A stretch of DNA of 64,000 bases from Crossiella cryophila (GTDB lineage Bacteria; Actinomycetota; Actinomycetes; Mycobacteriales; Pseudonocardiaceae): NCBI RefSeq assembly GCF_014204915.1, contig NZ_JACHMH010000001.1, positions 8,457,501 to 8,521,500 on the forward strand, read 5' to 3'. Positions 1 to 64,000 of the stretch are shown here, piece by piece (the stretch's first letter is position 1; every line of letters begins with the position of its first letter). The notes below the pieces were generated by a model that worked only from the letters and a program-made list of their open reading frames with translations, was not told the DNA's origin and searched no databases. The position numbers and the translations under genes are program-made.

Positions 1-52
1 CCTCCAACATGCCACACACTCCGAGCAGCAGGGGTACTCGACATCTACCGCC

Positions 53-82
53 CCGGGCGGCGGGAGGCTACCCGCCGCCCGG
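53..82 (-). terminator. GC-rich hairpin after the first M28 gene
   Basis: A perfect 12-bp stem (CCGGGCGGCGGG against CCCGCCGCCCGG) with a 6-nt loop begins about 12 nt past the stop of the minus-strand peptidase gene. There is no T-tract, which is common for actinobacterial terminators. Role inferred from position and stem strength. Confidence 0.7.
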
Positions 83-94
83 AGGGTCACCCAC

Positions 95-1051
95 CTACGC
101 GGCGGCGGGTTGCCTCGCCGCGACCGTCGCACCGGCCAGGGTCCACGCGCTGTGCGCGGCGGCGTTGGTGGCCACGCCCATGACGTTGGCGGCCACGTTG
201 GTGATGGTGTCGCAGCGCTGGTGGTAGCAGGGATCGTTGCCACTGCCGATGCCGCCGACCGGGACGCCGACCCTGGCGAAGCTGGCGTGGTCGGAGCGGC
301 CGCCGATGCTCATCGTGCGGGTCGGGATGCCCTTGCCGCGGAAGTAGGCCTGGAACATCTGCTGGATGCTCGCGTTGTCGTTGTAGACACCCCAGGTGGT
401 GGTGCCGCGGGCGCCGACCATGTCGAAGTTGAGGTAGCTCTTGATCTTCGCGCGTTCGGCGGCCGGCAGTGCGTTGACGTAGTAGCGGGAGCCGATCAGG
501 CCGAGTTCCTCAGCGCCCCACCAGCCGAAGCGCAGTTTCTTCTGCGTCACCAGTTTCTCCCTGGACACCGCGAGGGCGGTCTCCAGGGCGGCGGCCGAGC
601 CGGAGGCGTTGTCGTTCATGCCCGGTCCGGCGGTCACCGAGTCCAGGTGGGCGCCCAGGAACACCACCTGGTTGGCGTCGCCGCTGGTCCAGTCCGCGGT
701 GAGGTTCCAGCCGGTGGCGCCGTTGTGGGTGAAGGACTGCAGGGTGGTGCGGAACCCGGCGGCGTCCAGCTTGCCCTTGACGTAGTCGATCGAGGCCCGG
801 TAGCCGGGACGGCCGTGCGCCCGGTTGCCGCCGTTGCGATCGGCGATGGCCTGGAACTGCTGCATGTGCGCCATCACGTTCGCGTCCGGGATATTCGGCG
901 GCGCGGCATATATCGGTGCGCTGAGTATCGCGGCCGCGCGGGCCTGGCCGGTGCTGGAGGCCGCGATCGCCGGGGCGGCGAGGGAGAAGCCAAGCAGGGC
1001 AACGGTTGTCAGCGCGGTGAGGGCCCGCGAGACTGTCCTTGTCACAGGCAT
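95..1051 (-). CDS. Secreted M28 family zinc aminopeptidase
   Basis: A 318-residue exported peptidase, probably releasing N-terminal amino acids from peptides outside the cell, like Streptomyces griseus aminopeptidase. The ATG at 1051 is chosen because AGGAG lies 7 nt upstream and a hydrophobic signal peptide ending near AIAAS follows at once. Zinc-ligand motifs are visible in order: GAHLDSV (His), MNDNASGS (bridging Asp), WWGAEE (Glu pair), NFDMVG (Asp) and SDHASF (His). The gene is divergent from a paralogue starting at 1199; both carry the same 17-residue stretch beginning [11 protein letters not shown]. Family assignment is secure; substrate preference cannot be read. Confidence 0.92.
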   Translation of the reverse strand: MPVTRTVSRALTALTTVALLGFSLAAPAIAASSTGQARAAAILSAPIYAAPPNIPDANVMAHMQQFQAIADRNGGNRAHGRPGYRASIDYVKGKLDAAGFRTTLQSFTHNGATGWNLTADWTSGDANQVVFLGAHLDSVTAGPGMNDNASGSAAALETALAVSREKLVTQKKLRFGWWGAEELGLIGSRYYVNALPAAERAKIKSYLNFDMVGARGTTTWGVYNDNASIQQMFQAYFRGKGIPTRTMSIGGRSDHASFARVGVPVGGIGSGNDPCYHQRCDTITNVAANVMGVATNAAAHSAWTLAGATVAARQPAAA

Positions 1052-1093
1052 GAGCACGCTCCTAGGGTCCGGGAACCTACGGCCGCACGCTAG

Positions 1094-2383
<1,290 letters not shown>

Positions 2384-2448
2384 CCGCGCCCGGCCGCCAC
2401 GTACAGTGTTCAGGGCGGTAGCGGCGTAGCGGAACGGATTGAGCAGCG

Positions 2449-3930
2449 ATGACAGCGAGTGTCGACGAGGAGATCGAGCAGGCGGACGGCCCCGGGATCG
2501 ACCGGGACCGGATGGCGATCTGCCTCCAGGTGCTGGCCGAGGTCGGCGAACTCGACACCGAACACCCGGACGCGGTGGCCGTCCGCCGCGCCACCGCCGG
2601 GATCTTCAAGGACGTGCGCAAGCGCCGCCGCCAGGCCAAACGGCTGGCCGTGCTGGACGCCGACCGGGCGGTGACCGCGGCCACCGCCACCGGCTCGCCC
2701 GAGCGCATCGACGACGAGACCAGGGGCATCCCGCTGGTGTCCAACGCCGCCGGCGCCACCGCGGGCACCCTGATCCGGGCCCGCGCCTGCTACCACTGCA
2801 AACAGCGCTACAACCTGGTCGACGCCTTCTACCACCAGCTCTGCCCCGAGTGCGCCGCGCTCAACCGGGCCCGCCGGGACGCGCGCACCGACCTGACCGG
2901 GCGGCGCGCGCTGCTCACCGGCGGCCGCGCCAAGATCGGCATGTACATCGCGCTGCGGCTGCTCCGTGACGGCGCGCACACCACCATCACCACCCGCTTC
3001 CCCAACGACGCGGTGCGCCGCTTCGCCGCCATGGAGGACAGCGCCGACTGGTTGCACCGGCTGCGCGTGGTCGGCATCGACCTGCGCGACCCGGCCCAGG
3101 TGGTCGCGCTGGCCGACTCGGTCGCCGAACAGGGCCCCCTCGATATCCTGATCAACAACGCCGCGCAGACCGTGCGCCGCTCCCCCGGCTCCTACGCGCT
3201 GCTGGAATCGGCCGAGTCCGCGCCGCTGCCCGCCGGCCCGCTGCCGGAGCTGATCACCTTCGGCCACACCAGCGACGCGCACCCGGCCGCGCTGGCCGGT
3301 TCGCTGTCCTCGGCCTCGCCGAGCGAGGCCAGCGCGGCGGCGCACAACCTGACCGCGCTCGCCCTCACCGCGGGCTCCGCCTCGCCGGAGCGGGTGGCCG
3401 CCGAGATCGCCATCGACGCCGGCGGCCTGGTGCCCGACCTGCACGATGTGAACAGCTGGACCCAGCGGGTGCACGAGGTGGACGCGCTGGAGATGCTCGA
3501 GGTCCAGCTCTGCAACCAGACCGCGCCGTTCATCCTGATCAGCCGGTTGCGCCCGTCGATGGCCGCCGCGGCGGCGCGACGCAAGTACGTGGTCAACGTC
3601 TCGGCGATGGAAGGCCAGTTCAGCCGCAAGTACAAGGGCCCAGGCCACCCGCACACGAACATGGCCAAGGCCGCGCTGAACATGCTCACCCGCACCAGCG
3701 CGGGCGAGATGCTGACCACCGACCGGATCCTGATGACCGCGGTGGACACCGGCTGGATCACCGACGAACGCCCGCACCCGACCAAGATGCGCCTGGCCGA
3801 GGAGGGCTTCCACGCCCCACTCGACCTGGTCGACGGCGCGGCCAGGGTGTACGACCCGATCGTGCGCGGCGAGGCGGGCGAGGACGTGTTCGGCTGCTTC
3901 CTGAAGGACTACGCGCCCTCAGCGTGGTGA
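2449..3930 (+). CDS. SDR-fold oxidoreductase-like protein with N-terminal zinc ribbon
   Basis: A 493-residue cytoplasmic protein. Residues 1-110 are charged and helical. Two CxxC pairs follow (Cys114/117 and Cys132/135), which look like a small zinc ribbon. A Rossmann nucleotide-binding segment starts near residue 155 with TGGRAKIG. A LINNAAQT motif and a helix ending MAKAALNM are typical of short-chain dehydrogenases. The usual catalytic Tyr of YxxxK is not visible: the matching segment reads HTNMAK, with Thr at the Tyr position. An insert of about 100 residues separates the NNA motif from the active-site region, so the protein is nearly twice normal SDR length. Reaction unknown; it may be non-classical or non-catalytic. 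Confidence 0.75.
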   Translation: MTASVDEEIEQADGPGIDRDRMAICLQVLAEVGELDTEHPDAVAVRRATAGIFKDVRKRRRQAKRLAVLDADRAVTAATATGSPERIDDETRGIPLVSNAAGATAGTLIRARACYHCKQRYNLVDAFYHQLCPECAALNRARRDARTDLTGRRALLTGGRAKIGMYIALRLLRDGAHTTITTRFPNDAVRRFAAMEDSADWLHRLRVVGIDLRDPAQVVALADSVAEQGPLDILINNAAQTVRRSPGSYALLESAESAPLPAGPLPELITFGHTSDAHPAALAGSLSSASPSEASAAAHNLTALALTAGSASPERVAAEIAIDAGGLVPDLHDVNSWTQRVHEVDALEMLEVQLCNQTAPFILISRLRPSMAAAAARRKYVVNVSAMEGQFSRKYKGPGHPHTNMAKAALNMLTRTSAGEMLTTDRILMTAVDTGWITDERPHPTKMRLAEEGFHAPLDLVDGAARVYDPIVRGEAGEDVFGCFLKDYAPSAW

Positions 3931-3943
3931 CCCGCCCGGTGCC

Positions 3944-4858
3944 TCAGCAGGCCAGCCGGTAGGCCAGCCACTCGTCGGCCACCACCAGCCCGGCCCCCGC
4001 GAGGGCCTCGGCCAGCACCGGATCCTCCAGTTCGCGCACCACCAGCCCGGAGACCTCGGCGCGCGCCTGCTCGATCACCGCGACCAGCAGCACCAGCAGT
4101 TCGGCCGCGCTGGTGTCCCGGTGCACGACGAGTTCGACCTCGGCCGTCTCGTCGTCGACGAGCACCGCGGTGGTGAACGCCTTGGGGCGCCCGTCGGCGT
4201 CGCGCAGGTCCACGGTCAGGTAACCGGCCAGGTCGGCGCCGACGGCGTCGGCCACGTCGTCGACGGTCCAGTCGCCGCCGAGCACGGCCGAGCACAGTTC
4301 CACGTACTCGGCCAGCTCGGCGTCGGTCGGTTCCACCGGCAGTTCGCGCACCGCGACCTCCGGCAGGCCGGCAGGCGGTTGCCAGCCGGCCAGTTCCAGC
4401 CGCCAGACCCGCCCCAGCTCGGCCGCGGTGACGGCCTGTACCTCGGCCGCCACCCGCCGATCCAGTCCACCCTCGGTGTCACACCACCGAACCCCGGTGC
4501 AGCCCGCCTCGCGAGCCAGCTCCACCGCGGCCGTGACCAGCACGGACAACACCTCGACCTCACTGGCCGAGCCCTCGCCCACCGAGCCGGAGACCCGCCG
4601 GGCCTCCCGCTCGACCAACACCCACTGCAACCCGGCATCGGTCTCCGGCAGTTCCGGCCAGAACAACTCGACCCAGCCGAGGAGGACCTCGCCCCGGCGC
4701 GCGACCACCGCGCCCAGGACCCCACGGTCCTCCTCGTCCAGCTCAGGTCGCGGCTCGCCGAGGGTCTGGAACATCTCGTGCACCAGCCGCAGATCGACGT
4801 GCTCGTCCCGCCGCAACTCGACGGTCAACGTGGTGGCGTCAGTGGTCCCGGTGCTCAT
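3944..4858 (-). CDS. Possible tandem GNAT-like protein
   Basis: A 304-residue acidic soluble protein with no signal peptide or membrane segment. ATG 4858 is preceded closely by GGGGAG. The alternating strand/helix pattern, a central VELAREAGCTGV segment and a second similar segment near the C-terminus (VIEQARAEVSGLVVRE) suggest two GNAT-like halves, as in several actinobacterial acetyltransferase-like proteins. No clear acetyl-CoA loop (Q/RxxGxG/A) is visible, so the assignment rests on overall pattern only. It converges on the SDR-like gene with a 13-bp gap. Confidence 0.55.
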   Translation of the reverse strand: MSTGTTDATTLTVELRRDEHVDLRLVHEMFQTLGEPRPELDEEDRGVLGAVVARRGEVLLGWVELFWPELPETDAGLQWVLVEREARRVSGSVGEGSASEVEVLSVLVTAAVELAREAGCTGVRWCDTEGGLDRRVAAEVQAVTAAELGRVWRLELAGWQPPAGLPEVAVRELPVEPTDAELAEYVELCSAVLGGDWTVDDVADAVGADLAGYLTVDLRDADGRPKAFTTAVLVDDETAEVELVVHRDTSAAELLVLLVAVIEQARAEVSGLVVRELEDPVLAEALAGAGLVVADEWLAYRLAC

Positions 4859-4971
4859 GTCTCCCCGTTCGCCGTACCTGGGCCTGGCGCGAAGGTACTG
4901 GCGAGCGCGTCCCCTGACCTGCGGAACCACCCGGTGGGGCGGCCAACTCAACCCGGTCGGCGGCGCACGGA

Positions 4972-5364
4972 CTACCGGAACGTCACGATCGGCGGCAGCC
5001 CATGATGCCGATCAGAGAACTGCCACTCATGCCAAAGCCACACATGCACACCCATCACCTCCCCCACGATCTCGGCGACATGCCCACGCACCGTGACCCC
5101 ACACCCGAACGGGCACTCCATGGCCAGCCGGACGTCGGTCTCGTCGGTGGGCTTGCGCGACCGCGCCACCGGGGCCGGGGCGGGGGCCGGGCCCGGTGGG
5201 TGGGCGGTGGCGGGCCGGGGTCGCAGCGCGGGCAGATCCGGACCAGGCCACTGCGGCGGCGGCTGCCCCGGAGCCGGCCCCACAGGCTGGACCAACCGCA
5301 GCCGTGGCCGGACGGGCTGGGACTGGTCGCCAACCGGCCGCGGCGGATTCAGGTTCCTCCCCAT
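4972..5364 (-). CDS. Small hypothetical protein, Pro-rich N-terminus
   Basis: A predicted 130-residue protein. The first 70 residues are rich in Pro, Ala and Arg and look disordered. The last 55 form a compact conserved-looking unit with MECPFGCG, HVAEIVGEVM and WLWHEWQFSDRH, including two Cys that could bind a metal. The ribosome site is poor (GGAG abuts the ATG). The family is not recognised. The non-random C-terminal half argues for a real gene, while the Pro-rich half could come from GC-driven open frame. Confidence 0.45.
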   Translation of the reverse strand: MGRNLNPPRPVGDQSQPVRPRLRLVQPVGPAPGQPPPQWPGPDLPALRPRPATAHPPGPAPAPAPVARSRKPTDETDVRLAMECPFGCGVTVRGHVAEIVGEVMGVHVWLWHEWQFSDRHHGLPPIVTFR

Positions 5365-5478
5365 CTCCGCAACCCTGAGCGGTGACCTGAGGTCAAGGCA
5401 GGTTCCGGATGCGTGACTTTGTGGCGGGTTTGCCGGACACGGGGGGACAGTGATGAGGTATGGCTAACACCCGTGGGA

Positions 5479-5583
5479 GTGACTGCGATCCCACGAAAGC
5501 AGGTACCAGAAGAGTGGGGAGGTCACGCTGTGAACCCGAAAAAGCAGGAAGTGCTCGACACCGGCAACTCCGGCACGCACTGA
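5479..5583 (+). CDS. Possible short peptide ORF
   Basis: A GTG-started frame of 34 codons ending TGA. An internal in-frame GTG at 5530 has a strong ribosome site, GGGGAGG at 5516-5522 with 7-nt spacing, giving a 17-residue peptide MNPKKQEVLDTGNSGTH. The codon make-up (AAA, AAG, CAG, GAA) is less GC-driven than the surroundings. No homologue is recognised. It could be a real small protein or chance. Confidence 0.22.
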   Translation: MTAIPRKQVPEEWGGHAVNPKKQEVLDTGNSGTH

Positions 5584-6017
5584 CGGAGAACCGGCGCAAG
5601 TGCGGCGCCGAGGCCACAGGGGGACGGCAAGGGGCCGCCGTCCTCTGGGCCGCTCCATCAAGGACTCTAGGCAAAACCCGAGGTGAGGTCGGCGACGGAT
5701 CCTCTGGCCACCATGCCGACGGGGACAGATCCGCTCAACAACCCACCCGGCAGCACCACCACATCAGCACCAGACCCACCCCCGTTGCCGCGAACGCAAG
5801 AAAATTGCCACCTCCCACCCAGCCCACCCCCAGCGCCGACACGCCACCCCCGGCCCTGTGGAAACTGGTCCGGCACCCCTCGAACTCGGCCGTAAAATGG
5901 CTGGCACACCACCTCGCAACACAACAGACCAGCGGTCCGAACCAGCACCACTTCGCCCCCACTTCGTACCCGCCTCAGGCGTAGTGAACGGCCACCATTC
6001 ACTCGTCCGAGCGACAA

Positions 6018-6084
6018 GATCCAAACATGAAGGCAACCAAAACCGGGGTTTCCGCGTTCCGCAGAGGAACGGTGGCGGCGGCGG
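6018..6084 (+). repeat. 67-bp direct repeat, copy 1
   Basis: This copy matches 14644-14710 at 64 of 67 positions in the same orientation. The core includes GTTCCGCAGAGGAACGGTGG, which can fold as CGTTCC/GGAACG with a 5-nt loop. It lies in gene-free DNA downstream of the tryptophanase operon. No coding explanation was found. Confidence 0.85.
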
Positions 6085-6459
6085 ACCGGGCTCCCCGGCT
6101 CAGACAGGACGAGCGACGAGCACCGGCCACTCGCGCGGCAGCCAAAGCAGCAACCGCTCGCTTGGGCGGGCAGCCAAGCAGCGACCGCGGCCGGAGCCGA
6201 GCAGGAGCCAGGGGCCGCTGCTGTGCGGGGGCTCGCACGCGGAGCTTGCGGTGCTGCCGGGCAGAGGGTCGTCGCCGGAGCCGAGCACGGCACCAGCCTC
6301 GGTCTGGCTGGTCGCCAGCAGCAAGTCGCCAGCGGCAAGCAGCCAGGCCGGTGCCAGCCGCGAGCGGGACAGCGGCAAGCGGGAACGGCGACGAGCAGGA
6401 ACCGCGGCGTGCCCAGCAGCAGGCACCGGGCAACGCGCCGCGAGCCCCGGACGAGCGAG

Positions 6460-7827
6460 TCAGGCGCGAGGAGCCAGTCGGCAGTTGAAGTGCCGCAGCA
6501 GCGGCGGGTTGTGCGTGAGCCGATACCCCGGCACCCGCTCCGGATCCTTCGCGATCTCCGCCAGGATCTCCGCCACGTACTCGAGATGGCTCTGCGTGTA
6601 CACCCGGCGCGGGATGGCCAGCCGGACCAGCTCGTGGGGCGCGGGCTTGGTCAGCTCGGACTGCTCGTCGAACTCGCCCAGGTACAGCGAGCCCAGTTCC
6701 GCACAGCGGATGCCGCCGCGGCGGTACAGCTCGAGGGCGAGGGCGTGGCCGGGGAAGGCGCTGGGGGGTAGGTGGGTGAGTAGGCGGCCGGCGTTGAGGT
6801 AGATGGCGTGGATGCCTGCGGGCTGGACGATGGAGACGCCTGCGGCCACGGCGAGGTCGCCCAGGTAGCGGGACTGGTCGGCTCGGGTGGCGAGGTAGGC
6901 GGGGTCGGTGACCTCGCGCAAACCCTGGGCGAGCATGTCCAGGTCTCGGCCTGCCAGGCCGCCGTAGGTGCGGAAGCCCTCGGTGGCGATCAGCAGGAGT
7001 TCGCAGCGGCCTGCCAGGTCCGGATCGCGCAGGGCGAGCAGGCCGCCCATGTTGACGATGCCGTCCTTCTTCAGGCTGGCCACGCAGCCGTCGGCCAGGT
7101 CGAATGCCTGGCGGGCGACCTCGCGCGGGGTGTGGTTCTGGTAGCCGGGTTCGCGTTGGGTGACCAGCCAGGCGTTCTCGGCGAAGCGGGCCGCGTCCAG
7201 GAAGAACGGCACCTCGTGGGTGCGGCACAGCTGCGCGACCGCTTCCAGGTTGGCCATGGAGACCGGCTGGCCGCCGCCGCCGTTGTTGGTGATGGTCATG
7301 ATCACCAGGCCGACGGGGGTGCCGTCGGTGAGGACCCGGTGCAGGGCTTCCAGGTCGATGTCGCCCTTGAACGGGGACGGCTCGTCGAGGTTCCTGGCGG
7401 CGGGGCCGGGGAGGTCGAGGGCGGTGCAGCCGAGCAGTTCGACGTTGGCCCTGGTGGTGTCGAAGTGGGTGTTGCTGACGCTGAACTGCCCCGGCTTCAG
7501 CAACGCGGTGAACAGGATCCGCTCGGCCGCCCGGCCCTGGTGCACCGGCATCAGGTGCGGGTAGCCGGTCAGCTCCTCGGCCACCTCGCGGAACCGGAAG
7601 AAGGAGCGCGCCCCGGCGTAGGACTCATCGCCCAGCGCCGAGGCCGCCTGCTGGGCCGCGGACAGCGCGCCGGTGCCGGAATCGCTGAGCAGATCGATGG
7701 TGACCACGTCGGCGGGCAGGTTGAACTGGTTGTACCCGGCCTCGACCAGCGCGGCCTCGCGCTGTTCCGCGGTGGTGATCGGGATCGGCTCGACGACCTT
7801 GATCCGGTACGGCTCCATCAACGGCAT
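6460..7827 (-). CDS. tnaA: Tryptophanase (PLP-dependent tryptophan indole-lyase)
   Basis: A 455-residue enzyme expected to split L-tryptophan into indole, pyruvate and ammonia. Start ATG 7827 has GGAG 8 nt upstream. The PLP-lysine region reads SLKKDGIVNMGG, and MPVHQGRAAE and ITNNGGGGQPVS match the beta-eliminating lyase family. Two residues favour tryptophanase over tyrosine phenol-lyase: FDTT has the Asp that corresponds to Asp137 of E. coli TnaA (phenol-lyases have FTTT), and the C-terminal LRHF carries the His that is Phe in phenol-lyases. It lies 20 bp downstream of an IptA-type indole prenyltransferase on the same strand, so it probably supplies indole to that enzyme. Confidence 0.92.
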   Translation of the reverse strand: MPLMEPYRIKVVEPIPITTAEQREAALVEAGYNQFNLPADVVTIDLLSDSGTGALSAAQQAASALGDESYAGARSFFRFREVAEELTGYPHLMPVHQGRAAERILFTALLKPGQFSVSNTHFDTTRANVELLGCTALDLPGPAARNLDEPSPFKGDIDLEALHRVLTDGTPVGLVIMTITNNGGGGQPVSMANLEAVAQLCRTHEVPFFLDAARFAENAWLVTQREPGYQNHTPREVARQAFDLADGCVASLKKDGIVNMGGLLALRDPDLAGRCELLLIATEGFRTYGGLAGRDLDMLAQGLREVTDPAYLATRADQSRYLGDLAVAAGVSIVQPAGIHAIYLNAGRLLTHLPPSAFPGHALALELYRRGGIRCAELGSLYLGEFDEQSELTKPAPHELVRLAIPRRVYTQSHLEYVAEILAEIAKDPERVPGYRLTHNPPLLRHFNCRLAPRA

Positions 7828-7847
7828 GCGGGGTGCTCCGTCTCTTT

Positions 7848-8945
7848 TCAGGATGCGAGCGATTCGGGCCGCGGCGGGGTGACCGCGTAGCTCTCGGCCG
7901 ACAGGTACACGGTGAGCCCGGCGTGCGGCCGGCCCGTGCGCAGCGACAGGTGCGGGATCAGGCCGACGCCCTCGTTGAGCGGGCGGCGGGCCAGTGCGGA
8001 CAGCGCCCGGTCCAGCAGCGCCCGGTCCAGGCCGTGCCGGGCCAGCAGCGCGTGCGCCCGGTCCAGCGCGACCTCGTCGTCCTCGACGTAGTCGCGCACC
8101 GGCAGGTAGACGGAGAACCCGCTGGCCCGGTCGGTGTCCCCGGCCAGGAAGGACAGGCTGGAGATCAACGGCCTGCCGGTGAAGCGGCCCTGGTTGCCGC
8201 CGGCGATCGCGGTGAACTCGCGGACCTGTTCCTCGTCGACCTCCCTGGCCGCGCCCGCCGCGCGCAGCAGCTGGGCCAGGTCGCCGTCGTGGTGGGACAG
8301 GTACACCTTGACCCTGGGGTCGGGCTGGGTGTGCAGGTCGATGGAGAAGAAGGAGTAGCGGTCGAGGTCGCCGCCGGGGCGCAGCGCGCGCCGCTTGAGT
8401 GTGCCGAAGGCGCCGCCGAAGCCGAGCCGGTCCAGTCCGGCCGCGACCAGGCCGGCGGCGACGTGCCTGCCGCGGACCTCCGGGTTGAAGTAGATCTTGA
8501 ACGCCGGTGGCGCGGCCGGTCGCAGCACGACCGACCACCACCAGGCGAAGCCGCCCTGTGGGTCGGCGGGCAGGAACAGGTCGGCGACCGCCTCGAAGGG
8601 GGCCAGCGAGAAGCCGTAGCGCTCGGCCAGCCGGGGCAACAGGTCCCGAGCAGCGCAAACGTTTGCTCGGACGGACGCGCGGTCCCCCTGGGTTTCCAGG
8701 AGGAGGCGCACCGCGGGGCGGCCCGCGTGGTCGACGGCGAGGGAGAACTCGACCGGGGTGTGGTCGTCAGCCACGTCGGAAGGCCAGGCCGGTGGTTGTC
8801 CCAGCGGACGGTCACCACCGGGTCCCAGCATTTCCCGCACGAGGTCGGCGTATTCATCGGTGAATTCCGAAAAACCGACCGCTCGACACAGCTCGTTCGT
8901 TCTTGCGGAAATGTCGTCAGCCAGCGAGAGCGCAGCCATGCCCAT
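7848..8945 (-). CDS. iptA: DMATS-type indole prenyltransferase
   Basis: A 365-residue ABBA-fold aromatic prenyltransferase, expected to add a dimethylallyl group to the indole ring of tryptophan or indole, releasing pyrophosphate without needing a bound metal. Family features are the N-terminal segment around LGPGGDRPLG, PVEFSLAVD with the Glu that binds the indole NH, alternating basic/Tyr strands such as FKIYFNPEVRG, KVYLSHHDGD and FSVYLPVRDY, and the closing YLSAESYAVTP. Length fits bacterial IptA/CymD-like enzymes. Two ATG codons lie 6 bp apart (8945, 8939), and GGAG suits either. Pairing with tryptophanase is as in known prenylindole loci; the prenylated carbon cannot be read. Confidence 0.85.
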   Translation of the reverse strand: MGMAALSLADDISARTNELCRAVGFSEFTDEYADLVREMLGPGGDRPLGQPPAWPSDVADDHTPVEFSLAVDHAGRPAVRLLLETQGDRASVRANVCAARDLLPRLAERYGFSLAPFEAVADLFLPADPQGGFAWWWSVVLRPAAPPAFKIYFNPEVRGRHVAAGLVAAGLDRLGFGGAFGTLKRRALRPGGDLDRYSFFSIDLHTQPDPRVKVYLSHHDGDLAQLLRAAGAAREVDEEQVREFTAIAGGNQGRFTGRPLISSLSFLAGDTDRASGFSVYLPVRDYVEDDEVALDRAHALLARHGLDRALLDRALSALARRPLNEGVGLIPHLSLRTGRPHAGLTVYLSAESYAVTPPRPESLAS

Positions 8946-9132
8946 CTGACTCCGTATCGTCGTTATTGGACCGACGGCTGATCAACTTAGCCGAACGGAG
9001 ATCACGACGACACCGCTCTCCCGGTGACCATGACAACCAGCTGCAAGTTACGGAACGCATTTTTCATGGGATCGGGCATGATCGGCGGACGCACCGCGCC
9101 CGCCGTTCGTGCACAGGTACGAGATCACACGG

Positions 9133-9762
9133 TTACACACTGTTACCCGGGCTGACCAGCGCCGCGTCTTCACCCGCCGACTCGGCCATCCGGGCGAGCA
9201 CGTGCTCGACCAGGGTCACCAGGGCCCGCTTGCTCGACTCGCGCTCCCGCGCGTCGACCATGAGCACCGGCACCTCCGGGTTGAGCACCAGCGCCTTGCG
9301 CACCTCTTCCGGCGCGTAACTGTGCGCTCCGTCGAAACAGTTGACCGCGACCACGAACGGGATTTTCCGCCGCTCGAAGAAATCAACGGACGGAAAAGAA
9401 CTGTCCAACCGACGGGTGTCCACCAGCACGATCGCGCCGATCGCGCCATTGGCCAATTCGTCCCACATGAACCAGAACCGATTTTGTCCCGGCGTGCCGA
9501 AAAGGTACAGCACGATTTCGGTGCTGATGCTGATCCGGCCGAAATCCAGGGCGACCGTGGTGGTGGTCTTGCCCTCGACCCCGGCGAGGTCGTCGACGTC
9601 CTCACCGGCTTCGGTGAGCAACTCCTCGGTGCTCAGCGGGGGGATCTCGCTGACCGAGCCGACCAGCGTGGTCTTCCCCGCGCCGAAGCCGCCGGCGACC
9701 AGCACCTTGACCGAGGTGGGGATCACCAACTCGGTTTGCGGGTCAGATCCTGCGGACACCAT
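9133..9762 (-). CDS. cvnD: CvnD-type small GTPase
   Basis: A 209-residue soluble Ras/MglA-like ATP/GTP-binding protein, last of four conservon genes. The P-loop GGFGAGKTTL sits near residue 24. Switch-type segments include TTVALDFGRI and LYLFGTPGQNRFW (the DxxGQ-like motif has Gly-Thr-Pro-Gly-Gln), and AVNCFDG resembles the base-specificity NxxD motif. It overlaps cvnC by 20 bp, so translation is coupled. Conservon GTPases work with the sensor, roadblock and DUF742 proteins as a membrane-linked switch complex. Confidence 0.92.
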   Translation of the reverse strand: MVSAGSDPQTELVIPTSVKVLVAGGFGAGKTTLVGSVSEIPPLSTEELLTEAGEDVDDLAGVEGKTTTTVALDFGRISISTEIVLYLFGTPGQNRFWFMWDELANGAIGAIVLVDTRRLDSSFPSVDFFERRKIPFVVAVNCFDGAHSYAPEEVRKALVLNPEVPVLMVDARERESSKRALVTLVEHVLARMAESAGEDAALVSPGNSV

Positions 9763-10114
9763 CGAGCACCGCCTCCAGTAGGTTCCTACTCGGTCTTTCC
9801 ACGGCCCCGGCGTACCGGGTGACCACGTCGCCGCGTTCGATCAGGTCGCTGACCAGCACCTTGACCACGATGAGCGGCACATCGATATAGGCGGCGACCT
9901 CGGCGACCGACAGGGGATGCCTGCACAGGTCGATGATGGAGAACTGCTCCGGGGTCAGGGTCTGCAGGTCGTTGTCGGTCAGCACGCTGACGATCTGGGT
10001 GGCCAGGTCCAGCTCGGTGTTGCCGGGCCTGGTCCGCCCCCTGGTCATCGCGTACGGCCGCACCAGCGGACCGGCCGCCTCGTCGAACCAGTGAATTTCC
10101 TCGTCCACCGGCAT
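9743..10114 (-). CDS. cvnC: CvnC-type DUF742 protein
   Basis: A 123-residue DUF742 protein. It has the family core VRPYAMTRGRTRP, a winged-helix-like middle (EQFSIIDLCRHPLSVAEVAAYIDVPLIVVKVLVSDLI, given here only as the region of residues 58-95) and a C-terminal LLEAVLDGVRRI helix. It starts 4 nt after cvnB and overlaps cvnD by 20 bp. In conservons this protein belongs to the membrane-associated complex with the GTPase. Confidence 0.92.
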   Translation of the reverse strand: MPVDEEIHWFDEAAGPLVRPYAMTRGRTRPGNTELDLATQIVSVLTDNDLQTLTPEQFSIIDLCRHPLSVAEVAAYIDVPLIVVKVLVSDLIERGDVVTRYAGAVERPSRNLLEAVLDGVRRI

Positions 10115-10118
10115 GCGC

Positions 10119-10544
10119 TCAGCTCCTCGGGAGGTTGGCGGCGGCGGTCTCCCGTGGTGCCGAACTCAGGTAGACACCCACCTGTTTGACCAGGAGGTTC
10201 ATCTCGTAGGCGATCATGCCGACATCGGCGGTCTCCTCGGCCAGCAGCGCCAGGCAGGCGCCGCGTCCGGCCGCGGTGACGAAGAGGTAGGCGTGCTCCA
10301 TCTCGACGATGGTCTGGCGCACCGCGCCACCGCCGAAGTGCCTGCCGGTGCCGCGAGCCAGGCTCTGGAAGGCCGAGGCCATCGCGGACAGGTGCTCGGA
10401 GTCATCCTTGGACAGGTCCTGTGAACGGCCGATGAGCAGGCCGTCGGAGGAGAGCACGACCGCGTGCCGGACGCCGACGGTCCGCTGCACCAGCTCGTCC
10501 AGCAGCCAGTTCAGATCGGTGTTCCGAGAAGCCTTGTCGCTCAT
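10119..10544 (-). CDS. cvnB: CvnB-type roadblock/LC7 protein
   Basis: A 141-residue roadblock/LC7-domain protein, the likely regulator of the CvnD GTPase. It shows the typical opening NWLLDELVQRTVGVRHAVVL, then SSDGLLIGRS and a beta strand YLFVTAAGRGACLALL. It sits between cvnA (52-bp gap) and cvnC (4-bp gap) in a single transcription unit. Family and context agree closely. Confidence 0.93.
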   Translation of the reverse strand: MSDKASRNTDLNWLLDELVQRTVGVRHAVVLSSDGLLIGRSQDLSKDDSEHLSAMASAFQSLARGTGRHFGGGAVRQTIVEMEHAYLFVTAAGRGACLALLAEETADVGMIAYEMNLLVKQVGVYLSSAPRETAAANLPRS

Positions 10545-10596
10545 GCTGGGCTGACCTTCTTCGTCGAGGCCGCCTCGGGCGGGCGGCGGCCATTGA

Positions 10597-13209
10597 TCAT
10601 CCTGGGAATGGGTCTGCGTCGCGTCCCTCGCGGGTTCCGCGCTGGAAGGCGGCCATGGTGTCGCGGACCTGCTCGGCGGTGCGCCCGGTGGTGGCCGGGG
10701 CCTCGTTCTCGCCGGTGTCCTCGGTGCCGGAGTCGAGCAACTGCGGCGCCAGGTTCTGCTGCGGCCGGCGGACCGGCAGCTCAGGGCGCTCCCCAGTGGG
10801 GGTGTTGTGGGTGAGCAGTGGGGCGTGCGTGAGCAGCGCGCCGGGTCCGGTCTGCTCCAGGGACAGGCCCCCGGTGCGTTCGGCGGGCTGCTCCGGCTCG
10901 GGCGCGGGCTTGGGTTCCGGGGTCAGGTCCTCGTGCTCGAAGCGGTCCTCCGGCGCGGCGGGCCGCTCCTCCTTGATGGCGGCGAAGGTGGCGCCGCCGA
11001 GCAGGTTGATCGAGCGGCCGGGGGTGTCCTCGCCGTCGTTGAGCGGATCGGCCCAGAAGCTGTGCAGCTCCCGGCCGGGTCCGGCCGCGCGGTCGGACTC
11101 AGCCTCGCCCCGCTCGTCGTCGTCCACCTGGTCTGCTTCTGCCGCGCGCTGCTGGTGGACCGGTCCGAGCGGCGTGCGCACGGGTTTTCCCGAGCCGGTC
11201 GCCCGCTCCCGTTTGGTGAGTTCGCGCAGGGTGTCCTCGGAGAGCTGGGTGCGCACGTCCGAGGCGAGGATCTCGTTCGGCACCAGGATGACCGCCCTGG
11301 TGCCGCCGTAGGGCGAGTCGCGCAGTTCGACCCGCACACCCAGCCGCAGCGCGAGCCGGGCGACCACGAACAGGCCGAGCCGGGAGTCGCCCTTGAGCGC
11401 CATCGCGTCGAACTCCGGCGGGTTGGCCAGCATCGCGTTGGCGCGGTCCCGGTCCTCCTCGCTCATGCCGAGGCCGTGGTCCTCGACCTCGACCACGACG
11501 CCCTTGGCCGCGATCGAGCCGTGCACCTGCACCTGCGAGCGCGGCGGGGAGAAGGAGGTGGCGTTGTCCACCAGTTCGGCGACCAGGTGGATGGTGTCGG
11601 CCACCGCGGAGCCGATCACCGCGGCGTCCGGGATCCGCTGCAGCCGGACGCGGGCGTAGTGCTCGGTCTCGGAGATGGCCGCGCGCAGCACGTCGACCAG
11701 GCGGATCGGCTTGCGCCAGCGGCGGCCGGGCTGCTCGCCGCCGAGGATGATCAGGTTCTCCGCGTTGCGGCGGGCCCGGGTGGCGAGGTGGTCGAGCTGG
11801 AAGAGGCCCTCGATCTGCTCGGGGTCCTCCTCGTGCCGCTCCATCCGGTCCAGGATCTTGAGCTGGCGGTGCACCAGCGCCTGGTTGCGGTGCGCGATGC
11901 CGAGGAAGACGTTGTTGACGCCCTCGCGGGCCTGCGCCTCCTGCACGGCCGCGGCGACCGCGGTGAGCTGGGCGGCGTTGAAGGCGCGGGCCACCTGGCC
12001 GATCTCGTCCCGGCCGTAGTCGAGGTCGGGCACCTCGACGGAGACGTCCACCGGCTCGCCCTGGCGGAGGCGGCGGACGATGTCGGGCAGCCGTTCGTGC
12101 GCGAGGTGCAGGGCGTCCTTGCGCAGGCTGTCCAGGCGGACCACCAGCGCCCGGTCGACGAGTTTGCGGGACACCTTGAGCGCGACCATGATCGCCACGA
12201 TGGCCAGCACCAGGGCGACCAGCGAGCCGAGCAGGGCGTTGGTCAGCGAGTCGCCGCCGTCCTCCAGTGCCTGACCGGAGACCAGGTCGGCCTGCTGGAC
12301 GGTGAGCTTGGTCAGTTCGTCGGCCACGGCCACGGTCAGCCGCTGCCACTCGTCCTCGCTGATGCCGACCGCGCCGAGGCTGCCGCGACCGGTGCGGGCC
12401 ACCCACGGACCATTGCTGATCAGCGCGTTCTCGACCTCGGTGAGCCTTTTCCAGGAATCGCTGTCACGCAGCCTGCGATTACTGTCCTGCACTTCTTGGC
12501 GCGCAAAGGGGATTGTGCTCTCCAGCTCGGAGTGGTATGCGCTGACCAAGTTGGTGAACTCGAGGTGGTCGGTCGCCGGGAGAGCGCCGGTGGCGATCGC
12601 GCCGGCCATCAGCGAACCGGACCTGGACATGCGGTCGGCTGCCCGGAAAATTGCCGTCGCGCCGATAGCGCCCTGGGTGGACTTGACATCGGGCACGATA
12701 CGGGCCTGGGTGTCGAACAACTGGGCGGCGGAATGCAGCAGTCGGTTGTAGAAGGCGTAGACCTGCCCCTTGTCGATACCGGAGGACTCGATCCTGGTGC
12801 GAATCCGGGGTAGTTCCTCCAGCAGCGAGTTGAGCTGGTTGATGCGGTCGACCACCGCGGGCGGGGCGTTGTCCACCACCGGCGGCAGGGCTGCCTTCAT
12901 GACGCCGAGGGCTTCGTCGGTCTGCTGCTGGACCAGGCGCAACTCGGTCAGTCCTGTGGCGGGTTTGCCCAGGTAGACCATGCCGAGCTGACGTTCTTTC
13001 TGTGCCGAGGCGAGCGCGTTGACCGCGGGGATGGACACCGAGCGGACGCTCGAGGCGACCTCACGCAGGTAGTACCCGTCGAAGATCAGGTAGGACGAGC
13101 CGGACACCCACATGACGAGCAGGGCCACACTCGGGATCAGGACGGCGCCGGTCAGCCGTGTCCTGATCGACCGGTGGCTCTTCTGAGAACCGATTTCTTC
13201 CGAGCTCAC
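10597..13209 (-). CDS. cvnA: CvnA-type nitrate/nitrite-sensor-like histidine kinase
   Basis: An 870-residue membrane sensor at the head of the conservon. GTG 13209 is preferred because GGAG lies 4 nt upstream; a longer frame to 13257 exists. A first membrane helix (VLIPSVALLVMWVSG) precedes an extracytoplasmic NIT-type domain to about residue 310. A second helix (SLVALVLAIVAIMVALKV), a HAMP-like segment and an HATPase_c domain follow. The N-box reads ELVDNATSFSPP and the G-box DHGLGMS. The last 220 residues are Pro/Glu-rich and probably disordered. The phospho-acceptor segment (FLGIAHRNQALVHRQL) has His and is typical of Cvn kinases. About 570 bp upstream are gene-free and must hold the promoter. 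Confidence 0.92.
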   Translation of the reverse strand: MSSEEIGSQKSHRSIRTRLTGAVLIPSVALLVMWVSGSSYLIFDGYYLREVASSVRSVSIPAVNALASAQKERQLGMVYLGKPATGLTELRLVQQQTDEALGVMKAALPPVVDNAPPAVVDRINQLNSLLEELPRIRTRIESSGIDKGQVYAFYNRLLHSAAQLFDTQARIVPDVKSTQGAIGATAIFRAADRMSRSGSLMAGAIATGALPATDHLEFTNLVSAYHSELESTIPFARQEVQDSNRRLRDSDSWKRLTEVENALISNGPWVARTGRGSLGAVGISEDEWQRLTVAVADELTKLTVQQADLVSGQALEDGGDSLTNALLGSLVALVLAIVAIMVALKVSRKLVDRALVVRLDSLRKDALHLAHERLPDIVRRLRQGEPVDVSVEVPDLDYGRDEIGQVARAFNAAQLTAVAAAVQEAQAREGVNNVFLGIAHRNQALVHRQLKILDRMERHEEDPEQIEGLFQLDHLATRARRNAENLIILGGEQPGRRWRKPIRLVDVLRAAISETEHYARVRLQRIPDAAVIGSAVADTIHLVAELVDNATSFSPPRSQVQVHGSIAAKGVVVEVEDHGLGMSEEDRDRANAMLANPPEFDAMALKGDSRLGLFVVARLALRLGVRVELRDSPYGGTRAVILVPNEILASDVRTQLSEDTLRELTKRERATGSGKPVRTPLGPVHQQRAAEADQVDDDERGEAESDRAAGPGRELHSFWADPLNDGEDTPGRSINLLGGATFAAIKEERPAAPEDRFEHEDLTPEPKPAPEPEQPAERTGGLSLEQTGPGALLTHAPLLTHNTPTGERPELPVRRPQQNLAPQLLDSGTEDTGENEAPATTGRTAEQVRDTMAAFQRGTREGRDADPFPG

Positions 13210-13782
13210 GACGCTCCACTGCTTGTGAAAGACCACCCCGGGAAACCGCGGTGGCAATTCACCACGCCGCTATCCACCAGGGGAAGTTGGACCGGAGGGG
13301 ACGGTAACGAGTTCCTGGTTGAATACGACACCTTCCATACCGAGGAGTTCTCCCGCCCGAGCGCGGGGAGATTAACACGGACGCTGGCTTCGTTACCAGC
13401 CCCAACGAATGCGCATAAACACAGAAGACGCGAAACCATACCAGCGAGCCCTACCCGGAGCCCAGACCCGATTGGCGGGTATTGCACCCCTGGGTCCGTC
13501 ACCTGCGCTTTTTCCACACGTAACCTGGATCACTCCCGGTCATCGGACGACGTCGGCACGTGTCGATCATGCCCTAAGTCCCTCGGACGGCGGTCGCGCC
13601 CCGGCCACCGGCCGCACTAGCGCTCCCCTGCCCGCCGACGCCCGGTCGGGCAGTAGCACAATGCCCAACGGACGAGCGTGATCGCGGTCACGAAGCAAGA
13701 GAGAATCACGCACGGGTGTTCTCCACAGCCTTTCCGAATAAAACGTGAGCAGTTTTCAACTCTCTTTGCGAGGATCCGCCCC
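13210..13782. other. Divergent promoter region between cvnA and the VOC gene
   Basis: There are 573 bp with no convincing gene; short frames on both strands have random-looking translations. It includes a small inverted repeat, TTCGTT/AACGAA at 13389-13409. Promoters for the conservon operon and the VOC gene must lie here, but no clear -10/-35 pair could be assigned. Confidence 0.5.
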
Positions 13783-14172
13783 ATGAAGTCCGCCATCCGC
13801 CACATCACCGTCAACTGCCCCCACCCCCTGGAGCCCTACGCCCTGGCCCAGTTCTGGAGCGCGACCCTCGGTCACCCGGTCCACCCCGACGACCAGCCCG
13901 GCGACGACGAGATCCTGATCGACCTCCCCCACTCCCCCGGCCTGCTCTTCATCCGGGTCCCCGACCCCAAACCCACCACCCGCAACCGCCTCCACCTGGA
14001 CCTCCAGCCCGAACTACCCCGGGATGAGGAGGTGCAGCGACTGGTGGACCTGGGCGCGACCTTCGTCGACGACCAGCGCACGGCGGACGGCCGGGGCTGG
14101 GTGGTGCTGGCCGACCCAGCGGGCAATGAGTTCTGCGTCGAGCGCAGCGCGGCGGAACGCGAATCCCCCTGA
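13783..14172 (+). CDS. VOC (glyoxalase/bleomycin-resistance fold) protein
   Basis: A 129-residue protein with the paired beta-alpha-beta-beta-beta units of the vicinal oxygen chelate fold. ATG 13783 has GAGGA 8 nt upstream. Family signs are the opening HITVNCPHPLEPYALAQFW, the strand NRLHLDLQP and the ending WVVLADPAGNEFCVE, which is very common in actinobacterial VOC proteins. A metal-binding His/Glu set is plausible. The substrate cannot be inferred and the neighbours do not help. Confidence 0.85.
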   Translation: MKSAIRHITVNCPHPLEPYALAQFWSATLGHPVHPDDQPGDDEILIDLPHSPGLLFIRVPDPKPTTRNRLHLDLQPELPRDEEVQRLVDLGATFVDDQRTADGRGWVVLADPAGNEFCVERSAAERESP

Positions 14173-14276
14173 CCACCACACCCGGCAGCCACACGCCCGA
14201 CCTCGACCTCAACCTCGACTGACCGCAGCCCCGGCTCACCAAGCCCCACCCGAACCCGGCCCCGCGCCGACACCTC

Positions 14277-14618
14277 TCAGTCGACCGCGCCCCGCCAGGT
14301 CACCTCAACCTCCGGCACCCCCAGGAACACCACCGTCTCCGCCAACTGCTCGTCCTGGTCCTTGGCCAGATCGCCGTGCAACTGGACACCCGGAGTCGGG
14401 TTCCCACGGTGCTTCAACAGGACGACCTGACGACCGGAGGGCAGGGTGAGAGCGGTGGCCTTGCAGTTGTCAAGGTCGGTGTAGTGATCGCCGAACTGGA
14501 TGCCGGCGCGGGTGGTCAGCTCGTGCGGCTCGATCGCGAGCACGGCGATGGCGGTGACCTCGTAGTATGGCCAGGGAACCGCGGTGGGCTCGGCGGGCTT
14601 GGCAGGTGGTTCGGTCAT
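14277..14618 (-). CDS. Hypothetical protein
   Basis: A predicted 113-residue soluble protein from ATG 14618 (MTEPPAKPAEPTAV). The translation is well mixed, with YYEVTAIAVLAIE, a segment with DHYTDLDNC, VVLLKHRG and LAETVVFLGVPEVEV, suggesting a small mainly beta protein. The ribosome site is weak. The second copy of the 67-bp repeat begins just 26 bp upstream of the start, so the promoter may lie in or beyond the repeat. Family not recognised. Confidence 0.55.
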   Translation of the reverse strand: MTEPPAKPAEPTAVPWPYYEVTAIAVLAIEPHELTTRAGIQFGDHYTDLDNCKATALTLPSGRQVVLLKHRGNPTPGVQLHGDLAKDQDEQLAETVVFLGVPEVEVTWRGAVD

Positions 14619-14643
14619 CGTCTTATCATCCGTTGGGATGAAT

Positions 14644-14710
14644 GATCGAAACATGAAGGCAACCAAAATCGGGGTTTCTGCGTTCCGCAGAGGAACGGTG
14701 GCGGCGGCGG
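14644..14710 (+). repeat. 67-bp direct repeat, copy 2
   Basis: The partner of 6018-6084, 8,626 bp away in direct orientation, with three differences. Read on the minus strand, it lies directly upstream of the small gene starting at 14618 and would be in its leader or promoter. As in copy 1, the adjoining DNA is low-complexity G/C. Confidence 0.85.
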
Positions 14711-15699
14711 GCAGGACCGGAGCACGCGCCACGCCCTGGGGCAGGTAAGCAGGGTCGGGTAGGGCAGGCAGGGTGTCGGGTAGGGCGGCGGGGTCGGGCA
14801 AGGCAGGCAGCCGCGGCTAGCCGGGTAGATGGGCAGGCCCGGTCGGCGGGGTGGGTGGGCAGGCCGCGGTCGAGGACTGGGTGGGCCGGACTGCATGTGG
14901 CGCGGCAGGCTGCCTGGTTCGGGGAGAAGAGCGGCGTGGGCCGGGCTGGGGCGGCGCTGGTCCGGCGAAGTGAGTGGCCGTGGCCCAGGAGATGGGCAGC
15001 CCTGGCCGGGGAGGCATGCAGCCCTGGGGTCGGGAGAGCGGTAGCACTCGGGAGATTGGCAGCAGGGCAGGCGCCGGAGGCAATCGTCGATCGGCGACTC
15101 AGCTGACAAGAGGTGGCTGCGGCCGCGCGCCCGCCTTCGGCATCACCCACATTCGGCCTCCGGGCCGATCCGGCTCCGGGCCGCTGGGTTCCGGGCGCGG
15201 GTTCGGCGATCGGGTGCGGGCCCAGGCGCAAGCTCAGGCGCGGCGCGAGGCGGGGCGCGAGGCGGGGCGCGGCGCGAGGCGGGGCGCGAGGCGGGGCGCG
15301 GCGCGAGGCGGGGCGCGGCGGGGCGGGGATCGAGTGTGGGCTCGGGGTGCGGTGCGCGCGGGTTCTGGGGGCATGCACGGGTTCCGAGCGGGGAGTCGGG
15401 GTCGGGCGATCTGGCTGGGCCTCGAGGTGGGGTTGAGGGCGTGTCTGGTGTCGCGGGGTGGCCGCCCGGCTGGGGGACTGAGCCCTGCTTCGACTTGTCC
15501 GCTTCTCGGTCCGCCGGGGTCGCTCCGAGCCTCCGGCCGGGCCGGGCCGCACCAACCGCACGGCCCCTGCGTGGTGCCACGACGGACGGCCACTGAGGTG
15601 GAGCAGGTTGGGTGGAGCGGACCGGACGTGGAGCGGGCTCGGCGACCCGAGGTGGAGCCTGGTCGGCGGGACGGCTGGTGGGGCAGCCGGGTGGTTGGG
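14711..15699. other. 1-kb low-complexity GC-rich region
   Basis: Nearly 1 kb of G-rich plus-strand DNA built from degenerate GGGTCGGGTAGGGCAGGCAG-like units, then tandem 29-bp repeats (15242-15317). Frames on both strands translate to Pro/Arg/Ala-rich strings without domains. No gene is supported. The minus-strand GH16-like gene ends at its right border. Confidence 0.65.
15242..15317 (+). repeat. 29-bp tandem repeat, 2.6 copies
   Basis: Two identical 29-bp units (15242-15270 and 15271-15299) and an 18-bp partial copy. Each unit is made from GGCGCGAGGCGGG sub-repeats. The tract is almost purely G and C. It probably arose by slippage; no function is evident. Confidence 0.8.
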
Positions 15700-17091
15700 T
15701 CAGGAGGCCGGGATTGTGTCGATGAACTGGGTGCCTGCGGCTCGGTGGTTGTTGATCTGTTGCTGGACCTGGGCCGGGGACAGGATCTGGTTGCGGGCGA
15801 AGTAGATCCAGTCTGCTTGTTGGTGGTAGCGGCGGTCTGGGCCTGCTCCGTTGAGGTCGATGAACCAGTGGTTGAAGTTGATCAGCATGGGGGTTTCCGG
15901 GTAGAAGCGGTCGCCGTGGTCGGCTACCAGCTGGCCGTCGAGGTAGTACTTCATCCGGCCGCCGGACACCTGCAGCACCAGGTCGTGCCAGCCGGCGAAG
16001 CTGCGGTGCACGCGGGTTGAGCTGTTGTCGGCCCACCAGGGGTCTGGTTGGTAGGTCTCCCAGGAGGTGAGGAACATGGTGTTCGTTGACTCGCCCCAGC
16101 CTCCGTTGGGGAGGTACTCGAAGTCCTGTTCGCCGTAGTCGGGGTCGCGGTCGTGGCGGAGCGGGGTGATCGTGTAGAAGGTTTGGACCACGTGGTCGCC
16201 GTCGGGGCCGTAGGCGGGGGTGTCGGTCATGTGGAATCTGGTGGCGTAGGTGCCCTCGAAGAACTTGCGGCCGGTGTTGATCTGGGACTGCCTTGTGCCG
16301 CTTGGGGTTCCGTTGGTTTGGGCGCTGAGTTGGGCGACTTTTTGGCCACTGACGGTGGGGAAGGTGACCAGGGTGGGGTCCCAGGTTGCGCCGCCTACGC
16401 CGGGGCCGCCGGAGCCGGTGCGGACTGTCCAGCCTCGTTGGTTGAGGCGGGGGTCGGTGTTGGTGTCGTAGTGGAAGTCGTCGAAGAAGACTTGGGCGGG
16501 GGCTGGGGATTGGCTGCCGGGGGCCGTGCCGGACAGGAGTTGGCCTGCTCGGTGGAGGGTGGTTCTGGGGGCGGGGCCGTAGGGGGGTTGGGTGGGGTTG
16601 AAGGAGTAGTCGTTGGATTGGGTGAGTTGGGCCCAGTTGGCTCGGTTGAAGCGGAGTTGGAGGTCGCCGGTGTGCTGGCCGGGGGCCAGCGCTCCTGCGG
16701 TGGGGCGGAAGCCGACTTCCAGGTAGTGGTCGGCTTCGGGGGTTGGGGTGGGGAGGCGGTGGATGGCGCCGGTGAGGTTGTCGCAGCCGGGGGTCGCCCA
16801 GGAACAGGCGTAGCGGTAGTCGGTTTCGCCGTCCTCGGAGCGGAAGTAGTAGCGGATGGTGTACTCCGCCAACGGGATCGCCACGTCGCCCTGGTTGGTC
16901 AGGCGGAACCAGGGTTCGGACTGGTGGTGGGTTGGCTGGGTGGCGGTGGTGCCGTACTGCAGGAGCGGGGGTTGTGGGGCGGCGCCTGCTGGGGCGGTGG
17001 TCAGGGCGAGGGCGGCCAGGCTGGTCATGGTCACGGCCAGGCCACCGGTCAGGCGCCTTCGTCGGCGGGCCGGGATGTGTTGCTGGGGCAC
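15700..17091 (-). CDS. Secreted CBM3-like plus GH16-like polysaccharide hydrolase
   Basis: A 463-residue exported protein. GTG 17091 is chosen because GAGGAG lies 6 nt upstream; an Arg-rich signal peptide follows, ending near APAGAAP. Residues of about 35-190 look like a family 3 cellulose-binding module (LTNQGDVAIPLAEYTIRYYF, LQLRFNRANWAQL). Residues of about 210-425 form a concanavalin-like glycosidase domain. It has a Glu-Gln-Asp-Phe-Glu segment (GEQDFEYLPNGGW) fitting the ExDxE catalytic motif of GH16, and WHDLVLQVSGGRMKYYLDG typical of that fold. A beta-glucan or related glycan is the likely substrate. A GntR regulator is divergent, and two dyads lie between them. Confidence 0.8.
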   Translation of the reverse strand: MPQQHIPARRRRRLTGGLAVTMTSLAALALTTAPAGAAPQPPLLQYGTTATQPTHHQSEPWFRLTNQGDVAIPLAEYTIRYYFRSEDGETDYRYACSWATPGCDNLTGAIHRLPTPTPEADHYLEVGFRPTAGALAPGQHTGDLQLRFNRANWAQLTQSNDYSFNPTQPPYGPAPRTTLHRAGQLLSGTAPGSQSPAPAQVFFDDFHYDTNTDPRLNQRGWTVRTGSGGPGVGGATWDPTLVTFPTVSGQKVAQLSAQTNGTPSGTRQSQINTGRKFFEGTYATRFHMTDTPAYGPDGDHVVQTFYTITPLRHDRDPDYGEQDFEYLPNGGWGESTNTMFLTSWETYQPDPWWADNSSTRVHRSFAGWHDLVLQVSGGRMKYYLDGQLVADHGDRFYPETPMLINFNHWFIDLNGAGPDRRYHQQADWIYFARNQILSPAQVQQQINNHRAAGTQFIDTIPAS

Positions 17092-17151
17092 GGCTTTCTC
17101 CTCAACACCGCAGGGAGCTGCGAGGGGTGGCGGCGGTGTCGGGCGTCCTGA

Positions 17152-17167
17152 CTTGACCAATTGGTAA
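17152..17167. promoter_or_regulatory. Candidate operator 1 for the GntR regulator
   Basis: The sequence CTTGACCAATTGGTAA contains the perfect palindrome ACCAATTGGT (17156-17165). It is about 60 bp upstream of the GH16-like start and shares the GACCA/TGGT half-site with a second dyad at 17247. Binding by the adjacent GntR protein is inference. Confidence 0.5.
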
Positions 17168-17246
17168 GTTCAGGGACGTGAACGACGTTGGCACAGAGTC
17201 GCGCTGTAGTCAACGGTTCTGGCCGACACTGGTAAGGGACTGAGCT

Positions 17247-17257
17247 GACCAGTGGTC
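17247..17257. promoter_or_regulatory. Candidate operator 2 for the GntR regulator
   Basis: GACCAGTGGTC is a perfect 5+1+5 inverted repeat, 28 bp upstream of the gntR start. A matching ACTGGT lies at 17228-17233, which forms a wider dyad with ACCAGT at 17248-17253. The placement suits autoregulation. Confidence 0.5.
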
Positions 17258-17284
17258 GGGTTTGGGGTTCGGCGACATACTGGG

Positions 17285-17998
17285 GTGGTGACGAGGGCGG
17301 TGGCGTACAAGCGCGAGCGGGTGCGGGAGTACCTGCTGGAACTGGTCGAGACTCGGCCGCCGGGGACCTCGATCCCGTCCGAGCGGACGCTGTGCGCGCT
17401 GTTGTCGGTGTCCCGGCCCACCCTGCGCGCGGCCGTGGACGAGTTGGTGCACAACGGTTTGCTGGTGCGTGAGCATGGGCGGGGCATGTTCGTGGCGCAG
17501 GCGAAGATCACGCAGGAGCTGGTCGGGGCCGACACCGTGTTGAGCGCACCCAGGGCCGATGGACAGTGGCGGAGTCGGGTGCTGGAGCTGGTGCGGGTTC
17601 CGGCCGGGGCCAGGATCGGGCGCAAGCTGGGGGTCTCGCCTGCCGCGGAGGTGTTGTGTGTGACGCGGTTGCGGTTGGTTGATGGGGTGGCGATCGCGTT
17701 GGAGTGGTTGCATATTCCGGCTGAGGTGGCCGCTGATCTGTCCACTGTGGACTTCGAGGGGGCCGGGTTGTACGCGGCGTTGCGGGCTCGTGGGGTGCTG
17801 GTGCAGGAGGCCACGCAGTCGATCGAGCCGACGGTGACCGATGAGGCCGAGTCCGCGCTGCTGGGCGTGCCGGTGCTCAGTCCGGCGTTGTTGTTCGAGC
17901 GGTGTACCACCGATGCCGCGGGGCGGGTGGTGGAGTACGCGCGTTCGATCTACCGCGGGGACCGGTACCGGATCGTCTCGCGGTTGTCGCTGGCGTGA
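17285..17998 (+). CDS. GntR/HutC-family transcriptional regulator
   Basis: A 237-residue repressor-type protein starting at one of two adjacent GTG codons (17285, 17288). The N-terminal winged helix reads SIPSERTLCALLSVSRPTLR followed by LVHNGLLVREHGRGMFV. From about residue 85 a UTRA ligand-binding domain follows (VPAGARIGRKLGV, EWLHIPAEVAADL, RSIYRGDRYRI). HutC-type members usually sense sugars, sugar phosphates or histidine-pathway compounds. It is divergent from the CBM3/GH16-like gene, which it probably controls together with itself through the two dyads in the shared promoter region. Confidence 0.9.
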   Translation: MVTRAVAYKRERVREYLLELVETRPPGTSIPSERTLCALLSVSRPTLRAAVDELVHNGLLVREHGRGMFVAQAKITQELVGADTVLSAPRADGQWRSRVLELVRVPAGARIGRKLGVSPAAEVLCVTRLRLVDGVAIALEWLHIPAEVAADLSTVDFEGAGLYAALRARGVLVQEATQSIEPTVTDEAESALLGVPVLSPALLFERCTTDAAGRVVEYARSIYRGDRYRIVSRLSLA

Positions 17999-18039
17999 CC
18001 CGGCCGCCCACCGCAACAGGGGAGCGGTGGGCGGTCGGG
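17999..18039. terminator. Bidirectional hairpin terminator
   Basis: A 16-bp stem (17999-18014 with 18024-18039) with one G-U pair and a 9-nt loop, followed on the plus strand by a T-containing tail. It lies between the converging gntR and GH64 genes and could serve both. Confidence 0.8.
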
Positions 18040-18068
18040 CACACGTTTGTCTTGCGGAGTAAGGGTGA

Positions 18069-19259
18069 TCAGCGCAGGCGCTTCACGTCCACGGTCAGCG
18101 TGCCGGGGTCGCCGGAGCGGGTGGCGCCGCTGAAGTCCGGGCCGGGTGACACGTCGTCGTAGGGGAAGGCGTAGCCGCGGTTGTCGGGCAGGCGTTCGTG
18201 CACGATCCGGGCGTAGTGGTTGGTGGCCGCGTTGCGGTAGAAGTTGCTCGCGACCTCGCCGTGCGGCTGGTTCGGGTTGCTCAGCAACGTGGTGCGGTTC
18301 AGCGCGGCGGCCAGCCGCGGGATGATCGCCTTGCGCACGTCACTGGCCCCGGCCAGGCTGAACGGACCCGAGTCGCAGCTGAACACGTCCGCGGTGCTGG
18401 GCTTGGTGAACGCCTCGCCGTTGGCGAAGCGCAGCACGCCGCCGCTGACCCGGCCGGTCAGCCTGCCCGGTCCGCTCTGGGTGTCCACCACCAGGTTCGT
18501 GCCCGCGTACTTCGACCAGCACTGGTCGATGTAGCCGCCCAGGTAGTTGGCGAACGCGCTCGCCTTGTAGTGCGCGCTCATCGCCCGCAGGTTGCGGCCG
18601 TCCGGGCCCTTCTGGATCAGCTGGTTCCAGGCCGAACCCTCCCGGGACGCCTGGGCCTGCAACGCCGAGCAGATCCCGTCCAGCGCGCCCGCCGGCAACC
18701 CTGGCACGGTCTCCACCCGGCCGGAGAGCGAACGCAGCGAGAGCCCCAGCGGCGCGGCCACGAAGTCCACGTAACTGATGTTGGCGAACAGTTCCGCCTC
18801 GTTGAAGGTGAACTCGGCGAAGGTCCAGTTCTTGTTGATGTTGGGGTCGGCCGGGTTGAGGAAGCTGGGGTGCACGATGTGCGGGCCGGGGTTGACGAAG
18901 AAGTTCAGCTTCTGCCCGGTGACCACGTAGATCCGCGCGCCGTACATCCGCGGGATGGACACCGTGGTCGAGGAACCGGGGCCGCCCAACGGGATCGAGG
19001 GATCCTCGCCGAGCGGGGTGACCGGCGCGCCCGGCGAGGGCGGGTAGTACGAGCTGCCGTCGCGGCGGACGAACAGCGGGCGGTTGCCGGACAGGCCGAC
19101 GACATAGGCGTAGGCGGTGGCCGATCCGGAGTTGTTGACCAGGTTCAGGGTGAATCTCTGCGGCGTCGCGGCGGAGGCGGAACCCGCGGCGAGCTGGCCG
19201 ATGACAGGGGTGGCCAGTGCTGTCGCGGTTGCGCCGAGGAAGAGGCGACGAGAGATCAT
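18069..19259 (-). CDS. Secreted GH64 beta-1,3-glucanase
   Basis: A 396-residue exported enzyme of the thaumatin-like GH64 family, expected to cut beta-1,3-glucan (laminarin, fungal wall glucan), typically releasing laminaripentaose. ATG 19259 has GGAGGA 6 nt upstream. The N-terminus SRRLFLGATATALAT is a twin-arginine signal. Family segments seen are FTLNLVNNSGSATAYAYVVG, PRMYGARIYVV, EFTFNEAELFANISYVDFV (the likely catalytic Glu region) and ALDGICSAL. Length fits a single-domain family member with no added carbohydrate-binding module. A 32-bp LacI-type palindrome is upstream. Confidence 0.9.
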   Translation of the reverse strand: MISRRLFLGATATALATPVIGQLAAGSASAATPQRFTLNLVNNSGSATAYAYVVGLSGNRPLFVRRDGSSYYPPSPGAPVTPLGEDPSIPLGGPGSSTTVSIPRMYGARIYVVTGQKLNFFVNPGPHIVHPSFLNPADPNINKNWTFAEFTFNEAELFANISYVDFVAAPLGLSLRSLSGRVETVPGLPAGALDGICSALQAQASREGSAWNQLIQKGPDGRNLRAMSAHYKASAFANYLGGYIDQCWSKYAGTNLVVDTQSGPGRLTGRVSGGVLRFANGEAFTKPSTADVFSCDSGPFSLAGASDVRKAIIPRLAAALNRTTLLSNPNQPHGEVASNFYRNAATNHYARIVHERLPDNRGYAFPYDDVSPGPDFSGATRSGDPGTLTVDVKRLR

Positions 19260-19311
19260 GAGTGTTCCTCCACGTCGAGGAAGCTGACTCCATGCCACTG
19301 GCGGCTGCGAC

Positions 19312-19326
19312 CTGGAAACGCTCCAG
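19312..19326. promoter_or_regulatory. LacI-like dyad upstream of GH64
   Basis: CTGGAAACGCTCCAG has CTGGA/TCCAG arms around a central AACGC, like LacI-family operators. It lies 53-67 bp upstream of the GH64 start, close to where the promoter should be. Confidence 0.4.
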
Positions 19327-19339
19327 TAGTTGGGACACA

Positions 19340-19371
19340 GGGAGTGTGCGAGAGCGCTCTCACACACTCCC
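19340..19371. promoter_or_regulatory. 32-bp near-perfect palindrome upstream of GH64
   Basis: Arms GGGAGTGTGCGAGAGC and GCTCTCACACACTCCC match at 15 of 16 positions. The centre GAGAGCGCTCTC resembles the CebR/CelR box TGGGAGCGCTCCCA of actinobacterial LacI regulators. It lies 81-112 bp upstream of the GH64 start. A second 12-bp palindrome, CGGTATATACCG, lies at 19434-19445. Confidence 0.7.
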
Positions 19372-19445
19372 TACGGTGACGCCGATCCCCGAGGAAAGTC
19401 AAGGTGTTCAGCTCGGGGATATGTTCAGGATCGCGGTATATACCG

Positions 19446-20582
19446 TCACGCGGTATGCAATGCCAGTCCGTAGGTGGACAGGATCTCGTTGATCGGCTGG
19501 AACCAGGTCCGGCCACCGCCGCGGCAGTCGCCGTAACCACCCGAGGTGACGCCCTGGGCCTGGTCGCCGGTGATGAAGGAACCACCGGAGTCACCGCCCT
19601 CGGCGCACACGCTGGTGCCGGTCATCTGGTGCACCGCGCCCTGGGCGTAGTTGATGGTCTCGTTGTGCGAGAGCACCTGTCCGCAGTGCCAGCGGGTGGT
19701 CGAGCCGGAGCGGCACACCGAGGTGCCCACCGGGGCCACCCAGGAACCGCGGACCAGCGAGTCCGGCACGGTGCCCCAGCCGAGCACCACCGGCACCGTC
19801 CACCAGCCGCCGCCGGTGCGCACGAAGGCGTAGTCGTTGCCGGGGAAGGAGGAACCGGCGAAGGTGCCCATCCAGGACCGGTCCCAGCCGTTGACCTGGG
19901 CGCCCGTTCCCGCGCAGTGCCCTGCGGTGACGAAGCCGCCGTGCACGGAGAACCCGATGGAGCAGCGGACATTCCCGGTGTAGTACGGGTCGCCGCCGAC
20001 CACCCCGGCCGCGTAGGTGCGCGGGGTGCGCACCCCCTGGCGGTGCACGGTCACCGGTCCGGCCGCGCGGGCCCGGTCCAGGAATCCGCGCAGGGCGGGC
20101 GAATCAGCGCCCTCGACCACGTTGACCACCACGGTGTTGCCGCGTGGGTCGACGTGCCAGCTCGCGACCTCGGCCGGGGCCTGTCTGGTCGCGGCGAGCT
20201 GGTCGAGGGTGGTCTTGGCGCGGTCCAGGACCCGCGCCGAGTGGGTGACCGGCACGGCTTCCGCGCCGGTGGCCCGGATCGCGGCGGCCTTGGCCGGGTC
20301 GGTGACCGCGACGACGAGCTTGCCGCGGCCGGGGTCGAACCAGGATCCGCCGAGGGACTCCCCCGCGGCGGATTCGGCGGCCGGGACCAGGCGGGAGGCA
20401 TCGGCCTCCTGCTTCACCCGGACGACGGCCTGGCGTTCGGTGAGCCCGAGGTCCTGCCGCATGGCGGGCAGCAACCCAGGGGAGAGCACGGGATCGGCCA
20501 TGGCGACCGGCGCGAGACCGGCGGCGGCCGACAGGGCGAGGGACACGGCGAGGCCCAACCGGACCGCGGCGCTGCGTGGCAT
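19446..20582 (-). CDS. Secreted S1E alpha-lytic/streptogrisin-type protease
   Basis: A 378-residue preproprotease. ATG 20582 has AAGGAG 6 nt upstream. A signal peptide ends at MADPV, and a pro-region of about 150 residues follows (MRQDLGLTERQAVVRVK and other alpha-lytic pro-domain repeats). The mature chymotrypsin-fold domain carries His in FVTAGHC, Asp in GNDYAFV and Ser in GDSGGSF. Paired Cys around CSIGF/GHC, VCRSG/WHCGQ and VCAEGG/GDCRG give three likely disulfides. It lies among glucanase genes and could degrade wall mannoproteins of fungal prey; that role is inference. Confidence 0.94.
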   Translation of the reverse strand: MPRSAAVRLGLAVSLALSAAAGLAPVAMADPVLSPGLLPAMRQDLGLTERQAVVRVKQEADASRLVPAAESAAGESLGGSWFDPGRGKLVVAVTDPAKAAAIRATGAEAVPVTHSARVLDRAKTTLDQLAATRQAPAEVASWHVDPRGNTVVVNVVEGADSPALRGFLDRARAAGPVTVHRQGVRTPRTYAAGVVGGDPYYTGNVRCSIGFSVHGGFVTAGHCAGTGAQVNGWDRSWMGTFAGSSFPGNDYAFVRTGGGWWTVPVVLGWGTVPDSLVRGSWVAPVGTSVCRSGSTTRWHCGQVLSHNETINYAQGAVHQMTGTSVCAEGGDSGGSFITGDQAQGVTSGGYGDCRGGGRTWFQPINEILSTYGLALHTA

Positions 20583-20650
20583 CTGAATCTCCTTGTGGCG
20601 GAAGGAGGAACCTGGCGGCGGAGGTTCAGTGCGGACGCCCAACGTGACAC

Positions 20651-20666
20651 GGTGGTCCAGACCGGT
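20651..20666. promoter_or_regulatory. Possible dre-like GntR operator
   Basis: GGTGGTCCAGACCGGT contains TGGTCCAGACC, close to the DasR dre pattern TGGTCTAGACCA. It is about 70 bp upstream of the protease start. The match is imperfect, so control by a DasR-like regulator of aminosugar metabolism is speculative. Confidence 0.35.
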
Positions 20667-20714
20667 CAAGGACTCGGCCAACGCTGACCGCATCCGGACA
20701 ACTCCGGGCGGGGA

Positions 20715-20756
20715 CACCACAGACCCCCCGCCCGAACGGACAGGGGGCCGGTGGTG
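20715..20756 (-). terminator. Hairpin after the beta-helix gene
   Basis: Outer arms CACCAC/GTGGTG and inner arms CCCCC/GGGGG form a nested stem downstream of the minus-strand gene that ends at 20801. Likely a rho-independent-type terminator without a T-tract. Confidence 0.6.
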
Positions 20757-20800
20757 CAGGGGAAACAGGCTGTGCCGGGCAGGTGTGGCCTGCCGCCGGT

Positions 20801-23038
20801 TCAGGCGGTGAAGACCCGGAGTTCGGCGAGTTGTCCGGCGGGCCAGCCGGTGTTGCCGGTGATCCGCACCCGCAGGTAGCGCACGCCGGTGACCGGGAAA
20901 CCAGCCGTGGCGGTGTTGCCGGTGGCGGGGTCGAAGGTGTATCCGCGTGCGCCCACGAGTTCGGTGTAGCCGGATCCGTTGGCACTGCCCAGGATGGTGG
21001 CGGTCTGGGTGCGCGCACCCCAGGCCGGGTTGGGCGGCAGGGCCAGGCCGACCCGGTTGACCTGGTGGGTCGAGCCCAGGTCCACGGTGATCTCCTGCGG
21101 GAAGGCGTTGCTGGCGCTTTCCCAGTAGCTGTCGGCGTTTCCGTCCACCGCGCGGGCCGCGACCAGGTCGAACACGTTGCTGCCGGCGCTGATCGGCTTG
21201 CCCTGGGCCACGTTCACGCCACCGGGCGGCGGAGTGCTGGTGGTGGTCGGGTTGCCGCCGCCACCGGGCTCGGGCCAGGTGCAGCCCGCCCACACGTGGT
21301 CCTGCCAGCCGTTGTTGCCGCCGCCGGCCTGCAGGCTGAAGCTGCCGTTGGGGTAGGGGCAGTTGTAGACCCCGGCCCGGCCGGTGCCGGTGGCGGTGAC
21401 GTTGGCCGCGGTGATCGAGCCGCGGGTCTCGGCCTGCAGCACCACGGTGCGCGCGTCGCGCACGGTGGCGCCGTTGATGTGCACGCTGCTCACCGGCAGT
21501 CCCTTGCCGCCGCCGCTGACCGCCTGGATCGCGCTGTACGGGCTGTCCAGGAACTGGTTCCCGGTCAGCTCGACCCGCACCCCGCCCTCCACCGGATGGT
21601 CGTAGGAGTCGATGCGCAGCGCGCTCATCGGGTGTCCCCAGTTGGGGTTCATCGCACCGGCCCGCACGGTCACGTTGTCCCGCACCGCGATCGTGCCGGC
21701 CAAGGGAGTGAAGCCCCTGCCGGCCAGGAATTCCTGGTTGGAGATGGCGATGCCGCTGCCGAGGGCGTTGGTGTCCACGATGGCGTTGCGGGACACGGTG
21801 GTGTCGGTGCCGCCGTAGATCGCGATGCCGTTGGCCAGGTTGGGCTGCACGATGGTGTTGTGGCTGAAGGTGTTGCCGCGGTTGGCCGAGTGGATCGACC
21901 ACATGGCCAGCGCGTCGTCACCGGTGTTGCGCAGGAAGTTGTTGCGCACCACCGAGTTGGTCACGGTGCCGTTGAAGTTGAGGCCGTCGGCCTTGAGGTC
22001 GAGGAAGCGGCTGTTCTCGATGGTGAGGTTGTTGTTGTTCGGGCCGACCAGCCACAGCCCGACCTTCTGGTGCTGGATCCAGATGTTGGACACCACGGAT
22101 CCGTTGCCCAGACTGCCGTTGACGAAGTTGTCCGGCCGCTCGTCCACCCGCTGGGCCACCTCGCCGATCACCGCGAAGTCGTGTAGCCGCAAGGTGCCCG
22201 AGGTGCTGGCGTTGTCGATCAGGTGGGTGCCGCGCAGGGTGGCGTGCCAGGGTCCGGCGCCGCGCACGGTGACGTTGTCGATCTCCAGCTTGTTGGTGAC
22301 CCGGAAATCGCCCGGCGGGATCCACACCGACCGGCCCTGGGCGCGGGCCTGCGCGATGGCCCGGTTGATCGCGCCGGTGGAATCGCCGCCACCACTGGGA
22401 TCCGCGCCGGTCGCGGTGATCGAGACGGAGTTCGCCGGTTGACCGGCGGGCCCGGCGACCTGCTCGAAGTCGGCGAGGTCGATGATCGCGGGCAGGTCGC
22501 CGCCGTCGACCTGGAGCCGCACCCGGTCCCCGGCGTTGGCCTGGCGGCCCAGCAGCAGCCGGGCGTGCTGGAACAGTTGGTGCGTCTTGGCTCCGGGGAT
22601 CCAGGCGGTCTCCAGGTAGCCGAAGCGGGCGGTGAGCGCGAGTTTGCCGGGCAGCTTCTGCCCGTTGAGGTAGACCGAGAGCGAACCGGACTGGCCGCGC
22701 GGCACGTTGTGCGCGACCACCACCGCGTTCGCCTGCCCGGCCAGGGTGAATTCCACGTGCTGGCCCGGATCCAGGCGGACCGCGCGCCGCCCGGACGCCT
22801 CCGAGGCGACGGTGCCCTGGGTGTGGTCGGGGCCGACCGCGCTTCCGTTGGTGGCGGCGGATTCGGCTTCGTAGGTGGTGAACGGGACGCTCGCGCCATA
22901 CCCGGCGGGTATGTCCGCGCTGGGGGCGGCCAGCGCGGCGGGCGCGGTGCTGAGGACGGTGATCGTGGCGGCGGTCAGGACCACCGCGGTTAACGCTGCG
23001 GCCAGTGGAGCCAGCCGCCGTACGGGCAGGTCTGTCAT
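20801..23038 (-). CDS. Secreted right-handed beta-helix glycan hydrolase with CBM and discoidin domains
   Basis: A 745-residue exported protein. A signal peptide ends near AALAAPS. Residues of about 45-195 are a CBM6/35-like jelly roll (YEAESAATNG, GQHVEFTLAGQAN). From about 205 to 570 there is a parallel beta-helix whose coils are easy to see (NNNLTIENSRFLDL, NSVVRNNFLRNTGDDALAMWS, RGNTFSHNTIVQ). After a Pro/Thr linker a discoidin/CBM32-type domain closes the protein (VDGNADSYWESA, VDLGSTHQVNRVGL). The Asp-Asp in NTGDDAL is the best catalytic candidate and resembles GH87 alpha-1,3-glucanases/mycodextranases. GH family uncertain; a secreted polysaccharide hydrolase is well supported. Confidence 0.75.
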   Translation of the reverse strand: MTDLPVRRLAPLAAALTAVVLTAATITVLSTAPAALAAPSADIPAGYGASVPFTTYEAESAATNGSAVGPDHTQGTVASEASGRRAVRLDPGQHVEFTLAGQANAVVVAHNVPRGQSGSLSVYLNGQKLPGKLALTARFGYLETAWIPGAKTHQLFQHARLLLGRQANAGDRVRLQVDGGDLPAIIDLADFEQVAGPAGQPANSVSITATGADPSGGGDSTGAINRAIAQARAQGRSVWIPPGDFRVTNKLEIDNVTVRGAGPWHATLRGTHLIDNASTSGTLRLHDFAVIGEVAQRVDERPDNFVNGSLGNGSVVSNIWIQHQKVGLWLVGPNNNNLTIENSRFLDLKADGLNFNGTVTNSVVRNNFLRNTGDDALAMWSIHSANRGNTFSHNTIVQPNLANGIAIYGGTDTTVSRNAIVDTNALGSGIAISNQEFLAGRGFTPLAGTIAVRDNVTVRAGAMNPNWGHPMSALRIDSYDHPVEGGVRVELTGNQFLDSPYSAIQAVSGGGKGLPVSSVHINGATVRDARTVVLQAETRGSITAANVTATGTGRAGVYNCPYPNGSFSLQAGGGNNGWQDHVWAGCTWPEPGGGGNPTTTSTPPPGGVNVAQGKPISAGSNVFDLVAARAVDGNADSYWESASNAFPQEITVDLGSTHQVNRVGLALPPNPAWGARTQTATILGSANGSGYTELVGARGYTFDPATGNTATAGFPVTGVRYLRVRITGNTGWPAGQLAELRVFTA

Positions 23039-23156
23039 GGCAGGGCGCACCTTTGCGTCGATCTGGGTATGGCCGTTGGCGGCGGCGATCCCCGGCGGAT
23101 CGGTGCGTGTCGTGCCGAGAAGGTAGATGTTTCCGACAGATGACCGCAATACTTCA

Positions 23157-23187
23157 ACTGGATTGCGCAAAACTTGCACAATCCAGT
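23157..23187. promoter_or_regulatory. 31-bp inverted repeat upstream of beta-helix gene
   Basis: Arms ACTGGATTGCGCAA and TTGCACAATCCAGT are complementary at 13 of 14 positions around a 3-nt centre. The site lies 119 bp upstream of the minus-strand start at 23038 and 142 bp upstream of the plus-strand start at 23329. A strong operator candidate; regulator unknown. Confidence 0.65.
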
Positions 23188-23239
23188 GGGTGACTCCCGG
23201 AAAACGGGCTCCACTCCGCAAGGGGCTTGCCGAGGGCAG

Positions 23240-23254
23240 CGCAAACCGCTTGCG
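23240..23254. promoter_or_regulatory. LacI-like box between divergent genes
   Basis: CGCAAACCGCTTGCG is palindromic except for one pair. It shares AAACCGCTT with the box upstream of the GH55 gene (54874-54888, reverse strand). Confidence 0.4.
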
Positions 23255-23328
23255 GCACCGGCAGACCCGTTCGGCCGAATCCGGAGGTGGGGCTGAACCG
23301 GAGTGGGTCCGGCACCCGTTGCCCGGAC

Positions 23329-23829
23329 ATGGACCACCTCGTGGAGCAGCACCGCGCCGCCTCGGTCTGGACCCCCTATCCCCCGAACCCGGAGGGTCCG
23401 GCCGATCCGGCGCGGGATGTGCTGTGGCGGATCAGCGAACTGCTGGTCGCGCACGGGGTGGCCAGGGCGGATGTGCACCTGCTGCTACCCCCCGAGCGGC
23501 AGGTGCGCACCGCGCTGGGCTATCAGGCCGACCGCGAGCAGGACGCCGCGCTGGCCGCGGATGAGTCCGTGTGCGAGTCCTTCGCCGCGGTGTGCCCGGT
23601 GCACGATCCCCTGGTACGCAAGATGTTCCGCGGTCGCGGCCTGCGCTGCCCCGGCACCAGGTCGAGCTGTCCGTGGCGCGGGGAGGGCTGGCGGCGGCAC
23701 TGCGCGGCGCCGATGGCCGCGGTGGTGGAGCACCCGGCCACCGGCGAGCGGCGGCGCTGGTGCCTGGTGCACCTGGCGGTGGAGCGGGCGATGAACCCCG
23801 GGCTACGGGTGGTCGCGGCGGCTCACTGA
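23329..23829 (+). CDS. Cys-rich hypothetical protein
   Basis: A 166-residue soluble protein from ATG 23329. The first 90 residues are helical (VLWRISELLVAHGVARADVHLLLPPERQV). The second half holds clustered Cys: VCESF, VCPVHDP, RCPGTRSSCPW, HCAAPM and RWCLVHLA, which could bind zinc or an Fe-S cluster. The ribosome site is poor. It overlaps the converging LuxR gene by 7 bp and is divergent from the beta-helix hydrolase. Family not recognised; the Cys pattern and mixed composition suggest a real gene. Confidence 0.6.
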   Translation: MDHLVEQHRAASVWTPYPPNPEGPADPARDVLWRISELLVAHGVARADVHLLLPPERQVRTALGYQADREQDAALAADESVCESFAAVCPVHDPLVRKMFRGRGLRCPGTRSSCPWRGEGWRRHCAAPMAAVVEHPATGERRRWCLVHLAVERAMNPGLRVVAAAH

Positions 23830-25571
23830 CCGGCGCCGGGCGGCAGATCCGCGCGGCCGGCGCAGCCGAGTTTGCGGTAGGCGCGGTGCAGGTGGTTGTT
23901 GATGGTGCGCACCGAGACGCCGAGCCGCAGCGCGATCTGCGGGTCGGTCAGCCCGGTCACGGCCAGCCGCACCACCTCGCTCTCCCTGGTGGACAGCGGT
24001 TCGTTCTGGGCCAGCAGCGCGAGTCCCGGCGTGCGGGCGCCGCTGTGCCGCACCGGCAGCATCCGGGCCCGGCGGATCGCGGCGGCGGCCTTGCGGGACT
24101 GCCCGGCCCGCTGGTGCAGGGCGGCGAGTTCGGCCAGGGCCTCCGCGCCGTAGAGCAGGGCGCCCGCGGTGAGGAACTGCTCGGCCACCGCGGCCAGCAG
24201 GTCGGCGTCCGCGGTGGCGATGGCGCGGCTGTAGTCCAGCCGGGCCCGCAGGTAGCCGTGCTGGCCGATGCTGTGCCAGAACGGGGCGGCGGAGCGGGCC
24301 AGGCCGAGGCGGCCGAGGGTGTGCGCGCGGGCGGCCCGGTCCCAGGTGGTGTCCTCGGCCTTGGCGCACAACAGGTCCCTGGCCTGGTCGAGATCGCCGC
24401 GGACGGCCGCGGCCCAGGCGCGGGCCACCGCGGTCGAGGCGGCCAGGTGCGCGGTGGCGGCTTCGGCCGGGGGCAGCGCACCGGCGGCCACCGCGGCCGG
24501 GTCGCCGAGCTGGGCGGCGGCGGCCAGGCGCAGGATGGCCCAGCGCGGATCGTCGTCGGGTAACAGGCACAGCAGGTCGTGGGCGCGGCGGATCTGCCCG
24601 TGCGCCAACAGCATCGAGGCCAGGATCACGCCGTGCCCGGACCGGTGCGCGGCATCGGCGGCGGCGAAGCGTTCCGTGGCCGCGGCCAGCGCCTCCTCGA
24701 TCCGCCCGGCGCACATCAGTCCGGTCACGTGGTCCTGATCGTCCTCAGTGGACGGTTCGGGCACCGGGGTGGCGCCCAGTGCCGCGCCGATCCCGGTGTG
24801 CGCCAGTTCGACCCGCCAGCCGGTCGGGGTCTCCACCGCGGTGATCAGTTCCTGTTCGGCCAGGATGATCAGGTCGTGCCGGTCGACCAGGCGCTCGAAC
24901 ACCGGCAGCGGCGCGAACCCGGTGGCCGCGATCAGGTCCAGGGCCTGCCGTTGCGCGGCGTCCAGTCCGGCCAGGCGCAGCTCGATCACCTCGGTCAGGG
25001 AACCGCCTTGGTCGGCAGGGTGATCCGCGGCCAGGTGCACCAGCTCGCGCAGTAGTCGCGGACTGCCTTGGGCGAGCTGGGCCAGTCGCCGGGCGGCCGG
25101 GTGGTCGCCGGTGAGCGCCCTGGCCAGCTCGATCATGTCGGTGGCGCCCAGTGGCGGCAGGTCGACCCGGCCGAGGTTCTCCCCCGGCCACAGTCCGTCC
25201 GGCCCGGCGGCGATCACCCGCACCAGGCCCTGGCGCACCAGTTCCAGGAGCAGTTCGGCGTCGGCCTCGGCCAGCAGGTGCGCGTCGTCGACCACCGCGA
25301 GCACCCTGGTGGCCGGGCCCAGCAGCACCGTGCACACCAGCGTGGACAGCCCGCGCCCGCCGATGATCGGCTCGATCCGGAACCCGTGGCCCTGCGCCCA
25401 GTCCGCGATCTCGGCCAGCACCCGGCTGCGCCCCACCCCGGACACGGCGACGCCGTCGATCCGCCGGTCCGTCAGCAGGGCGCGGATCCGGCCCAGTTCC
25501 GCGGTCCGGCCGAGGATGCCGACCGCCCGAGCGGGCAGCGGCCGGGGAATCCCCGGTGTGGTGGTGTTCAT
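23823..25571 (-). CDS. LuxR-type regulator with AAA-like ATPase region
   Basis: A 582-residue regulator resembling small LAL/MalT-type proteins. The N-terminal region has a P-loop-like GVAVSGVGRSRVLAEIA, but the Walker A Lys is Arg, and a Walker B-like VLAVVDDAHLL, so ATP hydrolysis may be lost. A helical repeat region of about 300 residues follows (for example AAATERFAAADAAHRSGHG). The C-terminal LuxR helix-turn-helix reads LSTRESEVVRLAVTGLTDPQ and VSVRTINNHLHRAYRKLG. ATG 25571 has GGAGGA upstream. A 34-bp perfect palindrome sits just ahead of the ribosome site. Neighbouring sugar genes suggest a carbohydrate role; this is inference. Confidence 0.85.
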   Translation of the reverse strand: MNTTTPGIPRPLPARAVGILGRTAELGRIRALLTDRRIDGVAVSGVGRSRVLAEIADWAQGHGFRIEPIIGGRGLSTLVCTVLLGPATRVLAVVDDAHLLAEADAELLLELVRQGLVRVIAAGPDGLWPGENLGRVDLPPLGATDMIELARALTGDHPAARRLAQLAQGSPRLLRELVHLAADHPADQGGSLTEVIELRLAGLDAAQRQALDLIAATGFAPLPVFERLVDRHDLIILAEQELITAVETPTGWRVELAHTGIGAALGATPVPEPSTEDDQDHVTGLMCAGRIEEALAAATERFAAADAAHRSGHGVILASMLLAHGQIRRAHDLLCLLPDDDPRWAILRLAAAAQLGDPAAVAAGALPPAEAATAHLAASTAVARAWAAAVRGDLDQARDLLCAKAEDTTWDRAARAHTLGRLGLARSAAPFWHSIGQHGYLRARLDYSRAIATADADLLAAVAEQFLTAGALLYGAEALAELAALHQRAGQSRKAAAAIRRARMLPVRHSGARTPGLALLAQNEPLSTRESEVVRLAVTGLTDPQIALRLGVSVRTINNHLHRAYRKLGCAGRADLPPGAGQ

Positions 25572-25581
25572 GGGTCCTCCA

Positions 25582-25615
25582 GGCAGGTTCAGGTAATGGA
25601 TTACCTGAACCTGCC
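25582..25615. promoter_or_regulatory. 34-bp perfect palindrome at the luxR-type leader
   Basis: Arms GGCAGGTTCAGGTAAT and ATTACCTGAACCTGCC are fully complementary around GG; two more C-G pairs follow after one mismatch. It begins 11 bp upstream of the start codon, next to the ribosome site. As DNA it is an operator candidate; as RNA a 16-bp stem that could control translation. Confidence 0.75.
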
Positions 25616-25631
25616 CGGCAAGTCGAGATCA

Positions 25632-25655
25632 GCCGATCGAACCTGTCCGATCGGC
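25632..25655 (-). terminator. Hairpin downstream of the GH13 gene
   Basis: GCCGATCG and CGATCGGC form a perfect 8-bp stem with an 8-nt loop, about 60 bp past the stop of the minus-strand sugar operon. No T-tract on that strand. It may instead belong to the luxR-type promoter region. Confidence 0.45.
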
Positions 25656-25715
25656 CCTGAGCAGGTGTTTTGGCATATGGTCGACTGGGCCGGACGCCGT
25701 TGTCCGACCACCTGG

Positions 25716-27374
25716 TCAGGCCAGCCAGATCGCAGTGTCCGGCGGCAGCTCGCCCGCCTCGGTCAGTCCGCCGCTGGCCAGCAGCACCCGCTCGTGCGCG
25801 GGCAGCGCGACCGGTTCGGCGGCCAGGTTGACCACGCAGGTGAAGCCGGGCGGGCGGTGGAAGGCCAGCACGTCGGCGCCGAGTTCCAGCCAGCGCATCG
25901 GGCCGTCACCGAGTGCGGGCAGCTCCCGGCGCAACCGCAGCGCCTCCCGGTAGAGCGCGTGCATCGAGGCCGGATCCTGTCGCTGCGCCTGGGCGGTGTG
26001 CCCGGACCACTCGGCGGGCTGCGGCAGCCAGGGCACCGAGCCCTCGGGTCCGAAGCCGAACGGGGCGGCCTGGCCGGACCAGGGCAGTGGCACCCGGCAG
26101 CCGTCCCGGCCGGGGTCCGCGCCCTGGGTGCGGGCGAACACCGGGTCCTCGCGCAGCTCGTCCGGCACGTCCTCGATCTCCCACAGCCCCAGCTCCTCCC
26201 CTTGGTACACATAGGCTCCGCCGGGCAGGGACAGGCTGAGCAGGGCGGCCGCGCGGGCCCGGCGGGCGCCGAGTTCACGGTCAACCGGGGTGCCGTGGCG
26301 GCGGTCGGCGAAGGTGAAGCCGGTGTCGCCTGGCCTGCCGTAGCGGGTGACGTGCCGGGTCACGTCGTGGTTGGACAGCACCCAGGTGGGCGGCGCGCCC
26401 ACCGGCGCGTGACTGTCCACTGTGGCCTGGATGACCGTCTTGAGTTGCCCGGCTTCCCAAGGGCAGGAAAGGAAATCGAAGTTGAACGCCGAGTGCAGCT
26501 CGTCCGGGCGCAGGTAGCGGGCGAAGCGCACCGGGTCGGGCAGCCACATCTCGCCGACGAAGATCCGGTCCTCGCCGTACTCCTGGGCGATCCGCCGCCA
26601 GGCCCGGTAGATCTCGTGCACGCCGTCGAGGTCGGAGAAGGGCAGTTGTCCGTTGGCCCCGGCCACATCGGGCAGTCCGGGCGCCTTGACCAGGCCGTCG
26701 GCCACGTCGATGCGCAGCCCGTCCACGCCGCGGTCGAACCAGAACCGGAGGATGTCGGCGAACTCCGCGTGCACCTCGGGGTTGGTCCAGTTGAGGTCGG
26801 GCTGCTCGGCGGCGTAGAGGTGCAGGTACCACTCACCCGGCCTGCCGTCGGCCTCGGTGACCCTGGTCCAGGCCGGTCCGCCGAAGCGGGACTGCCAGTC
26901 GTTCGGCGGTTCGGACCCGTCCGCGCCGCGGCCCGGCCGGAACCAGAACCGTTGCCGCGCGGGCGATCCCGGTTCGGCGGCCAGTGCCTCGGCGAACCAG
27001 GGATGCCGGTCCGAGCAGTGGTTGGGCACGATGTCGATGATGATCCGGATGCCCAGCCGGTGCGCCTGCTCGATGAACTCCTCGGCCTGGGCCAGGGTGC
27101 CGAAGACCGGTTCGATGTCCCGGTAGTCGGCCACGTCGTAGCCGCCGTCGGCCATCGGCGAGGGATACCAGGGGCTGAACCAGATCGCGTCGATGCCCAG
27201 TTCGGCCAGGTAGGGCAGCTTGGCCAGGGCCCCGGCGAGGTCGCCGACGCCGTCCCCGTCGCCGTCGGCGAAGCTGCGCAGGTAGACCTGGTAGATCGCC
27301 GCCCCGCGCCACCAGGACGTCCCTTGTCCGTCCACAGTGGACTGAGTTGCAGAGGTGCGCTCGGAGGAGATCAC
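25716..27374 (-). CDS. GH13 alpha-glucosidase (AglA-like)
   Basis: A 552-residue cytoplasmic family 13 glycosidase, expected to release glucose from alpha-glucosides brought in by the adjacent ABC importer. GTG 27374 has GGAAGG 7 nt upstream. GH13 regions are intact: DIVPNHCSDRHPWF (region I), GLRIDVADG with the nucleophile Asp, FVGEMWLP with the acid/base Glu, and VLSNHDVTRH with the stabilising Asp. The QPDLNWTNPEV segment is typical of oligo-1,6-glucosidase/alpha-glucosidases. There is no signal peptide. Last gene of a five-gene same-strand locus; order matches actinobacterial agl loci. Confidence 0.9.
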   Translation of the reverse strand: MISSERTSATQSTVDGQGTSWWRGAAIYQVYLRSFADGDGDGVGDLAGALAKLPYLAELGIDAIWFSPWYPSPMADGGYDVADYRDIEPVFGTLAQAEEFIEQAHRLGIRIIIDIVPNHCSDRHPWFAEALAAEPGSPARQRFWFRPGRGADGSEPPNDWQSRFGGPAWTRVTEADGRPGEWYLHLYAAEQPDLNWTNPEVHAEFADILRFWFDRGVDGLRIDVADGLVKAPGLPDVAGANGQLPFSDLDGVHEIYRAWRRIAQEYGEDRIFVGEMWLPDPVRFARYLRPDELHSAFNFDFLSCPWEAGQLKTVIQATVDSHAPVGAPPTWVLSNHDVTRHVTRYGRPGDTGFTFADRRHGTPVDRELGARRARAAALLSLSLPGGAYVYQGEELGLWEIEDVPDELREDPVFARTQGADPGRDGCRVPLPWSGQAAPFGFGPEGSVPWLPQPAEWSGHTAQAQRQDPASMHALYREALRLRRELPALGDGPMRWLELGADVLAFHRPPGFTCVVNLAAEPVALPAHERVLLASGGLTEAGELPPDTAIWLA

Positions 27375-27399
27375 GATGCCGCCTTCCGGAGAGGTGTGC

Positions 27400-28275
27400 T
27401 TAGCCCTTGAGGCTGCCGGCGGTCAGGCCGGCCAGGATCTGGCGTTGGAACACAAGGAAAACCAGGATCATCGGGATGCTGGCCAGCACCAGTCCCGCGG
27501 TGAGCACGTTGAGCGCGGTGTCCGGCGCGACCCGTTCCAGCGCGACGCTGAGCGTCTGCTCGTTGGGGTCGGAGAAGACCAGCAGCGGCCAGATGAAGTC
27601 CTTCCACGCGGTGACCAGCGCGACGATGGACACCACGGCCAGGATCGGCCGGGAGATCGGCAGCACGATGCTGATCAGCACCCGCACCGGTCCCGCGCCG
27701 TCCATCCTGGCCGCTTCCAGGAGTTCGCCGGGGATCTCGTCGAAGAACCGCTTGAGCAGGTAGATGTTGAACGCGCTGGCCGCCGCGGGCAGCCAGATGC
27801 CAGCCGGGTTGTTGAGCAGGTTCACCCCGAACAGCGGCACGTCGGCGATGGTCATGTAGGTCGGCACCAGCAGCGCCGAGGCGGGCAGCATCAGCGTGGC
27901 CAGCATCAGGCCGAGGATCACGTTGCCCAGCACCGGTCGCAGCTTGGACAGCGCGTAGGCGGCAGGCACGCACACCGCGAGCTGCACCAGCACCGCACCT
28001 CCGGCCACGATCAGCGTGTTGAGGAAGTACCGGCCCAGGTCCAGCTCCTGCCAGGCCTGCCAGAAGGTCTCCGGGAACCAGGTCTCGGGCACCACCGACG
28101 GCGGGGTCCTGGCCAGTTCCACCGGCGACTTCATCGCGCCGGTCACCGCCCAGTACAACGGGAAGACGAAGGCCAGCAGGAACAGCACCAGCACAACGCC
28201 GAACACGAGCCAGTACAAGGCTTTCCCGCGCGGGGAACGCAGTGCGGCCGGGGAGACCAGGGTGCGCGTGGACAT
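27400..28275 (-). CDS. ABC sugar transporter permease (MalG-type)
   Basis: A 291-residue inner-membrane permease with about six helices. ATG 28275 follows the upstream permease stop by 2 nt, so translation is coupled. The EAA loop that contacts the ATPase is LLEAARMDGAGPVRVLISI. The N-terminal helix ALYWLVFGVVLVLFLLAFVF and the final YLxxQRQILAGLTAGSLKG-like ending (VFQRQILAGLTAGSLKG) are hallmarks of MalG-type CUT1 permeases. No ATPase gene is nearby; CUT1 systems in actinomycetes commonly share the MsiK ATPase. Confidence 0.92.
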   Translation of the reverse strand: MSTRTLVSPAALRSPRGKALYWLVFGVVLVLFLLAFVFPLYWAVTGAMKSPVELARTPPSVVPETWFPETFWQAWQELDLGRYFLNTLIVAGGAVLVQLAVCVPAAYALSKLRPVLGNVILGLMLATLMLPASALLVPTYMTIADVPLFGVNLLNNPAGIWLPAAASAFNIYLLKRFFDEIPGELLEAARMDGAGPVRVLISIVLPISRPILAVVSIVALVTAWKDFIWPLLVFSDPNEQTLSVALERVAPDTALNVLTAGLVLASIPMILVFLVFQRQILAGLTAGSLKG

Positions 28276-28277
28276 GA

Positions 28278-29204
28278 TCAGCTCCTGGTCCTGGTCAGCC
28301 GCACATAGGTGGCGGAGAAGATGCCGAGCACCACGAACAGCAGCAGGCTCAGCGCGCTGGCCGTGCCGAAGTCGTTGTAGTAGAAGGCATAGCGGTAGAG
28401 CAGGAGCAGCAGCGTGACGGTGGCGTCCTCTGGTCCGCCGCCGGTCATCACATACGGTTCGGTGAACACCTGCATGGTCGCCACCACCTGCAACAGCAGC
28501 AGCACCAGCAGCACGAACCGGGTCTGCGGGATGGTGACGTGCACCAGTCGCCGCCACAGGTTCGCGCCGTCGAGTTCGGCCGCCTCGTACAGCTCGCCGG
28601 GGATGGTCTGCAGCGCGGCCAGGTAGATCAGCGTGGTGCTGCCCATGTTGGCCCAGGTGGAGACCAGCACCAGCGAGATCATCGCGGTGCTGCCGGAGTC
28701 CAGCCAGCTCAGTCCGGGCAGGCCGACCGCACGCAGGCCCTCGTTGAACAGGCCGGGTCCCGGGTTGTAGAACCACTTCCACAGCAACGCGGTCACCACC
28801 GGCGGCAACATCACCGGCAGGTACACCGCGACCCGGAAGAACGACCGCGCGTGCCGCAACTCGTTGAGCACCACCGCGGTCAGGAACGGCACCGCGAAAC
28901 CGAGCAGCAGCGCCAGACCGGTGAACAGCAGGGTGTTGCGCCAGGCCGCGCCGAAGAGCGGGTCGTTGAACAGCCGCTCGAAGTTCTCGAAACCGACCCA
29001 GCTGGGCGGGTTCACGAAGTCCACCTGCTGGAAGCTGAGCAGCACGCCGCGGATCAGCGGCCACCAGGAGAACAGCGCGAAGACCACCAGCGCGGCGGCG
29101 AGCAGGCCGTAGGCGGTGAGGTTCTCACCGAGCTTGCGGCGCCACCGGCCCTGCACCGGCGGCGCCACCTCACTCAGTTCACCTGAGCTGCGCGAGAACA
29201 CCAT
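28278..29204 (-). CDS. ABC sugar transporter permease (MalF-type)
   Basis: A 308-residue membrane permease with six predicted helices, first AYGLLAAALVVFALFSWWPL. The EAA motif reads LYEAAELDGANLWRRLVHVTI. The end YAFYYNDFGTASALSLLLFV is typical of MalF/UgpA-like CUT1 permeases. ATG 29204 overlaps the lipoprotein gene by 26 bp; a GTG at 29168, just past that stop, is an alternative start with a GAG-rich ribosome site. It works with the next permease and the lipoprotein to import an oligosaccharide. Confidence 0.92.
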   Translation of the reverse strand: MVFSRSSGELSEVAPPVQGRWRRKLGENLTAYGLLAAALVVFALFSWWPLIRGVLLSFQQVDFVNPPSWVGFENFERLFNDPLFGAAWRNTLLFTGLALLLGFAVPFLTAVVLNELRHARSFFRVAVYLPVMLPPVVTALLWKWFYNPGPGLFNEGLRAVGLPGLSWLDSGSTAMISLVLVSTWANMGSTTLIYLAALQTIPGELYEAAELDGANLWRRLVHVTIPQTRFVLLVLLLLQVVATMQVFTEPYVMTGGGPEDATVTLLLLLYRYAFYYNDFGTASALSLLLFVVLGIFSATYVRLTRTRS

Positions 29205-30540
29205 TGACCTTGGTTTCCGCCTCGGCGAGCACCTGGCCGATGTTGACGTCCTTGTTGGTCAGCACCGCCTGCATCACCGTGTCCAGCGCGGCGTAGACCT
29301 GCTGGGCGCTGGGCGGTTCCAGGTTGCCCTTCAGGCTGGGCGCGGCGGTGATGTAGGGCTGGTAGTTGGCCACCGGGATGGTCGCGTTGGCGGCCTTGAA
29401 CTTCTCCTGCTGCTCGCGCACCGGGCCGACCCAGACGTCGGCGGCTGGCGGCACGGGCAGGCCGATCGGCTGCTTCTGCTCGGCGTAGCGCTTGAGGTTG
29501 CCCTCGATCCGGGACGGGTCGAGGAACTTCCAGCGCAGCCAGGTCAGGCCGGCCTTGATCTTCTCCGGGGTGGCCTTGGGGCTGATCATGTAGCCCTCGC
29601 CGCCGATCAGCGTGCCCTGGCCGCCGGGCAGCGGGGCGAGGCCGTAGTCCTCGTACTTGCCGTTGAACTGGTTGACCAGCACCGGCACGTTGTCCGGGGC
29701 GGCGATGTACATGCCGAGCTGCCCCGCGCCCATCAGCCGCTGCAGGTCGGGGATCTCCAGGAGTTGCTTGCTGCCCATGGAGTCATCGGTCCAGCGCATG
29801 TCATGGAGGTGTTGCAGGGCGGCCTTGCCCTTGTCGTTGTTGAAGTCGGCCTTCCAGGTCTCGCCCTCCTGGCGGGCCACGCTGACGCCGAGGGAGTTGA
29901 GCCAGCTGGTCAGGTGCCAGCCGCCCTGGTTGTTCTTGCTCAGCTCACCGAAGCCGACCACACCGTTGCCCAGCGCGCTGATCTTCTTGGCGGCCTCGCG
30001 CACCTCGGCCCAGGTGGCCGGGGGCTTGGCCGGATCGAGGCCGGCCTTGCTGAACAGGGTGCGGTTGTAGAGCAGGCCCATCGAGTAGTTGGCGGTGGGC
30101 AGGCCGTACTGGCGGCCCTTGGCGTCCTTGAACACCTGGGTGAGCTGCGGGTTCAGCTCACCGGCCAGCGGCACGTCCTTGAGGTGGTCGGTGATGTCGG
30201 CGGCCTGGCGGCGGGCGATGATCTGCGCCGGGTCGGTGAGGTAGACGTAGAAGACGTCCTCGAGCTGGCCGCCGGAGAGCTTGGTGGCGAAGGTCTTCGG
30301 GTCCATGAAGCCTTCGCGCGGCTCGATGTCGATGTTCGGGTTGGCCGCCTCGAACGCGGCCACGTCCTCGTCGAAGATCTTGCGCTGGAAGGCCTGGGTG
30401 CCCGGCGGCTGGCCGTTGACGGAGATCTTGACCTTGCCGCCGGCCGCGGGCGCCGCGTCGCCGCCGCACCCGGCCATGGTCAGGCCGAGTCCGGCGACGA
30501 GCAGTACTCCGATGGCGCTGCGGGTACGAGGTCTCAGCAT
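29179..30540 (-). CDS. Sugar-binding lipoprotein of ABC importer
   Basis: A 453-residue extracellular solute-binding protein (family 1, CUT1). ATG 30540 has AGAGG 8 nt upstream. The signal sequence ends in the lipobox TMAGCGG, so Cys is lipidated and the protein stays membrane-anchored. The fold is supported by VAAFEAANPNIDIEPREG, YGLPTANYSMGLLYNRTLF, TWAEVREAAKKI and GLTWLRWKFLDPSRI. It is first of the transport genes downstream of the LacI regulator. Gene order suggests an alpha-glucoside such as maltose, trehalose or sucrose, but the ligand is not proven. Confidence 0.92.
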   Translation of the reverse strand: MLRPRTRSAIGVLLVAGLGLTMAGCGGDAAPAAGGKVKISVNGQPPGTQAFQRKIFDEDVAAFEAANPNIDIEPREGFMDPKTFATKLSGGQLEDVFYVYLTDPAQIIARRQAADITDHLKDVPLAGELNPQLTQVFKDAKGRQYGLPTANYSMGLLYNRTLFSKAGLDPAKPPATWAEVREAAKKISALGNGVVGFGELSKNNQGGWHLTSWLNSLGVSVARQEGETWKADFNNDKGKAALQHLHDMRWTDDSMGSKQLLEIPDLQRLMGAGQLGMYIAAPDNVPVLVNQFNGKYEDYGLAPLPGGQGTLIGGEGYMISPKATPEKIKAGLTWLRWKFLDPSRIEGNLKRYAEQKQPIGLPVPPAADVWVGPVREQQEKFKAANATIPVANYQPYITAAPSLKGNLEPPSAQQVYAALDTVMQAVLTNKDVNIGQVLAEAETKVNGVLAQLR

Positions 30541-30684
30541 CGCTCGTGCCTCTTCTCGGTGGGAGGTCGCTCCGGCGGGACCTGTGGCGCGGCTCACGAT
30601 AGGAGCCCAGCCCGCCGGAGTGCAATATCCCGATGAGATTAAGCAAGAAGTTGACTGATTCTCGTTATCTACTCGCGCACCCCG

Positions 30685-31695
30685 TCACTTCTCCGGTGCG
30701 GGCGCGGTGGAGCCGCGGACCACCAGTTCCGGCTCGAAGAGCAGCTCCTCCGCGGTGACCTCGGCGCCGTTGATCTGCGCCGCGAGCAGGTCCACCGCGG
30801 CCCGGCCCATGGCCTCGATGGGCTGGCGGATGGTGGTCAGCGGCGGGTCGGTGCAGTTCATGAACGCGGAGTCGTCGTAGCCGATGACCGAGACGTCCGA
30901 CGGTACCGCCATCCCACGCCGCCGCACCGCCCGGACGGTGCCCAGCGCGAGGGGGTCGGAGGCGCAGACGATGCCGGTGACGCCGCGTTCGATCAGCCGG
31001 GCGGCCGCGGCCTGGCCGCCTTCCAGGGAGAACATGGCGTGCCCGACCCATTCGGCGGGCACGGTGAGCCCGGCTTTGGCGGCCGAGGCGGTGAAGGCGG
31101 CGAGTTTGCGCCGGGAGGGCAGGTGGTCGGGCGGGCCGAGCACCATGCCGACCTTGGTGTGCCCGAGGGAGAGCAGGTGGGTCAGCGCCTGTTCGGCGGC
31201 GACGGCGTCGTCGCAGGAGACCCTGGGGAAGCCGAGTTCGTCGATGCCGGCGTTGACCAGCACGGTGGGCAGCTGGCGTTCGACCAGGCGGCGGTAGTGC
31301 TCGTGCGAGGCGTCGGCCTGGGCGTAGGAGCCGCCGGCGAAGAGCACCCCGGAGACGTGCTGGGCGAGCAGCAGTTCGACGTAGTCGGCCTCGGAGACCC
31401 CGCCAGCGGTGCGGGTGCACAGCACGGGGGTGAATCCCTGCTGGGCCAGCGCGTTGCCCATGATCTCGGCGAAGGCGGGGAAGATCGGGTTCTGCAGTTC
31501 GGGCAGCACCAGGCCGACCAGCCGGGCGCGTTCGCCGCGGAGCTGGGTGGGGCGCTCGTAGCCCAGCACGTCGAGTGCGGTGAGCACGGCGTTGCGGGTG
31601 GACTCGGAGACGCCGGGTTTGCCGTTGAGCACCCGGCTGACCGTCGCCTCACTCACCCCGACCTTGCGCGCCACCTCGGCGAGTCGTCGAGTCAT
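30685..31695 (-). CDS. LacI-family regulator of the alpha-glucoside locus
   Basis: A 336-residue repressor. ATG 31695 is chosen because the LacI helix-turn-helix follows directly (LAEVARKVGVSEATVSRVLNG, residues 6-26) and then the hinge region. No Shine-Dalgarno sequence is visible, so it may be leaderless. The periplasmic-binding-protein-like effector domain shows VGLVLPELQNPIFPAFAEIM, VSVIGYDDSAFMN and TTIRQPIEAMGR. It lies 144 bp upstream of the lipoprotein gene on the same strand. CTTGCA repeats just upstream resemble the sites used by MalR-like regulators in Streptomyces. Confidence 0.92.
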   Translation of the reverse strand: MTRRLAEVARKVGVSEATVSRVLNGKPGVSESTRNAVLTALDVLGYERPTQLRGERARLVGLVLPELQNPIFPAFAEIMGNALAQQGFTPVLCTRTAGGVSEADYVELLLAQHVSGVLFAGGSYAQADASHEHYRRLVERQLPTVLVNAGIDELGFPRVSCDDAVAAEQALTHLLSLGHTKVGMVLGPPDHLPSRRKLAAFTASAAKAGLTVPAEWVGHAMFSLEGGQAAAARLIERGVTGIVCASDPLALGTVRAVRRRGMAVPSDVSVIGYDDSAFMNCTDPPLTTIRQPIEAMGRAAVDLLAAQINGAEVTAEELLFEPELVVRGSTAPAPEK

Positions 31696-31709
31696 GAGGC
31701 AATGATGAC

Positions 31710-31754
31710 GCAAGCGAGCGCAAGATGCATACATTTCTTGCAGCAGGCTTGCAA
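31710..31754. promoter_or_regulatory. CTTGC repeat cluster upstream of lacI-type gene
   Basis: CTTGCAG (31737-31743) and CTTGCAA (31748-31754) are direct repeats one helical turn apart. GCAAG, the reverse complement of CTTGC, occurs at 31710-31714 and 31720-31724, again one turn apart. Directly repeated CTTGCAG motifs are known near Streptomyces maltose and amylase genes, so autoregulation is likely. Confidence 0.55.
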
Positions 31755-31805
31755 CGTGTCGGATCCGCTCCGCCGCGGCGGGTGCCCGTGCGAAGATCCC
31801 CGGCG

Positions 31806-32342
31806 ATGTCCGACAACAACAGCCGCCTGGCAATCACCCTGGCCGCCATCGGCGTGGTCGCCGCGGTCGTCTCCGCTTCCACGGATGTGTTCGGCCTGTT
31901 CAAGGACGAACCGGCGCCCTCGGGCAACCCCGGTGCCGCACCGGTGGGTGAGCCCGGTGGCGGTGCCCCACCGGCGACTCCGGCCGGGCCGAGGAAGGTG
32001 GACTGGCAGGGCACGCTGGTGCTCGACAGCAGTGGCCTCGACCTGGACACCACCCCGCCGACCCGCAAGCCCAAGGCCGAGGACTGGGACTTCTACTACG
32101 GCACGCCGCAGCTGATCACCTTCAGGGCCAGCTCGAAGAACCTGGCCCGCTGGACCGGGTCGCAGCCGCCCACCGCCGAGGAGTGCGGCCAGTTGCTGGC
32201 GGCCGAGTCGGTGCACAAGGCGAACATCGCCCAGGGCCACGTCTACTGCGCCCGGTCCGGACTCGGCCGACTCGCCCTGCTGAAGATCACCGGCCCCAAG
32301 GGCGACGGCCAGGGCGCCGAAGTGACGCTGTGGCATCCCTGA
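31806..32342 (+). CDS. Hypothetical membrane-anchored protein
   Basis: A 178-residue protein from ATG 31806. A single hydrophobic helix (RLAITLAAIGVVAAVVSAS) anchors it; a Pro/Gly linker of about 35 residues and an extracytoplasmic domain of about 110 residues follow. That domain has DWQGTLVLDSSGLDLDT, YGTPQLITF, two Cys (EECGQLL, HVYCARS) that could pair, and a final LLKITGPKGDGQGAEVTLWHP. This pattern is common in actinobacterial proteins of unknown role. The downstream nfi gene overlaps its end. Confidence 0.7.
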   Translation: MSDNNSRLAITLAAIGVVAAVVSASTDVFGLFKDEPAPSGNPGAAPVGEPGGGAPPATPAGPRKVDWQGTLVLDSSGLDLDTTPPTRKPKAEDWDFYYGTPQLITFRASSKNLARWTGSQPPTAEECGQLLAAESVHKANIAQGHVYCARSGLGRLALLKITGPKGDGQGAEVTLWHP

Positions 32343-32998
32343 TCCCACCCGCCACGGAGGCGGAGGCCCGCGCCATCCAGCAGGCCCTGCGCACCCAGGT
32401 CGACACCACCGGCCCCGGCCCACAGCGCCCGGCCACGGTCGCGGGCCTGGACGTCGCCTACGCCAAGGACGAGCGCACCCTGGCCGCCGCCGTGGTGCTG
32501 CTCGACTTCGCCACCCACGAGGTGCTCGCCGAGTCCACCGCCACCGGCGTGCCCGCCTTCGACTACATCCCCGGCCTGTTCGCCTTCCGCGAGCTGCCCA
32601 CCCTGCTCACCGCCCTGTCCCGCCTGCCGGCCACCCCGGACCTGCTGGTCGTCGACGGCCACGGCCTGGCCCACCCACACCGCTTCGGCCTGGCCTGCCA
32701 CCTGGGTGTGCTGACCGGGCTGCCGGTGTTCGGGGTGGGCAAGACGCGGCTGATCGGCACGGCGGCGGAACCGGGTCCGGACCGCGGCGCGCACAGCGAT
32801 CTGGTGGACGAGGGCGAGCTGGTGGGGCGGGTGCTGCGCACGCGGCCGGGGGTGAAACCGGTGTATGTCTCGGTGGGGCACCGGATCGACCTGGACACGG
32901 CCTGCGCGCACACGCTGGCGCTGACGCCGAGCTACCGGCTGCCGGAGACGACCCGCGCCGCCGATCAGGCCTGCCGCCGCGCGCTGGCCGCGGGCTGA
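32330..32998 (+). CDS. nfi: Endonuclease V
   Basis: A 222-residue endonuclease V. The enzyme cuts the second phosphodiester bond 3' of deaminated bases, mainly (deoxy)inosine, in DNA or RNA. Motifs are complete: TVAGLDVAY with the metal Asp, YIPGLFAFRELP with the wedge Pro-Gly and catalytic Glu, VDGHGLAHPHRFGLACHLGV with Asp and the His pair, and GVGKTRL. GTG 32330 overlaps the previous gene by 13 bp; the ribosome site is weak, so the exact start is uncertain. It is followed 23 bp later by the EVE-DUF3883 gene, also linked to altered bases. Confidence 0.9.
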   Translation: MASLIPPATEAEARAIQQALRTQVDTTGPGPQRPATVAGLDVAYAKDERTLAAAVVLLDFATHEVLAESTATGVPAFDYIPGLFAFRELPTLLTALSRLPATPDLLVVDGHGLAHPHRFGLACHLGVLTGLPVFGVGKTRLIGTAAEPGPDRGAHSDLVDEGELVGRVLRTRPGVKPVYVSVGHRIDLDTACAHTLALTPSYRLPETTRAADQACRRALAAG

Positions 32999-33021
32999 TC
33001 GCTTCTGACACACTCCTGATC

Positions 33022-33876
33022 ATGGGGGAGAACAAGAAAATCGGGGGCTGGCTGCTGTCCGGCAACCCCAAGCGCTTCAACGTCCCGGCGTTGCTCGCCG
33101 ACGAAACCCACCCGAAGCTGCTGCAGTGGTCGGTAGTGCGGGGTGCCAAGCCTGACTCCCGGGCCAACCGGATGCGGGCCGGGCAGCGGATCTTCCTCTG
33201 GCTCAGTGGCGACCAGGCGGGGCTGTGGGGTGCGGGCCACGTCACCGGCCTCGTCCAGTCGGGACCGCCACGAACCCATCAGCAGTACTGGGCGAACGCG
33301 GCCGAGCTGGCCAAGGCCAAGGCTTTTGTGCCGGTCGACCTGCCGATCTGGGAAACGCCGATCTCGCGGGACACCGTGCGTGCCTTCCCCGGACTGGACA
33401 AGCTCACCATCCTCAAACAGCCCTACGGGTCCAACCCGTTCGAGCTGACACCGGAACAGCTTGCCGCACTGGAGGATCTACTCAGCCTGCCACCCGGTCT
33501 GCCGCCGACCGGCTCAGGTGCGGGGTTCGGGTCCGCTGAGCTGAACCGGAAGGTCGAGTTGGCCGCGATGGCCGCGGTCACCGATTACTACGCGAAGCGG
33601 GGCGCGCGGGTCGAGGATGTCAGCCTGCACCGGCGCGGCTGGGACCTCGACTGTCACCTGGGCAACGGCGAGGTGCTGCGGGTCGAGGTCAAGGGCGTGC
33701 GTGGGGACCGTCCACGGTTCCTGTTAACCCGCAACGAGTTCGCCAAGGCGACCCGGCCGGATTGGCGACTCGCCGTGGTCACTGGAGCCCTGACCTCGCC
33801 GAAGGTCGCCATCCACCGGGGAGACCGGATCCGCGGGCTCGCTGACCCGATCCAGTACCAGGTCACGCTGCCTTGA
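33022..33876 (+). CDS. EVE domain fused to DUF3883 nuclease-like domain
   Basis: A 284-residue soluble protein. Residues of about 8-155 look like an EVE domain (PUA-like fold that binds modified bases): GGWLLSGNPKRFNV, QWSVVRGAKP, GQRIFLWLSGDQAGLWGAGHVTG. A Pro/Gly linker follows. Residues of about 180-284 match DUF3883, whose fold resembles PD-(D/E)xK nucleases: NRKVELAAMAAVTDYY, then GWDLDC, LRVEVKG, with D-ExK spacing of an active site, and FLLTRNEFAKA. EVE and nuclease fusions have been proposed to recognise and cut modified phage DNA. Nuclease activity here is inference. Its neighbour is endonuclease V, 23 bp upstream. Confidence 0.8.
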   Translation: MGENKKIGGWLLSGNPKRFNVPALLADETHPKLLQWSVVRGAKPDSRANRMRAGQRIFLWLSGDQAGLWGAGHVTGLVQSGPPRTHQQYWANAAELAKAKAFVPVDLPIWETPISRDTVRAFPGLDKLTILKQPYGSNPFELTPEQLAALEDLLSLPPGLPPTGSGAGFGSAELNRKVELAAMAAVTDYYAKRGARVEDVSLHRRGWDLDCHLGNGEVLRVEVKGVRGDRPRFLLTRNEFAKATRPDWRLAVVTGALTSPKVAIHRGDRIRGLADPIQYQVTLP

Positions 33877-33882
33877 GCTGAC

Positions 33883-34599
33883 CTAGGGCTTGCCGCGCCC
33901 GGTTCTCAGTTCCACCACGTTGGAGGCAGGCCCGTAGTAGAACGCGCGCACCCGGTAGGCCGCGGTCCGCTCCTCGGGCAGGGTCACCAGCCCGAAGGAG
34001 TTGATGTTCGGGTCCAGCAGGGCCGCGGTCGACCAGGCCGGCGCCGCACCCGCCTTCACCTCGACCGCGTAGTGCTCCTCGTCGGAGGCGTTGTCCCGCC
34101 AGGTGAACCGGATGCCCTGGCTGGTCATCACGGTCGCCTTGACCTCGGTGGGGGTGGCGGCGGATGCGTTGGCGCGCAAGGATTGCGTGCCCGCGGGCGC
34201 GCCGGGCAGGGTCTGTGGCACCGCCCACTCGTGCGGGTCCTCCTCCGGCTTGTCCCCCGGTTTCGGTTCGGGCAACGTCACCGACTGCTCGGGGGAGGCC
34301 GTGCCGTAGTAGGGCCGGAGGCGGTAGAAGAAGCGGGTTTCCGGGATCAGGTCGGGGTGCCGGTAGCTGGTCTCCTCGGGGGCGAGGAACTTCAGCACCG
34401 TGTACTCGCCGTTGGGTTCGTTGGCATACTCCAGCACCCGCCCGGCCACCGGCTGCCCGGTGTTCTCCCAGCGCAGCGTGACGTCCACCGGGGTGTCCAG
34501 TTTCCCGGACAGCGCGCCGCCAGGGGACGCGGATTCCGTTGCGGCACAGGCGGATAACAGCAGGGCCAGGACAGGCAGCACAGCGAGGGACTTGAGCAC
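33883..34599 (-). CDS. Lipoprotein with two fibronectin III-like domains
   Basis: A 238-residue exported lipoprotein. GTG 34599 is preferred because GAGG lies 6 nt upstream and the short signal peptide ends in the lipobox LLSACAA. The body appears to hold two FnIII-like beta sandwiches: DVTLRWENTGQPVAGRVLEY with YRHPDLIPETRFFYRLRPYY, and GIRFTWRDNASDEEHYAVEV with YRVRAFYYGPASNVVEL. Such proteins bind surfaces or polysaccharides; no enzymatic residues are evident. It converges on the EVE gene with a 6-bp gap. Confidence 0.75.
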   Translation of the reverse strand: MLKSLAVLPVLALLLSACAATESASPGGALSGKLDTPVDVTLRWENTGQPVAGRVLEYANEPNGEYTVLKFLAPEETSYRHPDLIPETRFFYRLRPYYGTASPEQSVTLPEPKPGDKPEEDPHEWAVPQTLPGAPAGTQSLRANASAATPTEVKATVMTSQGIRFTWRDNASDEEHYAVEVKAGAAPAWSTAALLDPNINSFGLVTLPEERTAAYRVRAFYYGPASNVVELRTGRGKP

Positions 34600-34691
34600 G
34601 GGGGACCTCGAGACAGGGCGGGGCACGCGGTCGTCCCGGCGCGCGAAACCGGGACGACCGCGTTGGTCAGGGCAGGGTCAGCGGCGCGGGA

Positions 34692-35294
34692 TCACTTGCG
34701 CCAGAAGCGGATTCCGCTCCACACCACGGTGGCGGGCCCCTGGCCGCTGCTGGTGCGGTAGGCGCCGAACTTGTCGTAGAAGCTGCCGCTGGGGCTGCTG
34801 TAGCTGTGTTTCTGGGAGCCGTTGATGTAGGTGCGGTGCTGGCTGCCGACCTGGTGCACGGTGTTGACCCGCACGGTCGCGCCGACGGTGGCGCCGGTGG
34901 CGACTGTCGCGCCGCCGTGCACCGCGTAGAGCCTGCCGCCGCGTTCGACGGCCAGCATGAAGAACGGTCCGGCCGAGGGCCCGTCCTGGAAGGTCTGCTT
35001 CAGCGAGATCCGGGTGCCGCCCATGCTCTGGATCCGGAACGACCCCTCGAACTGGTAGGTGCCGCCGCCGTAGGTGTCATACCTGCGTTCGGCGCGCTGG
35101 TCGCCGCTGGCGGTGGAACAGGTCAGGGTGAAGGTCAGGTTGTTGACCTGGCCGCAGCCGCGCTCCTGCACGTTGAAGCCAGGGGAACGCGACGTCCAGC
35201 CACCGCCCTCGACCTGGGCCTGCGCGGCAGGGGCGGTGAGCACGAGCCCACCCAGCAACGCGATCCCAGCGAGGACACGGTGTTTTCTCGGCAT
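34692..35294 (-). CDS. Secreted polysaccharide-lyase-like protein (PL7-type fold)
   Basis: A 200-residue exported protein. ATG 35294 has GGAGG 5 nt upstream; the signal peptide ends AAQAQ. The rest is a single beta-jelly-roll. Three segments recall PL7 alginate lyases: RAERRYDT near the RxExR position, ISLKQTF near QIH, and YDKFGAYRT near YFKAGVY. The Gln-Ile-His catalytic set is not intact, so it could be a lyase with another substrate (glucuronan, for example) or a lectin-like protein. A CcpA/LacI-type AAGCGCTT box lies upstream. Confidence 0.55.
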   Translation of the reverse strand: MPRKHRVLAGIALLGGLVLTAPAAQAQVEGGGWTSRSPGFNVQERGCGQVNNLTFTLTCSTASGDQRAERRYDTYGGGTYQFEGSFRIQSMGGTRISLKQTFQDGPSAGPFFMLAVERGGRLYAVHGGATVATGATVGATVRVNTVHQVGSQHRTYINGSQKHSYSSPSGSFYDKFGAYRTSSGQGPATVVWSGIRFWRK

Positions 35295-35364
35295 TCCAAC
35301 CTCCAGGAAAAGGCGCAGCGAGAAAACAAATGCCGACGTTTGCAGGGGCCGGCATCCGTTACTC

Positions 35365-35376
35365 GAAAGCGCTTAC
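35365..35376. promoter_or_regulatory. LacI/CcpA-like operator upstream of the PL7-like gene
   Basis: GAAAGCGCTTAC contains the palindrome AAGCGCTT, the core of many LacI-family operators. It is about 70 bp upstream of the minus-strand start at 35294. Confidence 0.5.
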
Positions 35377-35584
35377 AGGTTGGCGGGGTGAAGCCACATT
35401 AGGACACGATCGGGGGTCCGACAAGACTTTCACATATGCGACCGGAAGTGCGGCCGAGAACGCCTAGTGACGCGGGCTGGCGAAACTCCACAACGGCCAC
35501 TCGTCCACAACCGTGAACCGCATCGAGCACAGACAGAAGAGCGCAGACGCCCGCCCCGGATGCCTCGCCGTCACTTCTGACCGG

Positions 35585-36259
35585 TCAGCCGCCGGTGTCG
35601 GAGGCGGCCAGTTCCACTCCGGGCTCGAACACCAGCCTGATCAGCTCGCACAGGAACTCCGGCACGCTCAGCCCGTCGTAGAGACCCCGGCTGGCCTGCG
35701 ACAACACCACCCGGCCGAAGGCGCCGACCATGATGATCTGGCTGGCGACCGCGGGCTCGACCCGCAACCGGTGCCCGGCCGCCACACACGCGTCCAGGGC
35801 CTCGATCAGGATGACCCCGATCTCCGCGCTGGGCCGCATGGTGCCGGTGTCGCCCCAGGACACGCCGACGCCCTTGGGGAAGGCCAGCAGGATCCGCTGG
35901 TGCGCGGGGTTGTTGATGGCGAAGTCCAGGTAGGCGCGCAGGATCGCGCACAGCCTGCCGAGCGGATCGCCTTCGGGCACGGAGTCGCGGCCGAGGGCCA
36001 TGGCGTCGGCCATGCGCTGCATCTGGTCCTGCATCAGCGCGCCGACCAGCTGGGTCAGGTCGCCGAAGTGCGGGTAGATGCTGGCCGGGGCAATCCCGGC
36101 GGCCCTGGCCACCCCGCGGATGGTCAGCGCGTCGTCGGTGTCGAGGGCGCCGAGCAGCCGCTCGGTGGCGGCCATGATCTCCTGCCGCAGCCGGTCCCCG
36201 TGTCCCCACGGGTTGCGTACCCGGCGCGGCGTCCCGGGTAGGCCGGAGTTCGCCTCCAC
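35585..36259 (-). CDS. TetR-family regulator (downstream of pair)
   Basis: A 224-residue TetR-type protein. GTG 36259 lies 4 bp after the previous tetR stop, so the two are co-translated. The helix-turn-helix is LTIRGVARAAGIAPASIYPHFG (residues of about 45-66, longer than quoted motifs; the key is ASIYPHF). The C-terminal helical domain ends LIRLVFEPGVELA and has YLDFAINNPAHQRILLAF, a segment common in TetR proteins with a TetR_C_25/13-like ligand domain. Ligand unknown. Confidence 0.88.
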   Translation of the reverse strand: MEANSGLPGTPRRVRNPWGHGDRLRQEIMAATERLLGALDTDDALTIRGVARAAGIAPASIYPHFGDLTQLVGALMQDQMQRMADAMALGRDSVPEGDPLGRLCAILRAYLDFAINNPAHQRILLAFPKGVGVSWGDTGTMRPSAEIGVILIEALDACVAAGHRLRVEPAVASQIIMVGAFGRVVLSQASRGLYDGLSVPEFLCELIRLVFEPGVELAASDTGG

Positions 36260-36263
36260 CGGC

Positions 36264-36863
36264 TCAGCCCCGGTGTTCCGGTAGCGGGATATCGCCGGTG
36301 TGCAGGAGTTTCAGCGCGTCCTGGGTGATCTCCCGCAACGGCCGGCGGCCGTCACCGTCCACCCATTCCCGCAGCACGACCTCGATCAGCCCCATGGTCG
36401 CGGCCGCGGACAAGGCGGCCTTCAACCCGGCCGAGGGCCCACCGACCCTGGTGGCTATCTCCTCGGCCAGCTCGTTGCGCCAGCGCCAGGTCTGTTCGGC
36501 CAGCCGGGCCTGCAGTGAGTCGGTGTGCCTGGCCAGCGCGTAGACCGCGCGCACCCGCTGGGCGTCCTCGGCGACCACCCGCATCAGCCGGTCCAGCACG
36601 ACGTGCAGCGCCTCGGGCAGCGGCCGGTCGGCGGGCTGGGCGCGCATGACCTCCAGGGAGTCGGTGAGGTGCTCCTCCACGAAGCCCGCGATCAGCGATT
36701 CCTTGGTCGGGAAGTAGCGGTAGAGCGTGCGCGTGCCGACCTCGGCCGCGACCGCGACCTGCTCGATGGTGGTCGCCTCGAAGCCCTGCGCCGCGAACAG
36801 CTCCAGCGCCTTGTTGGCGATCTGTAACCGGGTGCGCTGCATCTTCAGCTCACGCAGCCCCAT
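36264..36863 (-). CDS. TetR-family regulator (first of pair)
   Basis: A 199-residue TetR-type repressor. ATG 36863 has AGGAGG 7 nt upstream. The N-terminal helix-turn-helix reads ATTIEQVAVAAEVGTRTLYR followed by YFPTKESL. The C-terminal domain (LHVVLDRLMRVVAEDAQRVR, ETWRWRNELAEEIATRVGG-like) is of the type often linked to small hydrophobic ligands. It is divergent from a P450-ferredoxin pair; four TGGCA repeats and a perfect dyad lie in the shared region, so this protein probably controls both directions. Confidence 0.9.
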   Translation of the reverse strand: MGLRELKMQRTRLQIANKALELFAAQGFEATTIEQVAVAAEVGTRTLYRYFPTKESLIAGFVEEHLTDSLEVMRAQPADRPLPEALHVVLDRLMRVVAEDAQRVRAVYALARHTDSLQARLAEQTWRWRNELAEEIATRVGGPSAGLKAALSAAATMGLIEVVLREWVDGDGRRPLREITQDALKLLHTGDIPLPEHRG

Positions 36864-36907
36864 CGGCACACCTCCTGACCAGCCCCTCTTCGCCCGGAGG
36901 CTAACAG

Positions 36908-36980
36908 CACGGACCGTGTTCGACGTGCATTCGACACACGTGGCATAGTGGCAGTGTTGGCAGAATGGCAGTAACTGCCA
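36908..36980. promoter_or_regulatory. TGGCA repeat and dyad cluster in the tetR/P450 region
   Basis: TGGCA occurs at 36941, 36949, 36958 and 36966 (8-9 bp apart). The last copy forms a perfect dyad TGGCAGT-A-ACTGCCA (36966-36980). A further dyad, CACGG-A-CCGTG, lies at 36908-36918. The cluster is 45-117 bp upstream of the tetR start. Likely TetR operators. Confidence 0.65.
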
Positions 36981-37297
36981 GATTCCGCCCGACAGCTCCA
37001 CCGGGACCCGGTCACACCCACCGCGTGGCCACCCCCGGCGACCACGCACAACCCGCCCAGCACGCCCCCACCACCTACCGCCGCCCTACCGCCAACCGCC
37101 CCCACCACCTACCGCCGCGCCGCCACCAACCGCCGCCCCCACCTGCCGCCGCCCAACCGCCGACCAGTGCCCTCAGCCGCTTCCCAGCCCGTCCCCACCA
37201 GGCCGGCCGGACCGGCCCCACCGGGCCGATCACCACCGAACTCGCCAGCCGCCGCCACCGCCGCACTGACGTCCCACCACCGAAAGGACCCGAGGTC
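36981..37297 (+). other. Pro/His-biased low-complexity leader upstream of the P450 gene
   Basis: Open plus-strand DNA is in frame with the P450 but has a degenerate C-rich composition. CACCACCTACCGCCG occurs twice (37069-37083 and 37101-37115). It is unlikely to be coding, since a good start with GAGGTC lies at 37298. It would form a long C-rich mRNA leader if transcription starts near the operators. Confidence 0.5.
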
Positions 37298-38530
37298 ATG
37301 ACCGAGACCGCGAACGCTCCCGCCAAGGCCGCCTTCCCCGACACCCGGCCCGCGGGCTGCCCGTTCGACCCCGCCGCGGAGTACCAGGAGCTGCGCGAAA
37401 CCGCGCCGGTGAGCCAGGTGAGCTGCCCGGTCGGCGTGGACGCGTGGCTGGTCACCCGGTATGAGGACGTGCGCAGCGTGCTGGCCGACCCGCGCCTGTC
37501 CTCCCGCGCCGCCTCGCCGTCCAACCACGTCAACACCGAGGCCGACCTGGACGCCCCGGCCGCCCCCGGCTCGATCCTGCACCACGACGGCCCCGAGCAC
37601 TCCCGGCTGCGCAGGCTGCTGACCCCGGAGTTCACCGTCAAGCGCATCCAGGCGATGCGGCCCTACATCGCCGACCTGGTGGATCAGCACATCGACAAGA
37701 TGCTCGAAGGCACCGAGGCTGACCTGTACCACGACTTCGGCCTGCCGATCCCGTCGCTGGTGATCTGCGAGCTGCTCGGTGTGCCCTACGCCGACCGGGA
37801 GATGTTCCAGGCGGCCAGCGGGGTGCTACTCAAGGTCGACATCACCCAGGAGCAGCGGCTGGCGGCCAGCGGTCAGGTCCAGGGCTACATGGCCCAGCTC
37901 GTGATGGCCAAGATGGCCAACCCGACCGACGAGGACCTGCTCGGCAGGCTCATCCAGCGGGCCACCGCCGGCGGCACCCCGCTGACCATCGAGGAGCTGG
38001 TCACCCTCGGCATCTCGCTGCTCATCGCCGGGCACGAGACCACCGCGAACATGATCGCGCTCAGCGCCGCCGCCCTGCTGCAGCACCCGGACCGCCTGGC
38101 CGAGCTGCGCGCGGACGCCTCGATCGCGCCCGCCGCGGTCGAGGAGATGCTGCGGTACCTCTCGGTGGTGCAGTTCGGCGTGTTCCGCCGGGTGGTCGAG
38201 GACCTGCCGATCGGCGAGCAGGTGTTCAAGGAGGGCGAGTTCGTCATCGCCGCCCTGTCTTCGGGCAACCGGCAGGAGTCGGTCTTCGGCAACCCCGACG
38301 AGATCGACTTCGGCCGCAACGCCAGCGCCCACCTGACCTTCGGCTACGGCGCCCACCAGTGCCTCGGCCAGCAGCTGGCCCGGGTGGAGCTGCAGGAGGT
38401 CTTCGCCCGGCTGTACACCAGGATCCCGACGCTGCGCCTGGCGATCCCGTTCGAGAACATTGAGTTCAAGCACGACGCACTCGTGTACGGCGTGCGGTCG
38501 CTGCCGGTCACCTGGGACGCTCAGGCCTGA
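37298..38530 (+). CDS. Cytochrome P450 (CYP105-like)
   Basis: A 410-residue soluble bacterial P450 monooxygenase. All landmarks are present: I-helix AGHETTAN (residues 244-251) with the Thr for oxygen activation, ExxR as EEMLRYL (Glu283/Arg286), and the haem loop FGYGAHQCLG with Cys355. The N-terminal CPFDPAAEYQELRETAPVSQ and HHDGPEHSRLRRLL resemble CYP105-type enzymes of actinomycetes. A [3Fe-4S] ferredoxin follows 44 bp later and is its likely electron donor; no reductase is nearby. Substrate unknown. The TetR pair upstream suggests induction by a small molecule. Confidence 0.95.
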   Translation: MTETANAPAKAAFPDTRPAGCPFDPAAEYQELRETAPVSQVSCPVGVDAWLVTRYEDVRSVLADPRLSSRAASPSNHVNTEADLDAPAAPGSILHHDGPEHSRLRRLLTPEFTVKRIQAMRPYIADLVDQHIDKMLEGTEADLYHDFGLPIPSLVICELLGVPYADREMFQAASGVLLKVDITQEQRLAASGQVQGYMAQLVMAKMANPTDEDLLGRLIQRATAGGTPLTIEELVTLGISLLIAGHETTANMIALSAAALLQHPDRLAELRADASIAPAAVEEMLRYLSVVQFGVFRRVVEDLPIGEQVFKEGEFVIAALSSGNRQESVFGNPDEIDFGRNASAHLTFGYGAHQCLGQQLARVELQEVFARLYTRIPTLRLAIPFENIEFKHDALVYGVRSLPVTWDAQA

Positions 38531-38574
38531 CCGGCCGCCGACCGCGACCCACCACCGCACAACAGGAGTTGGAA

Positions 38575-38769
38575 ATGCGCGTCAACATCGACGAAGAAGC
38601 CTGCGTAGGCGCCGGTCAGTGTGTGCTGGCCGCCGCCGAGGTGTTCGATCAGCGGGACGAGGACGGCGTGGTGGTGCTGCTCCAGGAGGAGCCGCCGGCC
38701 GAACTGGGTGAGGCGGTCCGCGAGGCGGCCGTGCTGTGCCCGGCGATGGCGATCCACGTCCAGGACTGA
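38575..38769 (+). CDS. [3Fe-4S] ferredoxin
   Basis: A 64-residue ferredoxin that should pass electrons to the P450 just upstream. ATG 38575 has AGGAG 6 nt upstream. Cys10, Cys16 and Cys55 are the ligands (CVGAGQC and VLCP); the position of a fourth ligand is Ala13, which fits a [3Fe-4S] rather than [4Fe-4S] cluster. The size, acidic composition and position match ferredoxins encoded beside CYP105 genes. Confidence 0.95.
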   Translation: MRVNIDEEACVGAGQCVLAAAEVFDQRDEDGVVVLLQEEPPAELGEAVREAAVLCPAMAIHVQD

Positions 38770-38798
38770 ATTCCCCGGACAATCACATATCTGAACTC

Positions 38799-38831
38799 CC
38801 GGCCGGCGCGCGCCAATCGTGCGCCGGTCGG
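38799..38831 (+). terminator. Hairpin terminator after the ferredoxin gene
   Basis: A 13-bp stem with two G-U pairs (38799-38811 with 38819-38831) and a 7-nt loop, 30 bp past the ferredoxin stop. Likely ends the P450-ferredoxin transcript. Confidence 0.7.
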
Positions 38832-38991
38832 CGACCAATGGGGCTTGCGTAATAACCCCTCCGCCCGCCCGAATGGGAATACCCGCACCCAGACGGATCA
38901 ATGCGCCATCCAGCGGACATCCCGCGCACACCTACCCAGGCTAGTTTCTCCTCATCCGCCACCACCGGGTAACGGTTTGAGGAGCGCAACG

Positions 38992-40119
38992 ATGCATCGC
39001 CCACTCGCTCGCGCGGCCACCGCAGTCGGCGCGGGCCTGCTGGTCCTGGCCGCCGCAGCCGGCGGCTCCACCGGAGCCACCGCAGCAGCGACCCCAGCCG
39101 CCGCGACACCCGCGGCAACCCCCGCGGCCGCGACCCCGGCCGCACCCGCCGCCGCGACATCCGCCCAGGCCGCCGCAGCCACCGCCGCCCAGATGGTGAC
39201 CGCCACCGGCGCCGCCTCGGTCGGCCTGCACAACGCCTACATCCAGGCGACCTTCCCGTACCTGGCCGACGCCCTGGACACCGGCGCGGGCATGCTCGAG
39301 ATCGACATCTGGACGAACTTCTTCGGCACCAGGGACTTCAAGGTCAGCCACGACCCCGGCAACAGCAACAACTGCGCTGCCGCGAACACCTACCCGGAGC
39401 TGCGCACCGGCGCCCGCAACCAGAACCTGGCCACCTGCCTGCGCAACATCCGCCTGTGGCACGAGAACAAGCCGAACCACCCGCTGGTCGTGCTCAAGCT
39501 CGAACTGAAGAACGGCTTCGACGGCCGCGGCGGCTTCGGCGCCCAGGAACTGGACCGCGTCATCGCCGACAACCTGGGCGCCGCGAACGTCTTCGGCCCC
39601 GCCCAGCTCAAGGGCGGCCACGCCACCCTGGACGCCGCCGCCCAGGCCGGCGCGTGGCCCACCCGCGCCGCTCTGACCGGCAAGTTCCTGATCCTGGTCG
39701 AACGCGGCACGTTCGAGGCAGCCAACCCCTTCGACCGCTATCACACCGACGTGGAATACGCCGACCGCCTGCTCAACGCCAACAGCGCGGGCACCCTGCC
39801 CTCCACCATGGCCTTCCCCGCGATCAACGGCGCCAGCCAGTCCGACCCGCGCACCGGCGACCGCGGCGGCAACCGCGCGCCCTGGCTCGTCGCCTTCGAC
39901 GGCGACGCCAGCGCCTACGCCGGCTACCCGGGCAGCTACCTCGGCGGCAAGTACCTGGTCGTCATGACCGACGCCCACCGGGTCGCCCCGGCGATCGACG
40001 GCGTGAACCCACCGGTCCCCGACGCCCACGCCCGGGTCCGGGACCTGGCCGCCAAGGGCGCCACCATCGTCTCCAGCGACTGGCGCAACCCCGCCATCGC
40101 CTCCTACACCACCGGCTGA
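38992..40119 (+). CDS. Secreted PI-PLC-like phosphodiesterase
   Basis: A 375-residue exported protein of the phosphatidylinositol-phospholipase C-like TIM-barrel superfamily. ATG 38992 has GAGGAG 7 nt upstream. A signal peptide is followed by an Ala/Thr/Pro-rich linker to about residue 65. The catalytic half has VGLHNAYIQATFPYLADALD (first His), MLEIDIW (metal Glu/Asp), KVSHDPG (second His) and LVVLKLELKNG (metal Glu). This fits Ca-dependent actinomycete PI-PLC-like enzymes. It may cleave phosphoinositol lipids or similar diesters outside the cell. Single gene, same strand as the P450 pair but separated by a terminator. Confidence 0.82.
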   Translation: MHRPLARAATAVGAGLLVLAAAAGGSTGATAAATPAAATPAATPAAATPAAPAAATSAQAAAATAAQMVTATGAASVGLHNAYIQATFPYLADALDTGAGMLEIDIWTNFFGTRDFKVSHDPGNSNNCAAANTYPELRTGARNQNLATCLRNIRLWHENKPNHPLVVLKLELKNGFDGRGGFGAQELDRVIADNLGAANVFGPAQLKGGHATLDAAAQAGAWPTRAALTGKFLILVERGTFEAANPFDRYHTDVEYADRLLNANSAGTLPSTMAFPAINGASQSDPRTGDRGGNRAPWLVAFDGDASAYAGYPGSYLGGKYLVVMTDAHRVAPAIDGVNPPVPDAHARVRDLAAKGATIVSSDWRNPAIASYTTG

Positions 40120-40783
40120 CCAGCACCACTCCGGCCAACCAGCACCACCCAGCGGCTCCACCAGGACGACCCTGTCCACGGTGGGGCCGCGCCCATTTCG
40201 AACGGGTCACCCCGTCCGCCATCGGACGTTGTCACCACATCGGCCCAATCGTAGGATGATTGACATCCGCGCTCAGCGGCCGTGGACGTTGTGCGGGCCG
40301 GCCCGCCGCCCTGGCCCGCACAACCCGCCGCTTCCGCAGACAGGTCGCGGCCCCGGCGACACCGCCAGAACCCACCACGGTCACCCGCGCCCACACCACC
40401 ACGCGGCCGGTGACCACGCCCTCAGCACCACACCGCGCCTCAGACTCATCGCCAGCCAGCCCAGCTCACCGCGCACGGCCAGCCTCGCCTCGCACGGCCG
40501 TCCCACGGCCCTCGGCCAGCCGGGACACGCGGCTGACACACCACGCACGCCCGCCTCAGCACCTAGCCCGCTCCGCGCGCAGACCAAGCCGGGTCCCTGC
40601 GCACAGCGTTCACGCCAAACACGTCCAGTGCACTCGGCACGGCAGCATCGGCCGCCAGCCGAATCGCCACGGCATGCACCCAGCCTCAGCACCAACATCA
40701 ACCCTGTCGGTGCTCAGCCAGCCCACACCACAGCCCCGCGACGCCCAGCCCAATCAGCCGGAGCGTCCGAGTGTTCTCGTAGG
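40120..40783. other. 664-bp region with no gene seen
   Basis: Frames on the plus strand have Pro/Arg/His-rich, domain-free translations and run into the reverse complement of the PAC2 gene. No repeat, terminator or RNA gene was recognised. Confidence 0.55.
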
Positions 40784-41704
40784 TCAGTTGTCGCGGGGGT
40801 CGGTGAACCCCTGCTGCTCAGCCAGGAACCGCTCGACCTCCGCGCCCAGTTCCTCGGCGCTCGGCATGTCCTCGGCCGTTTCCAGCAGCAGGCTCTCCTT
40901 GCCCGCGGCCTCGGCGAACGCGTCGTACTGCCGCTCCAGCGCGCCCACCACCTGCGAGATCTCCTCCGACTCCACGACCTGCCGCTGCACCTCGGCGTCG
41001 GCCCGGCGCGCGGTCTCCCGCAACGAGTCCGCGGGAAGCACGAGGCCGGTCGCCTGCACGACATGGTCGAGCAGGGTCATGGCCACCGCCGGATAGGTCG
41101 ACTGCGCGAGGTAGTGCGGCACCTGCGCGGCGAACCCGACGGCGTCGTGACCGCTCTCGCCCAGGCGCAGCTCCAGCAACGCGCTCACGTTGCCGGGCAC
41201 CTGCACCCGGTTGAAGAACGACTGGTGTTCGGAGATCAGTTCCCGGCGCGTCGCGTGGGCCACCACGCCCAGCGGTCGCGTGTGCGGAACACCCATGGGA
41301 ATTCCGTGGAAACCGACGGTCAACCGGACGCCCCAGCGTTCGATCAGGCTACGAACCGCCTGGGTGAAGGCTTCCCACCGCAGATCCGGCTCAGACCCTG
41401 TGAGCAAGATGAAGGGGGTGCCGATGGCGTCATGCAACAGATACACCACAAGCTCGGGAGCCGCAAAATCGGCCCACCGGTCGGTCGAGTAGGTCATCAA
41501 CGGACGCCTCGACCGGTAATCGAGCAGGCCGTCGACGTCGAACCGCGCGATCACGCGGTGCTCGTAGGTCTCCAGCAGGTGCTCGACCAGCACCCGCCCG
41601 GCCGCTCCCGCGTCCATGAACCCGTCGAAGTGGTGCAGCAGTACCGCTCCGGTCAGGTCCGGGACATCGGAGTCCACCTCGTACAGGTTCTCCGGATCCA
41701 GCAC
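40784..41704 (-). CDS. PAC2-family protein (proteasome-assembly-chaperone-like)
   Basis: A 306-residue cytoplasmic protein of the PAC2 family, widely kept in actinobacteria and suspected to act with the proteasome or ATP-grasp-type systems. GTG 41704 is preferred (VLDPENLYEVD) because GGAGG lies 5 nt upstream; a TTG four codons earlier is the alternative. Family segments are GAVLLHHFDGFMDAG, DVDGLLDYRSRRP, LLTGSEPDLRWEAF and GIPMGVPHTRP. The C-terminal 90 residues are a charged helix (EVQRQVVESEEISQVVGALE), probably coiled coil. Confidence 0.88.
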   Translation of the reverse strand: MLDPENLYEVDSDVPDLTGAVLLHHFDGFMDAGAAGRVLVEHLLETYEHRVIARFDVDGLLDYRSRRPLMTYSTDRWADFAAPELVVYLLHDAIGTPFILLTGSEPDLRWEAFTQAVRSLIERWGVRLTVGFHGIPMGVPHTRPLGVVAHATRRELISEHQSFFNRVQVPGNVSALLELRLGESGHDAVGFAAQVPHYLAQSTYPAVAMTLLDHVVQATGLVLPADSLRETARRADAEVQRQVVESEEISQVVGALERQYDAFAEAAGKESLLLETAEDMPSAEELGAEVERFLAEQQGFTDPRDN

Positions 41705-42079
41705 CACAGCCTCCAACTTGTCTTTCCACGCGTCCGTATCAAGAACGCCCGACCGGGTGACACCATTCCCGCCTGATCAATTTGACGAGCCAGATGATCG
41801 CACGGTTATATGCCCTACATGGCACTCACCTCGATCGCCGAGACCCCCACCAACACCAGATCGACCCCCGCACAGCGCCGCCCACCCCCTCGTCCCGGCC
41901 CGCACTGGCCCGGCCCGCTCCCGCCGCCACCCCACGCGGACTCCTTGCGCACCAGGAGAATCTGCCTCTTGTCAGCGCATTTTCGTTGCCCACCAACATA
42001 ATTCCCTGACAGGCAAGTCGCGAGTTCCGCCGGTGGCGAAACTGTCATTCCCATCCCACCCCCACCCTTAGGCTGTGCC
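41705..42079. other. Intergenic region between PAC2 and DUF222-HNH genes
   Basis: There are 375 bp between divergent genes. Small frames are Pro-rich and unlikely to be coding. No clear operator; the promoters of both genes must lie here. Confidence 0.4.
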
Positions 42080-43285
42080 ATGTTCGAGCAGCTCGCTGTG
42101 CTCGACACACCTCAGCCCCGGTCTGTTGACGCCACGATGGGCGCCCTCTCCGCTGATATGTCCACTTTGGACGACAACGCGCTGCTCGATCGGCTGCGGA
42201 ACTGCCAGCGGGTCAAGGCGTACGTCGAGTCGGTGGAGATGCAGACCCTGGCCAGGTTCGTCGAGCACCGAACCCATGACAAGTACGGAATCCACGAGTT
42301 CGTCGGGGACGAGATCGCCGCGGCGCTGGGCTGGAGCCCACGTGCGGCGGCGGTCCGGCTGGCCACCGCCCTCGACCTCCGCCGCGTGCCCAGAACCCTG
42401 GCAGCGCTGGAGGAAGGCCGGATCGACTACCCGAAGGCCAAGGCGATCGCCGAGGCCGTCACCCCGCTCACCGACGCCCAGGCGGCCGCGGTCGAACAAC
42501 GGGTGCTGCCCGACGCGGAGGCCCGCAGCGTCGGCAGCGTTCGGTCGATGCTGCGCCGCGCGGTCATCCGCGCCGATCCTGGCGCCGCCCGCAAGAGAGA
42601 GGAGAAAGCAGCGGAATCCCGGCAGTTGTCGCTGTGGGCGGAGGACGACGGCATGGCCGTGCTCTCCGTGAAGGCGCCGGCCCCACGCACCCAGGCCGCC
42701 TTCTGCTACGTCGACAAGCTCGCCCGCACGGTCAAGGACGAGGATCGGACGCTCGACCAGACGCGCACCGACGTGGCCCTGGACCTGTTGTCCGGCAAGG
42801 CGAACGGCGGTTCGGTCAGCACCGAGATCCGGGTGACCGTGCCGATCACCGCCCTGCTGGGCGATGACGACGAACCGGCCGAACTGGCCGATCACGGCCC
42901 CATCACCGCCGAGATGGCCCGCGAACTGGCCATGGACGCCAACATCAAACGGCTGCTCACCGGCCCGGACGGCTCGGTGGTCGGCTACGACGCCCGGCGT
43001 TACAAACCGCCGACCTGGATGACCGAAGTGGTCAAGGCGCGCAACCCGCGCTGCACCTTCCCCGGTTGTCGTCGCAAGGCCCACGACGCGGATCTGGACC
43101 ACACCATCCCGCACGAGAACGGAGGTCCCACCAGCCCGGACAACCTCGGTCCGCTGTGCCGTCACCACCACCGGCTCAAGCAGACCGCCGCCTGGCCCTG
43201 GCGGCTGCACCAGCATCCAGGTGGCCGCTTCACCTGGACCTCGCCCACCAACCGCGTCTACCACACCTCCCCGGAGCCGCGATGA
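42080..43285 (+). CDS. DUF222-HNH endonuclease-like protein
   Basis: A 401-residue protein of the actinobacterial 13E12/DUF222 family. The N-terminal helical DUF222 domain spans about 30-290 (LDDNALLDRLRNCQRVKAYV, GDEIAAALGWSPRAAAVRL). The C-terminal HNH nuclease module has CTFPGC, the core DLDHTIP, GGPTSPDNLGPLCRHHHRLK, with two Cys pairs for a structural zinc. Genomes of this group carry many paralogues, and some resemble selfish or mobile elements, though none is proven here. No ribosome site of note precedes the ATG. Confidence 0.9.
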   Translation: MFEQLAVLDTPQPRSVDATMGALSADMSTLDDNALLDRLRNCQRVKAYVESVEMQTLARFVEHRTHDKYGIHEFVGDEIAAALGWSPRAAAVRLATALDLRRVPRTLAALEEGRIDYPKAKAIAEAVTPLTDAQAAAVEQRVLPDAEARSVGSVRSMLRRAVIRADPGAARKREEKAAESRQLSLWAEDDGMAVLSVKAPAPRTQAAFCYVDKLARTVKDEDRTLDQTRTDVALDLLSGKANGGSVSTEIRVTVPITALLGDDDEPAELADHGPITAEMARELAMDANIKRLLTGPDGSVVGYDARRYKPPTWMTEVVKARNPRCTFPGCRRKAHDADLDHTIPHENGGPTSPDNLGPLCRHHHRLKQTAAWPWRLHQHPGGRFTWTSPTNRVYHTSPEPR

Positions 43286-43516
43286 CCTGAACCGCAAGCC
43301 CCGCCTGGCCCGCTGCCGCGCCGCGACCCTCGGTGCCGGTGGCCCGGCCAGGCGGACCGACCACCGCGGGCTCCGCTCAGCACGTGCTGGTCACCGGGTG
43401 CCTCAGGCCGGCATGAGGCACTGCCCGGCATCGTCCACAAAGGAAGCACAACGACAGGAGGTCCCTTCGACACGAGAGCATTGGGTATTCAAACGGTCTC
43501 GTCTACCGTGGGTGGC

Positions 43517-43972
43517 ATGAGCCAGCCGCGCCCGTGTTCCATCGCCGCCACGCTGGCCGTGGTCGGGGAGAAGTACTCGTTGCTGGTGCTGCGTGAGGTG
43601 TTCTATGGGGTGTGCCGGTTCGACGGCATGGTCCGGAACATCGGGGCACCACGCGATGTTCTCGCCGTCCGGCTGCGGAAGCTGGTCGATGCGGGTGTGC
43701 TGGAACGCGTTCAGTACAGCGAGCGGCCGCCGCGGTTCGAGTATCACGCCACGGAGGCGGGACTGGAGCTACGTGGAGTCCTGCACCTGTTGCGGCAGTG
43801 GGGTGATCGGCATCTCGTGGACACACCGCCCGTGATGTTCGAGCACAGCTGCGGCCAGGACCTGGAGACGGTCCCGGCCTGCCGGGCCTGCGGCGCCGAA
43901 CCGGCTGTCGGCGAACTACGCGCGCGGTTCGCCAGTCCGGAATGGACGCCGCAGGGCCGGGTGGCCGACTGA
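43517..43972 (+). CDS. HxlR-family winged-helix regulator
   Basis: A 151-residue transcription factor. ATG 43517 is chosen for alignment with the HxlR start (MSQPRPCSIAATLAVVGEKY). The winged helix includes LLVLREVFYGVCRFDGMVRN, IGAPRDVLAVRLRKLVDAGV and PRFEYHATEAGLEL. The N-terminal Cys (PCSIA) can be redox- or electrophile-sensing in this family. The C-terminus adds a Cys-rich tail (HSCGQDLETVPACRACGAEP) that looks like a small zinc site. Its targets are not clear, as no divergent partner is close. Confidence 0.88.
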   Translation: MSQPRPCSIAATLAVVGEKYSLLVLREVFYGVCRFDGMVRNIGAPRDVLAVRLRKLVDAGVLERVQYSERPPRFEYHATEAGLELRGVLHLLRQWGDRHLVDTPPVMFEHSCGQDLETVPACRACGAEPAVGELRARFASPEWTPQGRVAD

Positions 43973-44011
43973 CCGCTCTCCCGGTCCCAGCGGGTTCGGG
44001 ACGCCTGGCCA

Positions 44012-44025
44012 CCGACAGTTGTCGG
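44012..44025. terminator. Short perfect hairpin between converging genes
   Basis: CCGACAGTTGTCGG, 6-bp arms with a 2-nt loop, lies between the HxlR gene and the converging fabF gene. Could serve as a weak terminator for the former. Confidence 0.4.
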
Positions 44026-44159
44026 GCCGAAGCTCACGCCCGGCCCGGTTCGGGTCAGACGCGGCCAGTCAGCCCAGGCTGGACTGACTGGCCCGCCCTG
44101 ACAAAGGTCCGCGACCCGACCCGACCCGACTCCAGACTTGGCCCTGGCCGGGTCGTCGG

Positions 44160-45380
44160 TCAGGCCTTCTTGAAGACCAGCGCGGTGTTGTGACCGCCGA
44201 AGCCGAAGGAGTTCGACAGGGCGGCGTTGATGGGCAGGTTGACCGGGGTCTCCCTGGTGACCTGGATCTGGAGGTCGTCCTCCGGGTTCTCCAGGTTGCG
44301 GGTCGGTGGGGCCACGTCGTGGTGGATGGCCAGGACCGTGAAGATCGCTTCCAGTGCGCCGGCGGCGCCCAGGAGGTGACCGGTCATGGACTTGGTCGCC
44401 GAGACCAGGGGCTGGTGGCCGAAGACGTCGTAGATGGCCTTGGCCTCCAGCATGTCGCCGCCCGGCGTGCCGGTGGAGTGGGCGTTGACGTGCTGGATGT
44501 CCGTGGCGGACAGGCCGGCTTCCTTCAGGGCCGTGGTCATGGCCCTGATCTGGCCATCGCCCTGCGGGTGCAGGCCGACCATGTCGTAGGCGTCGGAGGT
44601 GATGCTGGCGCCGGCGAAGGTCGCGTACGGCGTGCGGCCGCGAGCGGCGGCCAGGTCGGCGCGTTCGATGACCAGGACGGCGGCGCCTTCGCCGAGGACG
44701 AAGCCGTCGCGTCCCTTGTCGTACGGACGGGAGGCGCGGTGTGGCTCGTCGTTGCGGGTGGACATGGCCTGGGCCTGGGCGAAGCCGGCCATGGTCACCG
44801 AGCGGACGCATGCCTCGGTGCCGCCGGTGATCACGATGTCGGCGCGGCCGAGCCGGATCAGGTCCAGCGCGTGGGCGAGGGCCTCGGCTCCGGTGGCGCA
44901 GGCGCTGGCCGGGCAGATGGCGCCGGCGCGGGCGTCCAGGTCGATGCTGACCGTGGCGGCCGCACTGTTGGGCATGATCATCTGGACCATGCGCGGGGAC
45001 ACCCGGCGGTAGCCGCGGCCGAGGAGCGCGTCGTAGTTGTCCAGCAGGGTGCCGACGCCGCCGATGCCGGTGCCCAGCACGACCGCGACGCGGTTCGGGT
45101 CGACCGCGCCCTTCTCCAGGCCGGCGTCGGCCCATGCCTCGCGGGCGGCGACCAGCGCTGCCTGGGCGGACCGGTCCAGCCGGCGGGCCTGCACGCGATC
45201 GAGCTGACTGGCCGGGTCGACCGCCATCCGGGCGGCGAGCCGGGCGGGCAGTTCCTGCGCCCAGTCGTCGGTGAGCGTCTCGACCCCGGACCGGCCGGCC
45301 AGCAGCGCGGACCAGGTGTCGGCCGTGGTGCCGCCCAGGGGGCTCAACGCGCCGAGCCCGGTGATCACAACCTCGGTCAT
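44160..45380 (-). CDS. fabF: Beta-ketoacyl-ACP synthase II
   Basis: A 406-residue condensing enzyme that extends acyl-ACP with malonyl-ACP. ATG 45380 has AAGGA 6 nt upstream and overlaps the stop of the Fe-S protein gene by ATGA. Catalytic residues are present: Cys in CPASACATGAEAL, His in VNAHSTGTPGGD, Lys/His in SATKSMTGHLLGAAG. The final NSFGFGGHNTALVF loop is intact. Standing apart from acpP, fabD and fabG and tied to an Fe-S protein, it may serve a special lipid or metabolite pathway rather than bulk fatty-acid synthesis. Confidence 0.93.
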   Translation of the reverse strand: MTEVVITGLGALSPLGGTTADTWSALLAGRSGVETLTDDWAQELPARLAARMAVDPASQLDRVQARRLDRSAQAALVAAREAWADAGLEKGAVDPNRVAVVLGTGIGGVGTLLDNYDALLGRGYRRVSPRMVQMIMPNSAAATVSIDLDARAGAICPASACATGAEALAHALDLIRLGRADIVITGGTEACVRSVTMAGFAQAQAMSTRNDEPHRASRPYDKGRDGFVLGEGAAVLVIERADLAAARGRTPYATFAGASITSDAYDMVGLHPQGDGQIRAMTTALKEAGLSATDIQHVNAHSTGTPGGDMLEAKAIYDVFGHQPLVSATKSMTGHLLGAAGALEAIFTVLAIHHDVAPPTRNLENPEDDLQIQVTRETPVNLPINAALSNSFGFGGHNTALVFKKA

Positions 45381-46447
45381 CGACCGTCCTTCTTCTCCTG
45401 CCGCGGCCGGGTGACGGGAAGTCCATTGCCGACTTCCTTCACCGGCTTGTGCGGGAACCGACGTCGGGCATAGTCCCCGGCCGGCGAGCCGGGGGTGACG
45501 TAGAGCGTCTCCACCTTGTCCTGCAAGGGCTTCAGCACGGTGTCCATGAAGTCCTTCCGGTCTTGGAGGTAGGGCTCGAGTACATCCTCCCCTGCTGGGC
45601 AAACAGCCAGGCAGTAGGCCGCCTTGTAGTTGGGCTTGAAGGCCAGGCTCTGCCACATGGAGGCGCTCTCGGCGGTGGTGACCCGTTCGCGGTACTCCGC
45701 GGCGTCCGCACTCTCCGCGATCGTCTCCACCCAGTCGGTGAACCCGCCCATGAACTCGCGGTAGTTGTGGGTGGCGCAGCCGCGGAAGTCGAACTCCCCG
45801 TTCTTGCCGATCGCCCCGATCGGGCAAGCCGCGACGCAGAGCTTGCACTCCAGGCAGGGGTTGTAGTCCAGCTTCACGCCGTAGGCGCTGACCTCGGCGT
45901 CCAGGAGCAGGGTGGCCAGCAGCACGAAGTTGCCGAACCTGGGGTGGATGACGTTGCGGTGGATGCCCATCGCGCCCAGGCCCGCGGCCACCGCGACCGG
46001 CTTGTGCGCGATCACCCAGATCCGGCCGGGGTAGTTCTCCATCTCCATCGGGAAGGTGGCGGAGGGGTTCAGCGCGCGGTGACCCGCGTCCTCCAGGGCG
46101 CGGACGATGCCGCGCGCGGTCTCGTTGATGATCTCGCCGGTGCGGTGGAACTCCTGGTTGGCGACACTGCGCGCGGGTGAGCGGACGTTGTCCCGGTTCA
46201 TCCGCACCACCAGCGAGATCAGGCTGCGGGTACCGGGCAGGGCGTGCAGCGCGGACTCGCGTTCACCGGCCAGGTCCGGGTGATCCAGTGACACCACGCC
46301 CATGTCGTCGGCGCCCGCCGCCAGGCACAACTCGCGCAGCCAGTCCGCGTCGATCACCCGGGGCGTACGGGGACCGGCCGCGGCCTGCCGGGCACGGACC
46401 GCGCGCACCGAGGGGTGGTCCGCGAGGCGGGCCGGAAGTCTTGTCAT
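45377..46447 (-). CDS. Fe-S reductase-like protein (QueG/reductive dehalogenase-like)
   Basis: A 356-residue protein. ATG 46447 has GGAG 6 nt upstream. The 4Fe-4S ligands are in CLECKLCVAACP, and a later YCLAVCPAGED adds Cys for a second cluster. The body resembles the epoxyqueuosine reductase/reductive-dehalogenase fold (WLRELCLAAGADDMGVVSLD, GLGAMGIHRNVIHPRFGNFV), but the second cluster is incomplete compared with QueG, so cobalamin use is doubtful. It is translationally coupled to fabF and divergent from a WYL regulator. Probably a redox step on a fabF-linked compound; not established. Confidence 0.75.
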   Translation of the reverse strand: MTRLPARLADHPSVRAVRARQAAAGPRTPRVIDADWLRELCLAAGADDMGVVSLDHPDLAGERESALHALPGTRSLISLVVRMNRDNVRSPARSVANQEFHRTGEIINETARGIVRALEDAGHRALNPSATFPMEMENYPGRIWVIAHKPVAVAAGLGAMGIHRNVIHPRFGNFVLLATLLLDAEVSAYGVKLDYNPCLECKLCVAACPIGAIGKNGEFDFRGCATHNYREFMGGFTDWVETIAESADAAEYRERVTTAESASMWQSLAFKPNYKAAYCLAVCPAGEDVLEPYLQDRKDFMDTVLKPLQDKVETLYVTPGSPAGDYARRRFPHKPVKEVGNGLPVTRPRQEKKDGR

Positions 46448-46474
46448 GACGCGCTCCCGAGGTCAGCTGGAAAA

Positions 46475-46505
46475 TCAAACTCACCATGTCATCGAGTTAG
46501 TTTGA
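46475..46505. promoter_or_regulatory. Inverted repeat between Fe-S gene and WYL regulator
   Basis: TCAAACT (46475-46481) is matched by AGTTTGA (46499-46505), with inner CTC/GAG extending the match. It is the AT-rich centre of a 93-bp divergent promoter region, so a likely operator for the WYL protein. Confidence 0.55.
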
Positions 46506-46540
46506 AATCAAGACCCACTCGATCGCGGCAGAATGAGGCG

Positions 46541-47524
46541 GTGAAGGAGACCTCGGCGCGGCTGCTCCGGCTGCTGACCCTGCTACAGATGCGCCGCGAG
46601 TGGTCCGGTGCCGACCTGGCCGACCGGCTGGGCGTCACCGGCCGCACGGTGCGGCGGGACATCGACAAGCTGCGGGACCTGGACTACCCGGTCGAGTCGA
46701 CCAAGGGCGTCACCGGTGGGTACCGGCTGGGGGCGGGCGCGGACCTGCCGCCGTTGCTGCTCGACGACGAGGAGGCGGTGGCGGTGGCGATCGGGCTGCG
46801 CACCGCGACCAACGGCAGTGTCGAGGGCATCGGCGAGGCGTCGTTGCGGGCGCTGGTGAAACTGGAACAGGTGCTGCCCTCGCGGTTGCGGCACCGGGTG
46901 GCGGCCTTGCAGATCTCGACCGTGCCGAGCCGCTCGTCCATGCCGACGGTCGCCGCGGACACCCTGACCGCGATCGCCGCGGCCTGCCGCGACCACCAGC
47001 GATTGCGTTTCGACTACCGCAACCACGACGGCACCGAGAGCCTGCGCGAGGCCGAACCCCACCGCCTGGTGACCTGGGGCCGCCGGTGGTACCTGGTGGC
47101 CTGGGATGTCGCCCGGTCGGACTGGCGGACCTTCCGGGTGGACCGGCTGCGGCCCAGGACGCCGACCGGTCCCCGGTTCAGTCCACGGGAGCTGCCAACG
47201 GATGACGCGGGCGCGTTCGTGGCCGAGCGGGTGGCCCGGCTGTGGCAGTACCAGTCGAAGGTCCGGCTGCCGGTGCCCGCGGACGCGCCGGAGGCGCAGA
47301 ACTTCGCCGGGATCGGGCGGGTCGAGCCGGAGGGGCCGGAGAGCTGTCTGCTGCACGTGGGCGCGTCCGATGTGCGGTCGCTGGCGTGGATGCTGGGGTC
47401 GATGGAGATCGAGTTCGAGGTGGTGGACGCGCCGGAGCTGGCGGCGAACCTGGTGGCGATGGCCGAGCGGCTGCAGCGGGCGGTGCCGGAGGCGGCGCGG
47501 GGCAAAGTGCGGGCAGAGGAGTAG
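46541..47524 (+). CDS. HTH-WYL transcriptional regulator (YafY-like)
   Basis: A 327-residue regulator starting at GTG 46541 with GAGGCG just upstream. The HTH_11 domain reads LADRLGVTGRTVRRDIDKLR (residues of about 25-44), followed by the wing DLDYPVESTKGVTGGYRLG. The WYL domain has LRFDYRNHDGTESLREAEPH and RRWYLVAWDVARSDWRTFRVDRL (Trp-Tyr-Leu seen), a ligand pocket sometimes sensing nucleotides. A WCX-like C-terminal domain follows. Divergent from the Fe-S/fabF operon, which it probably controls. Confidence 0.9.
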   Translation: MKETSARLLRLLTLLQMRREWSGADLADRLGVTGRTVRRDIDKLRDLDYPVESTKGVTGGYRLGAGADLPPLLLDDEEAVAVAIGLRTATNGSVEGIGEASLRALVKLEQVLPSRLRHRVAALQISTVPSRSSMPTVAADTLTAIAAACRDHQRLRFDYRNHDGTESLREAEPHRLVTWGRRWYLVAWDVARSDWRTFRVDRLRPRTPTGPRFSPRELPTDDAGAFVAERVARLWQYQSKVRLPVPADAPEAQNFAGIGRVEPEGPESCLLHVGASDVRSLAWMLGSMEIEFEVVDAPELAANLVAMAERLQRAVPEAARGKVRAEE

Positions 47525-47610
47525 GCGCGACTCCTCGAGAGTGGCCGGGGACGTGGATCGGAGCGCCGCGAGGGTGGACTGGCTGACGGAGGGGCCGAGG
47601 CAGGGAAGCC

Positions 47611-47744
47611 GGTCGAGGCAGAAAGGTCGGTCAGGCCGGGGGTCGGTCAGGCCGGGGGTCGGTCAGGCCGGGGGTCGGTCAGGCCGGGGGTCGGTCAGGC
47701 CGGGGGTCGGTCAGGCCGGGGGTCGGTCGAGGCAGAAAGGTCGG
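47611..47744 (+). repeat. 16-bp minisatellite with flanking 20-bp repeats
   Basis: Six exact copies of GGTCGGTCAGGCCGGG occupy 47625-47720. The 20-bp sequence GGTCGAGGCAGAAAGGTCGG occurs at 47611-47630 and 47725-47744, on either side. The tract lies in gene-free DNA between the WYL regulator and the converging DUF3040 gene. Confidence 0.92.
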
Positions 47745-47760
47745 CCGAAGCAGGGAGCAG

Positions 47761-48066
47761 CTAGCCCAGGCGGTGCCATTGGGGGCGGGTGGTCCAGTGG
47801 TGGGCGCGGCGGACGCGTTGGTGGTAGGCGACGATCGCCCAACCCAGGCCGACGAGCGCGACGAAGGTGAGCGGCAGCGACAGGGTTGCCAGGGCTATCA
47901 AGAGGGTTGTGGCGGCGAGCAGGCCCGCGGCCACGACTGGCCAGCGGCGGTCGTCGCGGGGTGGGGTTGGGTGGCCGGTGCGCAGGCCCTCGGTGAACGC
48001 GGGGTCGTTGGCCTGTAAGTGGTCGGCCAGTTCCGCCAGGCGGCGGCGATCGTCCTGGCTCAGCAT
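47761..48066 (-). CDS. DUF3040 small membrane protein
   Basis: A 101-residue actinobacterial protein. ATG 48066 has GGGAGG 6 nt upstream. The N-terminal amphipathic segment MLSQDDRRRLAELADHLQA is the DUF3040 signature. Two membrane helices follow, PVVAAGLLAATTLLIALATL and LTFVALVGLGWAIVAY, and the end is basic. Function unknown; homologues occur singly across actinomycetes. Confidence 0.85.
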   Translation of the reverse strand: MLSQDDRRRLAELADHLQANDPAFTEGLRTGHPTPPRDDRRWPVVAAGLLAATTLLIALATLSLPLTFVALVGLGWAIVAYHQRVRRAHHWTTRPQWHRLG

Positions 48067-48323
48067 GGCGGGCCTCCCGCGAACGCATCCGGTTTCCGCC
48101 GTGCGGGGCGGGCGCTGGGGCGCCAGCGCAGATATCGGGTGCCCGGCGGGGGCGGGGGCAAACCTGGTGGGCCGCGTTGAGCGGCGGGGCGGGCGCAGGT
48201 GTGGGGCGGCGGCAACAGCCGGGGTCGATGCGGGCGGCTTCGGGCAGGGCGAGGCCGGGGCAGGCGGGATATCGGGAGAGGGGTCAGGGGCGGTGGGCAG
48301 CCGGGGCAGGGCGGCGGTTGAGG

Positions 48324-49157
48324 TCAGCGGGGGCGGCGGCGGTTGGCGAGGGCGGTGAGTACCGCGCCGGCCAGGGCGGTGGCGCCGAGAAGGGAGGGGA
48401 GGCCGATTTTGATGGCTTTGCGGCCGGTTCGGAAGTCTCGGATCTCCCAGCCTCGGGTGCGGGCTATGTCGCGTAGGCCGGAGTCGGGGTTGACCGCGAT
48501 GGCGGTTCCCACCGTGGACAGCATCGGCAGGTCGTTGTGGGAGTCGGAGTAGGCCGTGCAGTTGGCCAGGGTGAGGCCTTCTTGGACTGCCAGGGCTTGG
48601 ATGGCGTCGGCTTTGGCCTGGCCGTGCATCAGGCCGCCGGTGAGTTTGCCGGTGTAGACGCCGTTCTCGCGTTCGCCGACGGTGCCGAGGGCGCCGGTGA
48701 GGCCCAGGCGGCGGGCGATGATCTCGGCGAGTTCCACCGGGGCGGCGGTGACCAGCCAGACTCGTTGGCCCGCGGCCAGGTGCAGTTCGGCCAGGGAGCG
48801 GGTGCCGGGCCAGACCCTGGAGGCGATGCGGGCGTCGAAGATCTCCTCGCAGAGGGCGGCCAACTCGTCTGTGCGGCGGCCTGCCACGAAGGAGAGGAGT
48901 TGTTCCCGGCTGGATTCGATGCCCTGGTGGTCTTCGCGGCCCAGTACCCGGAACTTGACCTGTTGCCAGGCGAAGCCGACCAGGTCGGCGGTGCGGAAGT
49001 ACTTGCGTTCCACCAGGCCGCGGGCCAGGTGGAAGATGGACGCTCCCATGATCATGGTGTTGTCCACGTCGAAGAAGGCGGCCGCGGTGGGGTCGGGGGC
49101 GGGGGCCCGCTCGACCACCGTCCCGGACACGCTGCCGACATCCCGTTGCACCGACAC
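48324..49157 (-). CDS. HAD-IB phosphatase-like protein (SerB-like)
   Basis: A 277-residue HAD-superfamily hydrolase. GTG 49157 has AAGGAG 5 nt upstream. Motif I is FFDVDNT (DxD), motif II is WLVTAAP, and motif III covers KADAIQALA and YSDSHNDLPML. The cap inserted after motif I is helical, as in subclass IB (phosphoserine phosphatase group). The C-terminus has a basic stretch and a hydrophobic helix (LPSLLGATALAGAVLTALA), suggesting membrane attachment. Lipid or small phosphomonoesters are plausible substrates. Intergenic DNA of about 255 bp separates it from DUF3040 and shows nothing notable. Confidence 0.87.
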   Translation of the reverse strand: MSVQRDVGSVSGTVVERAPAPDPTAAAFFDVDNTMIMGASIFHLARGLVERKYFRTADLVGFAWQQVKFRVLGREDHQGIESSREQLLSFVAGRRTDELAALCEEIFDARIASRVWPGTRSLAELHLAAGQRVWLVTAAPVELAEIIARRLGLTGALGTVGERENGVYTGKLTGGLMHGQAKADAIQALAVQEGLTLANCTAYSDSHNDLPMLSTVGTAIAVNPDSGLRDIARTRGWEIRDFRTGRKAIKIGLPSLLGATALAGAVLTALANRRRPR

Positions 49158-49226
49158 CTGAACTCCTTTGTCCCCGCGTCCGCTCGCGGCGCCGCGCAGG
49201 GATGCGGGCGCCGCGAGGCGTACAGG

Positions 49227-51107
49227 TTATCCAGCGACCACCGATTCCTTGCTGTCCGCGAACTGCGTGTTGTACAGCTCGGCGTACCGGCCGCCCTTGG
49301 CCAGCAGCACCTCGTGCGTGCCCCGCTCCACCACCTCGCCGTTCTCCACCACCAGGATCAGGTTCGCGGCGCGGATGGTGGACAACCGGTGTGCGATGAC
49401 CAGCGAGGTCCGGCCTGCCAGCGCCTCGACCAGTGCCTCCTGCACCGCGGCTTCCGAACTGGAGTCCAGGTGCGCGGTGGCCTCGTCCAGGATGACCACC
49501 CTGGGCTGGGCCAGCAGCAGGCGGGCGATGGTCAGCCGCTGCCGCTCACCGCCGGAGAGGCGGTAGCCGCGCTCCCCCACCACCGTGTCCAGGCCGTCGG
49601 GCAGGGAGGCGACCAGGTCCTCCAGCCGGGCGCGGCGCAGCGCGTCCCACAGGTCCGCATCACTCGCCCCGGGCTGGGCCAGGCGCAGGTTGGCGCCGAT
49701 GCTCTCGTGGAAGAGGTGGCCGTCCTGGGTGACCATGCCGACGGTGTCCCTGATCGCGTCGAAGGACAGGTCGCGCACGTCCACGCCGGCCAGCCGGATG
49801 GTGCCGGAGTCCGCGTCGTACAACCGCGGCGTCAGCGAGGCCAGGGTGGACTTGCCTGCACCGGAGGAGCCGACCAGGGCGACCAGCTGACCGGGTTCGG
49901 CCCGGAAGGACACCCCGCGCAGCACCTCCTCGCCGCCTCGACTGTCCAAAGTGGCCACTTCCTCCAGCGAGGCCAGCGAGACCTTGTCCGCGGCCGGGTA
50001 GCTGAAGCGCACGTTGTCGAACTCCACCGCGACCGGCCCCTCGGGCACCGCGCGGGCATCCGGCTTCTCCTCGATCAGCGGCTTGAGGTCGAGCACCTCG
50101 AACACCCGGTCGAAGCTGACCAGCGCGGTCATCATGTCCAGCCGGGCCCCGGCCAGCGCGGTCAGCGGCGAGTACAGCCGGGTGATCAGCAGCGCCAGGG
50201 TGACCACGGTGCCGGCCTCGAGCTGGCCGGTGAGCGCGAAGTAGCCGCCAAGGCCGTAGACCAGGGCCAGCGCCAGCGCGGAGACCAGGCCGAGGGCCAC
50301 CATGAACACCCACTGCTTGACCGCGGTGCGCACGCCGATGTCGCGCACCCGCCTGGCCCGCGAGCCGAACTCGGCCTGCTCGTCGGCCGGCCTGCCGAAC
50401 AGCTTGATCAGGGTGGCGCCGGGCGCGGAGAAGCGTTCGGTCATCTGGGTGGTCATCGCCGAGTTGAGGTTGGCCGACTCGCGTTCCATCCCGGCCAGCC
50501 GCCGCCCGACCCGCCGGGCGGGCAGCACGAAGATCGGCAGCAGGATCAGCGCGAGCACGGTGACCTGCCAGGACAGGCTGAGCATGACCACCACGGCCAG
50601 TACCAGCGCGATGATGTTGGTGACCACCCCGGACAGCGTGGAGGAGAAGGCGCGCTGGGCGGCGATCACGTCGTTGTTGAGCCTGCTGACCAGCGCGCCG
50701 GTGCGGGTGCGGGTGAAGAAGGCGATCGGCATCCGCTGCACGTGCGCGAACACCGACTCGCGCAGCCGCAGGATCAGGTCCTCGCCGACCCGGGAGGACT
50801 GCCAGCGCTCGGCCAGGCTCAGTCCCGCCTCGACCACCGCGATCGCCGCGATCAGCCCGGCCAGCCACAGCACGGTGTCCACCGGCTGCTTGTTGACGAT
50901 CGCCTCGACCACCCAGCCCGCCAGCACCGGGGTGGCCACCGCCAGCACCGCGGCCAGCGCGCTGAGCACCAGCAGGATGGCCACCGCGCGGTGCTGCGGC
51001 TTGGCGAAGCGGCCGATGCGGCGCAGGGTGGCACGGGTGACCGTGCGCCCCGACTTGTCCTGCATCGCGCTCTCCAGCGCCATCCAGGCGTTCATGTCGA
51101 TGTCCAT
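49227..51107 (-). CDS. ABC exporter half-transporter (MDR type)
   Basis: A 626-residue fused permease-ATPase, expected to act as a homodimer exporting lipids, drugs or peptides. ATG 51107 is preceded by GGGGAG; ATG 51095 is the alternative. The membrane domain has six helices (AVAILLVLSALAAVLAVATP, IIALVLAVVVMLSLSWQVTV and others). The ATPase shows Walker A GSSGAGKST, Q-loop MVTQDGHLF, signature LSGGERQR, Walker B VVILDEATAHLD and H-loop IAHRLS. All are intact. There is no partner half-transporter nearby. Confidence 0.93.
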   Translation of the reverse strand: MDIDMNAWMALESAMQDKSGRTVTRATLRRIGRFAKPQHRAVAILLVLSALAAVLAVATPVLAGWVVEAIVNKQPVDTVLWLAGLIAAIAVVEAGLSLAERWQSSRVGEDLILRLRESVFAHVQRMPIAFFTRTRTGALVSRLNNDVIAAQRAFSSTLSGVVTNIIALVLAVVVMLSLSWQVTVLALILLPIFVLPARRVGRRLAGMERESANLNSAMTTQMTERFSAPGATLIKLFGRPADEQAEFGSRARRVRDIGVRTAVKQWVFMVALGLVSALALALVYGLGGYFALTGQLEAGTVVTLALLITRLYSPLTALAGARLDMMTALVSFDRVFEVLDLKPLIEEKPDARAVPEGPVAVEFDNVRFSYPAADKVSLASLEEVATLDSRGGEEVLRGVSFRAEPGQLVALVGSSGAGKSTLASLTPRLYDADSGTIRLAGVDVRDLSFDAIRDTVGMVTQDGHLFHESIGANLRLAQPGASDADLWDALRRARLEDLVASLPDGLDTVVGERGYRLSGGERQRLTIARLLLAQPRVVILDEATAHLDSSSEAAVQEALVEALAGRTSLVIAHRLSTIRAANLILVVENGEVVERGTHEVLLAKGGRYAELYNTQFADSKESVVAG

Positions 51108-51291
51108 GGCTCCCCACAGTGTCCGGGCCGGGGCGGTGTGCAGGATGATGGTTCCGCACACCCCCGACAAAATCGGCGTGAATTTCCCGCCGTGGTCCTT
51201 GGTGGACCGAAGTCGCTGATGAGGAGAGTGTGGAAGCTCGACTTAACTAGAGGTCAAGCGCTCCGGGACGCCGGGATGGGAGGCTGTGCGC

Positions 51292-51657
51292 ATGGGACTG
51301 TTCACCGTGGCGGAGGCCAGGGCCGAGCTGACCGCGCTGCTGCCGGTACTGACCGAGCTGGTGGCGCTGCGCGCCGACGCCGCCGAACTGGCCGTCGCGG
51401 TGGCCCCCGGCGGGCAGCCGAGTCCGCTGGGCGGGCTGCCGGAGTTCAAGGCGGCGCAGGCGCGGCTGGACGAGCTGATGACGCAGGTGCAGCAGACCGG
51501 GGCCGAGCTGAAGGGCTTCGCGCCGTTGCTGGTGGACTTCCCGGCCGAGCTGGACCGGGTGCCGGTGCTGCTGTGCTGGCTGGAGGGCGACACCGAGCTG
51601 CGCTGGTACCACCGGCGCGACCTCGGTTTCGCCGGCAGGCGGCTGTTGCCGGAGTAG
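51292..51657 (+). CDS. DUF2203 family protein
   Basis: A 121-residue protein with the DUF2203 pattern: MGLFTVAEARAELTALLPVL at the start, a central helical hairpin (QARLDELMTQVQQTGAELKG) and the ending LLCWLEGDTELRWYHRRDLGFAGRRLL. ATG 51292 has GGAGG 8 nt upstream; a GTG 6 bp earlier also fits. Function unknown. It converges on a small HTH gene. Confidence 0.85.
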   Translation: MGLFTVAEARAELTALLPVLTELVALRADAAELAVAVAPGGQPSPLGGLPEFKAAQARLDELMTQVQQTGAELKGFAPLLVDFPAELDRVPVLLCWLEGDTELRWYHRRDLGFAGRRLLPE

Positions 51658-51684
51658 GCCCGGCGCCGGTGGGTCGCGGGCCGG

Positions 51685-51924
51685 TCAGGCGTTGCGGCGG
51701 CCGAACAGGGCGGAGCGGCCGTGCTTCTTGTGCACGGCCTGCTTGCTGACGCCCAGCACGGTGGCGATCTCGGTCCAGGTGCAGCCCCGCACCCGGGCCC
51801 GGCGGACCAGCACGGCCTCCAGACGTTCGAGTTCGCTGCGTAGTTCCGCGGTGGCGGCGAGTCCCTCGATCGGGTCGTCCACTCCGGTCGCCCTGGTCAA
51901 CGTCATGAGCCGATCCATCTCCAC
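51685..51924 (-). CDS. Small HTH protein
   Basis: A 79-residue protein from GTG 51924 (other starts at 51918 and 51906). An N-terminal helix (AATAELRSELERLEAVLVRR) leads into a sigma-70-region-4/MerR-like helix-turn-helix: RGCTWTEIATVLGVSKQAVH, then KKHGR. Such short regulators are common in actinomycetes and usually of unknown target. Confidence 0.8.
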   Translation of the reverse strand: MEMDRLMTLTRATGVDDPIEGLAATAELRSELERLEAVLVRRARVRGCTWTEIATVLGVSKQAVHKKHGRSALFGRRNA

Positions 51925-52050
51925 CTGGTCATCCTAGGTTGACAACTGGCAACGAAGTAGACGCGGAATCAGCGGACGTTCACGGCGTGTGGCAGGATCC
52001 CCTATTCGAGTGACACCCGAGGCTCCCGAAATGGCGGAAGAAGGAACCCG

Positions 52051-52557
52051 GTGACCCCACACACTGCACAGGTCGACGACATCCAGTTGGTCGCGCTACC
52101 CACCGCGGTGAACTGCGCCGATCTGTTCGCTCAGTTCACCCTGCGCGAGTGGTCCCTGCGGCCGATGCTCGACGAGGCCTCCACCGCGGCCGGTCAGCTC
52201 GTGGCCGCGGTGGTGGAAAGCGCTGATCCGGACCGGCCCGGCCTGCTGACCGTGCGCCTGCGGGTCAGCGGGAACAGCCTGGTGATCGAGGTGGCCGACG
52301 GCCGCCCGGCCGAGGCGACCCCGGACATGGAGGGCCCGAACCTGGGCGTGGTGCCCCTGGAGGGCCGAGGGCGGATGCTGTGGTGCACGCTGCCGCTGCC
52401 GTCCGGGGTGACCGCGGAGGCGGTGCCACTGCCGCGGCGGGAGCGGCGGCGCTCGCCGGAGGCGGAGCGGCTGGCCAACGACCCGCACGAGGTGGACCCC
52501 GAGGTGATGGAGCGGTTGCTGATGGGGCTGGGGCGCGCGAGCGCGCACGGAAGCTGA
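52051..52557 (+). CDS. Degenerate anti-sigma/HATPase-like protein
   Basis: A 168-residue protein from GTG 52051 with AAGGA 5 nt upstream. Residues of about 10-115 resemble the HATPase fold of RsbW-like regulators: ALPTAVNCADLFAQFTLREW, LDEASTAAGQLVAAVVESAD and VRLRVSGNSLVIEVADGRP, closing with GRMLWCTLPLP. The N-box Asn is not evident (the helix reads TAAGQLVAAVVE), so ATP binding may be lost. The tail is charged and helical. Probably a partner-switching component or scaffold. Confidence 0.7.
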   Translation: MTPHTAQVDDIQLVALPTAVNCADLFAQFTLREWSLRPMLDEASTAAGQLVAAVVESADPDRPGLLTVRLRVSGNSLVIEVADGRPAEATPDMEGPNLGVVPLEGRGRMLWCTLPLPSGVTAEAVPLPRRERRRSPEAERLANDPHEVDPEVMERLLMGLGRASAHGS

Positions 52558-52579
52558 CCATCGCACCGCTGTCCATAGT

Positions 52580-52621
52580 GGACGGCCCGGGTCGCTGGGA
52601 CCGACGCGACCCGGACCGTCC
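52580..52621. terminator. Bidirectional hairpin terminator
   Basis: Arms of 16 bp (52580-52595 and 52606-52621) with one mismatch and a 10-nt loop lie between the converging HATPase-like and GH55 genes. Confidence 0.8.
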
Positions 52622-52639
52622 GCTGGTGTCACCCGGAAA

Positions 52640-54829
<2,190 letters not shown>

Positions 54830-54873
54830 AGGGCGCTCCTCTGCCACGATGCAGGGACGCGGCACCGGGGGCC

Positions 54874-54888
54874 GGGAAGCGGTTTCCC
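54874..54888. promoter_or_regulatory. LacI-like operator upstream of GH55
   Basis: GGGAAGCGGTTTCCC has perfect GGGAA/TTCCC arms, 45-59 bp upstream of the start codon. The reverse strand reads GGGAAACCGCTTCCC, sharing AAACCGCTT with the box at 23240-23254. Confidence 0.6.
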
Positions 54889-55035
54889 AGGTGTCGCGCA
54901 GGGGGTGGCGGCGGCGAATTTGTTGGCGGCCCGAACGTAATGACGGTCACAGTGGCAAGTCAATACATGGCTAAAAATAAGTCTTGAACAGAGCCGGTTC
55001 AGCGGATCAGCCGCGCACGGCGGAAGATTCATCCC

Positions 55036-55419
55036 ATGACTTTGTCCCCCAAGGCGCGCGCACTGCTGGACGGCGCCAACTACCTGACCGTCGCCACCGT
55101 CAACCCGGACGGCGCCCCGCAGAGCACCGTGGTGTGGGGTCGCCTGGACGGCGAGGACCTGGTCTTCTCCACCCTCAAGGGCCGCCGCAAGCACCTCAAC
55201 CTGGTGCGCGACCCCCGGGTCAGCGTGCTGGTGTTCGACCCGGCGAACCCGTTCAGCACGGCCGAACTGCGTGGCGAGGTGACCATCGAGGACGACCCCG
55301 CGGGCGCGCTGATCGAGGAGCTGTCGCAGCGCTACACCGGCCAGGGGTGGACCGAGAAGACGCCCGGTGCGGAGCGGGTCATCGTCCGCGTGCGCGCCAA
55401 GAAGGTCGTCGAGCACTGA
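55036..55419 (+). CDS. PPOX-class split-barrel protein, probably F420-linked
   Basis: A 127-residue split beta-barrel flavin/F420-binding protein. It opens MTLSPKARALLDGANYLTVA, then TVNPDGAPQSTVVWGRLDGE, LVFSTLKGRRKHLNLVRDPR and VSVLVFDPANPFSTAELRGE, which is the typical run of F420H2-dependent TIGR03618-like proteins. The Lys/Arg cluster (KGRRKHLN) would bind the phosphate of the cofactor. It may reduce small aromatics or quinones. Start supported by GGAAGA upstream. Confidence 0.87.
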   Translation: MTLSPKARALLDGANYLTVATVNPDGAPQSTVVWGRLDGEDLVFSTLKGRRKHLNLVRDPRVSVLVFDPANPFSTAELRGEVTIEDDPAGALIEELSQRYTGQGWTEKTPGAERVIVRVRAKKVVEH

Positions 55420-55449
55420 GCTGACCTGCACAAACCCGCTAATATCGCT

Positions 55450-55492
55450 GATAACACCCAGGGGCTAGCGTCGCTAACGCCTGGGTGTTATC
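55450..55492. promoter_or_regulatory. 43-bp near-perfect dyad upstream of SDR gene
   Basis: GATAACACCCAGG (55450-55462) pairs with CCTGGGTGTTATC (55480-55492), and TAGCG-T-CGCTA at the centre shares the same axis. Only two base pairs fail. A further GATAACA lies at 55519-55525, just before the ribosome site. Operator role favoured; it could also end the PPOX transcript. Confidence 0.65.
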
Positions 55493-55536
55493 GTTGCTCA
55501 CGCAGACAGCGGAACAGCGATAACAAGGAGCGGGTC

Positions 55537-56427
55537 ATGAGCAAGGTCATCGTGGTCACCGGGGCTTCCAGCGGCATCGGGGCACTCAGCGCGCGGGCAC
55601 TGAGCCGCGCCGGACACACCGTCTACGCCGGGATGCGGCAGACCCAGGGCCGCAACGCGCCGCGGGTCGCCGAACTCCGGGAGTTCGCCACCGCCAACAA
55701 GGTCAGGCTGCACTCGGTGGAGCTGGACGTGCTGGATCAGGACTCGGTGGACGCCGCGATCGCGCGGATCGTGGCCGAGCAGGGCCGCCTGGACGTGGTG
55801 CTGCACAACGCGGGCCACCTGGTGGTCGGGCCGACCGAGGCGTTCAGCCCGGAGGAGCTGGCCGCGGTCTACAACACCAACGTGCTTGGCGCGCAGCGGG
55901 TCAACCGGGCCGCGCTCCCCCACCTGCGCGCCCAGGGCCAGGGCCTGCTGCTGTGGACCTCCAGCAGCAGCGTGCGCGGCGGCACCCCGCCGTTCCTGAC
56001 CGGCTACTTCGCCGCCAAGGCCGCGCTGGACTCCCTCGCGGTCGGCTACGCCGCCGAGGTCTCCCGCTTCGGCATCGAGACCGCGATCATCGTGCCGGGC
56101 GCGTTCACCAACGGCACCAACCACTTCCCCAACGCCGGACACCCCGCCGACACCGACCGGGTCGATGCCTACGAGGAGAAGTACGGGCAGCTGCAGCGGG
56201 AGATCCCGGACCGGCTCGGCGCGCTCATCCCCCCGGAGGCCGACGTGGCGCTGGTGGCCGAGGCGATCGTGGACGTGGTGGACCGCCCGCACGGCACCCG
56301 CCCGTTCCGCACCCACATCGACCCATCCGACGACGGCTCCGAGGTGGTCAGCGCGGTCGCGGACAAGATCCGCGGCGACTTCTACCGCCGGATCGAGCTG
56401 ACCGAACTGCTGCACCCGGCGCACTGA
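55537..56427 (+). CDS. Short-chain dehydrogenase/reductase
   Basis: A 296-residue classical SDR. ATG 55537 has AAGGAG 6 nt upstream. The cofactor motif is TGASSGIG (residues 8-15), then LHNAGHLV in place of NNAG, the catalytic Ser in WTSSSSVRGG and YFAAKAA (Tyr-x3-Lys). PGAFTNGTNHF follows. The basic residues after strand 2 (AGMRQTQGRN) favour NADP(H). Substrate unknown. The long dyad upstream suggests tight control by an unlinked regulator. Confidence 0.92.
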   Translation: MSKVIVVTGASSGIGALSARALSRAGHTVYAGMRQTQGRNAPRVAELREFATANKVRLHSVELDVLDQDSVDAAIARIVAEQGRLDVVLHNAGHLVVGPTEAFSPEELAAVYNTNVLGAQRVNRAALPHLRAQGQGLLLWTSSSSVRGGTPPFLTGYFAAKAALDSLAVGYAAEVSRFGIETAIIVPGAFTNGTNHFPNAGHPADTDRVDAYEEKYGQLQREIPDRLGALIPPEADVALVAEAIVDVVDRPHGTRPFRTHIDPSDDGSEVVSAVADKIRGDFYRRIELTELLHPAH

Positions 56428-56567
56428 GGTCCAGGTGACGGCTCGGGTAGCCCGAAGTCGTTGCGGGACTGGGCATCGCGCGAGCAGGATGGCCAGTGCC
56501 TTGAGCAGGTTCAGGTCGACGACGCAGAGTTCGCGCCGCAGCACCTGGGGCGCGTCGAGGAGGTCCG

Positions 56568-57194
56568 ATGTCCGAGCAAGCCGATCCGGCCGGGATCCGG
56601 CCCAGTAGAAGGACAGTGCTGAAGGCCGGGGGCACCACCGCAGGGGTGCTCGCCGCGGGCGGCCTGCCCGCGGTCGCCGCACCCGCCGCCGCCGAGTCCA
56701 CAGTGGACAGTATCGAGCCCGGGTCCACTGTGGACATCACACTCACCGTCAACGGGCAGCGGCACCGGGTCGCGGTCGAGCCCAGGGTCACCCTGCTGGA
56801 CGCGTTGCGGGAGCGCTTGGGGCTGACCGGGACCAAGAAGGGTTGCGACCGCGGGGAATGCGGGGCCTGCACGGTGCTGGCCGACGGGCAGCGGATCAAG
56901 TCCTGCCTGACCCTGGCGGTGATGCGGCAGGGTCAGCGGATCAGCACCGTGGAGGGCCTGGCCGCCGACGGCGAACTGCACCCGGTGCAGGCGGCGTTCA
57001 TCCGCCGGGACGCCTTCCAGTGCGGGTTCTGCACACCGGGCCAGCTGATGTCCGCGGTGGCCGCGATCGAGGAGGGGCACACCGGGTCGGATGCGGAGAT
57101 CCGGGAGTGGATGAGCGGGAACCTGTGCCGGTGCAGCTGTTATCCCAACATCGTGGCCGCGGTGCGCGATGCCGCGCGGGAGGTGCGGGGATGA
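56568..57194 (+). CDS. Tat-exported [2Fe-2S] subunit of molybdenum aldehyde oxidoreductase
   Basis: A 208-residue small subunit of a xanthine-oxidase-family enzyme (PaoA/YagT type). ATG 56568 has GAGGAGG 5 nt upstream. It begins with a twin-arginine signal (SRRTVLKAGGTTAGVLAAGG), so the assembled complex may be exported folded. The plant-type cluster uses GCDRGECGAC plus a later Cys. The second cluster uses QCGFCTPGQ and NLCRCSCYP. First of three genes joined by ATGA overlaps with the FAD and Mo subunits. Confidence 0.93.
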   Translation: MSEQADPAGIRPSRRTVLKAGGTTAGVLAAGGLPAVAAPAAAESTVDSIEPGSTVDITLTVNGQRHRVAVEPRVTLLDALRERLGLTGTKKGCDRGECGACTVLADGQRIKSCLTLAVMRQGQRISTVEGLAADGELHPVQAAFIRRDAFQCGFCTPGQLMSAVAAIEEGHTGSDAEIREWMSGNLCRCSCYPNIVAAVRDAAREVRG

Positions 57195-58171
57195 GGCCCT
57201 TCGGTTACCTGCGCCCGCGGGCGAGCGCGGAGGCGGTGCGGGCGGGGTCCGCGCCGGGTGCGGCCTACCTGGCCGGTGGCACCGAACTGCTGAACCTGAT
57301 GAAGGACGGCGTGCAGGCGCACGACCGGGTCATCGACATCAACGCGTTGCCGCTCAAGGAGATCGAGGTGTCGGCCGGGCGGATCCGGATCGGCGCGCTG
57401 GCCCGGATGGCCGAGGTGGCCGCGCATCCGGCGGTGCGCACCCAGGTCCCGGTGCTGTCCTCGGCGCTGCTGAACTCGGCCTCGCCGCAGGTGCGCAACA
57501 TGGCCGCGATCGGCGGGAACCTGTTGCAGCGCAACCGGTGTGGCTACTTCCGGGACAGCGGCTTCCCGTGCAACAAGCGGCAGCCCGGCAGTGGCTGCCC
57601 GGCGCGGCAGGGCCACAACCGGATGCACGCGCTGTTCGGGGCCAGCGAGCACTGCGTGGCCGTGCACGCCTCCGACCTCGCGGTCGCCTTGCAGGCCCTG
57701 GAGGCGACCGTGCTGACCCTGGGCGCCGAGGGCGCGCGGCGGATCCCGTTCGCCGAGTTCTACCGGCTGCCAGGGGACACCCCGCAGCTGGAGACCGGGT
57801 TGCGCCCCGGTGAGTTGATCACCGCGGTGGAGGTGCCGACCGGGCCGCTGACCGCCAGGTCGCGCTACCTGAAGTTGCGGGACCGGGAGAGTTTCGAGTT
57901 CGCCGTGGTGTCGGTGGCCGCCTGCCTCACCCAGCGCGGCGGCCGGGTGCAGGAGGTCCGGCTGGCCTTCGGCGGGGTCGCGCCCCGGCCCTGGCGCACC
58001 CCCGAGGCCGAGGCCGCCCTGCGCGGCAGGCCCCTGGACGTCGCGAGTCTGGCCGCGGCCGCCGAGGCCGCGGTCCGCGGCGCGCGACCACTGGCGCACA
58101 ACGGTTTCAAGGTGGAGCTGATGCGCAGGGCACTCACCGGCGTGCTCACCGAACTCGGGAGGCAGCGATGA
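57191..58171 (+). CDS. FAD subunit of molybdenum aldehyde oxidoreductase
   Basis: A 326-residue FAD-binding subunit (PaoB/YagS type). Start overlaps the previous stop (ATGA). FAD segments are YLAGGTELLNLMKDGVQ, VIDINALP and NMAAIGGNLLQRNRC. The Cys-rich loop from CGYFRDSGFPC to SGCPARQG matches the extra [4Fe-4S] site of PaoB-like subunits. The C-terminal CO-dehydrogenase flavoprotein domain ends LAHNGFKVELMRRAL. It passes electrons between the Fe-S subunit and an acceptor. Confidence 0.93.
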   Translation: MRPFGYLRPRASAEAVRAGSAPGAAYLAGGTELLNLMKDGVQAHDRVIDINALPLKEIEVSAGRIRIGALARMAEVAAHPAVRTQVPVLSSALLNSASPQVRNMAAIGGNLLQRNRCGYFRDSGFPCNKRQPGSGCPARQGHNRMHALFGASEHCVAVHASDLAVALQALEATVLTLGAEGARRIPFAEFYRLPGDTPQLETGLRPGELITAVEVPTGPLTARSRYLKLRDRESFEFAVVSVAACLTQRGGRVQEVRLAFGGVAPRPWRTPEAEAALRGRPLDVASLAAAAEAAVRGARPLAHNGFKVELMRRALTGVLTELGRQR

Positions 58172-60339
58172 CCGGCGGACTGATCGGGCGCCCGGTGGAC
58201 CGGGTGGACGGCCACGCCAAGGTCACCGGCGCCGCCACCTACGCCGCCGACCAGCGGATTCCCGGGCTGCTGCACGGATTCCTGGTGCTCAGCACCATCG
58301 CCAGGGGGCGGATCACCGGTATCGACGTGACCGCGGCCGAACGCGCGCCCGGTGTGCGGCGGGTGTTCACCCACCACACCATGCCGCGGCTGACCCTGCC
58401 GGTCGGCCCGTACCGCAAGAGCTACCTCCCGGTGCAGGAGGACCGGATCCACCACAACGGCCAGCCGATCGCGCTGGTCGTGGCCGACACCCTGGAACAG
58501 GCCCAGCATGCCGCCACCCTGGTGACCGCCAGCTATCAGACCGAGAAGCACCGGTCCGCGTTGCACGAGGCCGAGGGCGAGGAGTTCGTGCCGCCGGTGC
58601 AGAGCGGCACGCCCAACGAGACGATCCGCGGCAACCCCGCCGCCGGACTCGCCGATGCGGATATCCGCATCGAGGGCATATACAGTTCGCCGATACATCT
58701 GCACAACCCGATGGAGCCGTCCGCGACCATCGCGCACTGGACGGGTCAGCAGGTCACCGTGTACGAGTCGACCCAGTCGGTGACCTTCGCCCGCAGCGCG
58801 GTCTCCCAGGCGTTGCGGGTGCCGCTGGCCGACGTCAAGGTGGTCTCGCCCTACCTCGGCGGCGGGTTCGGCGCCAAGGGCCCCACCTGGCCGCACACCC
58901 TGCTCACCGCCGCCGCGGCCAGGGAACTGGACCGGCCGGTGAAGCTGGTGCTGTCCAGGGCCCAGCTCTACACCGCGCACGGCCACCGCAGCGAACTGAG
59001 CCAGCGGATCACCCTGGGCGCGAAACGGGACGGGCGGCTGACCGCGCTGGTGCACGTCTCCACCCAGCAGGTCTCGGCCACCGAGGACCGGGTGTTCAAC
59101 AGCAGCCACTCCTCCCGGCTGCTCTACGCCGTGCCCAACCTGCACGTGCGGCAACAGGCCGTGCGGCTGGACCTGCAGAACGGCGCGTTCATCCGCTCCC
59201 CCGAACTCGCCGCCCACCACGGCCTGGAAACCGCACTGGACGAGCTGAGCCACCAGCTCGGTATCGACCCGGTGGAACTGCGGCTGCGCAACTACGCCGC
59301 GACCAACCCGGAGACCGGGGCGCGCTGGGGCAGCAAGCACCTGGACGAGTGCTACCGGATCGGCGCGCGGGCTTTCGGTTGGGGCAGAAGGGATCCGCGG
59401 GTCGGGTCGATGCGGGACGGGGACATCCGGATCGGCTGGGGCATGGCCACCGAGGCGCACACCTGCGGCGCGATGCCCTCCGGCGCGCACCTGAGCCTGG
59501 GCGTGGACGGCAGGGCAACGCTGAGCACCGGGGCGCAGGACATCGGCACCGGCACGTACACCGTGCTGACCCAGGTGGCCGCGCAGGTGCTGGGCCTGCC
59601 GCTGACCGAGGTGACCACCCGGCTCGGCCACACCGACTACCCGGTGGCCATGGGTTCCTTCGGTTCCGGCACGGTGAACAGCGTGACCGGCGCGGTCAAC
59701 CAGGCCGCCACCGCGGTGCGCGCCGAGGTGATCCGGCTGGCCGTGGCCGATCCACGGTCACCGCTGCATGGCATACCGGCCGAGGACATAGTCAGCGAAC
59801 ACGGGTATCTGTTCGCGCCGGACCGCCGTCGCCGGGACAGTTACCGCGATGTCCTCGCCCGGCACGGGAAACCGGTGGAGTCGACCGGCGCCAGCGCGAA
59901 CACGCCGAACTACACCACCGGCGCGGTGTTCGTGGAGGTCAGGGTGGATCCGCGCTACGGCAAGGTGACGGTGAGCCGGGTGGTCGGCGCCTACGACCCC
60001 GGCCGGGTGCTCAACCGGCGCACCGCGCACAGCCAGGCCATCGGCGGCGCGATCTGGGGCATCGGGTTCGCGTTGATGGAACACGCGGTGGTGGACCCGG
60101 CGCACGCCCGGATCGTCAACGCCACGCTGTCCACCTACCTGATGCCGGTGAACGCGGACGTGCCGGAGATCGAGACGCACTTCGTGGACAAGCCGGACCC
60201 CAGCAGCGCGGCGCTGGGTGCCAGGGGCTTCGGCGAGACACCGATGACCGGGGTGCCCGCGGCGATCGGCAACGCGGTCTTCCACGCCACCGGCCGCCGG
60301 ATCCGGGACCTGCCGATCACCCAGGACAAGTTGTTGTAG
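58168..60339 (+). CDS. Molybdopterin catalytic subunit of aldehyde oxidoreductase
   Basis: A 723-residue large subunit (PaoC/YagR type). It starts by ATGA overlap. Mo-cofactor and active-site segments include RVDGHAKVTGAATYAAD, SPYLGGGFGAKG, HNPMEPSATIAHW, TGAQDIGTGTYTVLTQVAA, GSFGSGTVNS and the terminal ARGFGETPMTGV with the catalytic Glu. Such enzymes bind molybdopterin cytosine dinucleotide and oxidise aldehydes to acids. The usual assembly chaperone (PaoD/XdhC) is not seen nearby. Substrate unknown; aromatic aldehydes are typical of the family. Confidence 0.94.
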   Translation: MTGGLIGRPVDRVDGHAKVTGAATYAADQRIPGLLHGFLVLSTIARGRITGIDVTAAERAPGVRRVFTHHTMPRLTLPVGPYRKSYLPVQEDRIHHNGQPIALVVADTLEQAQHAATLVTASYQTEKHRSALHEAEGEEFVPPVQSGTPNETIRGNPAAGLADADIRIEGIYSSPIHLHNPMEPSATIAHWTGQQVTVYESTQSVTFARSAVSQALRVPLADVKVVSPYLGGGFGAKGPTWPHTLLTAAAARELDRPVKLVLSRAQLYTAHGHRSELSQRITLGAKRDGRLTALVHVSTQQVSATEDRVFNSSHSSRLLYAVPNLHVRQQAVRLDLQNGAFIRSPELAAHHGLETALDELSHQLGIDPVELRLRNYAATNPETGARWGSKHLDECYRIGARAFGWGRRDPRVGSMRDGDIRIGWGMATEAHTCGAMPSGAHLSLGVDGRATLSTGAQDIGTGTYTVLTQVAAQVLGLPLTEVTTRLGHTDYPVAMGSFGSGTVNSVTGAVNQAATAVRAEVIRLAVADPRSPLHGIPAEDIVSEHGYLFAPDRRRRDSYRDVLARHGKPVESTGASANTPNYTTGAVFVEVRVDPRYGKVTVSRVVGAYDPGRVLNRRTAHSQAIGGAIWGIGFALMEHAVVDPAHARIVNATLSTYLMPVNADVPEIETHFVDKPDPSSAALGARGFGETPMTGVPAAIGNAVFHATGRRIRDLPITQDKLL

Positions 60340-60365
60340 GGCAAGTCTTCTGCCGGACCGGGCGG

Positions 60366-60977
60366 TCAGCCGGTCAGCCAGCCGCTGTCGGTGGCGATGC
60401 GGATCGCCTCGACCTTGTTGCGCGCACCGAGTTTGTGCAGCACCCGGGTCATGTGGTTCTGCACGGTGCCGGCCACCAGGCCGAGCCGACGGCTGACCTC
60501 CTTGGCGCTGTCCCCGTCGGCCATCAACCGCAGCACCAGGGTCTCCCTTGGCGTCAACGGGTTCTGGCCGCGGCGCAGCGCGGTGCTGAGCAGTCCCGGC
60601 GGGAAGACGGACTCTCCCGCGTGCACCCGGCGGATCGCGTCCAGCAGCCGGTCCATGGAGACGCCCTTGGGCAGGAACCCGGCCACGCCAGCGGCCAGGG
60701 CCTGGTGCACGACGCCGGGGCGGTCGAGCACGCTGAGCATGAGGATCCGGGTGGCCGGGGCGGTGGTGCGCAGATCGGCGGCCACGGTGAGGCCGTCCCG
60801 GCCGGGGAGTTCGACGTCGAGCAGCAACACCTCGGGCGGGGCGTGCTGGACGAGGGCGGCGACGTGGTCACCGCGGGCGAGGGCGGCGGTGACCTGGATG
60901 TCGGGGACGGAGTTGAGCACGGCCACCAGGGCTTCGCGGAGGACGGTCATGTCCTCGATGACGGCGACGCGGATCAT
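60366..60977 (-). CDS. NarL/LuxR-type response regulator
   Basis: A 203-residue two-component regulator. The receiver domain has acidic VIEDMTVLREA, phospho-acceptor Asp in VLLLDVELPG and Lys in GFLPKGV. The C-terminal LuxR helix-turn-helix reads LTPRETLVLRLMADGDSAKE and GLVAGTVQNHMTRVLHKLG. It overlaps the kinase stop by ATGA, so the pair is translationally coupled. DesR-like sequence; membrane or envelope stress may be the signal. Confidence 0.94.
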   Translation of the reverse strand: MIRVAVIEDMTVLREALVAVLNSVPDIQVTAALARGDHVAALVQHAPPEVLLLDVELPGRDGLTVAADLRTTAPATRILMLSVLDRPGVVHQALAAGVAGFLPKGVSMDRLLDAIRRVHAGESVFPPGLLSTALRRGQNPLTPRETLVLRLMADGDSAKEVSRRLGLVAGTVQNHMTRVLHKLGARNKVEAIRIATDSGWLTG

Positions 60978-62122
60978 CGGGGGACCTCGCTCGCGGTGGG
61001 GGCGGTCGGGGAGGTGGGTGGGGTGGTGGGGATCTCGACGGTCAGGCGGTAGCAGGTTCGGTCGACCCGGCTCGCGTGCAGGCGGCCGCCCAGGGTGGCG
61101 AGACGGGCGGCGAGGCCGGATTGGCCGCTGCCGGGCGGGATGGCGGCGGCAGTGGTGGGGTGGGCGCCGTCGTTGTGCACGGTCAGGCGGTACCAGCCCT
61201 CGTTGTCCTCGGTGGTCAGGGTGACCTGGCGGGCCGCGCTGTGTTTGAGGACGTTGGTCATCGCCTCGCGGACCACCCAGCTCGCCGTCTCGGCCGCGTG
61301 CGCGGGGACCACCGCGCCGAAGCGGAGCTGGTATCTGATGCCGGCCGCGGTGAGCAGGGCGACGGCGCTTCTGAGTTCCTCGCCGAACTCGGGTTGCCAG
61401 TCGCCGTTGGCCACCCGGCGGACGGTGCCCATGGTGCTTTCGGTGATCCGTTGGATGGCGGCCAGGTGTTCGGCAGCGGCGGCCGGGTCCTCGCGGGTGA
61501 GGCGGGCGGCCAGGTCGGCGCGCAGGCCGATCGCGGTGATCTCCTGGCCGAGGGTGTCGTGCAGGTCGCGGGAGACCCTGGTGCGTTCCCTGGCCACGGC
61601 CAGGTCGGCGAGGCTGGCTCTGGTCCGGCTCAGCTCCAGGGCCAGTTCGGCCACCCGGACCGTGGCGTAGACGGCCAGGCCGGCGATCAGCAGGTGTCCG
61701 ATCCGGGAGAACACCGGCACCAGGGATTCCGGGCGCAGCGCCAGTACGAGCACCTCGACGGCCAGCACCGCGAGGAAACCCCGGGCGGCCCAGGGGTCGG
61801 GCAGCAGGACCAGCAGGGTGCAGGCGGTGAAGACCGGGGCGAAGGTGGTGGGGCCGAGCACGAACAGCGCGGTGATCGCGAGCAGGACCTGGGGCAGCAG
61901 TACCGCGACGCGCTGCCGGGGGGTTGGCAGGCCGCGGCGTAACCGGATCGAGGCCGCGATGGTCAACAGCACCGCGCTGACCGCAAGGAACGGCGCCGAC
62001 CACCAGATCGACGGGCCGCGGTCCGGGACGCCAAGGTGCGACAGCCAGGGCACCGCCAGGCAGACCGGCAGCACCGCTACCGCGACGCCGGTCAGCGGCA
62101 GTCGTCGTTCCACGAACGGCAT
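60974..62122 (-). CDS. DesK-like sensor histidine kinase
   Basis: A 382-residue HisKA_3 kinase. ATG 62122 has GGGGAGG 7 nt upstream. The N-terminal half holds about five membrane helices (LTGVAVAVLPVCLAVPWL, WWSAPFLAVSAVLLTIAASI, VAVLLPQVLLAITALFVLG and others) with short loops, as in DesK-type thickness sensors. The phospho-accepting His is in SRDLHDTLGQEI. The ATPase part has REAMTNVLKHSAARQVTL and GQSGLAARLATLGG. Coupled with the response regulator. DNA upstream (62123-62365) is shared with the divergent pseudouridine synthase. Confidence 0.93.
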   Translation of the reverse strand: MPFVERRLPLTGVAVAVLPVCLAVPWLSHLGVPDRGPSIWWSAPFLAVSAVLLTIAASIRLRRGLPTPRQRVAVLLPQVLLAITALFVLGPTTFAPVFTACTLLVLLPDPWAARGFLAVLAVEVLVLALRPESLVPVFSRIGHLLIAGLAVYATVRVAELALELSRTRASLADLAVARERTRVSRDLHDTLGQEITAIGLRADLAARLTREDPAAAAEHLAAIQRITESTMGTVRRVANGDWQPEFGEELRSAVALLTAAGIRYQLRFGAVVPAHAAETASWVVREAMTNVLKHSAARQVTLTTEDNEGWYRLTVHNDGAHPTTAAAIPPGSGQSGLAARLATLGGRLHASRVDRTCYRLTVEIPTTPPTSPTAPTASEVPR

Positions 62123-62365
62123 TGGCGAACCTCCCCGGCACAAAAAATAGTCGCAGTCGGGACTTCGTGCGCGGCGAATAGTGATGACATCCACCGGAAA
62201 TGAGACCTTGCTCATGAAGCATGACTTTCTCATGGTGGATTTGTTCGATTTTCCACGCTGCCATTTCACCGGGAACCCGGGCAGGCTGGGGAACCCTCGG
62301 GGGGCGAGGACGGCTCCCGTGGGTCCATGCCCCGACCTCGGATCCGCGGGAGCCACTAGGCTCAG

Positions 62366-63319
62366 GTGGTGAGACGGAAAACTCCCGCCCCGTTGCCGCA
62401 GCGCTTCGGGCTAGACCCGGCCCGGATGCGGCTGCCGGAGACCGGGAGCTGGCCCACTGTGCGCGCGCACCTGGCCGACCGGTTGCCGCTGGTCACCCCG
62501 GCTGTGCTGGACGCGATGTTCACCGAGCGGCGGATCGCTGACCTGCGTGGTCCGCTCGAACTGGACGCGCCGTACGTGCCGGGCGCGGTGGTGTGGTTTC
62601 ACCGGGAGTTGCCGATCGAGGTGCCGGTGCCGTTCCCGATCGGGGTCGTCCACCGCGACGATCACCTCCTCGTGGTGGACAAACCGCATTTCCTGGCCAC
62701 GATTCCGCGTGGGAAACACATCCAGGAAACCGCGCTGGTGAAGTTGCGCCGTCAGTACGATCTGCCCGATTTGAGTGCCGCGCACCGATTGGACCGGGTC
62801 ACCGCGGGACTGATGATGTTCGTGATCAATCGGGCCGATCGCGGGGCCTATCAAACGTTGTTCCGGGACCGGCTGGTGCACAAGGAATACGAGGCGGTGG
62901 CGCCGGTGAATCCGGGGCTGGTGCTGCCGACCACGGTGCGCAGCCGGATCCTCAAGGAACGCGGCGTGATCACCGCGCAGGAGGTGGACGGGCCGCCGAA
63001 CGCCGAGACCGAGGTGGAACTCCTCGAACAGCGGGACGGGCTCGGGCGGTACCGGCTGCGGCCCAAGACCGGGCGCACCCACCAGCTCCGGCTGCACCTG
63101 ACCCGGCTGGGCATCCCGATCCTGGGCGACGACTTCTACCCCGTGCTCACCGAACGACCCCTGGACGACTTCACCCGGCCACTGCAGCTGCTGGCCAGGA
63201 CGCTGGGCTTCACCGACCCGATCACCGGACAGGAGCACCGGTTCAGCAGCAGGCTGACGCTGGCCGCGTGGACCGACTACCCGTCCTGGGCCAGCGATGC
63301 CAGCCGGCGGTCCAGGTAG
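62366..63319 (+). CDS. RluA-family pseudouridine synthase
   Basis: A 317-residue enzyme that isomerises uridine in rRNA or tRNA. It begins at one of two adjacent GTG codons (62366, 62369). The catalytic Asp is in HRLDRVTAG, with [14 protein letters not shown] and [26 protein letters not shown] as supporting motifs. The N-terminal 80 residues lack a clear S4 domain. This matches actinobacterial RluA-like proteins that are close to RluC/D in the core. Its 3' end overlaps the converging sigma-factor gene by 43 bp. Confidence 0.92.
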
Positions 63320-64000
63320 CGGCGTTCCGCCTCGGCGGTGACCAGCTTGAGCGCCGCCCGGTACGCCTGCGCCGCCTCGGCGTCGCGGCCAAGGCGGCGG
63401 AGCAGGTCGGCGCGGGTGGCCGGGAGCAGGTGATAGCCGTCCAGCTGACCTGACTCCTCCAGTGCGCGCACCAGTTCCAGCCCGGCGGCCGGGCCCTCGG
63501 CCATCGCGATGGCCACCGCCTGGTTGAGCCGCACCACCGGGGAGGGCATCCGGCCGGCCAGTTCGCCGTAGAGACCGGCGATCTGCGGCCAGTCGGTGTC
63601 CTCGGCCAGTTTGGCGTTGGCGTGGCAGGCCGCGATGGCCGCCTGGAGCTGGTAGACGCCGGGACGGCCCTGGCGCAGCGCCGATTCCAGCAGCGCGGTG
63701 CCCTCGGCGATCTCGTCCTGGTCCCAGCGGTTCCGGTCCTGGTGTTCCAGGGTGACCAGGTCGCCGTGTTCGTCCAGGCGGGCCGCGCGGCGGGCGTCCT
63801 GCAACAGCAACAGGGCGAGCAGGCCGTGCGTCTCGGGCTCGTCCGGCATCAGTCCACAAAGGACTCTGGCCAGCCGGATGGCCTCACCGCTGAGGCCGCC
63901 GCGCAGCAGGTCCTCGCCAGCGGTGGCCGAGTAGCCCTCGTTGAACAGCAGGTAGAGCACGCCGAGCACGGCGGTCGTCCGCTCCGGCAGCAGGTGCGCC
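63277..64000 (-). CDS. ECF-type sigma factor with DUF6596/TPR tail, partial
   Basis: The C-terminal 240 residues of a protein that runs off the right edge; the sigma2 and sigma4 regions are outside. The visible part is typical of ECF42-like sigma factors: [19 protein letters not shown], then [42 protein letters not shown] (longer than motif core), [12 protein letters not shown] and [20 protein letters not shown]. These tails replace an anti-sigma factor, and the genes are often next to YCII-domain proteins; the partner would lie beyond this window. Confidence 0.88.

Follow-up and report, generated by a model that had tools for sequence, protein, structure and literature searches.

A predicted one-gene, modification-dependent restriction enzyme with EVE and NOV_C/DUF3883 domains in Crossiella cryophila

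We analysed a stretch of 64,000 nucleotides from Crossiella cryophila, referred to here as the window, which contains a gene joining an EVE domain to a NOV_C/DUF3883 domain. The gene lies between nfi, which encodes endonuclease V, and a convergent gene. The features of the locus, in window coordinates, are as follows:

33022..33876, + strand: EVE-NOV_C (EVE-DUF3883) gene, 284 aa (open reading frame and domain matches; full-length homologues exist)
33049..33474, + strand: EVE domain, predicted modified-base reader, residues 10-151 (Pfam PF01878; solved EVE structures 2ar1 and 2eve)
33127..33129, + strand: W36, EVE pocket, aligned with 2eve W26 (alignment reading with PMC7897488; invariant)
33289..33291, + strand: W90, EVE pocket, aligned with 2eve Y82 and VcaM4I W82 (alignment reading with PMC7897488; invariant)
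33490..33522, + strand: interdomain linker of low confidence, residues 157-167 (pLDDT < 50 in the model)
33553..33810, + strand: NOV_C/DUF3883 domain, predicted PD-(D/E)XK nuclease, residues 178-263 (Pfam PF13020; model topology)
33556..33558, + strand: E179, in helix 1 (19/19 chosen NOV_C rows)
33643..33645, + strand: D208 of GWD, immediately ahead of strand 2 (19/19 rows; model)
33685..33693, + strand: E222-V-K224, forming the ExK motif of strand 3 (19/19 rows; model)
32995..33883, no strand: insertion of about 889 bp holding the EVE-NOV_C gene only (not at this site in any of four same-genus genomes)
32330..32998, + strand: nfi, endonuclease V, upstream neighbour (E 1.8e-68; genus-wide; outside the system)
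33883..34599, - strand: convergent neighbour with a sub-threshold fn3 match (adjoins nfi in relatives; outside the system)

The coordinates, strand and length of the gene and its 23-bp spacing after nfi agree with the first-pass annotation, and the GWDLDC and LRVEVKG motifs that it had picked out are both present. The two domains it had named both score above the curated Pfam cut-offs: EVE at residues 10-151 with 29.2 bits against a cut-off of 23 (E 1.1e-6), and NOV_C/DUF3883 at residues 178-263 with 42.7 bits against 22.1 (E 5.9e-11). We take NOV_C and DUF3883 to be one family, which agrees with the annotation of the plasmid matches described below. Up to E 1, no HNH domain was matched in the protein by Pfam, which sets it apart from EVE-HNH proteins of the VcaM4I type, and NCBIfam gave no match at all. 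In PADLOC, the C-terminal part partially matched the last part of the TmtA and HmaA models (best E 7.9e-7 and 1.6e-6). The host genome (10.06 Mb, one contig) contains a single NOV_C match and no second full match to the window protein, with one weak additional match at E 0.28.

When the window protein by itself was compared with solved structures, 2ar1 was matched at E 1.2; a profile of six fusions, the window protein and five relatives described below, matched the EVE proteins 2ar1 (E 7.7e-7) and 2eve (E 1e-4). W36 and W90 are invariant in the alignment of the six open-frame fusions and also in nine chosen EVE rows, five of which are stand-alone proteins. In VcaM4I, W82 is described as a wall of the pocket that holds a flipped 5mC or 5hmC (PMC7897488). 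Pfam missed the EVE domain in two of the relatives (L028 and L029), where the assignment rests on alignment, and a third (L036) lay outside the Pfam scan. The window protein thus carries an EVE-family domain, for which we predict the reading of modified bases.

The C-terminal domain was examined in the same way. E179, D208, E222 and K224 are invariant in the alignment of the six fusions, whose frames were rechecked. We then compared 19 NOV_C rows chosen by hand from the loci that were read, comprising fusions, one helicase tail and other architectures, with a decayed copy (L034) excluded. E179, D208, E222, K224 and E239 are identical in all 19 rows and N238 in 18 of them, so that the D and ExK residues to which the first-pass annotation had tied its nuclease assignment are present in every chosen intact row. 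An AlphaFold2 model, built from 11 aligned rows of which seven reach the C-terminal domain, had a mean pLDDT of 83.2 and a pTM of 0.59 and showed two folded domains joined by the low-confidence linker; ten-residue blocks from residue 171 onward had pLDDT values of 81-97. The modelled C-terminal domain consists of a helix (172-192), strands at 196-199, 209-212 and 218-226, a short strand at 232-234, a helix (237-242) and a strand at 248-254. E179 lies in the first helix, D208 just ahead of the second strand and E222 and K224 in the third strand. PD-(D/E)XK nucleases have an acidic residue in helix 1, a D at strand 2 and (D/E)xK in strand 3 of an alpha-beta-beta-beta-alpha-beta core, and the C-terminal domain as modelled has this classical layout.

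Sequence comparison contributed less. A NOV_C profile gave only chance-level matches to solved structures, none of them significant, and weak matches were obtained to REase_AHJR-like (best E 0.0032, in one of nine rows) and to PDDEXK_5 (E 0.0081 in L086, below the cut-off). DUF3883 is found as an end domain in defence helicases and also in proteins that are small and uncharacterised; it has been called a novel REase domain (PMC3710099) and presumably a group of type II REases (PMC10609329). The literature searched, in which DUF3883 papers were covered in small part, contained no direct biochemistry of the isolated domain. We place the domain in the PD-(D/E)XK superfamily because of the model layout, the weak sequence matches and the literature; its catalytic-type residues are intact, and its identity as a nuclease is predicted from layout and literature.

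The strongest argument for NOV_C as the cutting part comes from what appears to be a nuclease swap. The fusion of Pseudonocardia humida (L028) consists of a ScoMcrA head, EVE and NOV_C, the head matching 5zmm residues 9-93 at E 1e-8; the term head is that used for the N-terminal region of ScoMcrA (PMC7461809). A protein from the same bacterial family (L016) has the same head (stretch E 9.6e-18), followed by EVE (23 bits, at the Pfam cut-off) and an HNH domain that resembles TagI (6ghs, E 1e-34). As judged from sequence, head-EVE-HNH and head-EVE-NOV_C differ in the nuclease slot, and because NOV_C and the TagI-like HNH share this one slot after head-EVE, NOV_C is the predicted cutting part. 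It is quite unlikely that the window protein is instead a non-cutting, modification-dependent binder, such as a regulator or adaptor with a structural NOV_C domain. We know of no nuclease activity in the plant protein that gives the NOV_C domain its name, and activity data were not found for any of the six fusions, both of which would suit a binder. Against it, the four catalytic-type residues are identical in all 19 chosen rows, more than a purely structural role would call for. In the decayed copy only D of the four is kept, and ExK is lost; this broken EVE-NOV_C gene of Micromonospora gifhornensis (L034:7898-8749) has its pieces in two frames.

NOV_C and EVE each occur with other partners. 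The partners of DUF3883 include the classical EVE domain, head-EVE and other N-terminal domains that are PUA-like by eye. L013 is an EVE-HNH protein, and L011, L007, L015 and L020 combine EVE with a different C-terminal domain carrying a recurring D...IEAKA, PD-(D/E)XK-like by eye; in L011 and L015 this part has no Pfam name. Four NOV_C proteins, three on IMG/VR contigs (L083, L084 and L086) and one on a Pseudomonas plasmid (L027), seem by eye to share an N-terminal region with a GWYENAT-like stretch, which has no Pfam name in L083 and L086 and is possibly another reader domain. L085 and L089 are EVE-like by eye only and L008 weakly so (E 0.054), and L010 begins with a part that resembles SRA/ScoMcrA to the eye, at a non-significant E of 0.3. 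Two close NOV_C relatives, on a Pimelobacter plasmid (L025) and in G1182 (L088), have an N-terminal part without a recognised base reader.

The full fusion was found in open frame in five other loci: L028 (G710), L029, from a Nocardiaceae MAG, L035 (G815), L036 (G829) and L037 (G1002). The frames were rechecked, and the proteins are 35-40% identical to the window protein. Between L035 and L036, dS is 0.763 and dN is 0.123 over 278 codons, and the resulting dN/dS of about 0.16 indicates purifying selection. This value, together with the recurrence in five other loci, confirms at the level of sequence that the EVE-NOV_C reading frame is a real gene and beyond chance. The fusion is nevertheless rare as far as the searches reach. 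Counting the window's own, full-length matches were present in at least 2 of 390 genomes of the same family, at least 4 of 348 of the order, at least 1 of 394 of the class and at least 1 of 396 of the phylum, and in 1 of the 60 nearest relatives; the samples overlap, and the four larger searches scored no more than six candidates in each genome, so that the counts are lower bounds.

Searches of mobile DNA returned parts of the protein. Among 72,556 plasmid records, 13 matched the window protein, in the NOV_C part only and none over 80% of the query (three of the 13 were fetched for reading). The L029 protein matched 12 plasmid records, again none with 80%, and one of these, a Rhodococcus plasmid, matched through the EVE part. 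Phage records had no match to the window protein at E 1e-3. A contig pattern scan with the single window protein gave 38 pattern matches of which none was confirmed, and viral contigs searched with an EVE-rich alignment gave 53, also with none confirmed. With a NOV_C alignment, 4 of 41 viral matches were confirmed; none of the viral NOV_C proteins scanned (L083, L085 and L086) was an EVE fusion by Pfam.

We asked whether the six fusions descend from one, using an EVE tree of 35 rows picked from the loci at hand and a NOV_C tree of 19 rows. Three changes of fusion label are needed in each tree, and the fusions lie on one side of a branch in 0% (EVE) and 2% (NOV_C) of bootstrap trees. The window EVE forms a long branch among EVE domains that belong to HNH fusions and to fusions of other kinds, away from the other five (94/78, weakly supported in an unsettled tree). 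Because it groups apart and the six are together in 0% of 200 EVE bootstrap trees, the fusions may have separate origins; the well-supported branches of both trees are compatible with one origin.

Gene calls at the other fusion loci were made with a crude codon-usage script. In G829 (L065) and G1002 (L066), the fusion sits in a variable stretch between conserved flanks. One flank encodes BREX PglX (PADLOC PDLC02529, 1643 and 841 bits); the L066 copy is without its first half, probably because the stretch ends there. On the opposite flank L066 has a GmrSD_N gene, whose counterpart in L065 runs off the end of the stretch and gave no Pfam match of its own. One called gene separates the L029 fusion from a type ISP enzyme, which combines Mrr_cat_2, helicase, methylase and specificity domains, and the L028 fusion is close to a TIR-domain protein and to an apparent IS3-type transposase, identified by eye. 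No recognised defence gene was among those scanned in G815 (L064). A recognised defence-type gene thus lies within about 6 kb of four of the five other fusions, which gives an impression of enrichment rather than a measure of it. The decayed L034 copy adjoins an Mrr_cat gene, with a PLD-domain gene (ZacB match in PADLOC) about 1.4 kb off.

These surroundings bear on whether the substrate is RNA. The EVE domain could read a modified base in tRNA or phage mRNA, with NOV_C cutting RNA or nearby DNA: binding to modified bases of tRNA and other RNAs has been predicted for EVE proteins that evolve slowly (PMC7641849), and stand-alone EVE frames are common among the matches in these actinobacteria, where they outnumber the fusions. 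We consider an RNA-directed effector very unlikely, as the PD-(D/E)XK layout of the model and the restriction-modification and BREX surroundings of the relatives both point to DNA and the L016 protein with the shared head has a TagI-type HNH.

The window copy itself lies outside a defence island. None of ten scanned neighbours matched PADLOC at E 1e-5, and by Pfam these genes are transport, regulator, P450, PLC-like, fn3-like or unnamed. The Pfam and PADLOC scan covered the ten neighbours and nfi, and the remaining window genes were read by eye. A sugar uptake and use cluster (25716-31674, - strand) includes a permease, a binding protein and a LacI-type regulator by Pfam and a glycosidase and second permease by eye, and is collinear in same-genus genomes. 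Further off (9133-13236, - strand), a row of sensor kinase, roadblock, DUF742 and GTPase-like genes looks conservon-like by eye. No methyltransferase was detected by Pfam among the ten neighbours or in nfi, and the insertion holds one gene. As is required of a type IV enzyme, the protein appears to be encoded without a cognate methyltransferase alongside.

Comparison with same-genus genomes showed how the gene is placed. In the closest of them (95-96% identical), positions 1-7437 and 7439-9011 are collinear with window positions 25545-32994 and 33884-35456, which puts the insertion behind the nfi stop codon, between the end of nfi and the convergent gene. The site is likewise empty in two further genomes of the genus, and the fourth, which is more distant, carries about 60 bases at this place. 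Among eleven genes whose GC3 was compared, the inserted one ranks last, with 0.849 against 0.888-0.966 for the others. Spread by an obvious transposon was considered and rejected: the insertion has one reading frame of such length and no transposase. A 5-base GCTGA near both edges, seen by eye, is too short to weigh, and a simple edge-to-edge comparison found 5-6-base matches only.

The first-pass annotation had proposed that the fusion and endonuclease V make up a small altered-base module, whose adjacency it meant to have checked across genomes. Such a pair could act in repair, on deaminated host DNA containing inosine or uracil, and besides the position of nfi 23 bp away on the same strand, the fusion of G815 has a gene of the uracil-DNA-glycosylase superfamily nearby (L064:6023-6745, - strand; E 8.3e-12), on its own strand and with two called genes between. 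This is the sole hint of base repair among the five other fusion loci, a link in one of six loci overall. At E 1e-5 the fusion is absent from all four other genomes of the genus, each of which has nfi, no recognisable nfi occurs near the fusion in any of the five other loci (13-20 kb stretches), and the insertion consists of a single gene. The adjacency is therefore not stable, the nfi neighbour is best read, from these comparisons, as an accident of insertion, and a repair module is highly improbable. Read-through from nfi may aid expression of the fusion.

Taken together, we think it likely that the window gene by itself encodes a type IV (modification-dependent) restriction enzyme that works independently of NTP. 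The first-pass annotation had suggested that one protein could read altered bases and cut, and this part of its proposal is well supported by the conserved residues, the predicted topology, the nuclease swap and the defence surroundings of four of the five relatives; the part that enlisted endonuclease V was not borne out. The modified base, most likely one derived from cytosine, would be flipped by the N-terminal EVE domain into a pocket of aromatic residues, W36 and W90 among them, and the C-terminal DUF3883 domain, a predicted PD-(D/E)XK nuclease with E179, D208, E222 and K224 at the metal site, would cut the DNA nearby, probably as a dimer. Most likely, this single small protein serves in defence against phages whose DNA is modified.

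The host's own DNA may limit what the enzyme can read. Matches to C5-cytosine methyltransferases were found in eight of nine genomes checked, including the fusion-bearing G000, G710, G815, G829 and G1002; the C5-methyltransferase-like region of the host genome was inspected roughly. Given such a sequence in the host, plain dependence on 5mC could be self-toxic, and if the host carries 5mC, the enzyme would need either a limit set by context or a different target. The least probable reading, that the protein is a nuclease against DNA that is unmodified or of odd structure, in which EVE inhibits or reads sequence, could draw on this host sequence and on VcaM4I, which without its EVE domain and linker becomes a non-specific, toxic nuclease, so that EVE can also gate (PMC7897488), but the base-pocket tryptophans are invariant in the aligned rows.

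A broader form of the restriction-enzyme reading is tentative, and we regard it as rather unlikely: DUF3883 would be a general plug-in nuclease for modified-base readers, and its EVE form would travel as a bare single gene without a recognisable mobile element, and the modification that it reads in phages may be one other than 5mC, for example a hypermodified pyrimidine. Such a modification comes into question because C5-methyltransferase-like sequence is present in all five fusion-bearing genomes checked. A protein of 284 aa with its own predicted base reader is a handy object for testing DUF3883 cutting and what triggers it, and the window protein could become a reagent among modification-dependent enzymes.

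Several known systems resemble the predicted enzyme. Type-1 BREX-related helicases have an active C-terminal PD-(D/E)XK nuclease, and this effector has known antiphage activity (PMC12839542). The C-terminal end of the PADLOC model of HmaA, the helicase-nuclease of this type, matches NOV_C, and we therefore infer that the nuclease of these helicases is NOV_C; HmaA differs from the window protein in its fusion to a Swi2/Snf2 helicase and in working with a methyltransferase and an ATPase. ScoMcrA consists of head, SBD, SRA and HNH (PMC7461809), and its order of head, reader and nuclease, also seen in L016, is shared through the head with the L028 fusion and not with the window protein, which is without a head domain. 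VcaM4I, an EVE-HNH enzyme that flips 5mC and 5hmC and was tested in a T4gt plaque assay (PMC7897488), is closer in plan: both proteins have an N-terminal EVE and a C-terminal nuclease, which in the window protein is predicted, and of the VcaM4I pocket residues W82, P24 and Y130 the one mapped here, W82, corresponds to W90 by alignment reading. The two differ in that VcaM4I has HNH where the window protein has NOV_C. In the literature searched, no paper paired 'EVE domain' with 'DUF3883' or with 'endonuclease V'. EVE-PD(D/E)XK proteins are a published class, described among putative type IV enzymes by Bell, Wolf and Koonin (2020; PMC7641849) in a main text that does not name DUF3883 or NOV_C. 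By that description they share with the window protein a predicted EVE reader and a predicted PD-(D/E)XK nuclease, and the window protein would be a further example of such a reader-plus-nuclease enzyme.
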